NCBI RefSeq assembly: GCF_023516715.1
Contig: NZ_JAMGSI010000001.1
Location: 124,001 to 188,000, forward strand
Direction of reading: 5' to 3'
DNA: 64,000 nt
Source: Akkermansia massiliensis
Lineage (GTDB): Bacteria > Verrucomicrobiota > Verrucomicrobiia > Verrucomicrobiales > Akkermansiaceae
Shown here: positions 1-64,000 of the stretch, piece by piece
How the letters are laid out: each line of letters begins with the position of its first letter
How positions within the stretch are numbered: the stretch's first letter is position 1
Notes under the pieces: model-generated
The model's database searches: none
What the model was told of the DNA's origin: nothing
What the model saw: only the letters and a program-made list of their open reading frames with translations
Position numbers and translations under genes: made by a program

Positions 1-85
1 TGCTTTTTTTGATGAAGTTGCGCTGTTTTCTAACATTTTTATTCTAGGCCCGTTTGATTTTATATATATAGTTTTTGGATATTGT

Positions 86-649
86 ATGAATATTTGCATG
101 TCCATCTATAGATCAATCGAATTGCGGAAGAATACATCCGGAAGTTATAAGGTCAGACTAACCATTGACCGGGGGAGCAAGTTCTGCGGCGCCAGGAAGT
201 CGCTCGGTCTTGGCACCCATCAGGAGGATTGTGCGTTAAGGCGCGCCTACCTGATGCGGTGCTTATTGTTCCATATGGGATGGTTTCCCGGTGGAAAGAT
301 TGCCGTCAGGAATTCCGCCGAATGCGGTATTAAGGAGGTTGTGTGGGACAGCATGGACTGCATCGGAGATTCCGGAATGTTCAGGCTCACCGGAAGGGGC
401 TGCCGCGTCGCCACGGATGAAACGATGGTCATCTGGTTTCAAACGAATGGAGATGAGGCAGTGCAGTGTCTTCGTTTGCTTATTTCCGGATGGAGAATAG
501 ATGACCGGGCGGGTGACCTGAGGGTTTTGATTCAGGGATTACAGCATTGCGCCTCGGAACAGCGCCAGCATCCCTGCCGGATTTTGAATATTGAAATCGG
601 GTCTGGTTCCATGATGGCAGCGCGGGACGAGTGTGTATTGAAGGGCTAG
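86..649 (+). CDS. Hypothetical protein
   Basis: The 187-residue protein is not recognised. It has no obvious signal peptide or membrane segment, and it is rich in Cys, Arg and Gly. Residues 8-45 (SIELRKNTSGSYKVRLTI onward, with a short KSLGLGTH stretch) loosely recall the N-terminal beta-hairpin of tyrosine-recombinase arm-binding domains, but no catalytic part follows, so no function is assigned. The ATG at 86 is the first in frame and has no clear Shine-Dalgarno sequence, which is common in this window. It is followed after 87 bases by the SufE-like gene on the same strand. It could be a real orphan gene or a remnant. Confidence 0.45.
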   Translation: MNICMSIYRSIELRKNTSGSYKVRLTIDRGSKFCGARKSLGLGTHQEDCALRRAYLMRCLLFHMGWFPGGKIAVRNSAECGIKEVVWDSMDCIGDSGMFRLTGRGCRVATDETMVIWFQTNGDEAVQCLRLLISGWRIDDRAGDLRVLIQGLQHCASEQRQHPCRILNIEIGSGSMMAARDECVLKG

Positions 650-736
650 GGAGCCGGACCGTTCCGGTTAAGTCAATTTTCAAGAGGGTTTTCTGAACGG
701 TCGGAATTGCTTTTAATATATAACGAATAAGAACAT

Positions 737-1303
737 ATGGATTGTTTTGAAGAACGGCGGCAGGTTCTACTGCAGGAGCTGGCCGCCCTGTCCGGGGAGG
801 GGGCTCTGTACGGTTTTTTAATGCGCCAGGGGGAACAGTTGCCGCCCTTTGCGGAGGAATGGAAAACGGAAGCCTGCCTCCTGCGGGGATGCCAGTACCG
901 GGTATGGCTGCGGCTGGAGCTTGCAGGCGGTCTGGTGCGGATTGATGCCGATAGCGATTCCCTCATCAGCCGAGGTTTGATGGCTCTGTGGGTGCGTCTG
1001 TTTTCCGGACTGAGGCCGGGAGAAGTGCTGGCCGCAGAGACGGATTTCCTTCATCAGGGTGTTCTTGGCGGCTGGCTGATTCCTTCCCGGGCGAATGCCC
1101 TGGGCAATATGGCCTCCAGAATCAAGTTGGGCGTGCTGCGGTTGAAGCAGGAGGCGCGGAAGGAGGCCGCAGTGTCTGGCTCTCCTTCTTCCCTGCCGGA
1201 GCTTTCCTTGGAGCCTGTTGAACAAGGCCCGTTGCGGCAGATGGAGATGTCCGGCAGTTCCTGTCATGATGATCGCAAACAGGAAAAAGAGTTCCAGCGA
1301 TAG
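737..1303 (+). CDS. SufE-family Fe-S cluster assembly protein
   Basis: SufE proteins accept persulfide sulfur from the cysteine desulfurase SufS and pass it to the SufBCD scaffold in the cytoplasm. The family pattern is clear: LPPFAEEWKTE, then RGCQYRVWL at about residues 53-61, which holds the active-site Cys in the GCQ-x-VW context. DADSDSLISRGLMALW follows, then FLHQGVLGGWLIPSRANALGNM, the C-terminal signature. The protein has 188 residues against about 140 for E. coli SufE; the excess is a low-complexity tail after about residue 145. The stop lies 8 bases before the next gene, so the two are probably co-transcribed. No other suf genes are in view. Confidence 0.85.
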   Translation: MDCFEERRQVLLQELAALSGEGALYGFLMRQGEQLPPFAEEWKTEACLLRGCQYRVWLRLELAGGLVRIDADSDSLISRGLMALWVRLFSGLRPGEVLAAETDFLHQGVLGGWLIPSRANALGNMASRIKLGVLRLKQEARKEAAVSGSPSSLPELSLEPVEQGPLRQMEMSGSSCHDDRKQEKEFQR

Positions 1304-1311
1304 AGTTATTG

Positions 1312-2082
1312 ATGATGAAAAAGAAAGCAAGCATTCACGTTCATTTGTTCGTTTATTCGGGAGACGCCGCCCTGGTCGGGGAGAATCTGCTGTGTGTCCG
1401 GCATGCCCTCCCCGGAGCCCATTTGGTCGTGATTGACGACGGGCGCCATCCTTGCCCGGATGAGGTGAAGGCGCAGGCGGAGGAACTGGGGGCGGAATGG
1501 CGCGTGTCCTTTTGGGAAAGAGGCGGCAATTTGAGGGGGAAGGCCTGTATTGAAGGGATGCTGGGGGAGATGCTCCGGAGCATGGACGATGAAGGGGATA
1601 CCCTGGTGAAGATAGATGCGGATACGGTGATGGTGTCGGGAGATGATTTGCTGCGTTTTGCCGACCGGAGGGAGATGGTGTTCTGGGGCAGCGGTTCCGT
1701 GGAACAGCGTGTTTACGGCTGCCTGTATGCCTTGAAGGCGTATGCGGCCGTAAAAATCCGGGAGTATGTTCGCAGGCTGGAGCTGCTGCCGGACGCGCCG
1801 GAAGATATTGTGATAGGCACCAGCGCTTTTAATTTATATCCTGGAGAGGAACGGCACATGGTTTATGCTCCCTTTGGTCCGGACGCGCCGGACAGCGGGT
1901 GGACGGCGTATTACTGGGGACGTTATCCGGAGGTGAAGGGTTACCAGCGTTTCACCATGGTGACGACGGGCAATCCTCCTCCGCAGCCGCTGGACAAGCG
2001 TCACCGTTTGCCCGTCATGAAGAATTTACGGCAGATGGCGGATATCCGGCGGCGTCTGACGGGCGCCGGGCACGGTTTATAG
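1312..2082 (+). CDS. GT-A-like glycosyltransferase-related protein
   Basis: This 256-residue cytoplasmic protein has features of a GT-A nucleotide-sugar transferase fold: an N-terminal beta strand (ASIHVHLFVYSGD), LVVIDDG near residue 45, and a DxD-like KIDADTVMV motif near residue 100. FWGSGSVEQRVYGCLYALKAYA follows. The family could not be named and the substrate is unknown. Two in-frame ATGs (1312, 1315) and an upstream TTG (1309) are possible starts; ATG 1312 is chosen. It sits 8 bases after the SufE-like gene and ends before a strong hairpin terminator shared with the convergent aspS. Confidence 0.55.
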   Translation: MMKKKASIHVHLFVYSGDAALVGENLLCVRHALPGAHLVVIDDGRHPCPDEVKAQAEELGAEWRVSFWERGGNLRGKACIEGMLGEMLRSMDDEGDTLVKIDADTVMVSGDDLLRFADRREMVFWGSGSVEQRVYGCLYALKAYAAVKIREYVRRLELLPDAPEDIVIGTSAFNLYPGEERHMVYAPFGPDAPDSGWTAYYWGRYPEVKGYQRFTMVTTGNPPPQPLDKRHRLPVMKNLRQMADIRRRLTGAGHGL

Positions 2083-2140
2083 GAAGGGATTTCTGTCTTG
2101 CCGTTGGCGTGGTTCCGGATGCAGGAAGCTCTTTGAATGA

Positions 2141-2178
2141 AAAACCCCCGGATGGAAGTTTTTCCATCCGGGGGTTTG
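2141..2178. terminator. Bidirectional intrinsic terminator
   Basis: A perfect stem CCCCCGGATGGAA/TTCCATCCGGGGG with a short T-rich loop is flanked by an A-run on the left and a T-rich run on the right. It can therefore terminate both the rightward GT-like gene and the leftward aspS, which converge here. Confidence 0.85.
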
Positions 2179-2194
2179 TGTTTAAAGATTCCGG

Positions 2195-3988
2195 TTATTT
2201 TTTAGCGGGCAGTTTCACCTGGATGTGAATGTCGCGCAATTGCCGCTCTTCCGCAGCGGCGGGGGAGTCGCTCATCAGGTCCGCTCCGCGATTGTTTTTC
2301 GGGAACGCGATGACTTCACGGATAGATTCCGCGTTGCAGATCATCATGACCAGGCGGTCCAGGCCCAGCGCAAGGCCGCCGTGGGGCGGAGCGCCGAAGC
2401 TGAAGGCGTCCAGGATGTGGCCGAATTGTTCGCGGGCCTGTTCCTCCGTGACGCCGAGCGCCTTGAACATGGCGGATTGCAAGTCGCGTTCATGGATTCG
2501 GATGGAGCCGCCGCCCAGTTCCGTCCCGTTGAGCACCACGTCGTAAGCCTGGGCGCGCAGGTCTGAGGAGAGTTCTCCCTTGAGCAGTTTTTCCTCGTCT
2601 TCCTTGACGGGGCGGGTGAAGGGGTGATGGATGGCCACCCAGCGCTGTTCTTCCTCATCCCAGCCCACCAGCGGGAATTCGATGACCCACAGGAAGTCGC
2701 GTTCCGTGTTGTCCTTAAGCAGTTCCATGAATTCGGCGCATTGCAGACGCACACGGCCCAGGATATCGCAGGAGGGTTCCCACGGACCGGCCGCAAAGAG
2801 AACGAGGTCTCCGGTTTCAATGTTGAGGGCTTCCGTGAGTTTTTGCTTTTCTTCGTCGGAAAGGAATTTGGAGATGGGGCTTCTCCAGTCTTCCTCGCGC
2901 ACCTTGATGTAGGCCAGGCCCTTGGCTCCGGCTTCCACGGCGGTTTTCGTCAGGGCGTCGATTTGTCCGACGGAGGCGGAGCCGAACCCCTTGGCGTTGA
3001 TGGCCTTGACCACGCCTCCATTGCTTACGGCGGAGGAGAATACCTTGAACCCGCTGTTTTCAAAGATGGAGGAGACGTCCGTCAGCTTCATGCCGAAGCG
3101 GCGTTCCGGCTTGTCGGAGCCGTACTGGTCCATGGCCTCCCTCCACGTCATGCGGGGGAAGGGGGTGGGAATGTCCACGTCCAGGGATTCCTTGTACACG
3201 CGCTTGAGCAGGCCTTCCACCAGGTTGTAGATGTCTTCAGGCGTGATGAAGGAGGCTTCAATGTCCACCTGGGTGAATTCCAGCTGGCGGTCCGCACGCA
3301 GGTCTTCGTCACGGAAGCAGCGGGCGATCTGAAAGTAGCGTTCCATGCCGGCTACCATGAGCAATTGCTTGTACTGTTGCGGGGCCTGGGGGAGGGCATA
3401 GAATTTGCCGGGTGCCAGGCGGGAGGGGACCAGGAAGTCGCGCGCGCCTTCAGGCGTGGATTTGGAAAGGATGGGCGTTTCAATTTCCAGGAAGCCGTGT
3501 TCATCCAGATAGTCGCGCGTGGTCTTGGTCACGCGGTGGCGTATCTGCATGTTGCGGACCATGGACGGGCGGCGCAGGTCCAGAAAGCGGTACTTGAGGC
3601 GCAGGTCTTCATTGGAGAGGGCCCGGTCCAGCTGGAAGGGGAGCACGTCCGCCTTGTTGATGACGTTCAGGGTGTCCGCGGAGACTTCAATTTCCCCGGT
3701 CGGAAGGTCCGCATTGGTGGTGTCCACCGTGTCCGTTTTCAGGCGCGCAGCCACGGTGCCGGATATCTGGATCATGTCTTCGGAGCGGAGCTGCTGGGAG
3801 GCCTTCGCCACGTCCTGGTTGACTTCCGGGTGAAAGACTACCTGCGTGATGCCGGAGCGGTCGCGCAAGTCGATAAATATGACGCCGCCGTGGTCACGGA
3901 CGGAATCTACCCAGCCGATGAGGGTGGTCGGCTTGCCGATGTTCGCAGCGCGCAATTCGCTGCAGGTATGAGTGCGGTATGAGTTCAT
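2195..3988 (-). CDS. aspS: Aspartate--tRNA ligase
   Basis: This class II aminoacyl-tRNA synthetase charges tRNA-Asp. The 597-residue length is that of the bacterial type. It shows an N-terminal OB-fold anticodon-binding domain (TLIGWVDSVRDHGGVIFIDLRDR, about 22-45), motif 2 (FRDEDLRADRQLEFTQVDIE, about 215-235), a GAD insertion domain in the middle, and motif 3 near the C terminus (GGLALGLDRLVMMI) followed by the FPKNNRGADLMSDSP signature. The start at ATG 3988 gives the usual MNSYRTHTCSEL beginning. hisS lies just upstream on the same strand, 33 bases away, as in many bacteria, so the two form an operon. Whether it also charges tRNA-Asn cannot be read from the sequence. Confidence 0.97.
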   Translation of the reverse strand: MNSYRTHTCSELRAANIGKPTTLIGWVDSVRDHGGVIFIDLRDRSGITQVVFHPEVNQDVAKASQQLRSEDMIQISGTVAARLKTDTVDTTNADLPTGEIEVSADTLNVINKADVLPFQLDRALSNEDLRLKYRFLDLRRPSMVRNMQIRHRVTKTTRDYLDEHGFLEIETPILSKSTPEGARDFLVPSRLAPGKFYALPQAPQQYKQLLMVAGMERYFQIARCFRDEDLRADRQLEFTQVDIEASFITPEDIYNLVEGLLKRVYKESLDVDIPTPFPRMTWREAMDQYGSDKPERRFGMKLTDVSSIFENSGFKVFSSAVSNGGVVKAINAKGFGSASVGQIDALTKTAVEAGAKGLAYIKVREEDWRSPISKFLSDEEKQKLTEALNIETGDLVLFAAGPWEPSCDILGRVRLQCAEFMELLKDNTERDFLWVIEFPLVGWDEEEQRWVAIHHPFTRPVKEDEEKLLKGELSSDLRAQAYDVVLNGTELGGGSIRIHERDLQSAMFKALGVTEEQAREQFGHILDAFSFGAPPHGGLALGLDRLVMMICNAESIREVIAFPKNNRGADLMSDSPAAAEERQLRDIHIQVKLPAKK

Positions 3989-4021
3989 CTTTGTTGAAAA
4001 TGGAAGGGAGGAAGGAACGTA

Positions 4022-5296
4022 TCAATCACGGCCGGTCAGGGAGGCCAGGGCGTCAAACAGGTTCTCCATGGCGACAGTGGAGGAGGAGCGCGCATGCAGG
4101 TCGCGCAGTTCCAGGGCAGGGAATTCGTCTCCCACAATCAGGGCCGCGCGCGCGCCGGATTTGACGGCTTTCTGGAGCTGGCCGTTGATTTTGGTGAGTG
4201 TGAGGGGAAGGTCCACGCTGTACCCCTGGTCCCGGAGGGCGGAGGCGATGGAGAGCATTTCCGCGCGGCGGTTTTCGGAGGCCTGCACCATGAAGACGTC
4301 GCATCCCGCGGCGGCCAGCGCCGCATCCTTCAGCGCCTTGGCATGGGGGGTCTGGTCAATGAGGTGGGTGATGACGGCATCCCCCATGGCAAACCCGGTG
4401 GCCGGCATGTCCACCGCATTGTTGGAGAGGGCGCCTACCAGCGTATCGTAGCGGCCACCGCCAGCCACGGCGCGCAGGCTGCGCTGCGTGTCAAAGATTT
4501 CAAAGACCAGCCCGGTGTAGTAGGCCAGGCCGCGCACCACGGAGAGGTCCAGCCTGACGTAGCCGTCCAGTCCGCGGGCTTCCAGGTCTTTCAGCAGGAT
4601 GTCATAGCGTTCGGAGGCTCCGGCGGGCGGGTTCTCAATGAAGGCCACCAGGTCGCCGCGGCTGATGTGGAAGGAGTCCAGCTTGCGCTGGCATTCTTCC
4701 GGACGGTCGCGTTCAAATTTGTCCACAATGCCCAGAAAGGCGGGAATGTCCTGTTCCTGCACGCCGTGTTCCGCGGCAAACCTGATCCAGGCTTCGCGGT
4801 CGGAGACGCGTACGATGAAGTCGTTCTGCGTAAAGCCCAGCTCCCTCATGCAGTCGATGGCCAGGGCAATCAGTTCAGAGTCCGCCCACGCGGAGCCTTC
4901 CCCAAGAATGTCCGCATTGAATTGGTAGAATTCGCGCAGGCGTCCTTTCTGCGGTTTTTCGTAACGGAAGCAGGAGCCGATTTCAAACCACTTGAGCGGC
5001 TTGGTGTATTCCCGCTGGTAGGCGGCGGCGATGCGGCCCAGGGAGGCGGTGAGTTCCGGACGGATGGTGATGTCCCTGTCTCCCTGGTCCGTAAAGCGGA
5101 AGAGCTGGGTGGGCAGTTCGCCCCCGCTCTTTTTAAGGTAAAGCTCCGTGGCTTCCACGGTCGGGCCTTCCCATTCCAGGAATCCATAGCGGTGCGCCAC
5201 CCTCTTCCATGCGTTAAAGAGATAGTTGCGCACGGCGCAGTCCGCCGGTGCAAAATCACGGAATCCGGGAAGTGGTTGAAAGCGAGCGTCTGGCAT
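4022..5296 (-). CDS. hisS: Histidine--tRNA ligase
   Basis: This class II synthetase charges tRNA-His. From the chosen start it has 424 residues, the normal length. LPGFRDFAP lies at the N terminus, motif 2 at WFEIGSCFRYEKPQKGRLREF with a following FYQFNADILG, the HisA motif at LDLSVVRGLAYYTGLVFE, and motif 3 at AVAGGGRYD. The C-terminal anticodon-binding domain follows (GCDVFMVQAS onward). The open frame extends 42 codons further upstream (to 5422), but that extension lacks family resemblance, so ATG 5296 (MPDARFQPLPGF) is preferred. It is upstream of aspS in the same operon. Confidence 0.95.
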   Translation of the reverse strand: MPDARFQPLPGFRDFAPADCAVRNYLFNAWKRVAHRYGFLEWEGPTVEATELYLKKSGGELPTQLFRFTDQGDRDITIRPELTASLGRIAAAYQREYTKPLKWFEIGSCFRYEKPQKGRLREFYQFNADILGEGSAWADSELIALAIDCMRELGFTQNDFIVRVSDREAWIRFAAEHGVQEQDIPAFLGIVDKFERDRPEECQRKLDSFHISRGDLVAFIENPPAGASERYDILLKDLEARGLDGYVRLDLSVVRGLAYYTGLVFEIFDTQRSLRAVAGGGRYDTLVGALSNNAVDMPATGFAMGDAVITHLIDQTPHAKALKDAALAAAGCDVFMVQASENRRAEMLSIASALRDQGYSVDLPLTLTKINGQLQKAVKSGARAALIVGDEFPALELRDLHARSSSTVAMENLFDALASLTGRD

Positions 5297-5540
5297 AACC
5301 TGGGAAAAAGGATGTTGTCTGAGGACGAAACAGTTTACAGAATTCCCATGCCTTGGCAAGTCCACATGCTTACGATGAAGGAATTTCAACGGAAGGCCGT
5401 TTATCGGAATATGCCTCCTCAACGTCCATGATTGTTTTTATTTTTCTCTCTTCCAGCGGAGAACCTTTCCGGGAGGACGGCGTTCTGCCTCCATCCCCGG
5501 AATCCTTTATAGGAGGTTGGGCCATGTGGCGTGGAAAGCT

Positions 5541-5960
5541 TTATATGATATTAAAGTTTTCAGAGTTGAAGTTGCTGTAGAATCTGCCCTGCGTGGCGGT
5601 AAACCGCAAGACGCAATAATCCGGGTCGGTCACTCCCTCCGGGTAGTACATGGTGTCACCCTCCCTCCAAATCATTTCCTTATAGATGCTGTCCTCCAGC
5701 ACTTCCATGGAGCCGAGAAGCATGACGCCTCTGAAGAATCTCCGGTCACAAAAGTAAATGCAGGCTTTCGGGTTGTCTTGATATTGCCTTGCACGCATGG
5801 AGGAGGTGTTGGTGGTGAAGTAGAAGACCTTGATGCCTTCCCTTTTCCGGGGCGGCAGCATGGCTTTCGTATTCGGATAGCCCTGTTCATCAATAGAGCT
5901 GATGAATGCCACTTTCTGATGGTCAATGAGATTTCCCACTGTTGCTTCCGCGTTTTTCAT
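5541..5960 (-). CDS. Pyridoxamine 5'-phosphate oxidase-fold protein
   Basis: This 139-residue split-barrel flavin-binding protein belongs to the general-stress-protein-26/PNPOx-like group. The visible pattern is VGNLIDHQKVAFISSIDEQGYPNTKAM, then KVFYFTTNTSSMRARQYQDNPKACIYFCD, RFFRGVMLLGSMEVLED and a C-terminal YCVLRFTATQGRFYS. These proteins bind FMN, F420 or heme. The true pyridoxine-pathway residues cannot be confirmed, so the substrate is open. ATG 5960 is preferred over the longer frame (to 6002) because an AGGA lies about 10 bases upstream and the conserved domain starts there. It is a monocistronic minus-strand gene between hisS and the hyp operon. Confidence 0.8.
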   Translation of the reverse strand: MKNAEATVGNLIDHQKVAFISSIDEQGYPNTKAMLPPRKREGIKVFYFTTNTSSMRARQYQDNPKACIYFCDRRFFRGVMLLGSMEVLEDSIYKEMIWREGDTMYYPEGVTDPDYCVLRFTATQGRFYSNFNSENFNII

Positions 5961-6002
5961 TGCTGTTTTCCTGATTGGGATGGTAGGCCAGAAGAGCCGC
6001 AT

Positions 6003-6195
6003 TGTAAACTTGTCTTATTTATTCGGACTGTTTCTTTAAACGGTTTTTCCGGGAATTGTTTGATAGCGTATTCTGCCCCGGGATGTCCGGGCCTGAAATG
6101 AGGTTCAAGGGGAGTTTGACCTTGCCGTCTCCAGGATATGACGTAGGATAAATGAGATTTTTTCTCTTTTTTGGAATCTAATATCAGTATTGATT
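6003..6195 (+). promoter_or_regulatory. Leader of the hyp operon
   Basis: This 193-base non-coding stretch must hold the promoters of the divergent PNPOx-like gene and the hyp operon. It is AT-rich near the hypB start. A TTGACC is visible near 6117, but no convincing paired -10 is. No sigma-54 GG-N10-GC element and no FNR-like dyad were recognised. The hypB start has no clear Shine-Dalgarno. Confidence 0.3.
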
Positions 6196-6936
6196 ATGTG
6201 TAAAGAATGCGGATGCGGAGGTGAGCACACCCATGAAAGTCACGGCCACGGCATGGATGTCCATGTTCCTGTGTTGGACGCCAATGACCGGCTGGCAGAG
6301 CGCAACAGAGGTTTTTTCGCAGCAAAGAATCTTCTGGTTATCAATGTTTTTTCTTCCCCCGGGTCCGGCAAGACCTCTCTGCTGCAGAAGACGGCGGAGA
6401 TGCTCCGCGGCCGTGTGCGCATGGGGGTGATCGTGGGGGATCTGGCGACGGATAATGATGCGGAACGCCTGAGCCGTGCGGATATTCCCGTGGTGCAGAT
6501 TACGACGGGCACCATGTGTCATCTGGACGCCCGCATGATTGCAGAAGCCATGAAGAAGATGCCTCTGAACGATCTTGACGTTCTGATTATTGAGAACGTG
6601 GGCAATCTGGTTTGCCCGGCTTCCTATGATCTGGGGGAAGGCATGCGCGTGGTGTTGCTTTCCGTGACGGAAGGGGAGGACAAGCCGTTGAAGTATCCTC
6701 CCATGTTCCATTCCGCGGATGTGGCCCTGGTGACCAAGTCCGATCTGGCGGATGCCGTGGATTTTGACCGGGACGCCGCCCTGGCCGCCCTGAACAAGGT
6801 AGCCCATCATGCGCACGTGATTGAGTTGTCCTCCAAGACCGGAGAGGGAATGGACGCGTGGTGCGACGAGATTGTGGAACGCGCGCGCCGCGTCCGGGAA
6901 GGCAGGATCCAGCACCATGGCCATCACCACCATTGA
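6196..6936 (+). CDS. hypB: Hydrogenase nickel incorporation GTPase HypB
   Basis: HypB is the SIMIBI-class GTPase that helps load nickel into [NiFe]-hydrogenase large subunits. The N-terminal CKECGCGG matches the high-affinity metal site CxxCGC of HypB and is followed by a His-rich stretch (HTHESHGHGMDVH). The P-loop SSPGSGKTSLLQ lies near residues 52-63, and GDLATDNDAERL and a C-H metal site at GTMCHLDARM near 112-121 follow. Next are ENVGNLVCPASYDLGE and the guanine motif TKSDLAD. The C terminus ends HHGHHHH, an additional nickel-storage-like tail. ATG 6196 is preferred to TTG 6190 because it puts the Cys cluster at residue 2. It overlaps hypF by 20 bases. Confidence 0.96.
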   Translation: MCKECGCGGEHTHESHGHGMDVHVPVLDANDRLAERNRGFFAAKNLLVINVFSSPGSGKTSLLQKTAEMLRGRVRMGVIVGDLATDNDAERLSRADIPVVQITTGTMCHLDARMIAEAMKKMPLNDLDVLIIENVGNLVCPASYDLGEGMRVVLLSVTEGEDKPLKYPPMFHSADVALVTKSDLADAVDFDRDAALAALNKVAHHAHVIELSSKTGEGMDAWCDEIVERARRVREGRIQHHGHHHH

Positions 6937-9244
6937 ACAGGCCGCTGCGGCGTTGAAGTTTGAGATAGCCGGCATCGTCCAGGGGGTCGGTTTCCGTCCC
7001 CATGTGTACCGTTTGGCTGTGCGGCACGGATTGAAGGGGTTCGTGCGCAATACGGAGTCCGGCGTGGAAATCCATGTGGAGGGGAAGCCCGGCGCTCCGG
7101 AACGTTTTTTTGCCGCGCTGATGGATACTTTGCCGGAGCACGCCCGCGTGTATGGCGTGGAGCAGACCGTGTGCGAGCCTGCCGGGTTTGAAGAGTTCCG
7201 CATTGTGGAAAGCGATTCTACTCCCGGCGGCGTTCCGATGATGCTGCCGGACCTGGCCCCGTGTCCGGAGTGCCTGAAGGAGATGCGCGACCCCGCCTCC
7301 CGACGGTATCATTACCCGTTTACCAATTGCACGCACTGCGGCCCCCGCTATTCCATTATTGAGGAGATGCCGTATGACCGTGCGGGCACCAGCATGAAGA
7401 AGTTCCAGATGTGCCCGGAGTGCCTGAGGGAGTACCGGGATGTGGAGGACAGGCGTTTCCATGCCCAGCCCATAGGCTGCCCGTCGTGCGGCCCTTCCAT
7501 GAAGGTGCTGTTTTCAGATGGTTCCGAACTGGGGTTCGGCCACGGGTTTGACACTCCCGCGGAACAGGTGGCGTGGGTGCTGGCGGACGGCCTGATCGTG
7601 GCTCTGCTGGGCGTGGGCGGCTTTCAACTGCTGGCGGACGCTTCTTCGGAAGCCGCCGTCAGGCGTCTCCGCAGGCTGAAGGAGCGGGATGCCAAGCCCT
7701 TTGCCGTGATGGTGCCGGATGTGGACGCGGCGGGGAAGCTGTGCCGTTTGTCGGAGGAGGAGAAGCGCCTGCTGGCTTCTCCGGCGGCCCCCATCGTACT
7801 GGCTCCCGGAAGGAAGGATGTGGACCTGGCTCCTTCCGTGTGCATGTTCAGCCGTTTTGTGGGGGTGATGCTTCCGTCCTCCCCCCTTCATGCCCTGCTG
7901 ATGGATGTATGGAGAAAGCCCCTGGTGGTGACCAGCGGCAATCTGAGCGGGGAGCCCCTGTGCATTTCCGTGGAGGAAGGCTTGCAGAAACTGGGCCATG
8001 TGGCGGATGTGTTTTTTGTGCATGACCGTCCGGTCGTGCGGCCCGTGGATGATTCCGTGGTCCGCGTCATGGACGGAAGGGCCATGATGGTGCGCCGTGC
8101 CCGCGGGTATGCTCCGCGGCCCGTGTGGCGCACGTCTGCAGAAGCTCCCGACGTTCTTGCGCTGGGCTCCGGGTTGAAGAATACCGTTTGCTGGCTGAAG
8201 AACGGCGTGGCCGTCATGAGCCAGCATCTGGGCGATCTTGACAGCGCGGCTTCCCTGAACGCGTTTGAACGGACGGTGGAGACGCTGGGGCGCACGCTGG
8301 GTGCTGTGCCGCAGGTGATTGCCGTGGACGCCCATCCGGACGGCCCGTCGTTTACCCTGGGCAGGCGTCTGGCGCGGGCATGGAATGTGGAAGTCGTTCC
8401 GGTGCAGCATCATCAGGCCCATGTTCTGGCCTGTGCCGTGGAGAATGAGACGCCGTTGCCCGCCCTGGGCGCGGCCTGGGACGGCACGGGATTCGGCACG
8501 GACGGGACGGTATGGGGCGGAGAGTTTTTTGTGATGGAGGAGGAAGGCGCTCCCCGCAGAGTGGCGCGGCTCAGGCCGTTTTTGCTGCCCGGGGGGGATG
8601 AAGCGGTCCGGGAACCTGCCCGGTGCGCCTGTTCCCTGGCGCGGCAGATGGCGCCGTGGCGCACGGATGGGCTTGAACAACGTCTGCAGGGTGGAATGAC
8701 CTTGCAGAAGCGGGAAGCCCTGGAGGCGATGATGGCCCGTAATATTCAAGCTCCCGCCACTTCATCCATGGGGCGCCTGTTTGACGCCATGGCTTTCTGG
8801 TGCGGCTTTGACGGCGTGGCGGGATGCGAAGGGCATGCCGCCATGATGCTGGAGTCATGGGCTGCGGCGGTTTCCGGGGAAGAAATGCCGGGGGAACCGT
8901 ATGAATGGGTCATGCATGAGGAGGGCGGCCTGCTGGAACTGGATTGGCGCCCGATGCTGAAAGCCGTGGACGATGACCTGCTGAGAGGCGTTTCCCGCGG
9001 CTGCATCGCCCGGAAGTTTCATGAGAGCCTGGTGAACCTGGCTTTTGACGTGGCGGAGCGTTTCTCATTGGACAGGCTGGTGCTGGGCGGCGGATGTTTT
9101 CAGAATGCCTTTTTGCTTGAAGGCCTGGCGGGAATGGCACAGTCTAGAAGGTGCCAGTTGTCCCTGCCGCAGCGGGTGCCGTGCAATGACGGGGGAATTT
9201 CCCTGGGGCAGGCTGCGGCAGTCGTGCGCCAATGGAAAGGATAA
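6917..9244 (+). CDS. hypF: Carbamoyltransferase HypF
   Basis: HypF makes the thiocyanate/cyanide ligand precursor for the hydrogenase iron by transferring a carbamoyl group to the C-terminal Cys of HypE. All four domains are visible in the 775-residue protein. The acylphosphatase domain carries GIVQGVGFRPHVYRLA at about 15-30. Four paired CxxC zinc-finger motifs follow (CPECLKE, CTHCGPR, CPECLRE, CPSCGPS, about 112-190). The YrdC-like domain contains LLADASSEAAVRRLRRLK. The Kae1-like domain has PVQHHQAHVLACAVENE and VLGGGCFQNAFL. The longer frame from 6821 lies inside hypB, so the start at ATG 6917, overlapping hypB, is chosen because it leads straight into the acylphosphatase domain. Confidence 0.96.
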   Translation: MAITTIEQAAAALKFEIAGIVQGVGFRPHVYRLAVRHGLKGFVRNTESGVEIHVEGKPGAPERFFAALMDTLPEHARVYGVEQTVCEPAGFEEFRIVESDSTPGGVPMMLPDLAPCPECLKEMRDPASRRYHYPFTNCTHCGPRYSIIEEMPYDRAGTSMKKFQMCPECLREYRDVEDRRFHAQPIGCPSCGPSMKVLFSDGSELGFGHGFDTPAEQVAWVLADGLIVALLGVGGFQLLADASSEAAVRRLRRLKERDAKPFAVMVPDVDAAGKLCRLSEEEKRLLASPAAPIVLAPGRKDVDLAPSVCMFSRFVGVMLPSSPLHALLMDVWRKPLVVTSGNLSGEPLCISVEEGLQKLGHVADVFFVHDRPVVRPVDDSVVRVMDGRAMMVRRARGYAPRPVWRTSAEAPDVLALGSGLKNTVCWLKNGVAVMSQHLGDLDSAASLNAFERTVETLGRTLGAVPQVIAVDAHPDGPSFTLGRRLARAWNVEVVPVQHHQAHVLACAVENETPLPALGAAWDGTGFGTDGTVWGGEFFVMEEEGAPRRVARLRPFLLPGGDEAVREPARCACSLARQMAPWRTDGLEQRLQGGMTLQKREALEAMMARNIQAPATSSMGRLFDAMAFWCGFDGVAGCEGHAAMMLESWAAAVSGEEMPGEPYEWVMHEEGGLLELDWRPMLKAVDDDLLRGVSRGCIARKFHESLVNLAFDVAERFSLDRLVLGGGCFQNAFLLEGLAGMAQSRRCQLSLPQRVPCNDGGISLGQAAAVVRQWKG

Positions 9245-9248
9245 TAAT

Positions 9249-9491
9249 ATGTGTTTGGCTGTTCCCGGAAAGATCGTGAGCATTAATGAGACGGACCCGC
9301 TGTTCAGGCTGGGAGTGGTTGATTTCGGCGGCGTGACCCGTGAAGTGAACCTGGCCTGCGTGCCGGAGGCCGTCCTGGGGGATTACGTTATTGTTCATGT
9401 AGGGATGGCCCTGAGCGTGCTGGATAAGGAGACCGCGCTTCAAACCCGTAGGGAAATGCGGGAGATCGTGGAGAATACCGATCCCGTGTAA
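9249..9491 (+). CDS. hypC: Hydrogenase maturation chaperone HypC
   Basis: HypC is a small chaperone that, with HypD, carries the Fe(CN)2CO unit and delivers it to the hydrogenase large subunit. The 80-residue protein begins MCLAVPGKIV, the family signature in which Cys2 binds iron, and continues with VDFGGVTREVNLACVPE and DYVIVHVGMALSVLD. It starts 4 bases after hypF stops. The longer frame from 9045 runs inside hypF and is not the start. Confidence 0.95.
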   Translation: MCLAVPGKIVSINETDPLFRLGVVDFGGVTREVNLACVPEAVLGDYVIVHVGMALSVLDKETALQTRREMREIVENTDPV

Positions 9492-9531
9492 GGGGAGGGT
9501 CGTTTGCCGGATTGAACATTTTTAATGGCTT

Positions 9532-10599
9532 ATGCAGGAGGAAGTTCAGCAGTTGCTTGAGGAGCTGCGCCATGCCGTGACGCGTCCGTGGGCGGTGATG
9601 GAGGTGTGCGGGGGACAGACGCATGCGATTGCCTCCCTGGGGCTTGAGGAGCTGCTTCCTCCTGGGCTTCGTCTGATTCACGGCCCCGGCTGTCCGGTTT
9701 GCGTTACTTCGGTGGATTTGATTGACCAGGCCGTGGAGTTAAGCCTGCGGCCCGGCGTGGTTTTGTGCAGCTACGGGGATATGATGCGGGTGCCGGGCTC
9801 CCGCGGAGATTTGTTTTCCGCCAAGGCTCGCGGCGGGGACGTGCTTTTAATGTATTCACCGCTGGAGGCGGTTGCTTTCGCTGGGAGCCATCCGGAAGCG
9901 GAAGTGGTATTTTTCGCCGTAGGATTTGAGACGACTGCTCCGGCCACGGCTCTTGCCATGCAGCAGGCCCGCGCGCTGGGTTACGCCAATTTTTCCGTGC
10001 TCTGTGCCCATGTGCAGGTTCCCCCCGCACTGGAATGGCTGATGGATCAGGACGAGGGAAGGCCGGACGCCTTTCTGGCCCCCGGCCATGTCTGCGCCAT
10101 CATGGGGGAGGAGGATTACGGCCGTTTGGCCGCTCGTTACCGGACGCCCATGGCGGTGACGGGGTTTGAGGCTCCGGACCTGCTCCGCGGCATCCTGATG
10201 TGCGTCCGCCAGTTGGAGAACGGGGATTGCACGGTTCAGAATGCCTACGGGCGCTATGTGAAGCCGGAGGGGAACAGGGCGGCGCAGGAAAGGATGAAAG
10301 AGGTTTTTGAGCCGGAAGACCGCCATTGGCGCGGCCTGGGCCTGATTCCCGGCGGCGGCATGAGGCTGCGCCGGGAGTGGGAGGGCATGGATGCCGCCCT
10401 GCGTTTCGAATGCGGAAAAAGCGCCCATGGCGCGGATGAAGCTTCCGGATGCCTGGCCGGCCAGGTGCTGAGGGGGCTGATTCGTCCTGCGGAGTGCCCG
10501 TTTTTCGGCACGTCCTGTACGCCGCTGGCTCCCCTGGGCGCGCCCATGGTGTCTGGGGAAGGGGCCTGCGCCGCCTATTACCGTTATAAAAGAAGTTGA
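9532..10599 (+). CDS. hypD: Hydrogenase Fe-ligand assembly protein HypD
   Basis: HypD is the [4Fe-4S] scaffold on which the Fe(CN)2CO group is built together with HypC and HypE. The 355-residue protein has the conserved MEVCGGQTHAI (about 23-33), HGPGCPVCVTS (about 50-60), the GYANFSVLCAHVQVPPALEWL region, and the C-terminal Cys-containing stretch ECPFFGTSCTPLAPLGAPMVSGEGACAAYY in short segments. It starts 40 bases after hypC, and hypE follows after 4 bases. Confidence 0.96.
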   Translation: MQEEVQQLLEELRHAVTRPWAVMEVCGGQTHAIASLGLEELLPPGLRLIHGPGCPVCVTSVDLIDQAVELSLRPGVVLCSYGDMMRVPGSRGDLFSAKARGGDVLLMYSPLEAVAFAGSHPEAEVVFFAVGFETTAPATALAMQQARALGYANFSVLCAHVQVPPALEWLMDQDEGRPDAFLAPGHVCAIMGEEDYGRLAARYRTPMAVTGFEAPDLLRGILMCVRQLENGDCTVQNAYGRYVKPEGNRAAQERMKEVFEPEDRHWRGLGLIPGGGMRLRREWEGMDAALRFECGKSAHGADEASGCLAGQVLRGLIRPAECPFFGTSCTPLAPLGAPMVSGEGACAAYYRYKRS

Positions 10600-10603
10600 T
10601 TCC

Positions 10604-11638
10604 ATGTTTGAATGTCCTGTTCCGGAACCTGTTTCCGACCGTATCCAGATGGCCCACGGCGGCGGAGGCCGTCTGATGAATGACCTGATCCGTTCCGTCT
10701 TTCTGAATGCGTTCGGCACTCCCTCCGGCGGCGTGCAGAATGATGCGGCCGTTCTGGATTTTCCGCCGGGGCGGCTGGCGATGACCACGGATAGCTTTGT
10801 GGTGCAGCCTCTGGAGTTTCCGGGAGGGAGCATCGGTTCCCTGGCGGTGCACGGCACGGTGAATGATCTCGCCATGGGCGGCGCGGACCCGTTGTACTTG
10901 ACGGCAGGCTTTATCCTGGAAGAAGGGCTTCCGCTGGAGGCGCTGAACCGCGTGGTGCAGGATATGGCGGCGGCGGCGCGCGCGGCGGGCGTCCGCATCG
11001 TGACGGGAGATACAAAAGTGGTGGAGCGCGGAAAGGGTGACGGCATTTATATTAATACCGCCGGGGCGGGCGTGGTGCGCCATGGGTTGGAAATCAGCCC
11101 TTCTTCCGTCCGTCCGGGGGATTCCGTGCTGGTCAGCGGTGATCTGGGGAGGCACGGCATGACGATCATGAGCCTGCGGGCCGGGTTGTCCTTCGGGGAG
11201 GGACTGGAAAGTGATTCCGCCCCGCTGCATGAATCCGTGGCTGCCGTCGTCCGGGCCGGAATCCCCGTGCATTGCCTGCGTGACGTGACCCGTGGCGGGT
11301 TAACCGCCACGCTCTCGGAAATTGCGGAGTCCTCCGGCCTGACGGTGAAACTGGATGAAGTGTCCATTCCCGTGCGGGAGGATGTCAGAGCAGCCTGCGG
11401 CCTGCTGGGGCTGGACCCTCTTCAAGTGGCCTGTGAAGGCCGTTATCTGGCTATTCTTCCCCGGGAGCATGAGGAAGAGGCCCTGCGCCTGATGCGCGGC
11501 TGCGGCGTGTCCGCCGGGGCCTGCGCGATAGGCCGTGTGGAAGAGTTTGGAACGGCGCCCCTGCTGATGACGGGGCGGCTGGGGGTGGAACGGGTGCTGG
11601 GCATGCCTTCCGGGATGCAGCTGCCCCGCATTTGCTGA
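10604..11638 (+). CDS. hypE: Carbamoyl dehydratase HypE
   Basis: HypE dehydrates its own S-carbamoylated C-terminal Cys to a thiocyanate, which supplies the CN ligands. The 344-residue protein is a PurM-like ATPase: AHGGGGRLMNDLI near residue 17, DDAAVLD-like QNDAAVLDFPPG, VNDLAMGGADPLYLTAGF, and DVTRGGLTATLSEIAE. It ends exactly in PRIC, the conserved catalytic terminus. It is the last gene of the hyp operon; a convergent gene follows after 172 bases in which no strong terminator was recognised. Confidence 0.96.
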   Translation: MFECPVPEPVSDRIQMAHGGGGRLMNDLIRSVFLNAFGTPSGGVQNDAAVLDFPPGRLAMTTDSFVVQPLEFPGGSIGSLAVHGTVNDLAMGGADPLYLTAGFILEEGLPLEALNRVVQDMAAAARAAGVRIVTGDTKVVERGKGDGIYINTAGAGVVRHGLEISPSSVRPGDSVLVSGDLGRHGMTIMSLRAGLSFGEGLESDSAPLHESVAAVVRAGIPVHCLRDVTRGGLTATLSEIAESSGLTVKLDEVSIPVREDVRAACGLLGLDPLQVACEGRYLAILPREHEEEALRLMRGCGVSAGACAIGRVEEFGTAPLLMTGRLGVERVLGMPSGMQLPRIC

Positions 11639-11810
11639 TGCTTCCCGCGGTTTCCTCCGGCGTTGCATTTCCGGCTTTTTGGCAGGGAAGCGGTTGGGGC
11701 CGCCTCCCTGCCGGTCTGGCATTTCATAGGGATTTGCCGGAGCGGCTGCGTGTACTTCCGGAGAAGCTACAGCCGGCTTGGTATTGGGGGAGTTGGTTGT
11801 TGGAAGATGG

Positions 11811-12932
11811 TCAGGAGAGTTCCGCGTTTCCGGCTCCGGCGTCCGGCAGCGTCTTTAATGCCGCTTTGGCCTGGGTATGGTCCTGGGAGGCCGCCTTTTC
11901 CAGCCATTCCCTGGCGGTGGCCAGGTTCTTTTCCACGCCGAAGCCGTGCTGGTAGATGATGCCCAGGTTGTATTGTTCGGAGGCATAGCCGGCTCTGGCT
12001 GCCCGAAGGTTCCTGTTCTGCCATTCCCTGGCTTCAGCTTCGGTGAAATCCTGGTTCTTGCAGAATTGTTCCCATGTTTTTCCGAATTTCATGGCAGCCC
12101 GCGCAAATCCCATCAGGGCCGCTTTTTTAGTGTGTTCATCCGCCAGGCTCGCGTTCTTTTCCACGCCGGCGGGTCCCAGCCGGTACAGGTAGGCCAGTCC
12201 CCAGTATCCGTTGGGGCTGCCCAGGTCTGCGGCTTTCTGGAAGAGCTGGAGCGCGTCCTGATATTTTTTATGGGACATGGCGAACACCGCATTGGCCAGG
12301 AAGCGTTCCGCCTTGGTGAATTCGTAAAATTCGGGAATGGCGGCCCATTCGGATTTGAGTTTGTCCCTGTCCTTTTTGGACTTGGGCGGCATGCCGGCAG
12401 GCGGGGAAATCCGGAAAACGGGAATGTAGCCGGAGGCCCCCATGTTGGCCAGGCCGGCCATCAGGAAGCAGCCCGGCTGAATGCGCCACATGTGCATGTA
12501 CAGCACGCGTTCCGCGGGCAGGGACTCCTTCTCAATCCAGTCCGGCAGATTCATGGGCGGGCCATAGAGGCCCGTCAGCCCGTTCAGCATGCGCTTGTAC
12601 AGGGATTTCAGGCGCGTATCGTATTCGTCCTTGCCTGCCTTGGTGCTGGAGTAAAAGGAGACGGCTCTCAGGCCTCCATCCTTGTTGTACTCAAAATGAA
12701 GTGAAAAGAAAAGGCCGCCAATGGGCTTTTTCGTTTTGTAGGCGCCGTTCAATCCAGTGCGGCTCAGGTAGGCGTCCGTTCCCGGACCTTCCAGGGATTT
12801 GCAGGCTTTCAGGGAACTCAGAAGCTGGGCTTCCTGCAAGCCTGTTTCCAGAGGGCCGTAAAGCGGCGAGGCGGTACAGCAGGCGGATGCATAAAGCATG
12901 GCTGCATAGCGATAGCAATCTATCAATTTCAT
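11811..12932 (-). CDS. Secreted Sel1-repeat protein
   Basis: The 373-residue protein has a short hydrophobic N terminus (MLYASACCTAS near residues 12-22) that could be a lipoprotein or export signal, though the hydrophobic core is weak. Residues about 230-360 contain Sel1-like (TPR-type) repeats: ALQLFQKAADLGSPNGYWGLAYLY, ADEHTKKAALMGFARAAMKFG, and QYNLGIIYQHGFGVEKNLATARE in successive units. The middle part is not recognised. Sel1 repeats act as protein-binding scaffolds, so a role at the cell envelope is inferred only. The gene is monocistronic and convergent to hypE. Confidence 0.7.
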   Translation of the reverse strand: MKLIDCYRYAAMLYASACCTASPLYGPLETGLQEAQLLSSLKACKSLEGPGTDAYLSRTGLNGAYKTKKPIGGLFFSLHFEYNKDGGLRAVSFYSSTKAGKDEYDTRLKSLYKRMLNGLTGLYGPPMNLPDWIEKESLPAERVLYMHMWRIQPGCFLMAGLANMGASGYIPVFRISPPAGMPPKSKKDRDKLKSEWAAIPEFYEFTKAERFLANAVFAMSHKKYQDALQLFQKAADLGSPNGYWGLAYLYRLGPAGVEKNASLADEHTKKAALMGFARAAMKFGKTWEQFCKNQDFTEAEAREWQNRNLRAARAGYASEQYNLGIIYQHGFGVEKNLATAREWLEKAASQDHTQAKAALKTLPDAGAGNAELS

Positions 12933-12973
12933 TGGGGGAATGGGGTAGGGGTGGGGGTCGGTTGTTTCAATAG

Positions 12974-13161
12974 CGAATTAGGAATCCGGATGAAATGGCC
13001 GACAGCGCTAAAATAAGATGAACAATCATTATATTCAAGTATTTATGCTTTATTCTAACAAACATATTTTATCAAGGCTTTCGTCTAGGAAAATACTGGA
13101 TTGATTTGGAGAAACAGGCTTGATATGAAAAACTAGTATTGACGCCGGATTCCTAATCCGG
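12974..13161. repeat. Inverted pair of 15-17 bp palindromes (copies 1 and 2)
   Basis: Copy 1 (12974-12988) reads CGAATT-AGG-AATCCG. Copy 2 (13145-13161) reads CCGGATT-CCT-AATCCGG, a perfect 7-bp dyad. They are reverse complements of each other except for one base in the core, and their centres are 172 bases apart. Copy 2 is immediately preceded by TTGACG. Confidence 0.6.
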
Positions 13162-13381
13162 GGTGTTTAAAGCAGGTTGAAGGATAATATGCAAGAGTAT
13201 CAGGAGCAATGAAGTAGATAACCGGCTGCGGTTTCCGGACCGGGAAAAGGCAGAGATAAGCATCCGGCGTTCCGCCACGTTTTCCCGGCTTTCAGAACAT
13301 GGGAATCATTATTATTTTTATTAAAAATCTTTCTAAATATTCCTTCATTTCCGTTTTATGTATCCCGTATGCATGCATTTT

Positions 13382-13569
13382 GGCGGATTATAAATCCGGC
13401 TGTCGGGAAGGAATAATTTTTTTAATAAATAATAGAAACATTATCAATGGTTAATAAGAATATCAGATTTCACGGCCTTTGGATTCCATTGTGTTTTTTC
13501 CCGTCCTGGATACGATGAAAATCATTTTTTCTCAAAAAATTTGGTTGACGGCGGATTTATAATGCGCGG
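13382..13569. repeat. Inverted pair of palindromes (copies 3 and 4)
   Basis: Copy 3 (13382-13400) reads GGCGGATT-ATA-AATCCGGC. Copy 4 (13550-13569) reads GGCGGATT-TAT-AATGCGCGG. The two are nearly reverse complements and their centres lie 168 bases apart, almost the same span as copies 1 and 2. Copy 4 also follows a TTGACG. Confidence 0.6.
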
Positions 13570-13848
13570 ATGACCGCATGTAGTTTCAGAGCGTCTGATA
13601 TTCAATGATTCGTCTGTTTTTTTACGGAAATGTGCGGTTTTGGCGGCGGCACCTTCCAAACAGGGAGTGGGGGAGGCCGCCTCCTCTGTTCGGTTTCCCG
13701 TGCAGGAAAAGCGGGGGGGACATGCCGGAATCTGTCCGGCACGGTTGTTTCTCCTGCTGGGGACGGGGACGGATGACAGCAGCCTGTGACGGTTTCGTTT
13801 CCCTCCTCAGCTTGCCTGGGAAGGCCTTTCTGCCCATGGTGCCGCCGC

Positions 13849-15816
13849 ATGAGAATTGATGTGGCAACGGATACGTATGAACCTGACGTGAATGGAGTGG
13901 CCCTGACGCTGGAGCGGCTGGTCCGGGGGCTTCGGACGCGGGGGCATCTGGTGCATGTGTTGAGGGCTTCCGGGAGGGACGGAGCTTCCGTTCCCGGAGA
14001 GACGGCCATGCCGTCTCTCTCCCTCCCCATGTATCATGAGGTGAAAATAGGGCTGCCTTCCGCAGAAAGGTTCCGCTCCAGATGGATGAAGAAGAGGCCG
14101 GATGTGGTTTATGTTGCCACGGAAAGCCCCATGGGGGCCTCCGCCGTGAAGGCCGCTCGCGCTCTGGAGATTCCCGTGGTGATGGGATTCCACACCAATT
14201 TTCACCAGTACATGAAGGATTACCATTTCTCCAGGCTGGAAACCGCCGCCGTGAATTACCTGCGCAAGCTCCACAACCGGGCAGGGATGACGGTGGTGCC
14301 CACGGAGGAGATGCGCCGCGCGCTGGAGGGGTTGGGATTTGAACGCCTCTCCGTAATGGGGCGCGGGGTGGATGCCGCCTTGTTTGACCCTGCCAGGAGG
14401 GATGCCGGCCTGCGCCAGTCATGGGGCGCCTGGCGGGATGAAGTGGTGTTCGGCGTGGTGGGGCGTCTGGCCCGGGAGAAGAACCTGGTGACGGCCCTGG
14501 GACTGTACACGCGCCTGCAGCGGGAGTTCCCGGCCTGCGGCATGAAGATGGTCGTGGTGGGGGACGGTCCCATGATGAGCAGCCTGCGCAGTGAGTTTCC
14601 GGACGCCGTGTTTTGCGGAATGCGCAGCGGGGAGGACCTCGCGCGCCATTACGCCGCCATGGACGTGCTGCTCTTCGCCAGTGAGACGGAGACCTTCGGG
14701 AACGTTCTGCTGGAAGGGATGGCCAGCGGCCTGGCTACGGTCAGCTACCGGTACGCCGCTTCTGCGGATGTGGTGCTGGACGGCATCAACGGCCTTCAGG
14801 CGGAGAAGGGGGACGCGGAGGGTTTTTACTCCGCCATGCGCCGTCTGCTGGAGGACAGGGGGATGATCCGGAGACTCGGCGAACAGGCCCGCAGGACCGT
14901 GCGCGCCAGAGCGTGGGATTCCATCCATGACAGGTTTGAAGAACTGCTGGCCTCCGTGGCGCGGGAGGAGAATGGAACCGGCTACGCCCGCCCCCCGCGG
15001 GATGCGGTGCTGGAATGCCGCACGGTCTTTTTGTCAGACCTCCATCTGGGCACGAAGGATTGCAAGGCGGACGAATGCCGGAGGTTCCTGAAGCATGTCC
15101 GTGCGGAAAAAATAGTTCTGGTAGGGGATATTGTGGACGCCTGGGCCCTCTCCCGCGGCAGCCGCTGGCGCAGGCGGCATACGCGCCTGATCCGCACCCT
15201 GCTGAAAAAGATGGAGCAGGAGGATGTGGAAGTGCTGTACCTGCGCGGGAACCACGACGATATTCTGGAAAAATTCCTTCCCTTTCATCTGGGCGGCCTG
15301 AAAATGGCCAAGGAGTACGTGCACCGGGCGGCGGACGGCAGGCGTTACCTGTGCGTGCACGGAGACGGTTTTGACGCCATCTCCACCAACCACCGGTGGC
15401 TGGCGATGCTCGGCTCCCTGGGCTACGACGTTCTGCTGACGGTCAACCGGCTTTACAATAAATACCGCGCCTGGCGGGGCAGGGAATATTATTCCGTCTC
15501 CCGCGCCATCAAGAGCCGCGTGAAATCCGCCGTCAATTTCATTGGGAAATATGAGGAGCAGCTCCAGAATCTGGCGGTGAAAAGGCAGTGTGACGGTATC
15601 ATTGCCGGGCATGTGCATCATCCGGCGGATACCATGGTGGGGGAGGTGCGGTACCTGAATTGCGGGGACTGGGTGGAAACCATGAGCGCGGTGGTGGAAT
15701 ACGGGGACGGCCGCATGGAAACGCTGCTTTACAAGGATTTCATGAAACGCCTGGCTTACGGCAAATGCGGAACCGGAGCCGGAGCGGAAGCTTCCTCCTG
15801 CAAGGAGGCTTCGTGA
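13849..15816 (+). CDS. GT4 glycosyltransferase-LpxH-like metallophosphatase fusion
   Basis: This 655-residue protein joins two enzymes. Residues 1-375 are a GT-B glycosyltransferase of family 4: DTYEPDVNGVALTLERL (8-24), GRGVDAALFDP (171-181), VGRLAREKNL (204-213) and the donor-binding E-x7-E in SETETFGNVLLEG (278-290), as in SqdX or mannosyltransferases. Residues 390-635 are a COG2908-type metallophosphoesterase with all metal motifs: SDLHLG (396-401), GDIVDAW (426-432), RGNHDD (466-471), HGDGFD (504-509) and AGHVHHP (586-592). It ends in the family phrase YLNCGDWVETMSAVVE. COG2908 includes LpxH, which hydrolyses UDP-2,3-diacylglucosamine, but the substrate here is not proven. ATG 13849 is chosen over 13786 because the GT fold begins at once. 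Confidence 0.88.
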   Translation: MRIDVATDTYEPDVNGVALTLERLVRGLRTRGHLVHVLRASGRDGASVPGETAMPSLSLPMYHEVKIGLPSAERFRSRWMKKRPDVVYVATESPMGASAVKAARALEIPVVMGFHTNFHQYMKDYHFSRLETAAVNYLRKLHNRAGMTVVPTEEMRRALEGLGFERLSVMGRGVDAALFDPARRDAGLRQSWGAWRDEVVFGVVGRLAREKNLVTALGLYTRLQREFPACGMKMVVVGDGPMMSSLRSEFPDAVFCGMRSGEDLARHYAAMDVLLFASETETFGNVLLEGMASGLATVSYRYAASADVVLDGINGLQAEKGDAEGFYSAMRRLLEDRGMIRRLGEQARRTVRARAWDSIHDRFEELLASVAREENGTGYARPPRDAVLECRTVFLSDLHLGTKDCKADECRRFLKHVRAEKIVLVGDIVDAWALSRGSRWRRRHTRLIRTLLKKMEQEDVEVLYLRGNHDDILEKFLPFHLGGLKMAKEYVHRAADGRRYLCVHGDGFDAISTNHRWLAMLGSLGYDVLLTVNRLYNKYRAWRGREYYSVSRAIKSRVKSAVNFIGKYEEQLQNLAVKRQCDGIIAGHVHHPADTMVGEVRYLNCGDWVETMSAVVEYGDGRMETLLYKDFMKRLAYGKCGTGAGAEASSCKEAS

Positions 15817-15849
15817 CGGGCGCCGGGGACAGGCGTCCGGAGGGTGTGG

Positions 15850-15901
15850 GACAAAATGGCCGCGTGTGACATTTTGTCTCTTTTTGGTGTGACAATATGT
15901 C
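15850..15901. promoter_or_regulatory. Three enhancer-like palindromes upstream of dnaK
   Basis: Three sites share the plan GTG-nn-GACA-N3-TGTC. Site A (15850-15860) is GACA-AAA-TGGC, with one half degenerate. Site B (15868-15878) is GACA-TTT-TGTC. Site C (15891-15901) is GACA-ATA-TGTC. Their centres are 18 and 23 bases apart and lie 110-150 bases before the sigma-54-like promoter. This is the usual place for binding sites of sigma-54 activator proteins. Confidence 0.55.
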
Positions 15902-15944
15902 CCATTGCTGCTCGGCAGGAAAAAGAGCGGACGAAATGATGCGA

Positions 15945-15953
15945 TGTTATAAT
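15945..15953 (+). promoter_or_regulatory. Extended -10 box upstream of dnaK
   Basis: TGT-TATAAT is a perfect extended -10 element with no good -35 at 17 bases. It could be a second, housekeeping promoter for dnaK with a 5' leader of about 160 bases. Confidence 0.4.
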
Positions 15954-16003
15954 ACGATGAATTTATGTTGTTTATGTTTATTTTTCAACAGGGCTTACAA
16001 GGC

Positions 16004-16019
16004 TGGCATGCCATTTGCA
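16004..16019 (+). promoter_or_regulatory. Sigma-54-type promoter for dnaK
   Basis: TGGCATG-CCAT-TTGCA matches the -24/-12 consensus TGGCACG-N4-TTGCA with one mismatch. GG (16005-16006) and GC (16017-16018) are separated by exactly 10 bases. Transcription would start near 16030, about 89 bases before the dnaK ATG. Sigma-54 control of this operon is an inference. Confidence 0.55.
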
Positions 16020-16118
16020 GAAAGAAAGGCAAGAACATGAGTTTGCCTGCATGACACTTCAGGTCATGGGGAAATCAAATCTCAACGAAATCCATTTAAA
16101 ACAATCTAAGATAACGAT

Positions 16119-18047
16119 ATGGCTAAAATATTAGGAATCGACTTGGGCACGACCAACTCGTGCATGGCTGTGATGGAAGGCGGTCAGGGTACCGTACTTG
16201 AAAACAGCGAAGGTGCGCGCACCACTCCCTCCATTGTTGCCTTCACCAAGAGCGGTGAACGCCTCGTGGGGCAGGCCGCCAAACGTCAGGCGGTGACCAA
16301 TCCGAAAAACACCGTGTTTTCCTCCAAGCGCCTCATCGGCCGCAAGTACAGCGAGCTGACGGAAGAAGATAAGAAGGTGCCTTATGAAATTGTGGAGGCC
16401 CACAACGGGGACGCCTATATCCGCGTGGACGTAGGCGGGGAAAAGAAGACTTTTTCTCCCCAGGAAATCGCCTCCATGGTCCTGGCCAAGCTGAAGGCCG
16501 ACGCGGAATCCAAGCTGGGTGAGACGATCACGGAAGCCGTGATTACTGTTCCCGCCTATTTCAATGACGCCCAGCGCAACGCGACCAAGGCCGCCGGTGA
16601 AATCGCCGGCTTGAAGGTGCGCCGCATCATCAATGAACCGACGGCTGCTGCCCTGGCTTACGGCCTGGACAAGAAGTCCAATGAAAACATTGCCGTGTAC
16701 GACCTCGGCGGCGGCACCTTCGATATTTCCGTGCTGGAAATCGGTGACGGCGTGTTTGAAGTGAAGGCTTCCGACGGCGACACCCACTTGGGCGGCGACG
16801 ACTGGGACAACGCGATCATCACCTGGATCATGGACGAGTTCAAGAAGGACTCCGGCATGGATCTTTCCAACCAGCCGGACGCCATCCAGCGCATCAAGGA
16901 AGAAGCTGAAAAGGCCAAGATCGCCCTTTCCTCCACCCAGAGCTATGACATCAGCCTGCCGTTCATCACGGCGGACGCTTCCGGACCCAAGCACATCCAG
17001 CTGACGCTGAGCCGTCCCAAGCTGGAACAGCTCACGGAAGACCTGCTGGACCGTACCCGCAAGCCCGTGCTGGACTGCATCGCCGCCTCCGGCCTGAAGA
17101 CCGGGGACATTGACGAACTGGTGCTGGTGGGCGGCATGACCCGCATGCCCGCCGTTCAGGAAATGGCCCATACGCTGGCTGGCAAGGAACCCCACAAGGG
17201 CGTGAACCCGGATGAAGTGGTGGCCGTAGGCGCCGCTATCCAGGGCGGCGTGCTCCAGGGGGACGTCAACGATGTGCTTCTGCTGGACGTGACCCCGCTG
17301 ACCCTGTCCATTGAAACGATGGGCGGCATCGCTACGCCGATGATCGAGCGCAACACGACCATTCCGGTGCGCAAGAGCCAGGTGTTCTCCACCGCCGCGG
17401 ACAACCAGCCCGCCGTGGACATCCGCATCTGCCAGGGTGAACGCAAGATGTTTGAGGACAACAAGCTTCTCGGCAACTTCAAGCTGGACGGCATCTCCGC
17501 CGCTCCGCGCGGCGTGCCGCAGATTGAAGTGACCTTTGACATTGACGCCAACGGCATTCTGCACGTCTCCGCCAAGGACAAGGGCACCGGCAAGGAACAG
17601 AAGATTTCCATCCAGGGCTCCAGCGGCCTTTCCAAGGATGAAATCGAACGCGCCAAGCGTGATGCGGAAGCCCATGCGGAAGAAGACAAGAAGCGGGCTG
17701 AGGAAATTGACACCGTCAACCAGGCGGACTCCCTCTGCTTCTCCGTGGAACGCCAGCTCAAGGACATGGGGGACAAGATTCCCGCAGACCTCAAGCGCGA
17801 GATCGAAGACAAGGTGATGCACCTCAAGGAAGCCATCTCCAAAAAGGAATACACCGCGATCAAGGCCGGGAAGGAAGACCTGGAATCCCGTCTGGAAGCC
17901 CTTTACAAGGCAGCGGAAGCCGCCCAGCAGTCCGCCGGTGCAGCCGGCCCCATGCCGGGAGCCGCTCCGGAGGAAGAAGCTTCCGACGGCCCCCGCAAGG
18001 CGAAAGGCCGCGTGGTGGACGCCGAAATCGTCGACGACGACAAATAA
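16119..18047 (+). CDS. dnaK: Chaperone DnaK (Hsp70)
   Basis: DnaK is the cytoplasmic Hsp70 ATPase that binds exposed hydrophobic segments of client proteins with DnaJ and GrpE. The 642-residue length is typical. Signatures: [10 protein letters not shown]-like [15 protein letters not shown] at 4-18, [20 protein letters not shown] (about 140-160), [29 protein letters not shown], then the substrate-binding domain with [14 protein letters not shown]. The C-terminal lid ends in a disordered tail, [20 protein letters not shown], close to the EEVKD-like acidic end of other DnaKs. groES and groEL follow on the same strand. dnaJ and grpE are not nearby. Confidence 0.98.
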
Positions 18048-18058
18048 GCAACCCCTTC

Positions 18059-18092
18059 CCGCCGGAGGGGGGAGCAACTTCCCCTCCGGCGG
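18059..18092 (+). terminator. Stem-loop between dnaK and groES
   Basis: A 12-bp GC-rich stem CCGCCGGAGGGG/CCCCTCCGGCGG with a 10-base loop lies 11 bases after the dnaK stop. No T-run follows, so it may be an mRNA-stabilising or processing hairpin, or a partial terminator that sets the DnaK:GroESL ratio. Confidence 0.55.
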
Positions 18093-18140
18093 AACATTAC
18101 ATCCATATATTCATCTATAACAACACAAAAACAACATACT

Positions 18141-18431
18141 ATGGCAAACATCAAACCCCTAGGACAACGTGTGCTGGTCAAGCGCATTGAAGCTGAAACC
18201 AAGACGGCCGGCGGCCTGTTCCTGCCGGACACCGCCAAGGAAAAACCCCAGGAAGCCGAAGTGATCTCCGTAGGCACCGGCGGCCGCGATGACAAGGGCG
18301 CCTTGATTGAATTCACCGTGAAGCCGGGCGACCACGTTCTTATTTCCAAGTACGGCGGCACGGAAATCAAGCTGGACGGAGAAGACTACCTCATCCTGTC
18401 TGAAAACGACATTCTGGCCATCATTGGCTAA
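18141..18431 (+). CDS. groES: Co-chaperonin GroES
   Basis: GroES is the heptameric lid of the GroEL folding chamber. The 96-residue protein has [22 protein letters not shown], the [14 protein letters not shown] mobile loop (about 23-36), EVISVGTGG, and the C-terminal [24 protein letters not shown]. It is preceded by 93 bases from dnaK with the stem-loop described, and groEL follows after 47 bases. No CIRCE or other heat-shock operator was seen in front. Confidence 0.98.
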
Positions 18432-18469
18432 ATCACACGACACACTCACTCAACATCATTTTAAAATAA

Positions 18470-20131
<1,662 letters not shown>

Positions 20132-20171
20132 GCCCCCCGTCCGTTTCTGCGAGACACGGCAATCGACTTCA

Positions 20172-20201
20172 AGGCTCCCCGGTTTTCCGGGGGGCCTTTT
20201 T
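20172..20201 (+). terminator. Intrinsic terminator after groEL
   Basis: The stem AGGCtCCCCGG/CCGGGGgGCCT with a TTTT loop is followed by a T-run (TTTTT). It marks the end of the chaperone operon. Confidence 0.85.
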
Positions 20202-20508
20202 GTATGGAGGGCGCCGGAACCTTCCGTTTTTTTGCTTTTCCCGTATGGGAAACGCTTCTCTTTCGGAAGGCGGCAGCCGCCACTCCGCGGGAAGGGATTT
20301 CAGGAAGATGGGCCGTGGCTGCCGGAGAACCGGAGGAAAACCAGGCTCCGGAAGTGCCCGGAAGAAACGGAAGATTTCACGGGAAGCAGGTGTAGCGCTA
20401 TGGTTTTTATTGAAAATCATATTGTTGCATCAATGTGACGGAATGTTCACGTTTTAAAACGGGCGTGCGGAAGCGGCCTCCTGTAATAGAGGGCCGTTTA
20501 TTACGCTT
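20202..20508. other. Intergenic region before the phosphate transporter
   Basis: This stretch lies between the groEL terminator and the Pit gene. Small open frames here show no family pattern and run through the terminator, so they are not called. No Pho box, riboswitch or other structured element was recognised. Confidence 0.4.
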
Positions 20509-22740
20509 ATGGACCCAATCTATTACTTCATCATAGGGCTGATTCTGGTGCTCTCCTGCTTTGACCTCGTCGTCGGGGTCTCCAATGACGCCGCCAACTT
20601 CCTGAACTCCGCCGTCGGTTCCAAGGCCGCGCCGCGCAGGACGATCATACTGGTGGCCGCCCTGGGCATCATCATCGGCTCCCTGTTCTCCAGCGGCATG
20701 ATGGAAATCGCCAGAAGCGGCGTATTCATGCCGGCCCAGTTCACCTTCCATGACATCATGCTGATATTCCTGGCGGTGATGCTGACGGACGTGATTCTGC
20801 TGGACGTCTTCAACACCTTCGGTCTTCCCACCTCCACCACGGTTTCCATCGTCTTTGAACTGCTGGGCGGCGCCGTGGCGGTTGCCCTGTTCAAAATCTG
20901 GTCCGCAGAGCCGGGCGCAGCGCAGGAACTGTCCAGCTACATCAACTCCTCCAAGGCGCTGGCGATCATCTCCGGCATCTTCTCCTCCGTCTTCGTCGCC
21001 TTCATTTGCGGGATAACGGTCATGTGGATTTCCCGCCTCATCTTCTCCTTCAACTACAAAAAATCATTCAAATACCTGGGGGCCGTCTGGTGCGGCTTGG
21101 CCCTGACGGCCATCACCTACTTCGCCATCTTCAAGGGGCTGAAAGGCAGTACGCTGGTCACCAAGGACATGATCCGCCACCTGGACGCCCACATCTGGCT
21201 GTACGTATGCTGCAGCCTGGTATTCTGGACCGTCCTGATGGCCGTTCTCCAGAACATTTGCAAAATCAACATCCTGAAAATATCCGTCCTGGCGGGCACC
21301 ATGGCCCTGGCGCTCTCCTTTGCCGGAAACGACCTGGTCAACTTCATCGGCGTTTTCATGGCGGGGCAGTCCTCCATGGAGATAGCGTCCGCCGCTGCGG
21401 CGCAGGGCGCGGACCTTTCCACCCTCACCATGGGCGGCCTCATGGTCCCCGTCACGGCGGACTGGCGCTACCTGCTGGGCGCGGGCGTCATCATGGTGCT
21501 GGCCCTCATGTTCTCCAAAAAGGCGCAGACCGTCACGGATACGGAGGTCAACCTGGCGAGGCAGGGCGGGGGCGTGGAGCGGTTCGGCTCCGTCCCCCCG
21601 GCCCGCATGGCCGTGCGCTATGCGTTGAACGCCTCCCGCGCGGTGGAAAAAATCATGCCCGCCTGCGTGGGAAGATTCATTGAAAAACGTTTCCAGCCCG
21701 TGCCGGACGGCCCGGATAACGGGGCCTCCTTTGACCTGATCCGCGCTTCCGTGAATTTGACGGTCGCCGCCCTGCTGATCTCCCTGGCTACGTCCCTCCG
21801 GCTTCCTCTTTCCACCACGTATGTGACGTTCATGGTGGCGATGGGTTCCTCCCTGGCGGACAAAGCCTGGGGACGGGACAGCGCCGTGTACCGCATCACG
21901 GGGGTGATTACGGTAATTTCCGGGTGGTTCTTTACGGCCTTTGCCGCATTCACCATGTGCTGCATGGTGGCGGCGTGCATCGTTTACGGAGGCCTGTTCG
22001 GCATTGTCGCCATGTGCGCCCTGGCTGCCTTCCTGCTGCTGAAAAGCTCCAGGCTCCATAAAAAAAGAACCCAGGACGCGGCGCTGGCGAAGGTGGCCAA
22101 TTACCGGGATCCGGCCTGCGCCGCCCGCTACAATGAAGAAATCATTGAGCTGATGAAACGCATGGCGGAAATCTATGAAATGAACCTGGAAGCCCTGAAC
22201 GTGGAGGACCGGAAGCGGCTGAAAAAGCTCCGGAAGGAAGCGCGCGGCATCCGCCGCTCCCTGAGCGACCGGATGGCGATGGAAGTCATGCCCGTCGTCC
22301 GGGAACTTCCGGATGAAGAGGCGGACCGCGGCAAGCGTTACGTGCAGATGGTGGAATACGCCACCTCCGTCTTTGAATCCCTCTCCAACATCACCACGGC
22401 CAGCCATGCCTACATAGACAACAACCATGAAGGGCTGGACATGGACAGGATAGAGCACTTGAGGGGGATGAACAACCGCGTTTCCTCCCTGTACCCCCGT
22501 TTCCGGGAAATGATGGAAAGCAACGACTATGCCGGGCTGGACCAATGCCTGGCCGGCATGGACGCGCTGGATGAGGAATTTGCGGAGGCGGTCAAGCAGC
22601 AGATCATCCTGCGGGCGGAGGACGTATCCGACATGCGGCGGGCGCTCCTCTACCTCAACCTCCTTAATGAAACCCGCACGATGATCCGCAAGGTTCTTCT
22701 TTTGGCGAAAATTCAGCGGAAATTTGTTCTTGGCTGGTAA
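20509..22740 (+). CDS. Inorganic phosphate transporter, Pit family
   Basis: This inner-membrane transporter belongs to the Pit/PiT family of proton- or sodium-coupled phosphate carriers. Both family repeats are visible: GVSNDAANFLNSAVGSKAA near residues 24-42 and again FAGNDLVNFIGVFMAG near 280. Each is followed by a FGLPTSTTVSIV or LRLPLSTTYVTF loop. About ten hydrophobic segments span residues 5-520. The C-terminal 210 residues are soluble, helical and rich in charged residues, resembling a PhoU-like regulatory domain. The total of 743 residues matches long Bacteroidota-type Pit proteins rather than the shorter E. coli PitA. It stands alone. Confidence 0.9.
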   Translation: MDPIYYFIIGLILVLSCFDLVVGVSNDAANFLNSAVGSKAAPRRTIILVAALGIIIGSLFSSGMMEIARSGVFMPAQFTFHDIMLIFLAVMLTDVILLDVFNTFGLPTSTTVSIVFELLGGAVAVALFKIWSAEPGAAQELSSYINSSKALAIISGIFSSVFVAFICGITVMWISRLIFSFNYKKSFKYLGAVWCGLALTAITYFAIFKGLKGSTLVTKDMIRHLDAHIWLYVCCSLVFWTVLMAVLQNICKINILKISVLAGTMALALSFAGNDLVNFIGVFMAGQSSMEIASAAAAQGADLSTLTMGGLMVPVTADWRYLLGAGVIMVLALMFSKKAQTVTDTEVNLARQGGGVERFGSVPPARMAVRYALNASRAVEKIMPACVGRFIEKRFQPVPDGPDNGASFDLIRASVNLTVAALLISLATSLRLPLSTTYVTFMVAMGSSLADKAWGRDSAVYRITGVITVISGWFFTAFAAFTMCCMVAACIVYGGLFGIVAMCALAAFLLLKSSRLHKKRTQDAALAKVANYRDPACAARYNEEIIELMKRMAEIYEMNLEALNVEDRKRLKKLRKEARGIRRSLSDRMAMEVMPVVRELPDEEADRGKRYVQMVEYATSVFESLSNITTASHAYIDNNHEGLDMDRIEHLRGMNNRVSSLYPRFREMMESNDYAGLDQCLAGMDALDEEFAEAVKQQIILRAEDVSDMRRALLYLNLLNETRTMIRKVLLLAKIQRKFVLGW

Positions 22741-22756
22741 AGGCCTGTAATTCACG

Positions 22757-22788
22757 GCTGCGCCGGAGGCGGCTGCTTCCGGCGCAGC
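22757..22788 (+). terminator. Hairpin after the phosphate transporter gene
   Basis: An 11-bp stem GCTGCGCCGGA/TCCGGCGCAGC lies 17 bases after the stop codon. It lacks a clear T-run, so it is a probable terminator or 3'-end stabiliser. Confidence 0.55.
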
Positions 22789-22955
22789 GGAAGAGGGAGC
22801 GGCATTTTCTTATCCGGAAATTCTCCCGGAATACCCGGGAAGCGGGAATGGGGAAAATTTATTTTCCGGAAAGCGAAAGCCTCCGGAATGCTCGTCTTTT
22901 TAAAGTGTAAAGAAAAACCGCAAGCATTGAGGAACAATTGCTTGCGGTATAAAAG

Positions 22956-23029
22956 TGGTACGGGCGATGGGAATCGAACCCACGTCTCAAGCTTGGGAAG
23001 CTCGCGTCCTACCATTGAACGACGCCCGC
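22956..23029 (-). tRNA. tRNA-Gly (anticodon CCC)
   Basis: The reverse strand folds as a complete cloverleaf with an encoded CCA end. The anticodon stem CGAGC/GCTTG encloses loop TTCCCAA, which gives anticodon CCC. The T loop is TTCGATT. The first acceptor pair appears to be G-U rather than G-C. Confidence 0.93.
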
Positions 23030-23172
23030 ATGAAATGCGGATGCCTATTTAGCGGCAGAAGGCAGGTATGTCAAGACCACAGAAAAATCGTGTCTTCTTT
23101 TTTGATATTTTAACACAGAAATGAAAAAAAACTTGTCTTACCCCCGAGGCTTGAACATAATGCCTCTGTTGT

Positions 23173-23246
23173 GCGGGTATAGCTTAATGGTAAAGCTCCA
23201 GCCTTCCAAGCTGATCACACGGGTTCGATTCCCGTTACCCGCTCCA
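23173..23246 (+). tRNA. tRNA-Gly (anticodon UCC)
   Basis: The sequence forms a full cloverleaf with acceptor GCGGGTA/TACCCGC and encoded CCA. The anticodon loop CTTCCAA gives anticodon UCC, and the T loop is TTCGATT. It lies divergent from, and 143 bases away from, the tRNA-Gly(CCC) gene. Confidence 0.94.
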
Positions 23247-23282
23247 TTTTTTCATTAAATTCACCTGCTAGATACTTCCTTT

Positions 23283-23957
23283 ATGAAAGCCAGGTTCATG
23301 ACAAAGACGGCGCTCAGTGCGCTGGCACTTGCGTTTGCGGGCGCCCTCCCCGGTGTGGCTCAGCAAACTGCTTCTCCGGCAGCCGTTCCGGCTGTTAATA
23401 AGGTTAAAGCCTCTGCTGTTGAAAAGGCTTTTATGAATCAAATGGCAGGTGTTGTCCAGGCCAGCCTGAAGGCCGGCGCCCTGGATATGAAAGCCGTGAC
23501 CGAGATTCTGAACGCCGCTGTCAAGGCCGGCGTGTCTGACCAGGTGATGGGCTCCCTGGTATCCATGGCCGCAGGCGCTTTCCCGGGCAGCGCGCCCGCT
23601 GTTGCTTCCGCCGCCGTTAAAAGCTATGGAACCCAGGTAACGGAAGCCAACGTACGCAACGTGATTGCCTCTGCTGTGGCTGTGCAGCCCCACCCGTATG
23701 CGTCCGTCTCTCCCATCTCGGAAGCGGTTACGAAAGCTCTGGGCAGCTCCATGGTAGCCAATGCCGTTCCCGGCATTGCCGTGGGCGTGGCGGCCCAGAC
23801 GCCTGACAATCCTCTGCAAGGGGTGACCACTCAGACCAGCGGTCTGGTGAGGCCTGGTGAAGAGGCATCCGGAGGGGCCCTGGTCCTGCCGGGCGATCTT
23901 CCCGTGGGCGGCTCTGCTACAAGCCCCGCTCCCATCTCCAATCCTGCCGGAAATTAA
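23283..23957 (+). CDS. Secreted hypothetical protein of the exopolysaccharide locus
   Basis: The 224-residue protein has a clear signal peptide (KTALSALALAFAGALPGVAQQ, cleavage after about residue 27). The mature part is rich in Ala, Val and Pro and largely helical; residues 45-110 look like amphipathic helices (VEKAFMNQMAGVVQASLKAG). No known domain was recognised. Only 21 bases separate it from the beta-barrel gene, so it probably belongs to the same exopolysaccharide operon. It begins 36 bases after tRNA-Gly. Confidence 0.65.
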   Translation: MKARFMTKTALSALALAFAGALPGVAQQTASPAAVPAVNKVKASAVEKAFMNQMAGVVQASLKAGALDMKAVTEILNAAVKAGVSDQVMGSLVSMAAGAFPGSAPAVASAAVKSYGTQVTEANVRNVIASAVAVQPHPYASVSPISEAVTKALGSSMVANAVPGIAVGVAAQTPDNPLQGVTTQTSGLVRPGEEASGGALVLPGDLPVGGSATSPAPISNPAGN

Positions 23958-23978
23958 CCCGATCCATTTATCAATAGC

Positions 23979-25193
23979 ATGAAGAGTCTTTTTTATCTCT
24001 CCTTGATGGCTGCCGGCATGCTTGCCGTCCATGCCAACGGGCAGTCCCTGTACACCCTGGCAGGACCGGTCGGTCTGGAAGAATCCCTTCCCCTGAAGTG
24101 GACATTCAATCTGGCCGCCGGTTATGACGACAACGTCAACGCTTCCAACTATGACCAGCAGGAAGCCGCTTTCATCAGCACGGACATCGGCGCCTCCCTG
24201 GCCAACTACGATTCCGTGACCCAGTACTCCTTCTCCGCCAAGCTTGGGGGTATCTTTTACCTGAAGGACCTTGAGGGAGAGACGAACGAATCACTTTCCA
24301 ACTCCACGCTCTCCGCCAACCTTTCCCACAGCTTTGACCAGACCCTGCGCTACAACGGCAGCGTGTCCTTTGCGTGGCAGCCGGAACCCAACTATTCCAA
24401 CGGCATTGCCAACGCTCGCCGGGACGGCGACTACATTTACGTGTACGTCTCCAGCTCCGTGAGCAAGGCATGGACCTCCCGCTACTCCACCACGCTGGGC
24501 GCCAACTTCTCCATGATCAACTATCAGGAGGACTCCGCCAAGACGGACAACCGCGACTATGTGGGCATGGACTTCACCAACCGCTACAAGTGGACGGAAC
24601 GCCTGGCTATTTCCCTGAGCTGGAACGGTTCCTACTGCGACCGCGAATACGGCAACAACGAATTCTCCAACTTCGTCATGGCCGGCGCTGAATACGCTGT
24701 GGCTGAAAATACGTCCGCCACGCTCCGCGTAGGTCCCCAGTTCAAATATGTGGAAAGCTACGGTACCAGGACCTATCCTTCCGCAGAATTCGGTTTGAAC
24801 CACCGCATGAGCGACCGCTTCATGATCGGCACGTTCATCCGCTACTCCAACGAAGCGACGAATACGTACATTCCCTACAGCGGTGCCAGTTACTATTCCA
24901 ATGAAACGTGGCGCTTCGGCGTGAACAGCACGCTGAAACTGACGCACCGCGCCAGCCTGAACTGCGGCGTAAACCTGATTTCCAGCGAGTACAGCCGCCT
25001 GAGCTCCGGCAGCAACAGTGATACGTCTGACCTGACCTTCAATGCTACGGCCGGCATCAAGCTGCTGCTGACTAATGCGCTGGCTCTTACGGCCCAGTAC
25101 TCCTACACCAACGGTTCCTACGGCGGCTATAACTACCCGATGCCCTCCTACAACCGCAACGTGTTCTCCTTCGGCGTGAATTACAGCTTCTAA
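23979..25193 (+). CDS. Outer-membrane beta-barrel protein of the exopolysaccharide locus
   Basis: The 404-residue protein has a signal peptide (LFYLSLMAAGMLAVHANGQS). After it come many alternating amphipathic strands ending in aromatic residues, for example WTFNLAAGYDDNVNASNYD, YSFSAKLGGIFYL and a final NVFSFGVNYSF that ends in Phe, the usual sorting signal for BAM-inserted barrels. The GYDDNVN phrase is common in barrels linked to exopolysaccharide systems (the putative-porin-2 type). It probably sits in the outer membrane and helps export or anchor the polymer; this role is inferred from context. A terminator follows. Confidence 0.72.
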   Translation: MKSLFYLSLMAAGMLAVHANGQSLYTLAGPVGLEESLPLKWTFNLAAGYDDNVNASNYDQQEAAFISTDIGASLANYDSVTQYSFSAKLGGIFYLKDLEGETNESLSNSTLSANLSHSFDQTLRYNGSVSFAWQPEPNYSNGIANARRDGDYIYVYVSSSVSKAWTSRYSTTLGANFSMINYQEDSAKTDNRDYVGMDFTNRYKWTERLAISLSWNGSYCDREYGNNEFSNFVMAGAEYAVAENTSATLRVGPQFKYVESYGTRTYPSAEFGLNHRMSDRFMIGTFIRYSNEATNTYIPYSGASYYSNETWRFGVNSTLKLTHRASLNCGVNLISSEYSRLSSGSNSDTSDLTFNATAGIKLLLTNALALTAQYSYTNGSYGGYNYPMPSYNRNVFSFGVNYSF

Positions 25194-25218
25194 GTCTTGA
25201 CTGACCATTAATGTCCTT

Positions 25219-25263
25219 ACTCCTCTAATTGCGAATGTTCATTCACAATTAGAGGAGTTTTTA
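25219..25263 (+). terminator. Intrinsic terminator between barrel and autokinase genes
   Basis: A 13-bp stem ACTCCTCTAATTG/CAATTAGAGGAGT with a 14-base loop is followed by a TTTTT run. It separates the barrel gene from the autokinase gene, which starts only about 23 bases downstream, so it may act as an attenuator. Confidence 0.8.
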
Positions 25264-25285
25264 TCTTACTACCTCACTATCTTTC

Positions 25286-27493
25286 ATGAATGCCCAGGAT
25301 CAGCAGAACAGTGATCGCATCGTACGCAACATTGACTATTTGCAAGTTTTAAAAAATCGCTGGAAAGAAGTCTTCCTGGTCTTCCTTCTGGTGCTGGTCA
25401 TTTCCGTGGTAGTGACTTTCCTGATGCCGCCCTCCTACCGGGCGACGAGCCAGTTCCAGATCAAGCTGCCCAAGCCCGTAATGGAAATCGGCCAGGGGGG
25501 GGACGTGGTCGCCTCCTCCAACGTGACGGCTAACTACATTCCCATGCAGTATTCCGTGCTGACTTCCACTGAAGTTCTGAAGGTGGTGTCCAGGAAGCTG
25601 AATCTTGCCGCGGAATGGGGCATGACGGATGAAATGGCGGCATCCAATCTGGCCGGCATGATCAAGGTGGCTCCCGTGCGTGCGACGGACCTGGTGGACG
25701 TCATTGTCTCCGGCCCGGATCCCAAACTGGTGCAGAACATCGCCAAGACGGTTCCCGAGGCTTACAAGCAGGACCGTGAAATGCGTGAAAACCGCCTGGT
25801 GGAAACCGCCATCAAAAGTTTGAAGGACGTTCTCCGGGAACAGGAGGATACCGTCAATGAAAAGATGATGTCCCTCAAGAAGCTGATTGCGGAAAGCTCC
25901 TACCTTCCCACTACCTGGAGAAACGGTGAAAACCGGAGCACTCTGACGGCCGGCATGGAAGAGGAAGACTTCCGGAACGCCAAATCCCAGGCCATGCAGT
26001 TTGAAAAGGATGAAAAGGAACTGGCTTCCTACGTGCAGGAACTGCAGCGTCTGCCTGACGACAAGCTGCTGGATTACGTCATCAGTTCCGACCTGCTGAA
26101 TGCGGAATCCGTAGGAGCCAAGGCCCTGCGTGAAACCTATGCCGAATTTTCCGACAAGCTCAAGGAGAAGGAAAACCTGAAAGCCCAGAACATCGGGGCC
26201 AGGCACCCCAAGATGCTGGCGCTGCTGGAGACGGAAAGGATTCTGGGAGAGAAGCTGAACAAGGAGCTGATCGGGCTGCGCTCCTCCCTGAAAAGCAAGC
26301 TGGAAATGGTTTCCGCAAGCCGGAAGCACTGGGAGGCGACCGTCGCTCAAAAGGAGGAAGCTCTCCAGAAGCATGTCCTGCAGGTTCCCATGTATGAACA
26401 GGCCAGCCGTGATTATGACGCCGCGCTGGACCAGCTCAAGGACCTGGATTCCCGGTACAAGGATGAAATCGCCCGTCTGCGCGTTCCCCGTGAAGCGATT
26501 GAAATGTACCAGCTTCCGACCTATCCTGCCGCTCCCTACAAGCCGAACGTGACCATCAACCTGGCGGTGGGCGCCGGGGCCGGGCTGCTTCTGGGCATCG
26601 GGCTGGCCCTGCTGCTGGAATTCATGGACACTTCCGTGAAGACGATGGAGGACGTGGAACGGGCCCTGCAGGTTCCGGTGCTGGGCATTATCCCCAAGAA
26701 TGTGCCGATCCTTCATTCTTCCGATGTGATGGGCCCGGACGCGGAAGCCTACCGTATTCTGCGAACAAATATAGAATTCAATAAAAAGGGATTGGAGGAA
26801 ATTTCCTTGACCTTTGTTTCCGGCAGTGCCGGGGAAGGGAAGACCACCACCTTGTGCAACCTGGCCTATATCTGCGCCCAGGGCGGCTATGCCACCCTGA
26901 TGATTGACGCCGACCTGCGCCGTTCCAAGCTTCACCGGTATTATGAACTGGACAATGAAGTGGGACTGACCTCCTATCTGCTGGAAGACTACCCGCTGGA
27001 GGAAGTGATTTTCCAGACGCCCATTGAAAACCTGTACGTGATGCCTGCGGGCCCCACGCCCTTCGACCCGTCGGGCGCGTTGAATTCCCGCAAATTCAAT
27101 GAACTGCTCCAGGAAGTGAAGCAGCGCTTTGACATCGTGCTGGTGGACTCCCCGCCCATCCTCGGCGTCAGTGATTCCGCCGTCATCGTGAGCGAGGTGG
27201 ATATGACGCTCATGGTCGTCCAGCCCCGCAAACTGCCGCTGAAAGCCCTCCTGAGGCAGAAGCAGGTGATTGAATCCGTAGGCGGCAACCTGGCCGGCGT
27301 GGTGATGAATAATGTGGACATCACGTCCGATCACCAGTATCAGTATTACACGACTTATTACTCCTATTATTCTGCGGATGGCGGTTCCTCCGGCGAGAAT
27401 GCGGACGCCTCTTCCATGAAGAAGGCCGAGCGTTCCGGAAAGGCCAAGGAGCTGGCGGCCACCCAGTCCCATGATAGTGAAGATCTGTACTAA
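25286..27493 (+). CDS. Exopolysaccharide chain-length determinant tyrosine autokinase (Wzc/GumC type)
   Basis: This inner-membrane protein controls polymer length and export. The 735 residues show an N-terminal Wzz domain with a membrane segment (VFLVFLLVLVISVVVTFLM, about 34-53), a long periplasmic coiled coil (about 150-400), a second membrane segment (INLAVGAGAGLLLGIGLALLL, about 420-445) and a cytoplasmic BY-kinase. Kinase motifs: Walker A GSAGEGKTTTLCN (about 513), Walker A' MIDADLRRSK, Walker B FDIVLVDSPP. The tail has a tyrosine cluster (YQYYTTYYSYYS) that is the usual autophosphorylation region. No glycosyltransferases flank it here. Confidence 0.93.
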   Translation: MNAQDQQNSDRIVRNIDYLQVLKNRWKEVFLVFLLVLVISVVVTFLMPPSYRATSQFQIKLPKPVMEIGQGGDVVASSNVTANYIPMQYSVLTSTEVLKVVSRKLNLAAEWGMTDEMAASNLAGMIKVAPVRATDLVDVIVSGPDPKLVQNIAKTVPEAYKQDREMRENRLVETAIKSLKDVLREQEDTVNEKMMSLKKLIAESSYLPTTWRNGENRSTLTAGMEEEDFRNAKSQAMQFEKDEKELASYVQELQRLPDDKLLDYVISSDLLNAESVGAKALRETYAEFSDKLKEKENLKAQNIGARHPKMLALLETERILGEKLNKELIGLRSSLKSKLEMVSASRKHWEATVAQKEEALQKHVLQVPMYEQASRDYDAALDQLKDLDSRYKDEIARLRVPREAIEMYQLPTYPAAPYKPNVTINLAVGAGAGLLLGIGLALLLEFMDTSVKTMEDVERALQVPVLGIIPKNVPILHSSDVMGPDAEAYRILRTNIEFNKKGLEEISLTFVSGSAGEGKTTTLCNLAYICAQGGYATLMIDADLRRSKLHRYYELDNEVGLTSYLLEDYPLEEVIFQTPIENLYVMPAGPTPFDPSGALNSRKFNELLQEVKQRFDIVLVDSPPILGVSDSAVIVSEVDMTLMVVQPRKLPLKALLRQKQVIESVGGNLAGVVMNNVDITSDHQYQYYTTYYSYYSADGGSSGENADASSMKKAERSGKAKELAATQSHDSEDLY

Positions 27494-27504
27494 CCCATTG
27501 CTCC

Positions 27505-28110
27505 ATGAAAAAATACATTTGTTCCCTCCTTTGCCTCTTGCTGGGTGCGGCGGGGCTGGCGTCCGCCCAGTCTCCGGACGCCGTGCCTGCGCAGGGCACC
27601 ATTGAAATTCAGGTGCGCGGCATTCCTGCGGATGACGCTACGGCCATTTCCGGCCAGTATCTGCTGGACGGCAACGGGACGATACGCATGCCCCAGCTTC
27701 CGCCGGGCCACGACGTGCTGCGCGTGGTAGGCAAGACGGCGCGCCAGATTGAAGATATGCTGATGGCCGCCTATAAGAAGGCGGAATTGTACACGGCCCC
27801 CACCTTTCTGGTGAAGGTGCAGAGTTCGGACGCGCGGCTGACGGAGCACATTGTGCTGGTGAGCGGCGGCGTAGCCATGAAGAAAAACGTCCTGTGGCGG
27901 CGCGGCATGACGCTTCTGGAAGCGATTGTGGGCGCGGGCGACATTACGGACTGGGGTTCCCGGTACGTGCAGGTGACGCGCGGCGGAAAAACCGTGACGT
28001 ACGATTACTTCTCCATCAAGGACAGGGCGATTCCCATTCAGCCCAATGACCGCATCTTCGTTCCCCAGCGCGGGATTTTTGAAGGGCGGCCCGCGAAGCT
28101 CCTGCCCTGA
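27505..28110 (+). CDS. Polysaccharide export protein with SLBB domain (Wza-like)
   Basis: The 201-residue protein has a signal peptide (KKYICSLLCLLLGAAGLASAQ) and one polysaccharide biosynthesis/export domain: YLLDGNGTIRMPQLPP, GKTARQIEDMLMAAYKKAEL. After it comes an SLBB-type unit: VLVSGGVAMKKNVLWRRGMTLLEAI and a final PNDRIFVPQRG. Wza-family proteins form the outer-membrane or periplasmic export channel. The lipobox Cys typical of Wza is absent, since the signal ends ASAQS, so it may be soluble or associate with the barrel two genes upstream. It starts 11 bases after the autokinase and is followed by a terminator. Confidence 0.85.
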   Translation: MKKYICSLLCLLLGAAGLASAQSPDAVPAQGTIEIQVRGIPADDATAISGQYLLDGNGTIRMPQLPPGHDVLRVVGKTARQIEDMLMAAYKKAELYTAPTFLVKVQSSDARLTEHIVLVSGGVAMKKNVLWRRGMTLLEAIVGAGDITDWGSRYVQVTRGGKTVTYDYFSIKDRAIPIQPNDRIFVPQRGIFEGRPAKLLP

Positions 28111-28127
28111 AACATTCTTTTTTCATG

Positions 28128-28158
28128 CCCGGCTTTCCATAGGGAAGCCGGGTTTTTT
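28128..28158 (+). terminator. Intrinsic terminator of the exopolysaccharide operon
   Basis: The stem CCCGGCTTTCC/GGGAAGCCGGG with a 3-base loop is followed by six Ts. It lies 17 bases after the export-protein stop. Confidence 0.88.
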
Positions 28159-28692
28159 ATTGCCCCGGTTCCCGGAAAATCCATGGAATGCCGGAAAAAA
28201 CACGTGGGCCGGCGTCCGGGATGGGAACAGGCCGCTGGGGAGATGGAACGCGGAAGGCCTGTCATGAAATTTCCCAGGCCCTTTTCTGGAAATGGGCCGT
28301 GCATGCGTGGAACCGTATGGTAGAATCATAGCGGGAAAAAAGTTTTCCCTTGAACCGTACGGCGCCAGTAAAAACGCTGGTGGAAGGGGTTTTTTCCCTG
28401 TGCCCGTGAACCTCTGTATTCACCGGAACGGAAGGCCTGCGGGGCGGAAAGAGTTGAGGAACATGCTGTTTCCGCCGGGGGCGTAGGCCCTTTTCCCGTG
28501 ATTGGCTGATACGGCCTCCGGGCATATATTGCGATGAAATGAGTTCAGTATGAATGTAAAAAACAGAAAAACAAAGAAAAATGTTGAATATTCTTGGACT
28601 CAATGCATTTTTGGAATCTTCCAAAAATGTTAGAGTTTCGTGCGGAATGTCTGCATGGAGCTTCGCAATCCCAATGTAAAAACTCATTAACC
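28159..28692. other. Intergenic region before the double-HTH gene
   Basis: About 530 bases carry no convincing gene. It contains a direct repeat GAACCGTAYGG (near 28310 and 28352), a GGGAAAA-AAG-TTTTCCC dyad near 28333, and the perfect palindrome at 28606-28629, then turns AT-rich near the downstream gene. The upstream in-frame extension of the next gene (28594-28692) overlaps the palindrome and is not used. Confidence 0.45.
28606..28629. promoter_or_regulatory. Perfect 24-bp palindrome, probable operator
   Basis: CATTTTTGGAA-TC-TTCCAAAAATG has two perfect 11-bp arms with a 2-bp centre. It lies 63 bases before the start of the double-HTH gene and has no T-run, so an operator, perhaps autoregulatory, is more likely than a terminator. 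Confidence 0.5.
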
Positions 28693-29226
28693 ATGATATA
28701 CCATTTTAAGAAAACATTCATCGGAGTAGGAGGACGGGAATACATTAACAATCCCAAGCTGAGCTTCCCGGAACATGTGAAAATCCGCCGTCGGGGAACG
28801 AATCCCAAATCCGGCCAGCCTTATGCGGAAGCGGGCAGCGCGTTCGTGGAAACGTCCTCCATTGCCTCGCGGCTCTGCTGCAGCGCGTCCGCCGCCCGCC
28901 AGTACCTGCACCGTCACGGAGCCCGCTTCCGCGTGGTCCGCAAGGGTACGGGTTCCCTGGCCCTGTACTGGCGGCGTGCGGATGTGGACCGGATTCTCGC
29001 CCGGCGGGAGCCTGTACGCCGCCGCGTGCCACCGTGCTACATGGACATGGCCGAGGCTATCGACATGCTGGGGGTGGTGCGCAGCTACATTTACAGGCTC
29101 GTGAAAAAGGGGCTGCTGCGCGAATACCGGTGCCGGATGAAGACCGCCCGCGGCCTCCGGGTGCGCTGTTTTTATCACCGGGAGGACCTGGAGCATATCA
29201 GGCTGCACGTGCTCCAGAAAAGATGA
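28693..29226 (+). CDS. Putative DNA-binding protein with two helix-turn-helix units
   Basis: The 177-residue basic protein appears to hold two excisionase/MerR-like HTH units. The first is near residues 48-95 (SIASRLCCSASAARQYLHRH, then a wing LALYWRRADVDRIL). The second is near 117-170 (DMAEAIDMLGVVRSYIYRL, then CFYHREDLEHIRLH). Each has the layout recognition helix, wing, then a D-L/V-x-x-I helix. A role as a transcription factor is inferred. ATG 28693 (MIYHFKKTF) is chosen; the frame is open to 28594, but that part overlaps a perfect palindrome. ruvA follows after 65 bases. Confidence 0.6.
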   Translation: MIYHFKKTFIGVGGREYINNPKLSFPEHVKIRRRGTNPKSGQPYAEAGSAFVETSSIASRLCCSASAARQYLHRHGARFRVVRKGTGSLALYWRRADVDRILARREPVRRRVPPCYMDMAEAIDMLGVVRSYIYRLVKKGLLREYRCRMKTARGLRVRCFYHREDLEHIRLHVLQKR

Positions 29227-29291
29227 TGGGGCCGGTTTCCGCAGATGCGTTTTTGGCTTGAGCGCGGGCCGGATTGTGTCACGTTATGGGC

Positions 29292-29885
29292 ATGATAGCT
29301 TTTCTGCGCGGCACGGTGGCGGAATCATATCCCCAGCGGTTGATTCTGGATGTTCATGGCGTGGGGTATGAGGTGATTGTGCCCCTCTCCACCTTTGACA
29401 GGCTGAACCCTCTTCCCGGCAGGGAGCTGACGCTGAAAACCTACCTGCATGTCCGGGAGAACATGCAGGTGCTCTACGGCTTTGCCACGGATGCGGAGCG
29501 GGACATTTTCCTGCTGCTGATCGACCGCGTTTCAGGCATCGGCCCTGCCACGGCCATCGCCATTCTTGGTTCCCTGTCCGTGGAGCAGTTCAAGCAGGCG
29601 GTGGTGAGCGGGGACGTTTCCGGCATTGCGCGGGCCAAGGGCGTGGGCAAGAAGACGGCGGAACGCATTGTCCTGGAGCTGAAGGACAAGGTGGGACTGG
29701 CCGCTACGTGGGAGGCCCAGGCGCAGGGCGCCACCTCCCAGGCAGCGGGGGATGCGGAGCTGGCGTTGATTGCGCTCGGGTTCAAGCAGGTGGAGTCCCG
29801 CAAGGCGATCGCCGCCCACCTGAAAGACCATCCGGACGCGGATGCGGACGAACTGATCCGCGCCGCCCTGCGCTCCATGAACTGA
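29292..29885 (+). CDS. ruvA: Holliday junction branch-migration protein RuvA
   Basis: RuvA tetramers bind Holliday junctions and load the RuvB motor. The 197-residue protein starts MIAFLRGTVAE, the usual family beginning, with the OB-fold VHGVGYEVIVPLSTFDRL and the helix-hairpin-helix pair LLIDRVSGIGPATAIAIL and IARAKGVGKKTAERIVLELKDK. The C-terminal domain III that contacts RuvB is EAELALIALGFKQVESRKAI-like (DAELALIALGFKQ). ATG 29286 and TTG 29274 are alternative starts. ruvB and ruvC are not adjacent. Confidence 0.94.
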   Translation: MIAFLRGTVAESYPQRLILDVHGVGYEVIVPLSTFDRLNPLPGRELTLKTYLHVRENMQVLYGFATDAERDIFLLLIDRVSGIGPATAIAILGSLSVEQFKQAVVSGDVSGIARAKGVGKKTAERIVLELKDKVGLAATWEAQAQGATSQAAGDAELALIALGFKQVESRKAIAAHLKDHPDADADELIRAALRSMN

Positions 29886-30013
29886 CCGGCTCCCCCACCC
29901 GGGGACCGGCTCCGCAAGCATTTGACTTCCATGCGGGAGCATGCCCGCGGGCAGGGCTTCCTGCGGTCCGCGCAGGCGCGGGAGCATACTGCCATGATGG
30001 GGGAACAATAGTG

Positions 30014-30042
30014 TTGACGGCTGGTTGAATCGTTTTTAAACT
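30014..30042 (+). promoter_or_regulatory. Sigma-70-type promoter for gap
   Basis: TTGACG and TAAACT are spaced by 17 bases. The transcript would start near 30049, about 60 bases before the gap ATG. Confidence 0.55.
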
Positions 30043-30082
30043 TACGGCGTCCATGGTACTTAAATAAGTCCGGGACTAGTAA

Positions 30083-31135
<1,053 letters not shown>

Positions 31136-31245
31136 GTTCTTCCGAACAACGCTTGCTCTTCAGTTGCACGACAAGTCTTGCCGGTTGCCTGCTTCAACCT
31201 TCCGGTTCCTGAACCGGGTTTGTCCAGGCGGCCGGGGATTTATCC

Positions 31246-31273
31246 GGGAGGGCAGAAATGCCCTCCCTTTTTT
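31246..31273 (+). terminator. Intrinsic terminator between gap and pgk
   Basis: The perfect stem GGGAGGGC/GCCCTCCC with a 6-base loop is followed by six Ts. It lies only 30 bases before the pgk start, which leaves little room for a separate pgk promoter. Confidence 0.85.
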
Positions 31274-31303
31274 ATTCCATTGAACCAAACAATATAAACC
31301 GAT

Positions 31304-32521
31304 ATGGCTAAACTTACTGTACGTGACCTTGATGCCAAGGGAAAGGAAGTCCTGATGCGCGTGGATTTCAACGTCCCCCTCAAGGATGGGGAAATTACCA
31401 ATGACGCCCGCATCGTGGCCGCCCTCCCCACCATCAAGTTCCTGCTGGACCAGGGCGCCCGCCTTGTCCTCACCTCCCATCTGGGCCGTCCCAAGAACGA
31501 ACCCGATCCCGCTTTTTCCCTGAAGCCCGTTGCCGCCCGCCTTTCCGAACTGCTCGGCAAGGAAGTGAAATTCGTTCCCGCCGCCATCGGCCCGGAAGCG
31601 GAAGCCGCCCGCGCCGCCATGAAGGACGGCGACGTGGTCCTGCTGGAAAACGTCCGCTTCTATCCCGGTGAAAAGAAGAACGATCCGGAATTTGCCAAGG
31701 CTCTTCTGGGCAATGCCACGCTGTTCGTGAACGACGCGTTCGGCACCGCCCACCGCGCCCACGCTTCCACGGAAGGGGTGACGCATTTTGCGGAAAAGAG
31801 CGCCATGGGCTTCCTGATCGAACGCGAACTGGAATACCTGGAAGGCAAGCTGGAAAACCCGGAAAAGCCCTTCGTGGTAATCATGGGCGGCGCCAAGGTG
31901 TCCGACAAGATTGAAGTGCTTTCCAAGCTGATGGAAAAGGCTGATACGTTCCTGATCGGGGGCGCCATGGCCAACACGTTCCTGGCGGCTGAAGGGTATG
32001 ACCTGGGCGCTTCCAAGATTGAAGGCGACAAGCTGGATCTGGCCCGTGAAATCCTGGCGGAAGCCAAGGCCAAGGGCGTGAAATTCCTGCTTCCTGCGGA
32101 CGTGCGCGTAGCCATGAAGTTTGAAGACGGCGCTGAAACCTTCTGCACGGCTCCCTTCGCGGAAGGCGGCAAGGTGCCGGAAGGCGGCATGGCCATCGAC
32201 ATCGGCGACAAGGCTATTGAAGAATTCTCCGCCATCATCAAGGACGCCAAGACCGTTCTGTGGAACGGCCCGATGGGCGTGTTTGAAATGGACTGCTTTG
32301 CCAAGGGCACCAAGGAAATTGCGGAAGCCCTGGCGGATTCCTCCGCCATCTCCATCGTGGGCGGCGGCGATTCCGTGACGGCGGCCAAGAAGTTCAAGGT
32401 CCAGGACAAGCTTTCCTTCTGCTCTACGGGCGGCGGCGCTTCCCTGGAACTGCTGGAAGGCAAGGTGCTTCCCGGCGTGGGAGCCCTGACCGACAAGTGC
32501 GGCTGCTGCTGCCAGAAGTAA
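31304..32521 (+). CDS. pgk: Phosphoglycerate kinase
   Basis: Pgk transfers the acyl-phosphate of 1,3-bisphosphoglycerate to ADP in the second ATP-related step of lower glycolysis. The protein has 405 residues. Signatures: LMRVDFNVPLKDGEI (about 18-32), LTSHLGRPK, LLENVRFYPGEKKND, VVIMGGAKVSDKIEVL, LWNGPMGVFEMD and SIVGGGDSVTA. Its C terminus carries KCGCCCQK, a Cys-rich tail like that of the neighbouring gap product. The gene starts 30 bases after a terminator hairpin, so it depends on read-through from gap or on a promoter inside the 3' part of the gap transcript. Confidence 0.97.
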   Translation: MAKLTVRDLDAKGKEVLMRVDFNVPLKDGEITNDARIVAALPTIKFLLDQGARLVLTSHLGRPKNEPDPAFSLKPVAARLSELLGKEVKFVPAAIGPEAEAARAAMKDGDVVLLENVRFYPGEKKNDPEFAKALLGNATLFVNDAFGTAHRAHASTEGVTHFAEKSAMGFLIERELEYLEGKLENPEKPFVVIMGGAKVSDKIEVLSKLMEKADTFLIGGAMANTFLAAEGYDLGASKIEGDKLDLAREILAEAKAKGVKFLLPADVRVAMKFEDGAETFCTAPFAEGGKVPEGGMAIDIGDKAIEEFSAIIKDAKTVLWNGPMGVFEMDCFAKGTKEIAEALADSSAISIVGGGDSVTAAKKFKVQDKLSFCSTGGGASLELLEGKVLPGVGALTDKCGCCCQK

Positions 32522-32781
32522 CCGTTCACGGCCGGCGGATCGCTTTCCGCATGGTGCCTTGAATGAACCTTTTCATTCCCCGTGCCCGTCTCCGGGTGCG
32601 GGGATTTTTTTGCTCCCTGCTGACGCGGCGGAAACTGCGGAAGTTTGCCGGCTCCCGCGGTTTAAGGAAAACCCGTTCGTGCTCCGGTGGCTGCCGGTTC
32701 CGGAGAGGGGGATGCAGGGAAAGGCGGCACAGTCCTTTTTTGGGCTTGCTCTGCGTGTGGCCCGCGCTAGGCTGGACATGT

Positions 32782-33747
32782 ATGAAAATGCTGCGCAGCT
32801 TCCTGGCCGTGTTCCTGTTGTGCTCTCCCGCGCTTGCGGCGGACGCCTCCGTTGCGGGGAAGAAGGAGCATGGGGGGTATCCGGCCCGGTACATGCTTCT
32901 GGAATCCTCGTCCCGCAACAGCCAGAGCCTGTCTACGCCCGTGGCCGCGTATGTGAATGACGAAGGCGCGGAAGTGGCGCTTATCGGGGCCATTCATGTG
33001 GCGGAGGCTGATTATTATGCCTGGCTGAACAAGCTGTTCGGCAGTTATGACGTGCTGCTGTTTGAAATGATCGGCGGGGAGGGGCTCCGGAGGGAGGAGG
33101 AGCTCCGCCGTAAAATAGACCGCAATAAGCCTATGGGAGGGCTGACGCTGGAGGAGGCGCGGGAATGGAACCGGATGGTGGAGTGGAGGAAGAGAGCCGC
33201 CCTTGAGGAAAAGTCTTTTTTGCTGGGGCTGCTGGGAAGCGCGTACCGGGAATTGAGCGCCGCGCTGGGCCTTCAAACCCAGCATCAGGGCATTGATTAT
33301 TCCGCGCCCCATTTTATCCATGCGGACATGACGCTGGCGGAATTCCGGCAGGCGCAGGCCAGTAAGGGAGAAAACTTCGCCAGCCTGATGCTTAAATCCA
33401 TGCTGTCCTCCCTGGTGGAGAAGCCCGGGGCGTACCAGCCGAATGAATTCGGCATGATGGTGGATTTGCTTGCCGGGAACAAGGCGGGGCTGAAGAATGA
33501 ACTGATGCGCATTTTTGCCCATGCTCCGAATGATTTGGAGGATACCGTGATTCTGGAAGGCCGGAATTCCAAGTGCATGGAAGTATTTGACCAATGGCGC
33601 GGCAAGGGCGTTCGCAGGATAGGCATTTTTTATGGCGCGGCCCATCTTCCCGGCCTGCACGGAGCTCTTCTGGAACGCGGCTACCGCCTCCGGGACGTGC
33701 AGTGGCTCCCGGCGTGGAGCACCATGGAGAAGGCTGGCCAGGACTGA
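32782..33747 (+). CDS. Secreted TraB/GumN-family protein
   Basis: The 321-residue protein has a signal peptide (KMLRSFLAVFLLCSPALAAD). It matches the TraB/PrgY/GumN (TIKI-like) pattern: ALIGAIHVAEADYYAWL, then YDVLLFEMIGGEG, and a distal RIGIFYGAAHLPGLHGALLERGYR. In this superfamily the GxxH, E and GxxH residues form a putative metal-dependent peptidase site, and all three appear here. Its substrate is unknown and the location is inferred to be periplasmic. ATG 32782 is preferred because it opens the signal peptide; the frame is open upstream to 32563 with Arg-rich, non-conserved sequence. Confidence 0.75.
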   Translation: MKMLRSFLAVFLLCSPALAADASVAGKKEHGGYPARYMLLESSSRNSQSLSTPVAAYVNDEGAEVALIGAIHVAEADYYAWLNKLFGSYDVLLFEMIGGEGLRREEELRRKIDRNKPMGGLTLEEAREWNRMVEWRKRAALEEKSFLLGLLGSAYRELSAALGLQTQHQGIDYSAPHFIHADMTLAEFRQAQASKGENFASLMLKSMLSSLVEKPGAYQPNEFGMMVDLLAGNKAGLKNELMRIFAHAPNDLEDTVILEGRNSKCMEVFDQWRGKGVRRIGIFYGAAHLPGLHGALLERGYRLRDVQWLPAWSTMEKAGQD

Positions 33748-33821
33748 CCCTTTTGCCGTCTTTTCCGGTCTTTCCGCGGGTAATGAAGTTGGTGACTGCC
33801 GGAGGCCGTAAATGATGGGAA

Positions 33822-33881
33822 TTCTCCCTTTCCGGAAAGGCCGCTTCAAATGGAAAGGGAGAAGAGGAAAATAGCCTCTTC
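33822..33881. terminator. Hairpins between convergent genes
   Basis: Two overlapping stems are present: TTCTCCCTTTCC/GGAAAGGGAGAA (33822-33863) and GAAGAGG/CCTCTTC (33861-33881). They lie between the convergent TraB-like and GH97 genes and probably terminate both, although T-runs are weak. Confidence 0.5.
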
Positions 33882-33923
33882 CCCTTTCCTGATGAACTCC
33901 CGTTGAGCAGACGGAAGGGAACG

Positions 33924-35858
33924 CTACTTTCCGGCGGGGACCAGGCGGGCAATGCCGCCGCCCTTGACGCGCATGGTGAAGGAAAGGGTGCTCCCGGAAT
34001 GGAGTTCCCGGTTTTCCACCTTCCAGCCGTCGTTCTTTTCCGGCAGGTCGCGGAGGATGGTGGCCCGGTACGCGGTGTTCCTGTTCAGGAAGTCCAGGGG
34101 AATGGAAACGGTGCGTTCCCGTCCGTCCCCGTTCATCAGGGCAATGTACCACTGGTCCCCGGAACGCCGGGCAAAGGCGGCGCATTCCCCGATGGCGGAC
34201 GGCGGCAGGACGATGGTCTCATCCCATACGGAGGGAATGTTCCGGACGGCTTCCCGTTCCGGGGAGCCTTTCGGGAAGGCGGCTTCCATGTCTGCGGGGT
34301 TGGATACCCAGTGGAGGACTGGGGACGTATAAATGATATTGGCCGCCATCTGGAGGGGCCAGGAAGAGCCGCGCAGCTTGGGCCCGTGGCCGAAGTAGCC
34401 GCCAGTGAAATCGGCGTGGCCGGAGACCAGCCGGGTGAAGGGCAGTGCGCAGTAGTGCCGTCCGCCGATGGCGGCCCAGATGTTCTGTTCCCCGCCGTAG
34501 ATGCCTTCCCGGCTCATTTCATGCGGCCAGGAGCGTTCTTCCCCCGTGGGGGTATTGGCGCCGTGAAAGTTGACCATGAGCTTGTTTTTAGCCAGGTTTT
34601 CCGCGACGGCGTCATAAAAGGCCAGGCGTTCCCGGGAGGCGGAATCCATGAAATCTATCTTGATTCCCTTGATGCCCGTTTTGGCAAGGCTGCTGAAAAA
34701 GCTGCGCATGCTTTCCCAGTCGTTGGCGGGGTTGTTGACGTCTGACCAGCGCACCCATACCCAGATGCCTACTTGTTTGCCGGCGGCGTAGCTGGCCAGT
34801 TGAGCCACCTTGTCCATGCTTTCCGGCACGGTTTTGCCCCATTTCTTCCATCCTTCGTCAACGAGGTGGTATTCCCAGCCGAATTCGGAGGCCATGTCGA
34901 CAAAGGCGTACTGGTCCTCTTCACGGACGTTTCCGCGGTCCCACCAGGTCCAGGTGGAGCGGCCCGGCTTGATCCAGGGCGTTTTGGCTCCTTCCGGAAA
35001 AAGGTTCTTGTCCGGTTCCGGAGCCAGGGAAGGGATGACGTCGTTCCGGACCAGGCCGTTGAGGTCGTCGTTCACCAGGATGACCCGCCAGGGCATCTCT
35101 GCGGAAGAGGGGGCGGAAAAGCCTTCCGGGTCCTGGAAATATACCGTCCTGCATGCGCCGTCCTGAAGGGAGAATTTAATGCCGCTCCACTGCCTGTTGA
35201 AATTGGCGGCTTCCTGGATGAGGGCGAAGCCTCCGCCCGGCAGTTCCGCCGCAACCGGCATGGTGCGGACATGGCTGCGGGGATTGCCGGGGTCTTTCTT
35301 GAAATCGGCTATTCTGGAAGGAGACCAGACTCCCTCGCAGGGACCCAGTGCGGAAGCGGCGTCCTGGGTCCACAGGACGGCTTTTTCCGGGAAGGCGAAC
35401 GACGTTTTTTCTTCCCCGATGTTCAGCACGGGCGCTTTCTGCACGTCTTCCGTCCACTCGTAGCGGAAGGCGACTCCGTTGTTGAAAACGCGGGCGCGGA
35501 GGCGGAGGCCGGAATTATCCCCGGAAACCACGTATTCGTTGAAATGGACGGAAGCGGAGGGGTATTTGCCGCGCGTTTCAAAGGTGTCGTGGACGTTGTC
35601 CTTCACTTTTTTCACGCTCCATCCCGTAATGCCTCCGGCAAGGTCCTTGCCGTTCACCACGATGCCCAGGCCGGAGGGCTCCAGAACCGTCCTGTTTCCC
35701 TTTTTCAGGGAATGGGCGGCCCGGTTATCCGCGTGGAGCATCCAGGACAGACGGCCGTCCGGGGATTGCAGAGAGGCATGCAATTCTCCCGCCTGTCCGG
35801 AACCGGGCAGGAGGCATCCTGCCATATTGCTGAAAATAATGAGAGATTTTACAATCAT
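33924..35858 (-). CDS. Glycoside hydrolase family 97 (secreted)
   Basis: The 644-residue protein has a short export signal (MIVKSLIIFSNMAGCLLPG) and the GH97 layout. An N-terminal beta-sandwich (LSWMLHADNRAAHSL to about 280) is followed by a (beta/alpha)8 barrel (WTWWDRGNVREEDQYAFVD, GIWVWVRWSD) and a C-terminal beta domain. KGIKIDFMDSASRERL carries the Asp that is nucleophile in retaining GH97 alpha-galactosidases; the inverting alpha-glucosidase branch has a Glu elsewhere. EGIYGGEQNIWA is consistent with the acid/base region. A retaining enzyme acting on alpha-linked galactose, as found on mucin glycans, is therefore likely but not proven. It stands alone. Confidence 0.88.
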   Translation of the reverse strand: MIVKSLIIFSNMAGCLLPGSGQAGELHASLQSPDGRLSWMLHADNRAAHSLKKGNRTVLEPSGLGIVVNGKDLAGGITGWSVKKVKDNVHDTFETRGKYPSASVHFNEYVVSGDNSGLRLRARVFNNGVAFRYEWTEDVQKAPVLNIGEEKTSFAFPEKAVLWTQDAASALGPCEGVWSPSRIADFKKDPGNPRSHVRTMPVAAELPGGGFALIQEAANFNRQWSGIKFSLQDGACRTVYFQDPEGFSAPSSAEMPWRVILVNDDLNGLVRNDVIPSLAPEPDKNLFPEGAKTPWIKPGRSTWTWWDRGNVREEDQYAFVDMASEFGWEYHLVDEGWKKWGKTVPESMDKVAQLASYAAGKQVGIWVWVRWSDVNNPANDWESMRSFFSSLAKTGIKGIKIDFMDSASRERLAFYDAVAENLAKNKLMVNFHGANTPTGEERSWPHEMSREGIYGGEQNIWAAIGGRHYCALPFTRLVSGHADFTGGYFGHGPKLRGSSWPLQMAANIIYTSPVLHWVSNPADMEAAFPKGSPEREAVRNIPSVWDETIVLPPSAIGECAAFARRSGDQWYIALMNGDGRERTVSIPLDFLNRNTAYRATILRDLPEKNDGWKVENRELHSGSTLSFTMRVKGGGIARLVPAGK

Positions 35859-36155
35859 ATCTTTGTCAGAATACGTCCATCTTGGCCCGTTTATTGCAAA
35901 AGTATGTTTTGGAAGGGCGGCAGCCAGCGCATCTACTTTCCGGAATGGGGGAAAAGGCCCTCCCTGCGTGAAGGCCGGGTGGTTCTCCGTTAAATCCGTG
36001 GAAGCCGTGAGCTGTTCATGAAGATGAAAAATGGCGGATGTCTTGTTTCCCGTGCAAGAGGTTATGGAGAAATAACCGACCCGGTGAGCGGCAAAAGAAT
36101 AATCTTTACAAATTAGGTGGAAAAGATAAAAGTAATTTCCTGATCAGATATTAGG
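35859..36155. other. Intergenic region between GH97 and the kinase gene
   Basis: About 300 bases between divergent genes. AT-rich near the kinase start. No confident promoter pair, operator or RNA was recognised. Confidence 0.35.
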
Positions 36156-38786
36156 ATGGAGAGTTGCGGCTCAAATAGTGTTCCCGATTTTCACCATGCG
36201 GCAGTTCCGGGAAAAGATGCTCATTTGAATAATGTTTCCGTGCATGGATCCAAATTGACACCTCCCTCTTCCTGGAACGAGTTTTCCGTTTATTCCAAAG
36301 AACTCCCGGACGGAGCGACGTTGGAGCATTATAAAATATTGAAGGTGCTGGGAAGCGGCGGATTCGGCATTACCTATCTGGTCCGGGACTTGATGCTGAA
36401 GAGGAAAGTGGTTTTAAAAGAGAATTTTCCTTCTTCCTATGCTTACAGAGATCCGTTTACGGGGCGCGTGGTTCCCAATAATGAGCATGACGCCGAGTAT
36501 TTCAAGTGGACCCTTTCCAACTTTTTGAATGAAGCCCGCATTCTTGCGAGGCTGGATTCTCCAGGTATTGTCCGGGTTCTTTCCGTTTTTGAGTGCAACG
36601 GCACGGCTTATTTTTCCATGGATTATGTTCAGGGGCTTCCTCTGGATTACCTGGGAGAACAGCAGCTGCTTGCCGGAAACTGTTATTCGGAAGCCAAGTT
36701 GAAGGGATTGCTGATGCACATCCTCCAGATTTTGGATTACCTTCATAAAAAAGGCATCTGCCACAGGGACATCAAACCGGGAAATATATTGCTTACACAG
36801 GAGGGAACTCCCGTTTTCGTGGATTTCGGCGCGTCGCGCCACATGGAGAGCACCCATACCCAGACTGTCCTGACGACTCATGGCTTTTCTTCTCCGGAAC
36901 AGGCTCTCGGCAGGAAAAACACGGGACCTTGGAGCGACATTTATTCCCTGGGCGCTACGTTCTATTCCCTGCTGAAGGGGGGTGCGCCCCCCAGAGGAGA
37001 GGAGCGGCTGATCCACGATACCATACAGCCTTTGGCATTGTCCGCGCCCTTGTCCTCCCATTATTCGAAAAATTTTCTCAGGACCATAGACAAGGCCCTT
37101 TCTCCTCGGGTGGAAGATCGTTATAACTCCGCGGAAGAGTGGATGAAGGATCTGGGAGTGGAAGGAGGGGCGCTCTCAACCATTAAGTTCTCCAGTGAGG
37201 AGTTCAAGTCCGCCCGTAAGCGTTTTTTCAATCTGTTTGCCTTGTCCTCTTCCCGCATCATGTCGGAAGGGCACGAAAAGTGGGGGGCCGGATGGAGGAA
37301 GGTGCTGGGGCTCTTCGTTGTTGTGGGCGTGATTGGCGCAACCCTCGGCTATTTTGTTTATGACTGGGGAGGCGGCCCGGAGGAGGACGATGCTTTAGGG
37401 CTTCGCTTTCCCAGTGTAATGTCCACCCCCATTCCCCAGATTATTTCAGAATCCAGGGGCGTTTCCTTGCTGAGTCCCGTGGAACGTTTTGACGTCAGGC
37501 TGGATAGTCCGTCTTTGTCGCGCCATGCTCTTCCATCCCTGCTTCCCGACCGCTTTTCCTTGGCGTGTGTCCATTTGAGGGTGCTTCAGGAAGACAAGAT
37601 GTGCCCGCTCCTGTATTTGACCATACGTGATGAGGAGGGAAAGCTGGTTTCCCGGTCTCTCAACGGCTTTTCCTTCACCTTGATCGAGAGTCCTGTGCTC
37701 ACCGGGTTCCGCTTTGTGGATCTTCCGGCGCTGAATGTGGATGCGCCTTACAGGTTCAGTTTTGAAACCAAGGATAATGTTCCTCATCCGTTGAAGGTTG
37801 TTTCTTCCCAGGTTACGACGCTGGAAAGCGGGAAAACCGTGAGGCCCCATTTTAAATTCATTTGCGCGATGGATGACCCCGCGGTGAGAGATTCGCTGAA
37901 CAGGCCGGAAAACGGCAGGATCCGGGAAATGCTCATCGCCTCCCGGAAAAGGAACCGTACGGAAATTGATTCCATCGTGCTGACGGAACAGGAGAAGGCG
38001 CAGGTGCGGAAGTTCGCCAAGGCGGGGTATCCCGCCGCCCAGTATAAAATAGCCCGTCTCATCTTTGAACGGGATGGGAGATACGGAGAGGAAGGAGGCG
38101 CCTGGCTTTATAAGGCGGCCATGGGGGGCTTTATTGTGGCGCAGAGGGATCTGGCGTTTCTTCTTGTGGGGGGCAAGGAATTTTTCCCGGATATGCTTCA
38201 GTGCCCGGTCAGCCTGTCCCAGAACTATTCTCAGGCGGTTGATTTCCTTCTGATGTCCTTTGCCGCGCAGGATCCTTCCGTGCTGTATATGCTGGGTGTC
38301 TTGTATTCCCAGGGGTGGGGGGTGGAATATTCCGCGGAGATGGTCGCGCGCCTGTCCAGGCTGTTGGCCGGTTCCGGTTACGACCTGTCGCGGCTTACCT
38401 TGTCGTCCCCCATTTTATCCCATTGGGAGCTTCTGGGGCAGAAGGAGGAAACCTATACGAGGATGCGCTGCTCCATTCCCGGCAGGAAGATGAGCCAATT
38501 TTCAGGACTGCGGCTGGTACGGACCTCCGTGGAAGGGGGAAGTATCCTTATTGACAAGGTGATTCTGTTGCGGAACGGGCAGGAGGTCATGTCCCGTTCT
38601 TTCCGTACGGCCCTTACCCGGGAGTCTCCCGTCCTGGAGGTCTCCATAAACATGGAGGATTACGCAAAGGAAATGGACAGTTCCGAATGGTCGATAGAGG
38701 TCATCATGGCTCCGGCCAATACGTCCGGCATCATGGAAATGATGAGGAAGAAGGAGTTTTCCGGCGCGGAAGAGCTGCGAATTTGA
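36156..38786 (+). CDS. Membrane Ser/Thr protein kinase with Sel1-like repeats
   Basis: The 876-residue protein has an N-terminal Hanks-type kinase: glycine loop GSGGFGITYLV (66-76), catalytic Lys88 in VVLKEN, HRDIKPGNIL (203-212), DFGASR (223-228), and SPEQALGRKNTGPWSDIYSLG. All key residues are present, so it should be active. A single membrane segment lies at about 383-402 (VLGLFVVVGVIGATLGYFV). The long outer part has a beta-rich region (about 430-600), then Sel1/TPR-like helices (about 635-740: AQYKIARLIFERDGRYGEEG, SVLYMLGVLYSQGWG), then another beta domain. Kinase inside and sensor outside is inferred. No phosphatase partner lies nearby. Confidence 0.88.
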   Translation: MESCGSNSVPDFHHAAVPGKDAHLNNVSVHGSKLTPPSSWNEFSVYSKELPDGATLEHYKILKVLGSGGFGITYLVRDLMLKRKVVLKENFPSSYAYRDPFTGRVVPNNEHDAEYFKWTLSNFLNEARILARLDSPGIVRVLSVFECNGTAYFSMDYVQGLPLDYLGEQQLLAGNCYSEAKLKGLLMHILQILDYLHKKGICHRDIKPGNILLTQEGTPVFVDFGASRHMESTHTQTVLTTHGFSSPEQALGRKNTGPWSDIYSLGATFYSLLKGGAPPRGEERLIHDTIQPLALSAPLSSHYSKNFLRTIDKALSPRVEDRYNSAEEWMKDLGVEGGALSTIKFSSEEFKSARKRFFNLFALSSSRIMSEGHEKWGAGWRKVLGLFVVVGVIGATLGYFVYDWGGGPEEDDALGLRFPSVMSTPIPQIISESRGVSLLSPVERFDVRLDSPSLSRHALPSLLPDRFSLACVHLRVLQEDKMCPLLYLTIRDEEGKLVSRSLNGFSFTLIESPVLTGFRFVDLPALNVDAPYRFSFETKDNVPHPLKVVSSQVTTLESGKTVRPHFKFICAMDDPAVRDSLNRPENGRIREMLIASRKRNRTEIDSIVLTEQEKAQVRKFAKAGYPAAQYKIARLIFERDGRYGEEGGAWLYKAAMGGFIVAQRDLAFLLVGGKEFFPDMLQCPVSLSQNYSQAVDFLLMSFAAQDPSVLYMLGVLYSQGWGVEYSAEMVARLSRLLAGSGYDLSRLTLSSPILSHWELLGQKEETYTRMRCSIPGRKMSQFSGLRLVRTSVEGGSILIDKVILLRNGQEVMSRSFRTALTRESPVLEVSINMEDYAKEMDSSEWSIEVIMAPANTSGIMEMMRKKEFSGAEELRI

Positions 38787-38862
38787 TGGAAGGATTTTAC
38801 CACGGGAAAGGAGAGAACGCGGCATGCGGTTTCCGTCCGTTATCGGAAGCCGTTCGGGGCGG

Positions 38863-38884
38863 AAGGCCCCGGCGCCGGGGCTTT
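38863..38884. terminator. Hairpin between kinase and mfd genes
   Basis: A GC-rich stem (AAGGCCCCGG/CCGGGGCTTT) lies between convergent genes and can act in both directions. Confidence 0.5.
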
Positions 38885-38928
38885 CCTGTTTCCGCTGGAT
38901 GGCCCGGCCGGGAAGGCTGTGGCGCGGT

Positions 38929-41900
38929 TTAGATGTTCTTCAGCATTTCCAGCGCTTCCCGTAGCTTGTCTGCGGGAGAGACGCCTGCCAGCCGCGGAAA
39001 TTTGTTGGACAGCAGGATAAAATCCCCGTTCCTGGTGAGCATCAGGCGCTGTCCGCTGATTTCCACCATGGAGATGTTTGCTTTGGAGGCCAGTATCTTG
39101 ATTTTGTGGGAATCCAGCAGGTGATGCACCGTTTCCGGTGCAGGGCCGAAGCGGTCTTCCCACGCGCGGAGCAGGGCGTCCGCCTCCTTCAGGGTGCGGA
39201 CTGCCGCCAGGTCCTTGTACGCCGAAATGCGCAGGGCTGCGTCGCTGATGTAATCCCGGGGCAGGAAGGCGCCCAGATAATCCTTGCGGGATTTGGCGGC
39301 GAACTGCGTCTCGCTGTTCACGATGAAATCCGTTCTCAGGGCTGCGTCCGGCCGGGGGGCCGTGTACCTGCCCTGCATGTGGGCGATGGACTGCTGGAGA
39401 AGCTGGCAGTACAGGTCAAAGCCGATGGCGGCAATATGGCCGCTCTGCTGGGTGCCCAGCAGGTTGCCCGCGCCGCGTATTTCCAGGTCCCTCATGGCTA
39501 TCTTGAAGCCGGAACCCAGCTCCGTGTACTGCTTGATGGCGGAGACGCGCTTGCGGGCGTCTCCCGTGGTGGCGGCGGACCTGGGGAGCATGAGGTAGGC
39601 GTAGGCCCGGTGCCCCGCGCGGCCCACGCGGCCGCGGAGCTGGTAGAGGTCCGCCAGGCCGAAGCGGTCCGCGCGGTCAATGATGATGGTGTTGGCGTTC
39701 GGGATGTCGATGCCGGATTCGATGATGGTGGTTGCCAGCAGGATGTCTGCCTTCCCCTGCACGAAGGTGCGCATGACCTTCTCCAGCTCGTCCTTGGGCA
39801 TCTGTCCGTGGCCGATGACGATGCGGGCCTTGGGCACCAGGGCCTGGATGCGGTCCCGGAACAGTTCGATGGTTTTGACGCGGTTGTGCAGCAGGAAAAT
39901 CTGGCCGCCGCGTTCCAGTTCGCGCTCCATGGCCTTCTTCATGATGCGTTCGTCATAGGGGCATACGCTCGTCTGCACGGGCTGCCGGTTGACGGGCGGC
40001 GTTTCAATGGAGCTCATGTCCCTCGCTCCCATCAGCGCAATGTACAGGGTGCGGGGAATGGGCGTGGCGGACAGCGTGAGCACGTCGATGCCCTTGAAGC
40101 GTTCCTTGAATTTCTCCTTGTGCCTGACGCCGAAGCGCTGTTCCTCGTCAATCACCACGAGGCCCAGGTTTTTAATGGACACGTCCTCGGAGATGAGGCG
40201 ATGCGTGCCGATGACGATGTCCACGGCCCCGGACTTAAGCCCTTCCAGCGTGGAGCGGACGTCCGCCGCGCTGCTGAAGCGGCTGAGCATTTCAATCCGC
40301 ACGGGGTATTCGCTCATGCGCTCCTTGAAGGTGCGGAAGTGCTGTTCCGCAAGCACGGTGGTGGGCACCAGCACGGCCACCTGGCGGCCTCCCGTCACGC
40401 ATTTGAAGGCGGCGCGGATGGCCACCTCCGTCTTGCCGAAGCCCACGTCCCCGCAGATCAGGCGGTCCATGGGGCGGGTGGCTTCCATGTCCGCCTTCGT
40501 CTGGGCGATGGCGCGGAGCTGGTCCTGGGTCTCCCGGAAGGGGAAGGAGCTTTCAAACTCCCACATCCATTTGCTGTCCGGAGGGTGGCTGTAGCCCTTT
40601 CCGGTCTGGCGTTCCGCCTGCACGTTGAGGAGCTGGGCGGCGTAGTCCGCCACGGAGCGTTCCGCGGACTTTTTGGCGCGCTGCCATTTGGAATCCCCCA
40701 GCTTGTTGAGTTCCGGCGTCTTGCTGCCCAGCCCTATGTACCGTGAAACCAGGTGCGCCTGGCTGAGGGGGACGTGCAGGATCGTATTGTCCCGGTAAAG
40801 GATGTTCATTTCCTCGTCTCCGGAGTCCGGAGAGGTGGAAATGTTGATGAATTTGCCGATGCCGTAGCTGGTATGCACCACCAGGTCTCCGGGGTTGATG
40901 TCCTTCAGGGAGGCCTGCGCGCGGGCCTTGCGCGCCTTGTCCTCCCGGCTGGCGCGGCGGCGCGCCGTGGCGGACTGGTACCTGCCGAACAGCTCCGAGG
41001 AGGAGAGAACGGCCGTTTTTGCCCCCGGAATGCTGAAGCCGCCGGGCAGGTCCCCGCGCAGGGCGGTGATGGACAGCAGCGCGGGCGTTCCGGCGCAGAT
41101 GTCCCGGAAGCGCTCTTCCTCCCCTTCGTTGGGAAAAAACATGCTGACGTTCCATTTCCGGTCCAGCCATTCTCGGATCTGGCGTTCCGCCAGCTCCCGC
41201 CGCATCTCCTGCATCACGAAGTCCCCGGCGTCAAAGCTGCCCAGGGGATTGTCATGGATGGCCAGGGAGAAGTCCTCCTCCCCCTCCGCGTTCTTCGGCG
41301 GTGCGGTGAGGATGCACACGTTCCCCCGTTCCTTGCAGAAGGGGGCCGTAATGACCAGGTCGCCCGGCTTGATCCAGGCCCGCAGGGTTTCCACGCCTGC
41401 CGCTTCCGTCAGGACGAGGTTGACGTGCTCCGTCTTCCGGAAGGAAATCTGGGAGTCCACGTCAAATTCCCGGATGGATTCAATCTCGTCGTCAAAAAAC
41501 TCCAGGCGTACGGGATGGGAGGACTGGAGCGGGAAAACGTCCAGAATGCCGCCGCGGCGGGACCACTGCCCGCGGGAAATGACCTGAGGAACGCCCTCGA
41601 ACCCCGCCTCCTCAAACAGCCGTATCAAATCGTCAGGGGCGTGCGTTTCTCCCGTTTTCAGGGTCATTCCCTGGTTCTGCATGCCGTCGGGGGAGGGAAC
41701 CTCGTCATTCAGGCTGCCTTCCGTCAGAACGACGGTTTGCCTGCCCACATGGCCGGAAGCGATGCGGTGAAGGACGTTCAGCCGTTCCGCGGCAAGCTCC
41801 GGGTCTCCCACTTCCTCCCCCAGGGCCACCTCTTTTTCCGGGACGAAGAGGATGTTGCGCACTCCCCATGTTTCCAGTTGCGCGGCAAGGGATTCCTGCG

Positions 41901-42105
41901 CGCGCAGATGGGGCGCGATCACCCAGGCCCGGGCGGTGTCCGGAATGGTCCTGATGCACAGGGCCGCCACGAACGGAACCCCGGGCAGGGAGGTATGGTC
42001 GAAAACCGCCTGTTCCTCCGTGCCCAGTTTCGCGAGTTCCCGGTGAAAGGGTGCGGTGCGGGCCACCCTGTCCATCAGGGCGGTTATGGAAGCGTCTTCT
42101 GCCAT
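38929..42105 (-). CDS. mfd: Transcription-repair coupling factor Mfd
   Basis: Mfd is the DNA translocase that removes RNA polymerase stalled at lesions and recruits UvrA. The 1058-residue protein has the UvrB-homology region (VISRGQWSRRGGILDVFPLQ, about 175-200), the RNA-polymerase interaction domain (NPGDLVVHTSYGIGKF, about 430), RecG-like helicase motifs I (GDVGFGKTEVAIRAAF), II (VIDEEQRFG), III (TLSATPIPRTL), and VI (QLRGRVGRAGHRAY), and the C-terminal TRCF domain. The open frame extends to 42156; ATG 42105 (MAEDASITAL) is preferred. It is monocistronic. Confidence 0.96.
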   Translation of the reverse strand: MAEDASITALMDRVARTAPFHRELAKLGTEEQAVFDHTSLPGVPFVAALCIRTIPDTARAWVIAPHLRAQESLAAQLETWGVRNILFVPEKEVALGEEVGDPELAAERLNVLHRIASGHVGRQTVVLTEGSLNDEVPSPDGMQNQGMTLKTGETHAPDDLIRLFEEAGFEGVPQVISRGQWSRRGGILDVFPLQSSHPVRLEFFDDEIESIREFDVDSQISFRKTEHVNLVLTEAAGVETLRAWIKPGDLVITAPFCKERGNVCILTAPPKNAEGEEDFSLAIHDNPLGSFDAGDFVMQEMRRELAERQIREWLDRKWNVSMFFPNEGEEERFRDICAGTPALLSITALRGDLPGGFSIPGAKTAVLSSSELFGRYQSATARRRASREDKARKARAQASLKDINPGDLVVHTSYGIGKFINISTSPDSGDEEMNILYRDNTILHVPLSQAHLVSRYIGLGSKTPELNKLGDSKWQRAKKSAERSVADYAAQLLNVQAERQTGKGYSHPPDSKWMWEFESSFPFRETQDQLRAIAQTKADMEATRPMDRLICGDVGFGKTEVAIRAAFKCVTGGRQVAVLVPTTVLAEQHFRTFKERMSEYPVRIEMLSRFSSAADVRSTLEGLKSGAVDIVIGTHRLISEDVSIKNLGLVVIDEEQRFGVRHKEKFKERFKGIDVLTLSATPIPRTLYIALMGARDMSSIETPPVNRQPVQTSVCPYDERIMKKAMERELERGGQIFLLHNRVKTIELFRDRIQALVPKARIVIGHGQMPKDELEKVMRTFVQGKADILLATTIIESGIDIPNANTIIIDRADRFGLADLYQLRGRVGRAGHRAYAYLMLPRSAATTGDARKRVSAIKQYTELGSGFKIAMRDLEIRGAGNLLGTQQSGHIAAIGFDLYCQLLQQSIAHMQGRYTAPRPDAALRTDFIVNSETQFAAKSRKDYLGAFLPRDYISDAALRISAYKDLAAVRTLKEADALLRAWEDRFGPAPETVHHLLDSHKIKILASKANISMVEISGQRLMLTRNGDFILLSNKFPRLAGVSPADKLREALEMLKNI

Positions 42106-42229
42106 GCGTGTCTGATAGCCCCTGCTGGTGGAAAGTGTGCCGCCTTTCCCTGCCATGTCAACGGTTTTTCAGGGCACAGACTGTCCTCCGGCCATTGACG
42201 GAAGCGTCTTTCCGCATGCGCGGCGCGGG

Positions 42230-43414
42230 TCAGGAGGAGGAGCGGAAGCGGATTTTAACGCCGGCCTTGCGCCATTTCTGTTCAATCTCCTTGGCCAGCT
42301 CCTCATAGCTCCGGCCATCAAGGAGGAGCTTTTGCGCTTCTTTTTCACTGCTGCCGGACTGGATGGCCTTCATGTAGTTCTTCACGCGCTGGGCGTCCCC
42401 CTTGCCGTCCATGTGGTAGAAATAGTAGGCCATCAGAGCGGCCAGGCCGTAATTCAGGTTGGCGTTCTCTCCCGTGAACTGGGAATAGGGCATGTTCATG
42501 TAGGACTCCAGGCTGGGCGCCTCAAAGTCGTCCCCCAGGGCGCGGCCCCCCGTATTTTTCTTGCCGTATTCCGTCACGCGGGAGACAATGTGGGAACGGT
42601 TGGCCCCGAAGTTGAAGCGGCCTCCGGAATACGGGGTCATCCCCATGTATTCCGCGGAGCCTTCACAGAACCAGCTTGCCTGCTTGGCCTCCGGGGACAT
42701 GAGCTGGTGCGTCAGTTCATGGATGAGGGTGGAGGAATCCTTGTCGCGGTCAATGATGTACGTGCTCCCCATGGTCTTGACGCCCAGGGAATCAAACGGG
42801 ACCAGGATTTTGCCGCGGTCTCCGCTGCGCGTCGTCCCCAGGAAAATGCCTGCCGTGCCTTCACGGCCTCCGTTTTCCAGGTACGTGCTGAACTTTTCGT
42901 ACAGGTAGGCGGGGAATTTGGCGGAATCGTCGTGAGGGGGGATGTTGCCGATGGGAAGCGTTTTGTTCGCCAGGTGGGTGGCCTCGAAGAGAAGGCCCAG
43001 GCGCTTGATCATGCCGGCGCCCAGCTTGGCGTCGCAGATGAAGCGGAAATGGGGCGTTTCATAAATATACTCCCCTTGTTCCTCCTTGATGGTTTCCACC
43101 TTGAAATTGTCCTGGCATTTGACGGTCCTGGGCCATGGCAGGTGGTAATTGTCCGCGGGATTGGAGGAGGCAGCCCCTCCCTTTCCCCGGGCCGCGATGA
43201 AATCCCTGTCTTCCCGGGAAAGCTGGGCGAGGGGGATGGAGACGGTTTGGCCGCCAGAGCGTTTCAGCACGGCTTTCTGGCCGTCCAGCCTGACGAACTC
43301 GGCTTCCAGGCTTTTCCCCTGGACGCTGGTCCAGGTGCGCCCCTGCGCGAGGGGAAGGAAGGAGAGGGAGCACAGGGCTCCCGTCACCAGGTACAGGCAT
43401 GCGGGATTCTTCAT
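42230..43414 (-). CDS. Secreted SHD1-domain, HExxH-type putative metallopeptidase
   Basis: The 394-residue protein has a signal peptide (LYLVTGALCSLSFLPLAQG). After it comes an SHD1-like (SLA1 homology) beta domain: RTWTSVQGKSLEAEFVRLDG, KAVLKRSGGQTVSIPLAQLS, EDRDFIA. This domain is common in secreted proteins of Planctomycetes and Verrucomicrobia. The main part has HELTHQL, a zinc-binding HExxH, followed 20-30 residues later by FCEGSAEYMG whose Glu may be the third ligand (gluzincin type). A peptidase or transglutaminase-like role is inferred; substrate unknown. ATG 43414 opens the signal peptide; the frame extends much further upstream through the MFS gene without meaning. It follows the MFS gene by 35 bases, so they may be co-transcribed. 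Confidence 0.75.
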   Translation of the reverse strand: MKNPACLYLVTGALCSLSFLPLAQGRTWTSVQGKSLEAEFVRLDGQKAVLKRSGGQTVSIPLAQLSREDRDFIAARGKGGAASSNPADNYHLPWPRTVKCQDNFKVETIKEEQGEYIYETPHFRFICDAKLGAGMIKRLGLLFEATHLANKTLPIGNIPPHDDSAKFPAYLYEKFSTYLENGGREGTAGIFLGTTRSGDRGKILVPFDSLGVKTMGSTYIIDRDKDSSTLIHELTHQLMSPEAKQASWFCEGSAEYMGMTPYSGGRFNFGANRSHIVSRVTEYGKKNTGGRALGDDFEAPSLESYMNMPYSQFTGENANLNYGLAALMAYYFYHMDGKGDAQRVKNYMKAIQSGSSEKEAQKLLLDGRSYEELAKEIEQKWRKAGVKIRFRSSS

Positions 43415-43449
43415 AAGGCTGGGGTTGGGGATATGAAAGAAAGTTGCTG

Positions 43450-45384
43450 TTAATGTTTGGGACGCGGCAGCATCAGGAGCAGCAGTCCGCAGAGCAGCAT
43501 CAGGCATCCTGCCGCCGCCAGGGTGGTGGTCAGCGGAACGCCCTGGTCCTTGAACCATCCCCCGAAGAAGGAGATAAGGGCGCCCACGCCCGCGGACGTG
43601 AGGTTGAGGAGGCCATAGCCGGTGGCGGAATAACGCTCGTCGATATGGGAGCGTAGCACAGGCATGAGGGTGGCGTCCAGCGATCCCTGCGCCAGCCCCT
43701 GCGTGGCGACGAGGCCCAGCATGAGCACGAGGGGAACCGCAATGTCCCAGCCGAAGATGCCGGGCAGCAGCGCCAGGACCACCAGCGGGCCGGATATGGT
43801 GAAGGTGATGCCGGGCACCAGGGCGCGGGCGCGGGCGTTGCGCCGGTACCACATGTCCGCCAGAATGGCGCCGCCCAGCACGGCCACGTACTTGGCTACG
43901 GAGCTCCACAGGGTGGCGGCGGGGCCTGCCTCCGCGGAGGAAAGCTGGTATTTATCCTGAAGCAGGGTGGGGTACCAGGTGAGCAGGAACCAGTTCCCGG
44001 CGCCTGCAAAGGCGACCACGGCCAGCAGCATCCACATGGGGCGGCCGCTCAGCAGGCTGGAAAGCACGGCGCCGGTGGAAAGATTGGACGCGGGTTCCTT
44101 GATGGCCCGTTCGTCATTGTCCACATTGATCAGGACCGTTTTTTCCTTGGGTTCGGACGGCTTTTTGGCCTGCGCCGTATCCGCAGGGGCCTTGGCCGGG
44201 TCTTTCAGGAACAGGATGAGGACGATGGCATACGCCACGCCGATCAGGCCGAACAGGGCGAACGTCATGCGCCAGCCCGTCCATGAAGCCATGGTGGCCC
44301 CGAAGCCGGCCACGGCCATGCCCACGTAAATGCCGCTCATGTGCAGCCCCGTGGCGATGGAGCGCGTGCTGCCCCGGTGGTAGTCCGTAATCAGGGCCAG
44401 GGCGGCGGGGATGTAAAAGGCCTCACTGATGCCCATGGCGCCGCGCGCGATGAGCAGGGACGTGTAATCCTCCGCATGGCCGGTCCACCAGGTGACCACG
44501 GACCAGACGACGAGGGAGCAGAGAATCATCAGGCGGCGGCTGTAGCGGTCCGCCAGGAAGCCGCCCACCGGGCTGAGCAGGGCGTAAATCAGCAGGAAGA
44601 CGGAGGTGACCATGCCGAACTGGGCTTCCGTCTGCGGAATGTCCCGGACGATGGGTTCATGCAGCGCGGAAAGGAGCTGGCGGTCAAAATAGTTCAGCAT
44701 GACCACGAACCACAGGACGATGACGGCCACCCAGGCCCACAGGCCCGGCCTGGTGTTCGGGTCCGTGACGGCGGAAACATTTTTAACGCCGTTGCGCACG
44801 GCGGAAACGATGATGATCGCCATGACGATGACGGTCAGGATGAGAACGGCGTAATCAACCGTGCTCATTTCAAAATGGTACCCTGCGGAGGCGGAGGCGT
44901 TCACGGGGGTCCGGACGCCCGGGGCGGTTTCCCCGCTGATGGTCATGATCTCGGAACCCTTCACGACGGCGGGCGCGGTGGCGATGCCGACGGGCCACTC
45001 CCCCTGGTGCGTCCATTTGTTTCCGATGACGTCATAAACCAGGATGTCGCGGGACTGCACCACGGGCTTGGACGGGTCCGGCGCGTTGCCGCGCTTGTCC
45101 CCGCCGATGAGGATGATGGAATTTTCACGTACCGGGGCGGGGCCTGCGGCGGCGGCTACGGGCGTTCCCGGTCCAGCAGGCTGCTGTTTGCCCGCGGCTC
45201 CCCATTCGGCGGGATCGTTGGACGTCATGTCGTAGCCGATCATGTCGGAAAGGTACGTTCTGGCGGTTTCTCCGGCGGCATCCCTGGACAGGGTGCAGCC
45301 GCCTGCGATGAACAGGGTGCTGTCACAGACGGCGGCGGTGGAGAGGATGCGGCCCGCACCGGGAAGGGCGGGAGGGACGCCCAT
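43450..45384 (-). CDS. MFS transporter, C-terminal part of a frameshifted kelch-MFS fusion
   Basis: This frame holds the end of a kelch domain (ILSTAAVCDSTLFIAGGC, residues about 12-30; IILIGGDKRG, about 90). An extra hydrophobic segment follows (STVDYAVLILTVIVMAIIIV, about 173-192), and then a full 12-helix major facilitator domain: LNYFDRQLLSALHEPIV, GFLADRYSRRLMI, RGAMGISEAFYIPAALALITD, and RPMWMLLAVVAFAGAGNWF. The MFS part resembles organic-anion or sialate porters (NanT/ExuT-like), inferred from the kelch context. The kelch beginning lies in the other reading frame (45240-46001). If the frameshift is real, translation could start internally at the MSTVDY Met near 44868. Confidence 0.8.
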   Translation of the reverse strand: MGVPPALPGAGRILSTAAVCDSTLFIAGGCTLSRDAAGETARTYLSDMIGYDMTSNDPAEWGAAGKQQPAGPGTPVAAAAGPAPVRENSIILIGGDKRGNAPDPSKPVVQSRDILVYDVIGNKWTHQGEWPVGIATAPAVVKGSEIMTISGETAPGVRTPVNASASAGYHFEMSTVDYAVLILTVIVMAIIIVSAVRNGVKNVSAVTDPNTRPGLWAWVAVIVLWFVVMLNYFDRQLLSALHEPIVRDIPQTEAQFGMVTSVFLLIYALLSPVGGFLADRYSRRLMILCSLVVWSVVTWWTGHAEDYTSLLIARGAMGISEAFYIPAALALITDYHRGSTRSIATGLHMSGIYVGMAVAGFGATMASWTGWRMTFALFGLIGVAYAIVLILFLKDPAKAPADTAQAKKPSEPKEKTVLINVDNDERAIKEPASNLSTGAVLSSLLSGRPMWMLLAVVAFAGAGNWFLLTWYPTLLQDKYQLSSAEAGPAATLWSSVAKYVAVLGGAILADMWYRRNARARALVPGITFTISGPLVVLALLPGIFGWDIAVPLVLMLGLVATQGLAQGSLDATLMPVLRSHIDERYSATGYGLLNLTSAGVGALISFFGGWFKDQGVPLTTTLAAAGCLMLLCGLLLLMLPRPKH

Positions 45385-46001
45385 TTCATTTTGGCCGTAT
45401 CCGGAGTGGTGTCCAGCATGTAGATGGTATTGAGGGCGGCTTCCGGCTGGTCGCTGTCCCGTCCGCCGATGACGAACAGCTTGTTTCCGTGAGCGGCGAA
45501 GGCGGCTTCCGTAACGGGGACGGGAAGGGGAGGAAGCTTTTCCACGGAGCCGTCCGCCTTGATCAGCAGGGCGTCTTTCAGGATGCCTTCCGCATTATGG
45601 CCTCCGGCTACCGCCAGCCCCTTGCCTACGCTTGCAAAAGCCGCGTAACCCAGCGGAACGGGCAGCGTCCCCACCTTGCTCCATTGGCCGTTGCGGAGTT
45701 TGAAAATATCCTGGTGGTACGCCTTAGGCCCGCGTTCTTCCGGCGTTGAGGCTCCCGGAGCGGCCTGGGGGAAATTGGCGCCGCCTGCGGCGATGATGGA
45801 CTGGGTGCCGTCACTTTCCGTAACGGTTCCAGCCGCCATTCCAGCGCGGCCCGCCGGGTCCGGCAGGTCGGGAATGGCTCCGGCCGGGTGTACATCCACG
45901 GAAAAAGAGGCGTTGGCAGCGGGGGCCGCCATCAGCAGCAGGGCGGCGAAAGCGGAGCCGCATGCCCTGGAAAACCGGGTAAGGTGACGTGAAATGTGCA
46001 T
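45240..46001 (-). pseudogene. Kelch (NanM-like) N-terminal part of a frameshifted kelch-MFS fusion
   Basis: The start at ATG 46001 gives a signal peptide (CGSAFAALLLMAAPAANASF) and kelch blades: GRAGMAAGTVTESDGTQSII, AAGGANFPQ, WSKVGTLPVPLGYAAFASVG, LAVAGGHNAEG, LPVPVTEAAFAAHGNKLFVIGGR. After KMKWASLPPFP the frame degenerates into Pro/Ser/Ala-rich sequence, while the other frame continues with LPGAGRILSTAAVCD. Adding one base in the C-rich run near 45365-45380 would join them into one protein of about 850 residues. The neighbouring kelch protein has the matching phrase LDPLPGRGRFLHQMA, which supports this reading. It may be a true pseudogene, phase variation or a sequencing error. Confidence 0.75.
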
Positions 46002-46036
46002 ATGCTGGAAGATAGGGATGGGATGTGGGTGAAAAA

Positions 46037-47020
46037 TCAGGAAAGGGTGATGCTCCACACTTCAGGGGAGCGCCTGCCGGGTTTAAGTTCTCCGTTCACG
46101 GCTGCAAAACGGCCCTGCCACGCGCAGCACGGAAGGACCGCCCTGGGCGCCGCGATGGGCCCTGCGTCGTGCCATTCCATGGCGGCTGTATCCAGGCACA
46201 GGGACTGGTTGTTGAAGCCGGGGTTGGTCTGCGGGGTATACTTCTTTCCGGAGCCGTCGTCCCCGCCCAGCAAATAAATCACGCCGTTCCGGGAAACCGG
46301 GGCCGGGGTGGGGGCCGCGGCGATGGCGTAAGGCATCTCCGGCAGGCGCGTCCATCCGCGTTCCGGCGTGAAGCTCCAGGCTTCCGTCAGCAATTCCCGG
46401 GCCTGTTTGCCGTCCTCCTCCCGGAGGCCGATGCCGCCGAGCACGTAAAGGACGCCGTCCGCCGCGGCCATCTGGTGCAGGAAGCGTCCGCGGCCCGGCA
46501 GCGGGTCCAGCTCCTGCCAGCCCTGTTCCGGCCCGCGTGCGTCCAGCATGAAAACCCGGTTGGTGCAGTCCTGCTCCCCGGGGCGCTCACAGCCTCCCGT
46601 AAGATAAACCTTGCCGTCCAGAACGGCGGCGGCCGTGTAAGCCAGGGCTATGGGAAGGGGAGGGAAGGGAGTCACAGTGACGGCTCCGTCCGCAGTGCTC
46701 AGCAGGTAAACGTCCTTCCGGTGGCCTTCCTTGCCGCAGCCGCCGATGCACAGCAGGCCTTCCCTGGTGCTGGCGGAGGCTCCGTACGCGTAAGGCGCAG
46801 GGAGCGTTCCTGCCTCCGTCCACCCATTCTCCCCCGGAGACAGCGTGAAAATGCGGTCCGTCCACGTTTTGGCGCCGCCTTCAAGCATGGGTTTGTCCGG
46901 GAAATTGGTGCCGCCGGCACAAATCATTGTTTCTCCGCATGTTCCGGCATACATGCCGGCGAAACCTTCCGGATCGGGAAGAGAGGGTAAAGGGGACCAG
47001 GATGAAGAATAGAGACTCAT
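46037..47020 (-). CDS. Kelch-repeat protein, N-acetylneuraminate epimerase-like
   Basis: The 327-residue protein is a six-bladed kelch propeller similar to NanM/YjhT: LPSLPDPEGFAGMYAGTCGE, TMICAGGTNFP, GWTEAGTLPAPYAYGASAST, GLLCIGGCGKEG, KVYLTGGCERPGE, LYVLGGIGLREEDG, VIYLLGGDDGSG. The GxxGGTNFPD and GGDDG phrases are typical of NanM, which converts alpha- to beta-N-acetylneuraminic acid. It has no signal peptide from ATG 47020, so it would be cytoplasmic, unlike the periplasmic E. coli NanM. It lies 35 bases upstream of the kelch-MFS fusion on the same strand; a sialic-acid uptake and mutarotation pair is inferred. Confidence 0.75.
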   Translation of the reverse strand: MSLYSSSWSPLPSLPDPEGFAGMYAGTCGETMICAGGTNFPDKPMLEGGAKTWTDRIFTLSPGENGWTEAGTLPAPYAYGASASTREGLLCIGGCGKEGHRKDVYLLSTADGAVTVTPFPPLPIALAYTAAAVLDGKVYLTGGCERPGEQDCTNRVFMLDARGPEQGWQELDPLPGRGRFLHQMAAADGVLYVLGGIGLREEDGKQARELLTEAWSFTPERGWTRLPEMPYAIAAAPTPAPVSRNGVIYLLGGDDGSGKKYTPQTNPGFNNQSLCLDTAAMEWHDAGPIAAPRAVLPCCAWQGRFAAVNGELKPGRRSPEVWSITLS

Positions 47021-47150
47021 AACACGTGTAAATGACTCGCGTGATGCTAGCGAAAACCGGGCCGCGGCGCCAGTATTAACCTCTGGTTCTATTTTTTTTG
47101 AATAAATTTCTTTCCCCACGCCTCTTACCAACGTAGAAGAGGAGAATCAT

Positions 47151-48005
47151 ATGAAGCCTGGAACCTGTTTTTTGATGTTGTGCGCCCTGCTGCCTGCGGC
47201 CCTGGCGGAAAATATGACCCTGCGGTCCGGCAGGGTGCTGGAAGACGCCAGCGTGGTGTCTTCCGGAGACGACTTTGTCAGCGTCCAGTACACGGACGGG
47301 GTGGCCAAGGTCTCCTACAAGGAGCTCACGGATGCCCAGCAGAAGGATTACAGGATGACGCCGGAGGACGTGAAAGCCAGGCTGGACCAGCGGCGCCTGG
47401 AGGACGCGGCGCGCAGGAAAAAGGCGGAAGAGGCCAGAAAGGCGGCTGATGAAGAAGCCAGGAAAATCAGGGAATCCCTGTCTGAAGCGGAGCGGCATCC
47501 CCGTTATCTGGAAGGAGCGGATATCTCCCGCATGTTTCTGCTGCTGGGGGAACTCTCCCAGGTGGAGGCGGAAGTCATGGCCCTGCAATGGAATGCCCTG
47601 GAAGCGGACCGCGTGGGACTGCCGGAGGATGCCCGTACCTTCCGTGCGAGGATGGGAACCTATCAGGAACAGGTGAACGCCATCCGTAAAAAAAGGGAGA
47701 CCGCCGAACAGTACTGGCAGGATTTGGAAAAGAAATACCTGGCTCTGAAGGACGGAACCCAGAAGAAAATTGCGGACTTGAACAAGCAGGTCTCCCAGTT
47801 GCAGGGGGAAGTAAGGGAGGTGGCCAGCCAGCCGAGAACGGAGCGCATCATTGTCCCTCCGATTATCAGGACGTGGAACTATCCGCCGCCGCCCGTCATT
47901 ATCCGGCCTTCCCCCTTGCCGCCAAGGCCCCATCCCGTCCCTCCCCGCCCCGTTCCACCGCGTCCGATGCCTTTGCCTGTGAAGCCTGGCTTGTACGGTG
48001 GTTGA
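47151..48005 (+). CDS. Secreted coiled-coil protein with proline-rich tail
   Basis: The 284-residue protein has a signal peptide (MKPGTCFLMLCALLPAALAE) and an SHD1-like short beta region (LRSGRVLEDASVVSSGDDFV). Next is a long charged coiled coil (about 75-225: RRKKAEEARKAADEEARKI, QKKIADLNKQVSQLQGEV), then a Pro-rich tail (about 235-280, PPPPVIIRPSPLPPRPHP). A good Shine-Dalgarno (AGAGGAGAA) precedes ATG 47151. It is probably an envelope spacer or structural protein, with function unknown. Divergent from the kelch gene. Confidence 0.6.
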   Translation: MKPGTCFLMLCALLPAALAENMTLRSGRVLEDASVVSSGDDFVSVQYTDGVAKVSYKELTDAQQKDYRMTPEDVKARLDQRRLEDAARRKKAEEARKAADEEARKIRESLSEAERHPRYLEGADISRMFLLLGELSQVEAEVMALQWNALEADRVGLPEDARTFRARMGTYQEQVNAIRKKRETAEQYWQDLEKKYLALKDGTQKKIADLNKQVSQLQGEVREVASQPRTERIIVPPIIRTWNYPPPPVIIRPSPLPPRPHPVPPRPVPPRPMPLPVKPGLYGG

Positions 48006-48162
48006 AAGTGCGTCCGCGGGTTCCTCCTCTTCTTCCGGAAAGCGTGCGCCAGCCTCCGCAGCAAACGGGCTGCCGGAACAGGAAACTCAAGGCACGGGTT
48101 GCCCAGGCGGCAGACGCCGCGGCCCCGGGAAGCATTCCCTTCCCGCAGAGGAAAGGGGAAGG

Positions 48163-48972
48163 TCAGATTCCGGGGAGGGGATACAGCTCCATGCGGCCCT
48201 CCTGGAAGGAGGCCAGATGCGTGAAGCCCGCCTGGCGGGCCAGGTCCGCGGCGCGCTCAAAATCCCGGCCCACGTCCTCCGGCTTGTGGGCGTCTGAGCT
48301 GATGGTGAGGGGAATATTCATCTCCGCCGCCATCTTTAAAAACTGCGCGTCCGGATACTGTTCGGCGCACTTGTTGCGCCAGCCGGCGGTATTAAGCTCC
48401 AGGCAGGCGCCGGACTCCTTCATGGCTTCCAGAGACGGTTCGTAATAAGGACGCAAATCTCCGGAAGGGCGGAAGCCGAACTTCTTGATCAGGTCTGCAT
48501 GGCCCATGATGTGGAACAGGCCTGAAGCCGCCATCTCCCGGAAGCGTTCCCAATACTGCCTCCATGCGTCCTCTACATCCGTCCGGTTCCAGAAATCCAT
48601 CTTGTAGGGATTGTCAAACTCCTCCTTCTCCCCCAGATAATGGACGGACCCGATCAGGTAATCCCATGCGTGCAGGCTCTGCAAGTGCTCTATCCATGGC
48701 CCAATGCCGGGAAACCAGTCGCATTCCAGCGCGGCGCGGACCGTCAGGCCGTGCGGTGCGGCGCATTCCCGGGCCTCCGTGAGCCAGTCCAGATAGGCCG
48801 GCATGTCCGCCTGCTTCATGCGCCAGTCGTCAAAAGGCTCCCCGGGCATTGGGGCGTGATCTGAAATGCCGTATTCCCGGAGGCCGGCGCGGACGGCTGC
48901 CTGCACATATTCCTGCGGAGTGCCGGAGGCGTGCAGGCACAGGGGGGTATGGGTATGGTAATCGCAGTACAT
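48163..48972 (-). CDS. PHP-family histidinol-phosphatase
   Basis: This 269-residue protein is a HisK/HisJ-type PHP phosphatase, which removes phosphate from L-histidinol phosphate in histidine synthesis. Metal-binding motifs: CDYHTHTPLCLHASG (2-16), GISDHAPMP (35-43), ECDWFPG, IGSVHYLG, IMGHADLIKKFG, LELNTAGW and ISSDAHKPEDVG. The order and the length fit HisK. Other PHP phosphoesterases cannot be excluded since no his genes are adjacent. Start at ATG 48972. Confidence 0.85.
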   Translation of the reverse strand: MYCDYHTHTPLCLHASGTPQEYVQAAVRAGLREYGISDHAPMPGEPFDDWRMKQADMPAYLDWLTEARECAAPHGLTVRAALECDWFPGIGPWIEHLQSLHAWDYLIGSVHYLGEKEEFDNPYKMDFWNRTDVEDAWRQYWERFREMAASGLFHIMGHADLIKKFGFRPSGDLRPYYEPSLEAMKESGACLELNTAGWRNKCAEQYPDAQFLKMAAEMNIPLTISSDAHKPEDVGRDFERAADLARQAGFTHLASFQEGRMELYPLPGI

Positions 48973-49113
48973 GGAGGAATGCCCATGTTAGCACGGCGGC
49001 GCGGGCGGTTCAACCCGGAGGACGTATTTGCCGATTATTTGCCGTCTTTGACATTATGGGTTGATTTTATGGACAGGATTTTTTAGAGTCGCGTTAAATA
49101 GGACACGTGACAT

Positions 49114-50205
49114 ATGAGTGATTGGCAAGGCTTTTCCCCGCTGAATGATTTTACAGGACCGCTCCTGGACAACCTGAAGCGTCATCCCAAGCGCATCGTT
49201 TTCCCGGAAGGGGAGGATGTTCGCGTGCTGCGCGTGTCCGAACGCTTCGTGGCGGAACAGGCAGGCGTGCCCATCCTGCTGGGCAGGAAGGAAGTCATCA
49301 GGAGGATGGCGGAAATGAACGGAATTTCCCTGAAATTCGTCCGCATCATTGAGCCGGAAAAAAGCTCGGACCTTCAAATGTTCTGCGACCGCTATGAACG
49401 GGCGGAACAAATGTTCGGCAACGGATTGCCCATGAACACCCGTGAAATCGTCTCCGAGCCGGTCCACTTTGCCGCCATGATGGTGCTTTACGGCCAGGCG
49501 GACGCCATTGTGGCCGGGAACATGAAAAGGGTGGCTTCCGTCTTCCGCGCCGTGAACAAATACCGGCAGGAACCCGTTCCTACCAAGCCCCTCTTTGCCA
49601 TCTCGATCGTTCTCGTTCCCGAATTTGCCAAAAAATTCGGAGGCCGCGGCATCTACTTCCTGGCGGATACCGGGGTGACCCCTGATCCCACCGTGGAAAA
49701 CATGGCCTACTTTGCCGTGGAAACGGCCAAAATGGCCCGGCACATGCTCGGCAAAAGCGTTCGCGTCGCCATGTTGAGCGCCTCCACCGCCGGGTCCGTG
49801 CCGGAACTGGCTGCGGACCGCACCAGGGCCGCTACCGCGCTGGCCCGGAGCATGGTGCAGAAGGACTGCCTGAACAATGAAATCTCCGTGGAAGGGGAAA
49901 TCCAGATTGACGCCGCCCTGTCCCCGGACTCCTACAGCGTGCGCGTTCACCGCAACTCCATGCTTCAGCCCAGTGACGTGTGGGTCTTCCCGACCCTGGA
50001 CGCCGCGGACATCTCCAAAAAGCTGCTCTGCATGATGCCCTCCGTATACAACTATGGCCTCATTCTGGGAGGGCTGCTCTTCCCGATTGCCCAGCTCCCG
50101 CGGCTGACGGATGAAGACAGGATGTTCGGCACCGCTCTGGTGGTGGGGAATGAAGCCATTAAATTCCACCTGCTGTACCCGCAGGGGGTTGCTCCCCTTT
50201 ATTGA
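49114..50205 (+). CDS. pta: Phosphate acetyltransferase
   Basis: Pta exchanges acetyl-CoA and acetyl phosphate, the first step of acetate formation. The 363-residue protein has only the catalytic PTA/PTB domain, without the N-terminal DRTGG part of E. coli Pta: RIVFPEGEDVRVLRVSERF (27-45), MMVLYGQADAIVAGN, VFRAVNK, ADTGVTPDPTVENMAY, VAMLSASTAGSVPE, VEGEIQIDAALSPDSY and LLFPIAQLPRLTDEDRMFG. A phosphate butyryltransferase is less likely. Its 3' end overlaps the convergent tilS by 47 bases. ackA is not in view. Confidence 0.9.
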   Translation: MSDWQGFSPLNDFTGPLLDNLKRHPKRIVFPEGEDVRVLRVSERFVAEQAGVPILLGRKEVIRRMAEMNGISLKFVRIIEPEKSSDLQMFCDRYERAEQMFGNGLPMNTREIVSEPVHFAAMMVLYGQADAIVAGNMKRVASVFRAVNKYRQEPVPTKPLFAISIVLVPEFAKKFGGRGIYFLADTGVTPDPTVENMAYFAVETAKMARHMLGKSVRVAMLSASTAGSVPELAADRTRAATALARSMVQKDCLNNEISVEGEIQIDAALSPDSYSVRVHRNSMLQPSDVWVFPTLDAADISKKLLCMMPSVYNYGLILGGLLFPIAQLPRLTDEDRMFGTALVVGNEAIKFHLLYPQGVAPLY

Positions 50206-51166
50206 TTGGGCACGGCGCATCCGTGACCATCAGGCGCTTCTCCTTGCGTACGGCCAGCTTGCCGCCGGGCAGGGAAGTCCGGGAAGGACCGTCCGTATCC
50301 AGAATGCTCATCACCCGGAGCACGGCGTCCTCCGTCAGGTCCGGAATATGCTGCCGGCGCAGGTAATCATGCACGGCGCATTGCCTCAGCTCCGCGGGAA
50401 GCTGGTTGACCTTGGGCAGGAACAGGCGCCCCTGGGGGTCTGCCAGATTCATGGAATCCAGCGCCTGGGAAAGCGCCGTGCGGATTTGGTTCTCAATGCG
50501 GCAGGCGCGTGAAAAGGAAAGGCTGGTGTCTCGCTGGAACAGCGTGTCCAGCCTGGGAATGACCTCATGGCGCAGGGCGTTCCTGGTATACTCTGCAGAC
50601 TGGTTGCTGGAATCCTCCCGCCATGGAATATGGCGATGCTCCAGGTAGGCGGTAATATCCTTCCGGGAAAAATCCAGCAGGGGGCGTACGACAGTCAATC
50701 CGTTGGCCCAGGTGGAAACGGGTGACATGCCGTGAATGCCGGAAGCCCCGCGGCACAGGTGGAGAAGGGCTGTCTCCTGCTGGTCGTTCCGGTGGTGGGC
50801 CAGGGCCACGAAAGCCCCCGGATAGCCGGCAGCCCATTTCAGGAACAAGGCCTGCCGGGCATCCCGCGCCGCTTCTTCAATGGAAATTCCACGCGAACGG
50901 GCCATGCCGCGGACGTCCGCCCGTTCCTGGACACAGGGAACCCCCAGGCAGGCGGCGTACCGGCATACGAACTGTGCCTCCTCCTCCGCCTCCGGGCGCA
51001 GCCCGTGATTCACGTGGCAGGCAATGAGGTGGCATCCCGGCATTTGGGAAAGCAGGGAAAGCAGCGCCATGGAATCCCGTCCGCCGCTGATTCCGGCAAG
51101 GACGGGACGGCCGGAGCGGAGAAGCTCCGCAGACTGCTTGTCAAAATGGTCTGGTGTCAACGTCAT
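50159..51166 (-). CDS. tilS: tRNA(Ile)-lysidine synthase
   Basis: TilS converts C34 of the tRNA-Ile CAU anticodon to lysidine. The 335-residue protein begins with the N-type ATP pyrophosphatase P-loop ISGGRDSMALL (about 25-35), then HLIACHVNHGLRPEAEEEA and VCRYAACLGVPCVQE. VALAHHRNDQQETALLHLCRGAS has the lysine-binding region, and IPWREDSSN and RNALRHEVIPRLD also fit TilS. It has the short form without the long C-terminal domain. The C terminus overlaps pta on the opposite strand. rpmE lies upstream on the same strand behind a terminator. Confidence 0.9.
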   Translation of the reverse strand: MTLTPDHFDKQSAELLRSGRPVLAGISGGRDSMALLSLLSQMPGCHLIACHVNHGLRPEAEEEAQFVCRYAACLGVPCVQERADVRGMARSRGISIEEAARDARQALFLKWAAGYPGAFVALAHHRNDQQETALLHLCRGASGIHGMSPVSTWANGLTVVRPLLDFSRKDITAYLEHRHIPWREDSSNQSAEYTRNALRHEVIPRLDTLFQRDTSLSFSRACRIENQIRTALSQALDSMNLADPQGRLFLPKVNQLPAELRQCAVHDYLRRQHIPDLTEDAVLRVMSILDTDGPSRTSLPGGKLAVRKEKRLMVTDAPCPINKGEQPPAGTAGGI

Positions 51167-51212
51167 GCTGCCGCCAGTGAAGCAGGAAAAAGGGGCAAAG
51201 AGAAGCCTGCAA

Positions 51213-51246
51213 ATAAAAAACCCCGCTTTCCGGAAAGGAAACGGGG
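51213..51246 (-). terminator. Intrinsic terminator after rpmE
   Basis: On the minus strand a stem CCCCGTTTCC/GGAAAGCGGGG (one bulge) is followed by six Ts. It separates rpmE from tilS. Confidence 0.8.
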
Positions 51247-51270
51247 TTGGAAAACTGTTGGGGACAAGCC

Positions 51271-51546
51271 TTACTTGTTGAGCTTGGGCTTGCCGCCGCT
51301 GCGGCGGACAGCGCCGAAACGCTTCTGGAACTTGTCGATGCGGCCTTCCGTGTCCACGAACTGGTTCTTGCCGGTGAAGAACGGGTGGGAGTCGGAGGTG
51401 ATGCCGCAGGAAACCACGAAATGTTCAACCCCGTCAATAACTTCCGTCTTGGGGGAGCGAACGGTGGAATGGGTGATGAAGCGGCGTCCGGTGGTGATGT
51501 CGACAAAAACGACCGGATTGTACTGGGGATGAATATCTTTCTTCAT
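51271..51546 (-). CDS. rpmE2: 50S ribosomal protein bL31, type B
   Basis: The 91-residue protein shows MKKDIHPQYNPVVFVDITTG, TEVIDGVEHFVVSCGITSDS and HPFFTGKNQFVDTEGRIDKF, the bL31 signature. The CxxC zinc motif of type A is absent, which places it in the type B group, often used under zinc limitation. It has its own terminator and probably its own promoter in the 150 bases upstream; no Zur-like dyad was recognised there. Confidence 0.93.
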   Translation of the reverse strand: MKKDIHPQYNPVVFVDITTGRRFITHSTVRSPKTEVIDGVEHFVVSCGITSDSHPFFTGKNQFVDTEGRIDKFQKRFGAVRRSGGKPKLNK

Positions 51547-51696
51547 GGTGATGTATTGCGTTTCCGACGCAAGGGGAGCACCAGTATAGGAGTGTTTTAT
51601 TGCATGTCAAGCATCCCCGCATAAAAATGCGGAAGTTTGTGAATGACGGTTCGGGAGCTTGCGGGAGGAACGGTTATGGGGATGATGTAACGGAAA

Positions 51697-52572
51697 ATGG
51701 AGCAGGTGCTGAAGAGACCCCCCTGGTGGGCGTGGTTTTCCCTGATGGGACTGGAGATTCCTTCTGCAGCCATTGCATGGGCTTTTGCCGTCAGCCAGTC
51801 CCATCTGGTGGTAGTCTCCACCCCCTGGCTGTACCAATTCCTCTTTGTGGCCGTCTGGTGCGTCAACATGCTGGACCGGGTGCTTAAAATATTCCGGGGA
51901 GGCCCTGCGGTATACTCGGATGAATGCCTGCTGTTTGCCAAAAAGCACTGCTTCGTCATCTCCCTGCTCATTGTGGTGGCGGCCGTGACGGGGCTGTGGA
52001 TCATGTTCTTCCAACTGGGCGTGGTCATCTTCCAGTTTGCCCTGCTTCCGGGTATTTGCAGCCTGCTCTTCCTCTACTTTTCCTCCAATCCGCACAAAAA
52101 GGGGAGCCTGTCCTCCGGATTCGTCATGGCATCATTCTTTGCCGCCGTCTCCTTTTCTACGGGAGCGGGAATCCCTGCCTACTTCTATGGAACGATGGGC
52201 GGAGGCTGGGGCGGCCAGCTGTCCACGCCCACCTGGTATCTCGTCGCTCTGGTCATCCTCAGCATGTTCAGCCGCAAACGGTGGAATGAAGAAGAGGAGG
52301 AAGACGGGCAGGACTCCGCCGCCCGGGACATGGTTTCCCTGGTCTGGATGGGGGTGATTGTGATCTACGTCGTCTTCTGCCTGGCCGCCGCCGCCCGGGA
52401 ATATACCGGTGACGCGTGGATCTATTACGGGCTGGCCATGGCGGGGGTATTCATGTTCGTGCTGGACAGGTTGAAGAAGAACATGCCCCCTCTCCTGCTG
52501 TACACCCTCTCCTGGGTGGCGCTGATCTTTCCGCTGTTGCTGAGCGGTATTCTGGCTCAGGCCTCCTCCTGA
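51697..52572 (+). CDS. Polytopic membrane protein
   Basis: The 291-residue protein has eight or nine hydrophobic segments (for example AWFSLMGLEIPSAAIAWAF, HCFVISLLIVVAAVTGLWI, MVSLVWMGVIVIYVVFCLA). Two acidic loops near residues 55 (VNMLDRVLKIF) and 195 (RWNEEEEEDGQDS) weakly recall UbiA-type prenyltransferase Asp-rich loops, but the diagnostic NDxxDxxxD is missing. No function is assigned. It is the last host gene before the tRNA pair and the integrated element. Confidence 0.6.
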   Translation: MEQVLKRPPWWAWFSLMGLEIPSAAIAWAFAVSQSHLVVVSTPWLYQFLFVAVWCVNMLDRVLKIFRGGPAVYSDECLLFAKKHCFVISLLIVVAAVTGLWIMFFQLGVVIFQFALLPGICSLLFLYFSSNPHKKGSLSSGFVMASFFAAVSFSTGAGIPAYFYGTMGGGWGGQLSTPTWYLVALVILSMFSRKRWNEEEEEDGQDSAARDMVSLVWMGVIVIYVVFCLAAAAREYTGDAWIYYGLAMAGVFMFVLDRLKKNMPPLLLYTLSWVALIFPLLLSGILAQASS

Positions 52573-52643
52573 TTGACAGGGAAGAACTTCCTTGGGCCGG
52601 ACACGGCAAAACGCAGGAAAATTGGAAAAATGATATTTTGTGG

Positions 52644-52672
52644 TTGCAATACCGGAGATGCGGTGCTAGATT
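52644..52672 (+). promoter_or_regulatory. Promoter of the tRNA-Phe/tRNA-Pro pair
   Basis: TTGCAA and TAGATT are spaced by 17 bases. The transcript would start near 52679, about 28 bases before tRNA-Phe. Confidence 0.5.
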
Positions 52673-52706
52673 CTGCCCCGCAAACACGTTCTGCGTGCAA
52701 GCAAGT

Positions 52707-52782
52707 GGCTCGGTAGCTCAGTCGGTAGAGCAGGGGATTGAAAATCCCCGTGTCGGCGGTTCGATCCCGTCCCGAGCCACCA
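52707..52782 (+). tRNA. tRNA-Phe (anticodon GAA)
   Basis: A complete cloverleaf: acceptor GGCTCGG/CCGAGCC, D arm GCTC/GAGC, anticodon loop TTGAAAA (anticodon GAA), T loop TTCGATC, CCA encoded. Confidence 0.96.
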
Positions 52783-52817
52783 TTTTTTTCTCCCAATTTT
52801 TTAATCCCTTTTTTATA

Positions 52818-52894
52818 CGGGAAGTAGCTCAGCCTGGTGGAGCGCCTGCTTTGGGAGCAGGATGTCGCAGGTTCGAATCCTGTCTTCCCGACCA
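52818..52894 (+). tRNA. tRNA-Pro (anticodon UGG), probable integration target
   Basis: A complete cloverleaf with acceptor CGGGAAG/CTTCCCG, anticodon loop TTTGGGA (anticodon UGG), T loop TTCGAAT and encoded CCA. Its 3' end is 119 bases before the integrase gene of the element, the usual geometry of an attL within a tRNA gene. The exact core needs the right end, which is outside the window. Confidence 0.95.
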
Positions 52895-52902
52895 TTTTAA
52901 AG

Positions 52903-52931
52903 CCTGTAAATCCAATGATTTACGGGTTTTT
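52903..52931 (+). terminator. Terminator after tRNA-Pro
   Basis: CCTGTAAATC/GATTTACGGG with loop CAAT is followed by five Ts. Confidence 0.8.
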
Positions 52932-52953
52932 GTTTTTAGGTGTATTTCTCGCT

Positions 52954-52977
52954 GGTTGTCCGTATGGTTGTCCGTAA
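52954..52977 (+). repeat. Tandem 12-mer before the integrase gene
   Basis: GGTTGTCCGTAT and GGTTGTCCGTAA lie head to tail between tRNA-Pro and the integrase. They may be arm-type binding sites for the integrase. Confidence 0.4.
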
Positions 52978-53013
52978 ATAGATATTATTCTTGCGGTTTA
53001 GGGGCCGCAGGGC

Positions 53014-54090
53014 ATGCTTGAAGGCATGAAAAACACCCTCGTTGCGACGGATTATCCGAACCTGTACAAGTCAAAGGAGTCAGAAATTTTCTATGCCCGC
53101 ATCGACAGAGGAAGAAAAACGGTGAAAAAGTCCCTCAAGACGCGCGTTTTGACGGAAGCCCTTTCCAGGCTTGCCGGGTTTCTGGCGGAGCAGGGGAGGG
53201 ATGAATTACCTGTGGAATCCGTGTCTTGGTATTTGGCGGTTGATATGTACGTCCAGCGGCAGGAGATGAGGCCCAACCTCAAGCCGGCCGCGGTGGAATC
53301 CATCAAGTTCTTTGCCGGTCGTGCCAAAAAGCTTGTCGTCCGCGACATGGCGGCGGAAGCCATCACGGAACAAATATGTCGGGTTTGGTGGAAGAAGGAT
53401 GCTCTGTCCGTATCTGCACGCACAGCAAACGGAACGCTCGCCATTGTGAAAAATGTATTTTCCATGCTCCAGGATGCTGGCTGCCTCAAGAACAACCCAG
53501 CAGCCAAGCTTGAACGAATGACGTTGCGGAGCGGAAAACTTCATGTTCCTGGAAAAGAAGATTTCCGGAGAATTATTGAGGAAGTGAAAAAAGCTCCTAT
53601 ATTAAGGAAGTGGCAAAAAAAGGGCCTATATTCCGAAGCGGCGGACATGATCTCCTTCCTGGCTTATTCAGGGCTGCGTATTGAAGAAGCCCGGCGCCTG
53701 GTGTGGGGAGATATTGGAAAGGAATCTATTTCCGTGCCTGACATCAAGCATGCCACCTCACGCCGGACCCTGTACATTAACGCATCCCTGGCCGAGGTGA
53801 TAGAAAGCCTCCGAAGGGAAAGACGGGGGAATAGCCCCGATGACCCGGTATTTGCCATAGAAAACCCCCGGAAAGCCCTCACAAACGCTTGTATCAGGCT
53901 TGGGCTGCCTCACGTCCGTATTCACGACTTGCGCCATTTCTTCGCAACGTCCTGCATTGAAGCAGGGATTGACATTCCTACGGTTGCAAAATGGCTCGGC
54001 CATCGTGACGGCGGAGCGCTGGCTATGAAGGTGTATGGGCACCTCCGGGACGAACACAGTAAGGAGGCCGCAAAGAAGCTTGTCTTCTGA
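53014..54090 (+). CDS. int: Tyrosine-family integrase
   Basis: This site-specific recombinase inserts and excises the element. The 358-residue protein has an N-terminal arm/SAM-like part (about 1-180: KESEIFYARIDRGRKTVKKSL; TANGTLAIVKNVFSML) and a catalytic domain with all key residues. These are Arg in YSGLRIEEARRL, HDLRH (304-308), GH (329-330) and the nucleophile Tyr341 in VYGHLRDE. ATG 53026 is an alternative start. Its position next to the tRNA-Pro 3' end supports integration there. Confidence 0.93.
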   Translation: MLEGMKNTLVATDYPNLYKSKESEIFYARIDRGRKTVKKSLKTRVLTEALSRLAGFLAEQGRDELPVESVSWYLAVDMYVQRQEMRPNLKPAAVESIKFFAGRAKKLVVRDMAAEAITEQICRVWWKKDALSVSARTANGTLAIVKNVFSMLQDAGCLKNNPAAKLERMTLRSGKLHVPGKEDFRRIIEEVKKAPILRKWQKKGLYSEAADMISFLAYSGLRIEEARRLVWGDIGKESISVPDIKHATSRRTLYINASLAEVIESLRRERRGNSPDDPVFAIENPRKALTNACIRLGLPHVRIHDLRHFFATSCIEAGIDIPTVAKWLGHRDGGALAMKVYGHLRDEHSKEAAKKLVF

Positions 54091-54149
54091 TTTATCAAAA
54101 AAAGATAAATACCTATTGACAATTTATCATATATTGATAAATTGTCGGC
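54091..54149 (+). promoter_or_regulatory. Operator and promoter of the element's first operon
   Basis: Two dyads are present: TTTATC-N7-GATAAA (54091-54109) and a perfect 12-bp-arm palindrome GACAATTTATCA-TATAT-TGATAAATTGTC (54118-54146). TTGACA (54116-54121) and TAAATT (54138-54143), 16 bases apart, fall on the second dyad, so a bound protein would block the promoter. The start site would be near 54150, the ATG of the next gene, which suggests a leaderless mRNA. Confidence 0.6.
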
Positions 54150-55166
54150 ATGAAGTACGAAATCACCTACTCATGCGGCCACGAAGGCGTCAAAGACTTG
54201 ATCGGCAAACAATCTGAACGGGACAGAAAGATCAGGTATTATGAAACCCAATGCCTGTGTCCGGAATGTGCCCGGAAAAAGCGGGATGAAGAAAACAAGG
54301 CGCTGGGCGTTGTCCTGCACCTGACCTGTGACCATGATACCGAAATCATTGAAATCATTGCCTACGGCGACACCTACGCCCACAAGGAAGAGCTGAAGAA
54401 GCTGGGGTTCAGGTTCGGTGAAATATCATGCGCTTTCTTGAATACAAGCCGCTACGGCGCGCGTCAGAAATGTTGGTCCTACACTCCCAGCTATTCAACC
54501 CCGGAGGAACTGAAGGCGGAATATGATTCCCTGGTTGCCCGCGTCAAGGAAGGCGTGACGACGCACGTTTCCGAACGGAAGCCTGAAATGGGAGACATTT
54601 CCCTGCTCAACAAAATCCTGTTGAACCGCAAGCAGGAACTTGAACGCAAGGAGCAGGAGAAAAAAGAAGCGGAAGCCGCTCGCCAGGAACGGACCCGCCA
54701 GGAGACCGAAAGGAAAGCTCAGGAAGAACGCAACAAGTGGAAGCGCGTTGCCATTCCTGCCGAATGCGCTCGGAACATCGGGGGTATCTCTGGAAATATC
54801 CGCATCAAATTCCCTGCGGAATCCCGTCTGGCCGAATACTCGTTTGTGGTCGGCAACTACTGCGTTTTTGAAGGCAGCCATGATGGGGAACTTTACCTTG
54901 AACTGTACCGGAATTTCGAGAAGACGGCCATGAAGCTGAAAAGGCTTGAGAAGAAGAATAAGCAAGGGAAATGGTACGAGCTCGTCGAACCGGTCACGAT
55001 TCATAGGGCGGACGTCATTGAATGCTTCGGGAACGAAGTTGACCATGACGCCCCAAAAACGGAAAAGGCTTCTCTCGTCTATGACGACGGAAAAGAGGAA
55101 ATCCACCATACGCCGGAACCTAAAACCCCTGTTGACATTGATGCAGCCGAGGAACTTAAACGATGA
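54150..55166 (+). CDS. Phage-type zinc-finger and coiled-coil protein
   Basis: The 338-residue protein begins KYEITYSCGHEG and continues ETQCLCPECARKK, giving a likely zinc site (C9, H11, C37, C40). A charged coiled coil spans about 160-200 (RKQELERKEQEKKEAEAARQ). The rest is not recognised. Similar beginnings (YSCGHEG) occur in hypothetical proteins of gut phages. It may be the first protein of the modification cassette, since its 3' end overlaps the helicase start by 26 bases. Its start codon lies 4 bases after a strong operator. Confidence 0.7.
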   Translation: MKYEITYSCGHEGVKDLIGKQSERDRKIRYYETQCLCPECARKKRDEENKALGVVLHLTCDHDTEIIEIIAYGDTYAHKEELKKLGFRFGEISCAFLNTSRYGARQKCWSYTPSYSTPEELKAEYDSLVARVKEGVTTHVSERKPEMGDISLLNKILLNRKQELERKEQEKKEAEAARQERTRQETERKAQEERNKWKRVAIPAECARNIGGISGNIRIKFPAESRLAEYSFVVGNYCVFEGSHDGELYLELYRNFEKTAMKLKRLEKKNKQGKWYELVEPVTIHRADVIECFGNEVDHDAPKTEKASLVYDDGKEEIHHTPEPKTPVDIDAAEELKR

Positions 55167-56310
55167 TCAGGCGGAGGCTGTCCGCAAGCTCCATGAACTG
55201 AAGGTGGGAGCCCTTTTCATGGAGTGCGGAACCGGCAAGACGCAGACGGCTTCTGTCCTGGTCAACTCCGTGGACGGGGTGGATTATCTGCTGTGGCTTT
55301 GCCCCTGCCAGACCAAGGACAACTTGAGGCAGGAAATAGCCCGGTGCGGCTTGCGGTATGAACCGGATATTGTCGGCATTGAGTCTATCGGCCAGAGTGA
55401 GCGAATTTACATGGAAGTCATGCGGAAGCTGCAAGCGGCCACGCACCCGTTCATTGTGTGCGACGAGAGCATCAAAATCAAAAACCTGTACGCTGTCCGG
55501 ACCCGCCGCTTGTTGACCCTTTCCAGACTGTCGGAATACAAGCTTATTTTGAACGGAACCCCGTTGACAAAGGGACTCACTGACATTTACGCTCAAATGG
55601 AATTCCTGTCTCCGAAAATTCTGGACATGAGATATTCCGAGTTCCTTGATACGTTTTGCTACTACCATGCAATCAAGAGGTTCAAGCGTGTTGTCAAACG
55701 CGTGATTGTGGGGTACGCGAATATAGACTATCTGCTTTCCATCATCCGCCCGTATGTGTATCAGTGCAGCCTGAACCTCCCCCTTGAAAAGCAGTATGGA
55801 GACCGCTGCTATTCCCTCACGGACGAAGAAATGGCGGCCTATGAACACCTCAAGGAGCGCTTGCTGACGCTTGACGTGTTCAGGGACACCCATTTTTTTG
55901 GAATCATCCAGCGCATGCACCATCTCTATTGCTGCTCGGAAGGTAAATTTGAACTCATGGAAAAGCTGCTGACACCTCGAACGATCGTCTACTGCAAATT
56001 CCTGAAGAGCAAACGAGAGATTGAAAAACGGTTCCCGGGAACGCTGGTTTTGACCTACGGGAAGGGGTCTTTTGGCTTGAACCTGCAAGCGTACAACCGC
56101 ATTGTCTATTTTGACAAAACGTTTGACTACGCATTCCGCGAACAATCTGAAGCCCGTATTTACAGAACCGGACAGCAAGAAGACTGTTCCTACTTCGATT
56201 TGAGTGGTAATGTCGGCCTGGAATATTTGATGGATGAATGTATCAGGAAGAAAACGAACCTGATTTCTTACTTCAAAACCCACGGAAACGAGACTATAAA
56301 AAAACTATGA
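55141..56310 (+). CDS. SNF2-type DNA helicase/translocase
   Basis: The 389-residue protein is a compact superfamily 2 enzyme of the SNF2 group with core motifs only: I MECGTGKTQTA (27-37), Ia WLCPCQTKDNL, II VCDESIKIKN (the DEx-x-IKN form), III LILNGTPLTK, and V/VI LNLQAYNRIVYFD and EQSEARIYRTGQ. It lacks extra domains, so it probably works with partners. ATG 55141 (MQPRNLNDDQ) is chosen because it gives a Q-motif-like start and overlaps the previous gene; the frame from 54946 is unrelated to helicases. The stop codon overlaps the next start (ATGA). Confidence 0.85.
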   Translation: MQPRNLNDDQAEAVRKLHELKVGALFMECGTGKTQTASVLVNSVDGVDYLLWLCPCQTKDNLRQEIARCGLRYEPDIVGIESIGQSERIYMEVMRKLQAATHPFIVCDESIKIKNLYAVRTRRLLTLSRLSEYKLILNGTPLTKGLTDIYAQMEFLSPKILDMRYSEFLDTFCYYHAIKRFKRVVKRVIVGYANIDYLLSIIRPYVYQCSLNLPLEKQYGDRCYSLTDEEMAAYEHLKERLLTLDVFRDTHFFGIIQRMHHLYCCSEGKFELMEKLLTPRTIVYCKFLKSKREIEKRFPGTLVLTYGKGSFGLNLQAYNRIVYFDKTFDYAFREQSEARIYRTGQQEDCSYFDLSGNVGLEYLMDECIRKKTNLISYFKTHGNETIKKL

Positions 56311-57050
56311 AGGCTATCTTTCTCGGTGAGCAAAATCCGAAGGAAATCGTTGAGGATTATCTTAAAAACAACCAGATAGAGAGAGTGTTCATCATTGGCG
56401 ACAAGATTGACCTGGACTCGGGCGCCCGCGTGGATCACATCACGTATGCTCAAACTATCCTGTACAAATTTTATTATCCTTGGTTGAAAGACATTACGTC
56501 AAATTGCCTCGTCGTGTGGAACAATGCCATGCGGACAAAAAGCCGTTACGACCTGCATTATAACTGCATCAGGCGGTACATGCAGCAGGCGGACCACCGC
56601 ATCATTTTTGAACATTTCCCGGTCAGGGAGAAGGAAGAGGAATTCATGATCCTTTGGGATATGACGCTGAACAACCCCTTTTTGAAAGAGCCCTACGCTG
56701 AATGCGATTTTTCGCAGGGTGAAATTCACCTGGGGGACATCCGGTTTGAAGTCCATGAAACTCCCGTGGAGTTGGATGAAGAAGAGCTGGCCGCTTACGC
56801 TGCCGAAAAGGACCGGATTGTTGGGGAAGTGAAGAAAGACCCGAACATTGTGCCGCGGCGCCTTCTGAAATGGACGGAAGCCTTGGCTGCCAAAAAGGTT
56901 GGCGGGGAATACGACACCAAGGGAACCATCAAGCCGGTCATGAACGTGACCGTCACCAATACGGGGGTTGACGCATACTATATGGGCCGCCTCAATGATT
57001 ACAGAAGAGCAGTAAACAATGTCTGCGAAAAAATACAACGTCGAGGTTAA
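56307..57050 (+). CDS. Unknown protein of the modification cassette
   Basis: The 247-residue protein is not recognised. It begins MKAIFLGEQNPKEIVEDYL with a probable alpha/beta start (ERVFIIGDKIDLD), has aromatic-rich segments (LYKFYYPWLKDI, RYMQQADHRIIFEHFP) and an acidic linker near 170, and ends VDAYYMGRLNDYRRAV. The start overlaps the helicase stop by ATGA, and the 3' end overlaps the next gene by 32 bases, so translational coupling is likely and the product should work with its neighbours. Confidence 0.65.
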   Translation: MKAIFLGEQNPKEIVEDYLKNNQIERVFIIGDKIDLDSGARVDHITYAQTILYKFYYPWLKDITSNCLVVWNNAMRTKSRYDLHYNCIRRYMQQADHRIIFEHFPVREKEEEFMILWDMTLNNPFLKEPYAECDFSQGEIHLGDIRFEVHETPVELDEEELAAYAAEKDRIVGEVKKDPNIVPRRLLKWTEALAAKKVGGEYDTKGTIKPVMNVTVTNTGVDAYYMGRLNDYRRAVNNVCEKIQRRG

Positions 57051-58137
57051 CGTAGTGGATGCCGCCCGGGAAAGGATGGCGTTCATCTTTGACCACTTTG
57101 AAGACATCATCGTATCCATTTCAGGGGGGAAAGATTCAACCGTCCTGTGCCACCTTGCCCTTGAGGAAGCCCGGCGCCGCAGGCGCAAGGTCGGCTTGTT
57201 CTACCTTGATGAAGAAGTCGTCTATGACGCTACCATCCGGCAGGTAGAATACCTGATGGACATGGACCCCGAGCACACCATGCGGTACTGGTTGCAGATT
57301 GAATTCAACCTGACCAACTCGGTTGACATTTCAAACGGACAGTTCCATTGCTGGGACCCGAAGGAGCGGCCCAACTGGATGCACAAGCGCAGTTCAAAGA
57401 ACATCCTCAACCGGACATGGACACATGAAACCGTTATTGCCGACAAGAACAAGGGGTTCGGCTTTTACGATGTCATTACCAATTTTGAGATGGGATTCAG
57501 GAATGCTGCGTTCCTGGTGGGGCTCCGCGCAGACGAAAGCCTGAACCGGTACAGAACCATGATCAAGCATCCTGGCTTTGAGGGCGTGTTCTGGTCCACG
57601 AAAAAGCAGTTCGGCAATTTTGCCTTTTACCCAATTTACGATTGGGCCTTTTCCGACATTTGGAAGTACATCGCGGAACATGGGCTCAAGTATCATAAAT
57701 ACTATGATTTTGCCTTCCTGAAGGGAACCCCGCCTCACGCTATGCGCGTTTCTTCCCTGGTGCATGAAAAAAGCTTCAAGGCCATTCAGGACTTGCCGGA
57801 ATTCGAGCCGAAGACCTATGACCGGCTTTTGAAGCGGACCAAGGGCATTTCCTTTGCCCAGGAGACGGCTAAGGATAAAAAGATGTTCAGATGCCAGCAG
57901 CTGCCGAAGAACATCAAGACGTGGCGCGAGTACAGGGACATCCTGCTTCAAACGTACCCGGTCCCGGAGCGCCGCGAGATATTCCGGAAGCGGTTTGCAA
58001 AACACCTGGACAACGAATTTGTTGCCCGGCAGCAATGCCGGCAGCTCATTTTGAATGACTATGAAAACAACCTCCCCGTGAAGAACACGGAAGACCCGCT
58101 GGTTGAAAAGCTCAACTACTGGAAAGATATTTTATGA
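57019..58137 (+). CDS. PAPS-reductase-like (IbrA-type) protein
   Basis: The 372-residue protein belongs to the PAPS reductase/ATP pyrophosphatase family, with the PP-loop SISGGKDSTVL (33-43). YLDEEVVYDATIRQVEYLM, HCWDPKERPNWM, LVGLRADESLNRYR and IYDWAFSDIWKYI follow, the layout of the DUF3440/IbrA group rather than of the sulfate-assimilation enzyme. The reductase Cys of CysH (ECGLH) is missing, so it is not expected to reduce PAPS. DndC, the sulfur-inserting enzyme of phosphorothioation, is a distant relative. It is followed by a ParB-like gene, the usual IbrB partner, one small gene away. A nucleotide or sulfur chemistry role is inferred. Confidence 0.85.
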   Translation: MSAKKYNVEVNVVDAARERMAFIFDHFEDIIVSISGGKDSTVLCHLALEEARRRRRKVGLFYLDEEVVYDATIRQVEYLMDMDPEHTMRYWLQIEFNLTNSVDISNGQFHCWDPKERPNWMHKRSSKNILNRTWTHETVIADKNKGFGFYDVITNFEMGFRNAAFLVGLRADESLNRYRTMIKHPGFEGVFWSTKKQFGNFAFYPIYDWAFSDIWKYIAEHGLKYHKYYDFAFLKGTPPHAMRVSSLVHEKSFKAIQDLPEFEPKTYDRLLKRTKGISFAQETAKDKKMFRCQQLPKNIKTWREYRDILLQTYPVPERREIFRKRFAKHLDNEFVARQQCRQLILNDYENNLPVKNTEDPLVEKLNYWKDIL

Positions 58138-58140
58138 AAA

Positions 58141-58176
58141 TGATAAATTGCGTTGAATATTTATCAAAAAATGATA
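58141..58176. promoter_or_regulatory. Internal operator-like dyad of the element
   Basis: TGATAAAT (58141-58148) and ATTTATCA (58159-58166) form an inverted repeat with a 10-base spacer, followed by another TGATA. The half sites match those at 54091-54146. It lies in the 49-base gap after the IbrA-like gene, the only gap in the operon. Confidence 0.5.
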
Positions 58177-58186
58177 CGTGTGTCTC

Positions 58187-58567
58187 ATGAATGAAAATCC
58201 CGCCAAGCACCCTTTCTATGTAATTATTGATGATATGGCGTCCACACTGAATAGAATGCCATTGTCTGCCGCGGAAATAACCGATTTAGCATCGTCCATC
58301 CGCGACGGGCTTCGTCAGGCACAGAACCCGAATTTGATATATTTCCTTTCAGAGTCCGTTGATCTGTCTCCAAAAAGTAGGGATGTTGGAAATATTGATG
58401 AAAGCCGACTTCACGAAGAAGTGGAACGGGTTATTGGCGAAGTTATTGTTCTATCTCAATTTGATTTATATGAAATGAACTCAAGAATTACTTTTGCGAG
58501 GCATTGTTTAGAAATCGCTGATACACTAGATGCCCTGGCTTGCAGAATAAGGAATTACATCGTATGA
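58187..58567 (+). CDS. Small acidic protein between IbrA- and IbrB-like genes
   Basis: The 126-residue protein is not recognised. It is helical and acidic: PFYVIIDDMASTLNRMPLSA, EITDLASSIRDGLRQA, LHEEVERVIGEVIVLSQFDL. ATG 58187 is chosen; GTG 58178 is an alternative. The codon use is more AT-rich than that of its neighbours, which suggests a separate origin. The stop overlaps the next start by ATGA, so it is translated with the ParB-like gene. Confidence 0.6.
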   Translation: MNENPAKHPFYVIIDDMASTLNRMPLSAAEITDLASSIRDGLRQAQNPNLIYFLSESVDLSPKSRDVGNIDESRLHEEVERVIGEVIVLSQFDLYEMNSRITFARHCLEIADTLDALACRIRNYIV

Positions 58568-59082
58568 AAATCGACATTCCATGCCTAGACGTGCGGATGG
58601 TAGACCGGGAAGAGCTCCAAGCCAATGATTACAACCCGAACACCGTTCCCAGGGACAAAATGCTCTTGCTGAAGCAGTCCATTTTGGATAATGGATTTTG
58701 CTTCCCTATTGTGACGATTTGGAGCGAAGAAGACGAAAAATATATTATCGTTGACGGGTTCCACCGTTTCACAATTTGCCAGCCTGAATGGCTTAATATC
58801 AAGAAAGTTCCTATTGTCGTTCTGAAGCACGATTTGAGCCAGCGCATGACGGCCACGGTGCAATTCAACAAAGCGCGGGGTGTCCACGCCGTTGACAAGG
58901 ATGCAGACATTGTGAAAGCACTGCTGGAACAGGGGAAGAAGGAAGAGGAAATTGCAAACTCCCTCGGGCTGGATTTGGACACGGTACTGCGGTACAAGCA
59001 GATGACCGGCATTCTGGCCCTGTTTGAAGGGGTCAACTACTCTCATTCATGGGGCATCAAAGACGGGGAGGACGCGCAATGA
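58564..59082 (+). CDS. ParB-like nuclease-fold (IbrB-type) protein
   Basis: The 172-residue protein has the ParB/Srx-like fold: ELQANDYNPNTVPRDKMLLLKQSILDNG in two segments, then the nucleotide-binding VDGFHRF (63-69), and LSQRMTATVQFNKARG. A C-terminal HTH-like part follows (EEEIANSLGLDLDTVLRY, about 137-155). IbrB proteins are regularly paired with IbrA-like PAPS-reductase homologues. ParB-fold proteins use CTP or act as nucleases; the activity here is unknown. Start and stop overlap the flanking genes by 4 bases. Confidence 0.82.
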   Translation: MKIDIPCLDVRMVDREELQANDYNPNTVPRDKMLLLKQSILDNGFCFPIVTIWSEEDEKYIIVDGFHRFTICQPEWLNIKKVPIVVLKHDLSQRMTATVQFNKARGVHAVDKDADIVKALLEQGKKEEEIANSLGLDLDTVLRYKQMTGILALFEGVNYSHSWGIKDGEDAQ

Positions 59083-59966
59083 GCAATGAAAACAAATGGG
59101 AATACGACGGGAGCATCAAGAAATACCCCATTGCCCCCGGCGAAGTGTGGGAGCAGGAAGGAAACAAAGTTGCCATCAATGACATCTTTGACGGGCTGCC
59201 CGCTTTCATGAAGGAAGCGGACTTGGTTTTCATCGACCCTCCGTGGAACTTGGGGAATGCAAACGCGTTTGTGACGAAGGCCGGGCGGACTGATTACAAG
59301 GATGATTTTGTCCGGTTCTACAAGAAAGTCTTTGAACGGTTATCGGAAATCAACCCGGAAACCGCCTATATTGAAATCGGGAAGGAATATCTTGCCGAGT
59401 TCATGATAGAGGCAAAAAAGCTTTATAAGTACGTTACTTGCTACAATTCCTCCTATTACCACAAAAAGGAAAATGTGTGCTACGTCATCCGGGCCAGCAG
59501 GAAGGCCAAGAAGCCCAAGCTTGACGGGCTGGACGAAGAAGACATCATCGCGTGGATTTGTGAGAATGAAGAGTATTCCTGCATTGGCGATTTTGTGATG
59601 GGCCGCGGGCTGGTCGGGTACTACGCCCATAAATTCGGGCGCCGCTTTGTAGGGTGCGAGCTCAATCCGAATCGGTTGGCCGTTCTTTTGAATAGGATCG
59701 GTGGAGAATGGAAGGTTTCACCGTTGCATGATTCCATCCCAGTTTTAAAACAGCTTATTGAGTACAATGGACGCCTGCTGGACCCGGTTTTCATCATCGG
59801 GCAACGCATGAAGGAACTGACGGGGCAGGGAATCCCTGTAATGGAGGCCCGGGCGAAGATTGCCGCTCATTTTGGGGTGAAGCCTCTGACAATTCACCGA
59901 TGGACAACGCGCCAGTCTGATTTTCCTGTGAAGCTTGAAATGGTAAAAAAGCTTGTGGCTTTATAG
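59079..59966 (+). CDS. Beta-class DNA methyltransferase
   Basis: The 295-residue protein has the catalytic DPPW motif (53-56, LVFIDPPWNLG) ahead of an AdoMet-binding region (MGRGLVGYYAHKFGRRFVGCELN, about 168-190, in two segments), the order of beta-class N6-adenine or N4-cytosine methyltransferases. No target-recognition domain is obvious. A C-terminal HTH-like segment (ARAKIAAHFGVKPLTIHRW, about 255-273) may guide it. It is the last gene of the overlapping cassette (ATGA overlap with the ParB-like gene) and converges on an HTH gene. No cognate restriction enzyme is in view, so a self-protecting or DNA-modifying role is inferred. Confidence 0.85.
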   Translation: MSNENKWEYDGSIKKYPIAPGEVWEQEGNKVAINDIFDGLPAFMKEADLVFIDPPWNLGNANAFVTKAGRTDYKDDFVRFYKKVFERLSEINPETAYIEIGKEYLAEFMIEAKKLYKYVTCYNSSYYHKKENVCYVIRASRKAKKPKLDGLDEEDIIAWICENEEYSCIGDFVMGRGLVGYYAHKFGRRFVGCELNPNRLAVLLNRIGGEWKVSPLHDSIPVLKQLIEYNGRLLDPVFIIGQRMKELTGQGIPVMEARAKIAAHFGVKPLTIHRWTTRQSDFPVKLEMVKKLVAL

Positions 59967-60308
59967 GTTGTGGTGCGGCACGTTAGAGAGTGCAATAAGC
60001 GTTCTTGAGGCCCATTTTTCAATCGTCATGCCATGGATGTTCGCCGTCATTCTAGCCCGGTCAAATTGATTGCGGGGAAATGGCACCTCAATAATGTCCA
60101 TATCAGGGTCATGCAGGCTTTTTTGGCGCCGGCTGTATTCTTCCTTCATGATGCGCTCAATGACACGTTGCCGTGCTTCCGGAATTGGAAGGTAGGAAAG
60201 CCATTTATCAACTTGGCTCTTCCTGACGCCGCAAAGATCGGCAAAAACCTCTCTGCTCATTTCCATATCCTTCAGAAACGCCCGGATTTTGTCTTTTGTG
60301 TCATCCAT
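59961..60308 (-). CDS. Small HTH protein of the lysogeny region
   Basis: The 115-residue protein has an N-terminal XRE-like helix-turn-helix (IRAFLKDMEMSREVFADLCG-type, DLCGVRKSQVDKWLS at about 25-39), similar in plan to the HTH of the adjacent repressor. The C-terminal half (EVPFPRNQFDRARMTANIHG) is not recognised but recalls ribbon-helix-helix proteins. ATG 60308 is chosen over 60332. It is transcribed leftward behind a TATAAT box with overlapping dyads, and its 3' end overlaps the methyltransferase stop by 6 bases. Confidence 0.6.
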   Translation of the reverse strand: MDDTKDKIRAFLKDMEMSREVFADLCGVRKSQVDKWLSYLPIPEARQRVIERIMKEEYSRRQKSLHDPDMDIIEVPFPRNQFDRARMTANIHGMTIEKWASRTLIALSNVPHHNL

Positions 60309-60366
60309 GCGGACATTTTTCCCAAATGGCAAACAGCGGCAAGTTTTTTCTGATGATTTTACTTTT

Positions 60367-60415
60367 TAGGAATAACTTAGTTTGAAAAGATTCCTATTAT
60401 AGCAAGCACTTGCTA
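60367..60415. promoter_or_regulatory. Operator-promoter upstream of the small HTH gene
   Basis: Two dyads are visible: TAGGAAT/ATTCCTA (60367-60396, 16-base spacer) and TAGCAAG-CA-CTTGCTA (60400-60415, 7-bp arms). On the minus strand a perfect TATAAT (60395-60400) sits between them, so the dyad overlaps the promoter spacer. Confidence 0.5.
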
Positions 60416-60427
60416 AATGAGGAATTC

Positions 60428-61192
60428 TTATCCTTTACGCCAATCTTTCAACGTTTCCACATACACGGCGGAGATTTTACCTTCTTCAATGGGCTCTACA
60501 TCCTTAAAGGCTGAGTTGATAGACTTGAGGACATATTCTTGTTTCCCTGTTTCAGGATTCTTGCGGCGGCCAAGTTTTTTCAGGGTATAGTCATTCCCCT
60601 CATTGTAAACCACCAAGGTTCCAAGCTTGGGAAAGAGATAATCCTTGTATTCTCTTACGACAACCAGCGAGCCATCCGGTATTTTGGGCTCCATCGACTT
60701 CCCATTCACGTGCAGTACATATTCGTCTTTCTCCAAGGGGCGTCCGATAAGAATGTCCTGTAGAATGGTCGCACCGTCCGCGGGTTTACCTGCGGCCGTG
60801 TTACCTATGATTTGTGCTTTATAGTCCGGCGACTCCACTGCTGTTTCAACCGGAACAAACTGCCTACGGACAGGTTCTTCTTTGGCCGCGTTTTTGTAAT
60901 ACTCCCGGGCAGTGACCTGGAGGATATAGGAGACCATGTCTTCAAGCTTTTTGTGCATTTCGTCCGCCAGGGACCGGAGTTGTTTTTCAAAGTCAGGGGG
61001 AAGTTCAAATTCAATTTCTTCATCCCCGTTCATGAGGCGTTCAATGAGTTCCATTTTTTGAGAAACGATCGGCTTGCCTGCGGAAAGCCAGTTATCCACC
61101 GTTCGCTTACTGACCAGCGTTTTTTCAGCTAACCAAGCGCGGTCTTTCCCTATCTCTTTGAGCCACGTTTTGATGTCTTCTGCATTGAGCAT
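60428..61192 (-). CDS. Phage-type repressor with S24 peptidase domain
   Basis: The 254-residue protein has an N-terminal HTH (WLKEIGKDRAWLAEKTLVSKR in parts, about 6-40) and a C-terminal LexA/CI-type S24 domain. It contains VLHVNGKSMEPKIPDGSLVV with the catalytic Ser (about 174) and GNDYTLKKLGRR with the Lys (about 213). It is expected to hold the element silent and to inactivate itself on RecA activation. A clear Ala-Gly cleavage site was not placed; TAAGKPADG is a candidate. The start at ATG 61192 is preferred over 61243 because it starts the HTH fold. It is divergent from a small Cro-position gene. Confidence 0.88.
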   Translation of the reverse strand: MLNAEDIKTWLKEIGKDRAWLAEKTLVSKRTVDNWLSAGKPIVSQKMELIERLMNGDEEIEFELPPDFEKQLRSLADEMHKKLEDMVSYILQVTAREYYKNAAKEEPVRRQFVPVETAVESPDYKAQIIGNTAAGKPADGATILQDILIGRPLEKDEYVLHVNGKSMEPKIPDGSLVVVREYKDYLFPKLGTLVVYNEGNDYTLKKLGRRKNPETGKQEYVLKSINSAFKDVEPIEEGKISAVYVETLKDWRKG

Positions 61193-61201
61193 GTCAGCAT
61201 T

Positions 61202-61296
61202 ATGCACCAGAAGCGCATTAGAGGCAATAGAAATATTTATCATGAATGCACCTAGAGCGAAAATTAATATTGACTAGATTTCGTTTGTGGTGCATT
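61202..61296. promoter_or_regulatory. Three ATGCACC half-sites in the divergent repressor region
   Basis: ATGCACC occurs at 61202-61208 and 61246-61252, and its reverse complement GGTGCAT at 61289-61295. The spacing is about 44 and 43 bases, that is about four helical turns. The sites flank the repressor start and a TTGACT (61270-61275) for the rightward genes. Confidence 0.45.
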
Positions 61297-61328
61297 TTGT
61301 AATCATCAACAACACGCAAGACGCGAAT

Positions 61329-61523
61329 ATGATCATCGACCTGAGAAAAGAACCGAAAGAAGTAAGGGAATGGGTACAGGATGCCGAGAGGGCCACAGGC
61401 TTGAGCGGCTTTGCTCTCATTATGGGAGCCATTATGGATTTTTCCAACAAGGCTAAAAAGAATCGTCGCCCCCGTAAGAATCCCGCTCCCAAGAAACCAA
61501 CAACGTATCCCAAAGAAAAATGA
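61329..61523 (+). CDS. Small basic protein in the Cro position
   Basis: The 64-residue protein has a short helical front (IIDLRKEPKEVREWVQDAER) and a hydrophobic stretch (LSGFALIMGAIMDFS), then a Lys/Pro-rich tail (KKNRRPRKNPAPKKPTTYPK). No HTH is obvious, so a Cro role is only suggested by position, divergent from the repressor. ATG 61329 is chosen over the frame start 61287, which lies in the operator region. Confidence 0.45.
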   Translation: MIIDLRKEPKEVREWVQDAERATGLSGFALIMGAIMDFSNKAKKNRRPRKNPAPKKPTTYPKEK

Positions 61524-61614
61524 CAAAATGGGAAATATTTTGTTGAATTCTTCTGCTAAAATAGTAAATCTGGATTTGTTAGAACGATAATATCCAAAAA
61601 TAACAAGGTAAATC

Positions 61615-61791
61615 ATGAGGCCCTACGCAGATATCAACGGAGATTTCCACTGCCCTGAATGTGGGGCGCTCCTGGTGGACTTCGACGAGGCTGACCCTCT
61701 GTGCAGAGGATGCTGTGAATCCTGTGGATGGGAAGAAACCGACGATGAACCCGCTTTCCCATACGCCGACACCTACGGCGGCCATTTTTGA
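61615..61791 (+). CDS. Small zinc-ribbon protein
   Basis: A 58-residue open frame starts at ATG 61615 after an AAGG Shine-Dalgarno about 8 bases upstream. It contains four CxxC-type Cys (HCPECGALL, LCRGCCESCGW), a zinc-ribbon pattern, and an acidic tail. Small zinc ribbons are frequent among phage early genes; function unknown. Confidence 0.55.
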   Translation: MRPYADINGDFHCPECGALLVDFDEADPLCRGCCESCGWEETDDEPAFPYADTYGGHF

Positions 61792-61794
61792 ACC

Positions 61795-61848
61795 ATGGAA
61801 GAATCCCTGATTGAAGAACTGAAGCGGCTCGGCTGGTACGAGCTTTAA
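61795..61848 (+). CDS. Very short open frame (17 residues)
   Basis: MEESLIEELKRLGWYEL starts 4 bases after the zinc-ribbon stop. It could be a translated short peptide or chance; no family can be given. Confidence 0.2.
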   Translation: MEESLIEELKRLGWYEL

Positions 61849-61866
61849 CCCCAACCCTAAACAACA

Positions 61867-62058
61867 ATGAGAAAAATGACGAATGAACAATACTGGATGC
61901 GCCGAGACCGCGACGCAAAAATAGAATCCCTATACGGCTGCCCGCTGGACTTGCCGGAAAATGACCTCAAGCCCCGGCCTGGCATCGTGCAGAACCTTGT
62001 CTTTTCCTCCCTGCTGGTTGGCATCTGCACGATCATTTATTTCATCGTTAAATCTTAG
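61867..62058 (+). CDS. Small single-span membrane protein
   Basis: The 63-residue protein has a charged N-terminal part (MTNEQYWMRRDRDAKIESLY) and one C-terminal membrane segment (NLVFSSLLVGICTIIYFIV). An ATG at 61876 is an alternative start. It is followed without gap by the next gene. Small membrane proteins near phage switch regions can act in immunity or exclusion, which is inferred only. Confidence 0.5.
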   Translation: MRKMTNEQYWMRRDRDAKIESLYGCPLDLPENDLKPRPGIVQNLVFSSLLVGICTIIYFIVKS

Positions 62059-62063
62059 TGTAT

Positions 62064-62432
62064 ATGAACGGATTGGATCAATTTGTAACTTCTATCGTGG
62101 AGCAGACTATTGAAAGTCTGCATGACCGCGGCTTGTTGATTTTGGAAGAATCCGATGAACAGAAAGCCGCCCGCATGTTTAATGGAAAGCTGGAACTCTC
62201 TATAAACGACCTGGCGCAGCATCCAGCCTGCGGATGGTCACGCAAGAAGACTATTAAACTTCTACGGGACAAACACATAGAAGACCTTGGTACCAGTGCC
62301 CGCGACTACCGTATTTCTGCCGTGAGCGTGTACCGCTTTCTTACTAAGGAGAAAATCTCTCAGACAGGGGTCGACATGAACAGACCTCCCGCAAAACGGA
62401 AGAGGAACCCCCCAAGTACCATTTCCAACTAA
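62064..62432 (+). CDS. Excisionase-like HTH protein
   Basis: The 122-residue protein has a winged-HTH segment (LSINDLAQHPACGWSRKKTI and RISAVSVYRFL, about 45-95) like phage excisionases and MerR-type readers, and a basic tail (RPPAKRKRNPPS). GTG 62058 is an alternative start. Position in the early right arm fits an excisionase or an early regulator. Confidence 0.5.
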   Translation: MNGLDQFVTSIVEQTIESLHDRGLLILEESDEQKAARMFNGKLELSINDLAQHPACGWSRKKTIKLLRDKHIEDLGTSARDYRISAVSVYRFLTKEKISQTGVDMNRPPAKRKRNPPSTISN

Positions 62433-62466
62433 CCTAACCTAAGTAACAACAAACAGAAAAAACACC

Positions 62467-62943
62467 ATGCAAAGAAACGAATGTAAGACTGGAACAGCGA
62501 AGTACGACCCGGCGCGGAAATACCGCAAGGGGGATTTAGTTCGAATCACCGGATTTCACGGGAGGCTTTTCGGAAGTGGAGGTAATCGGGAGTTGTCCGC
62601 AAATAACGCAATTGGAGGCCAAGTGGCCCTTTGTGGAGACGAGATTGCGGGAGGGGATGTTAGCCTCCCTGATGGCGTTTTACTAAACCGAAACAATTAC
62701 CTTTCAGTTGCTTGTATCAAACTTGTCAAGCCGATTGAAGAAATTGAAGCGGAACAACCTTATAGGGTCGAAGAGATGGCTTTTAATTTCCGGGTCACGA
62801 GAGATATCTACTATATGCACACAATATGGTGGAATTCAGACGCTTGTCTCACATCTCCCTACAACAAGGAAGAAGCCTTAAGGAAAGCGCAGGAGCTTTG
62901 CGACGAACTGAACCGCAAGCATCAGGAATCCCTGAATGCCTAA
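62467..62943 (+). CDS. Hypothetical phage protein
   Basis: The 158-residue protein is not recognised. Its first half is beta-rich (YDPARKYRKGDLVRITGFHG, GGDVSLPDGVLLNRNNYLS) like an SH3-type barrel. The end is helical (KEEALRKAQELCDELNRKH). It lies 34 bases after the HTH gene and 65 bases before recT, in the same rightward block. Confidence 0.55.
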   Translation: MQRNECKTGTAKYDPARKYRKGDLVRITGFHGRLFGSGGNRELSANNAIGGQVALCGDEIAGGDVSLPDGVLLNRNNYLSVACIKLVKPIEEIEAEQPYRVEEMAFNFRVTRDIYYMHTIWWNSDACLTSPYNKEEALRKAQELCDELNRKHQESLNA

Positions 62944-63008
62944 AAAGCAGTTGGCCGGGGTCAGCGCCAACTGATCCCCGGCCTGTTACACAGAACCATG
63001 CAAAGATT

Positions 63009-63956
63009 ATGAGTAACGCACCTACACATAAACTAGATTTGCCCCAGGCGCCAGTCCCGAAAAAGACACTCCATGAAATTGTGATGTCGGAGGACATGAA
63101 GAGCCACATTGCCCAGCTTGTAGAGGGCATGATGACGCCGGAACGCTGTATCAGTATCTTCTGGCACTGCTGCCAGAAAACCCCACTCCTTCAGCAATGC
63201 GCCCCTGTAACGCTGATTGCATCCCTGAAAAACCTGCTGATGATGCGTTGTGAGCCTGACGGCATCCACGGCTATCTTGTTCCATTTTGGGCTAAAGACA
63301 AGGCAACCGGAAAGCCCGTGCTAACCTGCGTGCCGGTGCCCTCCGCCCGCGGCCTGATGCGTATGGCCCGCTCCAATGGCGTCACCAACCTCAACATTGG
63401 CATTGCACGTGAGGGAGAGCCGTTTTACTGGAATATCGAGGACGGGAAATTTGTCATGGGTCACACCCCCGGATGGGATGACGACAAGAAACCCATCAGG
63501 GGTTTTTACTGTATCTGGACAGACAAGGATAGCTACTTGCACGGGGAGCGGATGAGTCTGAAAGCCGTCAATGATATCATGGCCCGCTCCAACTCCCGTA
63601 ACAAGAAGGGGGAAATCGTAGGACCCTGGAAAACCGATTTTGAACAAATGGGCTTGAAAACAGTGATCAAGCGCGCCTCCAAGCAATGGGATTTGCCCTT
63701 GTATATCCAGCAAGCCATGAGCGTCTCCGACGAACAGGAATTTGGAAGCGAAATGCGGAATGTAACCCCGGAAAAAACCGATGGACCCGCCGAAGGGGAA
63801 ACCCCGTGGAACAACGCGCCAGCACCTGAAGAATTCCAAAACGACCAACCGGAAGCCCTGCCGGAACCGGAGCCGGAAGGACAGAATGACCTTATTCCCG
63901 GACTGAAGATGCCCGCGCCGAAAGAGCCCGTAACCATCAGCAGGGAGGACTATTGA
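63009..63956 (+). CDS. recT: RecT-family single-strand annealing protein
   Basis: RecT proteins anneal complementary single strands during phage recombination. The 315-residue protein shows the family pattern: MTPERCISIFWHCCQKTPLLQQC, SLKNLLMMRCEPDGIHGYLVPF, GLMRMARSNGVTNLNIGIAREGE and PWKTDFEQMGLKTVIKRASKQW, with an acidic Pro/Glu-rich tail (about 260-300). ATG 63009 is chosen; the frame from 62826 overlaps the previous gene. A nuclease partner (RecE/YqaJ) is expected right after it. Confidence 0.9.
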   Translation: MSNAPTHKLDLPQAPVPKKTLHEIVMSEDMKSHIAQLVEGMMTPERCISIFWHCCQKTPLLQQCAPVTLIASLKNLLMMRCEPDGIHGYLVPFWAKDKATGKPVLTCVPVPSARGLMRMARSNGVTNLNIGIAREGEPFYWNIEDGKFVMGHTPGWDDDKKPIRGFYCIWTDKDSYLHGERMSLKAVNDIMARSNSRNKKGEIVGPWKTDFEQMGLKTVIKRASKQWDLPLYIQQAMSVSDEQEFGSEMRNVTPEKTDGPAEGETPWNNAPAPEEFQNDQPEALPEPEPEGQNDLIPGLKMPAPKEPVTISREDY

Positions 63957-63957
63957 C

Positions 63958-64000
63958 ATGAGCCTATCATCGAATTGTACCGTTTACGAGAACGTGCCCC
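63958..64000 (+). CDS. Partial gene after recT
   Basis: A frame opens at ATG 63958, 2 bases after the recT stop codon, and reads MSLSSNCTVYENVP to the window edge. It is too short to identify. A RecT-partner exonuclease is expected at this place, by position only. Confidence 0.4.
   Translation, partial: MSLSSNCTVYENVP

Follow-up and report, generated by a model that had tools for sequence, protein, structure and literature searches.

The ibrAB genes of Escherichia coli (ybdN in K-12) reportedly activate prophage genes. The PP-loop superfamily to which IbrA-like proteins belong includes assimilatory PAPS reductase, whose catalytic cysteine lies in a C-terminal ECGxH motif. Two related cases are relevant here: DndC carries a cysteine dyad (excerpts of PMC10853773 and PMC12839542), and the CysH-like gene has been named as the likely key to type IV-B CRISPR-Cas in an excerpt of PMC8175902. 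The role of type IV-B itself "remains a mystery", as an excerpt of PMC7937560 puts it. Here we describe a prophage cassette that contains an IbrA-IbrB-like pair and whose core is found in other viruses with a type IV-B-like operon. Among open PMC papers, preprints excluded, we found no description of the cassette or of its type IV-B link; by term search, PMC5512222 contains none of PAPS, phosphosulfate, Ibr and PP-loop.

The window, a 64,000-nucleotide stretch of Akkermansia DNA, contains a prophage adjoining a tRNA-Pro gene. All seven rightward genes that had been ascribed to this prophage were recovered as plus-strand open reading frames spanning 54150-59966 (Table 1). Overlaps of 4-32 bases between most of them were likewise confirmed at five of the six junctions: with the most likely start codons, A/B overlap by 26 bases, B/C by 4, C/D by 32, E/F by 4 and F/G by 4, the exception being D/E, which are separated by a 49-base gap. 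Four sites in the window match the palindrome of Table 1 with at most two mismatches, against 1.18 expected, and four were reached in 1 of 100 shuffles. Domain scans of eight window proteins used Pfam, NCBIfam, PADLOC and PHROGs.

Table 1. The cassette genes and neighbouring features of the prophage, with positions in the window
Feature	Position	Strand	Description	Basis
tRNA-Pro (tgg)	52818..52894	+	beside integrase; likely attachment site	ARAGORN
Integrase	53014..54090	+	tyrosine-recombinase integrase of prophage	Pfam Phage_integrase 1.7e-17; phrog_1 6e-43
Palindrome, first copy	54091..54109	.	TTTATC-N7-GATAAA, exact copy, operator-like	
Palindrome, second copy	54123..54141	.	exact copy, directly 5' of gene A, adjoining TTGACA box	
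A	54150..55166	+	N-terminal zinc-finger-like protein (CGHE..CLCPEC), coiled coil, variable C-terminus	family HMM 7.3e-50
B	55141..56310	+	SNF2 ATPase/translocase	Pfam SNF2-rel_dom 2.8e-9; phrog_62 helicase 1.3e-54
C	56307..57050	+	predicted degenerate SNF2-fold protein without GKT Walker A; new family	AlphaFold, Foldseek, VIA, motifs
D	57019..58137	+	IbrA-like PP-loop (PAPS-reductase family) enzyme, SGGKDS, DUF3440 part	Pfam PAPS_reduct 7.4e-15, DUF3440 7.1e-8
Palindrome, third copy	58160..58178	.	2 mismatches; ahead of E	
E	58187..58567	+	small acidic ORF; local, outside the core	distribution among 120 loci
F	58564..59082	+	IbrB-like ParB/Srx-fold protein with HTH region	Pfam ParB_N 1.8e-6; phrog_2159 1.3e-50
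G	59079..59966	+	beta-class amino-methyltransferase (DPPW), C-terminal HTH-like extension	Pfam N6_N4_Mtase 4.6e-7
Repressor	60428..61243	-	CI/S24-type repressor, downstream of cassette, opposite strand	phrog_4 7.8e-13

Genes A, B, C, D, F and G form a same-order cassette in many IMG/VR contigs, and all six stand in the order A-B-C-D-F-G at 28 of 45 distinct D loci (reduced from 55 by removing near-copies at 95% D identity). The recurrence of one order in dozens of contigs indicates that the gene set is more than a chance assembly, and it overturns the possibility, raised in the preliminary description, that the genes do not co-occur outside this element. The seventh gene does not share in this conservation. 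A comparison of 120 loci turned up E, which had been counted as a member of the set, only in one near-identical viral contig (IMGVR 2854655614) besides the window, and E is therefore rejected as a component. Distinct C loci were obtained by removing near-copies at 90% C identity together with L148, where no C open reading frame was called (65 reduced to 52). At these 52 loci, C has D as a neighbour in 51, F in 51 and G in 50; L142 lacks all three, its contig stopping 615 bases past C, and the D reading frame of L138 falls below the neighbour-count cut-off yet is a row of the D tree described below. The core is C-D-F-G, which stands alone in A. glycaniphila, and D-F-G stand alone on an F. varium plasmid. 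Among 387 Verrucomicrobiota genomes drawn, the sole match to C was the genome of the window; A. glycaniphila, itself a C carrier, is not among the matches named.

Genes A and B can be exchanged for a type IV-B-like CRISPR module. The 52 distinct C loci comprise 34 with SNF2 gene B, 14 with a type IV-B-like operon, none with both and four with neither. Since the hypergeometric probability of this zero overlap (1.7e-9 for 34 and 14 in 52) ignores relatedness, a tree of D was used instead, leaving out L142, whose contig stops before D. The tree contains about six module changes, at least three of which are forced by well-supported (starred) branches, and a single change was obtained in 0 of 200 trees of a bootstrap that is not fully settled. 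Exchange between close relatives is illustrated by the sister pair L118 (SNF2) and L105 (IV-B), whose D proteins are 85% identical, with 76% for F, 67% for G and 54% for C. PADLOC confirmed Csf2 in 13 of the 14 IV-B-like contigs and our own profile alone identified it in L104; several best PADLOC profiles in these loci are labelled CAS-IV-A. A CysH-like gene, a second PP-loop gene, is present at 14 of 14 IV-B-like loci versus 1 of 33 SNF2 loci, some of the latter incomplete. As the cysH and D profiles overlap, the main D was taken to be the one that follows C, and a separate count was made of the second PP-loop gene. Subtype B differs from subtype A in having neither DinG nor an array. In crude screens of the IV-B-like loci, no reading frame of at least 450 aa with a DEAH box was seen beyond those of the families, nor was any CRISPR-like array, and L123 has one 60-nt tandem repeat. 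Csf1, Csf2 and Csf3 gave no csf HMM match at E 1e-3 in the window, L166 or L167. The link between module and core was counted among C loci, the Csf2 alignment containing no stretch conserved enough for a reverse scan. This interchangeability had gone unnoticed in the preliminary description.

The proposed delivery part in the window consists of A and B. The AlphaFold model of A reaches pLDDT 96-97 at residues 1-40 and is poor beyond about residue 50, one helix excepted; with an overall pLDDT of 61.8 it was too poor for structure search. No Pfam family is common to more than one of 24 members of the A family, and the only three matches in annotated phages are all short and involve the zinc finger. 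The identification of B as a SNF2 translocase holds, both by its Pfam match and by the ATPase motifs preserved in the alignment: Walker A GTGKT, motif II DES (DExx), motif III GTP and motif VI R..GQ.

Gene C had been left as an unknown, fittingly in that neither A nor C matches a Pfam family above its cut-off; the SNF2-like fold of the C model was missed. That AlphaFold model (pLDDT 90.3) matched SNF2 structures in Foldseek with a best E of 1.8e-5, at TM-scores that are low, only about 0.3-0.56, and it aligned by VIA over 234 of 247 residues (Z 13.3, rmsd 3.6), placing it within the SNF2/SF2 fold. Its neighbours among the 50 matches listed are mostly SNF2-type ATPases. By sequence, SNF2-rel_dom was reached by one of 38 C members (E 0.0049), nothing in the PDB matched at E 1, PHROGs gave stray single matches, and no relatives were found in annotated phages at E 0.01. 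The catalytic Walker A GKT/GKS is absent from the N-terminal stretches of 52 C members, the protein of L101 having NKT in its place. As modelled, C joins B as a SNF2-fold protein, though a degenerate one.

D and F together constitute an IbrA-IbrB pair, a PAPS_reduct and DUF3440 protein adjoining a ParB-domain protein. D was correctly described as a PAPS-reductase homologue without the reductase cysteine: it scores under the curated cut-offs of reductase models and ECGxH was not found in its sequence, though it has a C-terminal cysteine, Cys340, that 49 of 53 subfamily members retain (38 of 53 retain Cys111). The PP-loop SGGKDS is kept in all 53. The ParB fold proposed for F is supported by its Pfam match, and DG.HR is invariant (51 of 51). 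In eight named phage genera, relatives of D and relatives of F have the same number of records; the two are fused in MT836384 and adjoin terminase genes in several phages; a SNF2 gene, D and F are adjacent, in three gene orders, at 6 of 16 phage loci examined. G is a beta-class methyltransferase, as had been stated, by its Pfam match and because DPPW precedes the glycine-rich SAM-binding motif. Most of its relatives have about 210-265 aa and thus lack an obvious target-recognition domain; A. glycaniphila has the C-terminal extension too, and the F. varium homologue (49%) does not. No relatives of G were found in annotated phages at E 0.001.

We consider it an even bet that the cassette is a prophage-borne nucleic-acid-modifying system with a C-D-F-G core and an exchangeable delivery part. 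The earlier proposal of an uncharacterised DNA modification system is still the best reading, stripped of its sulfur chemistry and of E. D would be an ATP-using PP-loop enzyme that adenylates its target, probably a DNA base, and G would methylate a base amino group. F would serve as a ParB/Srx-fold NTPase with an HTH and C, catalytically degenerate, probably as a DNA clamp or adaptor in what may be a physical complex. Transport of this core along double-stranded DNA would fall to A, with its zinc finger, and to the SNF2 motor B; a type IV-B-like Csf complex and its CysH-like enzyme would take their place in other phages. That a SNF2 motor and a Csf complex are interchangeable suggests that the substrate is double-stranded DNA and that it is modified and not cleaved. 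The modification would most likely mark the phage's own DNA, either against host nucleases or for expression or packaging. Somewhat short of an even chance, C-D-F-G may be a portable modification engine available to a SNF2 motor or an RNA-bound Csf complex alike, such that phage IV-B would target PP-loop DNA modification and not cleavage, and the Akkermansia cassette would be its motor-driven twin.

Several observations count against the modification reading. In the window, B is missing some 30 residues of its second RecA domain, a stretch present in the other 20 aligned members, and the position of G varies among loci. The reading accounts neither for E nor for the HTH tail of G in the window. 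At 10 of the 16 phage loci with D there is no B in the stretch read, and D-F pairs that stand alone on bacterial chromosomes or plasmids imply that neither C, G nor the motor is required for their action. The prophage activation reported for ibrAB is, moreover, the single reported phenotype.

An unlikely but serious alternative is prophage-encoded defence (superinfection exclusion), in which A-B or Csf would find competing phages or plasmids, D and F would form a nucleotide- or DNA-targeting effector, and G would protect self DNA. The cassette does lie between the integrase and the CI-type repressor, a usual site of lysogenic cargo, its combination of SNF2 protein and methyltransferase resembles DISARM and BREX-3, and type IV systems have been discussed in inter-element conflicts (excerpt of PMC8175902). 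PADLOC matches of B to ZorD, DrmD and DpdE point the same way, although they are weak and general. Against defence, no nuclease domain was detected in the eight window proteins scanned, A and C have no PADLOC match, and relatives of D and F adjoin terminase and portal genes in Flavobacterium phage FCV-1.

It is less likely again that the cassette controls transcription of the prophage or the host, the role proposed for E. coli ibrAB, with D-F modifying DNA or protein to switch on silent genes and the SNF2 proteins remodelling nucleoprotein or RNA polymerase. Transcription-coupled CSB/Rad26 and RapA are among the structural neighbours of C, D-F pairs without an adjoining methyltransferase exist, and the annotation of phage homologues reads "co-activator of prophage gene expression"; that annotation was, however, made by transfer, and regulation leaves both the methyltransferase and the Csf exchange unexplained.

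A helper in phage DNA synthesis or packaging, with D and G as passengers of a SNF2 motor and DNA-binding proteins, is very improbable. Helicases like B are found in 196 phage records, B-carrying records without a D match make up at least 37 of 39 in Vibrio and at least 8 of 10 in Acinetobacter by genus counts, and cassette neighbours include terminase and portal genes in a tally of 52 hand-picked reading frames, mostly from 157 listed. D and F nevertheless stay with C when the motor is replaced, and so are not passengers of B, and the prophage encodes its own DnaB and RecT. Least probable is phosphorothioate (Dnd/Ssp-like) modification of phage DNA, the sulfur link of the preliminary description, which despite the shared PP-loop superfamily, a weak DndC match (6.3e-8), the widely kept Cys340 and the likewise paired PAPS-reductase-like enzyme and ParB-like DndB of Dnd (excerpt of PMC10853773) we reject, because D has no cysteine dyad (the best cysteine column of the wide family reaches 12 of 22 homologues and is not Cys in the window), the four subfamily members without Cys340 keep the PP-loop, and DndD, DndE, SspB and cysteine desulfurase were not found among the eight proteins scanned.

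Several known systems resemble the cassette. In Dnd, Ssp and type-4 BREX, too, an enzyme of the PAPS-reductase family stands next to a ParB-fold protein (DndC/DndB); they differ from the cassette in the dyad. DISARM and type-3 BREX likewise encode a SNF2 ATPase beside a DNA methyltransferase, but B has about 390 aa and matches only parts of DrmD profiles of 748-872 positions, it scores 36.9 bits against a curated DrmD-class cut-off of 950, and no other DISARM or BREX components were found among the eight window proteins scanned. Another is a SNF2-IbrA-IbrB trio of Flavobacterium, Streptococcus, Lactobacillus and Fusobacterium phages, where homologues of B, D and F are adjacent, although in another gene order, with no match to C or G and with D only 28-34% identical.

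Two further systems are IbrA-IbrB and type IV-B. D and F belong to the same families as IbrA and IbrB and, like them, form an overlapping or adjoining pair of a kind found in phages, plasmids and bacterial chromosomes; unlike them, they belong to a set of six genes that also encodes two SNF2-fold proteins and a methyltransferase. Type IV-B (Csf1, Csf2, Csf3, Cas11, CasCysH) also has a PP-loop enzyme without the reductase cysteine (CasCysH; excerpt of PMC8175902), and a IV-B-like operon accompanies the core at the 14 C loci described above, whereas the window has A and SNF2 B in place of Csf genes and the IV-B-like locus of Rhodococcus pRHL3 has cysH and, by annotation, no core within 12 kb. 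The cassette thus ties IbrAB and type IV-B to one conserved gene set together with a methyltransferase and a pseudo-SNF2 protein. As a CRISPR-free version of the system it is open to direct expression and assay, by which the functions of both would become testable.

The cassette consists of a core, C-D-F-G, and a delivery part, which is either the A-B pair or a type IV-B-like Csf operon. A scan with 38 C sequences returned 66 loci (loci are given L numbers here), of which 65 carry a C ORF and 52 are distinct at 90% identity. B lies upstream of C in 34 of these 52, type IV CRISPR Csf2/Csf3 genes are nearby in 14, no locus has both, and four have neither, two of them (L067 and L115) lacking most upstream sequence. 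Loci were collected via D, G or C, and partner counts refer to such loci rather than to all SNF2 or IV-B loci; each reaches at most 9 kb to either side, many contigs being shorter. Gene A is detected in 30 of the 34 SNF2-class loci; of the remaining four, two (L135 and L155) are truncated on the upstream side, and the B ORF of the other two is unusually long (659 aa in L131, 683 aa in L132).

PADLOC recognises Csf2 in 13 of the 14 contigs with E-values no worse than 4e-28: in L049 and L053 together with Csf1, Cas11 and Csf3, and also in L062 and ten more. The best profiles include several labelled CAS-IV-A; the IV-B-like assignment comes not from a tree but from a CysH-like gene, from Cas11 where seen, and from crude screens of these loci that found neither a large DEAH-box ORF nor a CRISPR-like array. 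The CysH-like gene, a second PP-loop gene, is present in 14/14 IV-B-like loci versus 1/33 SNF2 loci. Near the IV-B-like locus of L123 is a 60-nt tandem repeat; as its units are nearly identical throughout, a CRISPR array is unlikely.

On a tree of 53 D proteins labelled by delivery part, the label changes six times (bootstrap range 5-7), at least three times by starred branches, and a single change is seen in none of 200 bootstraps. The clearest case is L118 (SNF2), which adjoins L104/L105 (IV-B-like) with support of 98/95; L118 and L105 share 85% identity in D and 76% in F. The delivery part has thus been exchanged and the core kept. The labels also cluster (none of 500 shuffles gave so low a count), as inherited modules should.

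In L133, which has no SNF2 B or Csf matches, a 625-aa ORF lies directly upstream of G-C-D-F; its start (KPLMPCHPARARQL.., GIDPG) resembles that of IscB, and it is possibly a third, RNA-guided delivery part. L115, cut off upstream, has G-C-D-F ahead of terminase-, portal- and MuF-like genes (by eye). In the small viral contig L002, an ORF that by eye is reverse-transcriptase-like has C-D-F and two tRNA genes close by.

The gene set itself is conserved. IMG/VR searches gave 46 loci with a D subfamily profile and 11 with a G profile, and an HMM scan shows A-B-C-D-F-G recurring repeatedly in that order. The preliminary description looked to co-occurrence of all seven genes outside this element; this is borne out for six, found together in 28 of 45 D loci (near-copies removed), but not for E, which has a match in one near-identical contig and none elsewhere (120 loci). 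The remaining D loci hold B-C-D-F-G (1), C-D-F-G (8), D-F-G (5), C-D-F (2) and D-F (1), several contigs stopping within the cassette. Outside IMG/VR, C-D-F-G is found in Akkermansia glycaniphila Pyt, flanked by tRNA-Ser and by genes judged chromosomal by eye, and D-F-G, lacking A, B and C, on a plasmid of Fusobacterium varium.

Protein A has a zinc-finger-like, confidently modelled N-terminal part. B is a SNF2 ATPase with the main motifs present and a gap of ~30 residues in RecA2; the window's copy may be impaired. For C, no PHROG family matches more than one of 38 members, and the sole pertinent Pfam hint is SNF2-rel_dom (E 0.0049, 1/38 members). Its AlphaFold model (38 sequences; pLDDT 90.3, pTM 0.85) retrieves SNF2 remodellers in Foldseek (best E 1.8e-5), with TM-scores of only about 0.3-0.56 and large rmsd, and VIA-align places it on CSB (234/247 residues, Z 13.3, rmsd 3.6). 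A G-x5-K pattern occupies the position expected for GKT, and 'DE/NE-C-hRTQNR.(D/E)L.YNC' or variants that of motif II. On these structural matches and altered sites, C is a degenerate SNF2-fold protein. D belongs to the IbrA/DUF3440 family of PP-loop enzymes, and SGGKDS is intact in 53/53 subfamily members; in a broader sample of 22, every member has K-D-S and the G.R..ES..R motif, and no cysteine position is invariant. F has a ParB/Srx fold (DG.HR invariant, 51/51), and G is a beta-class amino-methyltransferase (DPPW residues D53 and P55 invariant, 52/52).

The element is a prophage in a 3.28-Mb Akkermansia genome; 3′ of the cassette it encodes a CI/S24-type repressor, on the opposite strand, as well as RecT, DnaB, terminase and portal proteins. 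All seven ORFs first described are present, and the overlaps claimed for most of them (4-32 bases) occur at five of six junctions, D and E being separated by 49 bases. Copies of TTTATC-N7-GATAAA before A and before E suggest an operator of the cassette's own and a later insertion of E; only one further site was found.

Coordinates of features in the window and in compared loci
Sequence	Feature	Position	Remark
Window	tRNA-Pro	52818-52894	before integrase
Window	integrase	53014-54090	downstream of tRNA-Pro
Window	palindrome, two exact copies	54091-54141	ahead of A
Window	palindrome, 2 mismatches	58160-58178	ahead of E
Window	palindrome, two mismatches	61439-61457	~200 bases from repressor gene start
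L002	reverse-transcriptase-like ORF	3192-4094	
L018	second IbrA-IbrB pair	8071-10084	Akkermansia
L021	second IbrA-IbrB pair	8225-10140	Akkermansia
L024	SNF2, IbrA, IbrB	8581-12714	phiFN37
L029	gene run	3598-7146	Hendrix
L037	D-F fusion	224-1843	MT836384
L123	tandem repeat	330-809	
L133	625-aa ORF	6471-8348	
L163	IV-B-like operon with cysH; DUF3440, GNAT and ParB genes	6760-14824	RHOApd

We infer all of the cassette's chemistry. PP-loop enzymes usually adenylate their target (TilS, MnmA, QueC). AMPylation has been proposed for CasCysH (PMC8175902). The core, with either delivery part, would form a modification complex. Consistent with this are the core common to both classes, the absence of the reductase cysteine, the presence of a methyltransferase and the choice between two delivery parts that bind nucleic acid. 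Terminase genes adjoin D-F relatives in several phages and are also among the cassette's neighbours, a setting that fits a modification that would mark phage DNA. Of the rival explanations defence is the likeliest, followed by transcription control and then replication help, with phosphorothioation the least likely.

Relatives of D and F extend well beyond the cassette, in 215 and 224 phage records, respectively; the totals per genus match in eight named genera, and one phage contig encodes both in a single 539-aa ORF. Of 16 D-bearing phage loci examined, six have SNF2, D and F side by side, nine have D and F without B, and one, at a record end, has D alone; the SNF2-D-F trio is arranged in three ways, one in Flavobacterium phages, one in those of Lactobacillus and Streptococcus, and one in Fusobacterium. 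In Fusobacterium phage phiFN37 the trio lies near queuine transglycosylase/queuosine transporter genes and further ParB-like genes. The end of Microbacterium phage Hendrix is a run of glucosyltransferase, methyltransferase, N-acyltransferase and IbrA-like genes, a further candidate for a modification cluster. Another, distant IbrA-IbrB pair lies near tRNA-Asn in the window's genome and another Akkermansia; in genome G000 a short ORF precedes it, and the beginning of that ORF (CGHKGV) is similar to A's zinc finger. On the Rhodovastum plasmid RHOApd, the DUF3440 and ParB genes are on the strand opposite the IV-B-like operon, with a GNAT gene between. The ParB gene lies 1.4 kb and the DUF3440 gene 2.8 kb past the cysH of that operon, whereas Rhodococcus pRHL3 by annotation has cysH only.
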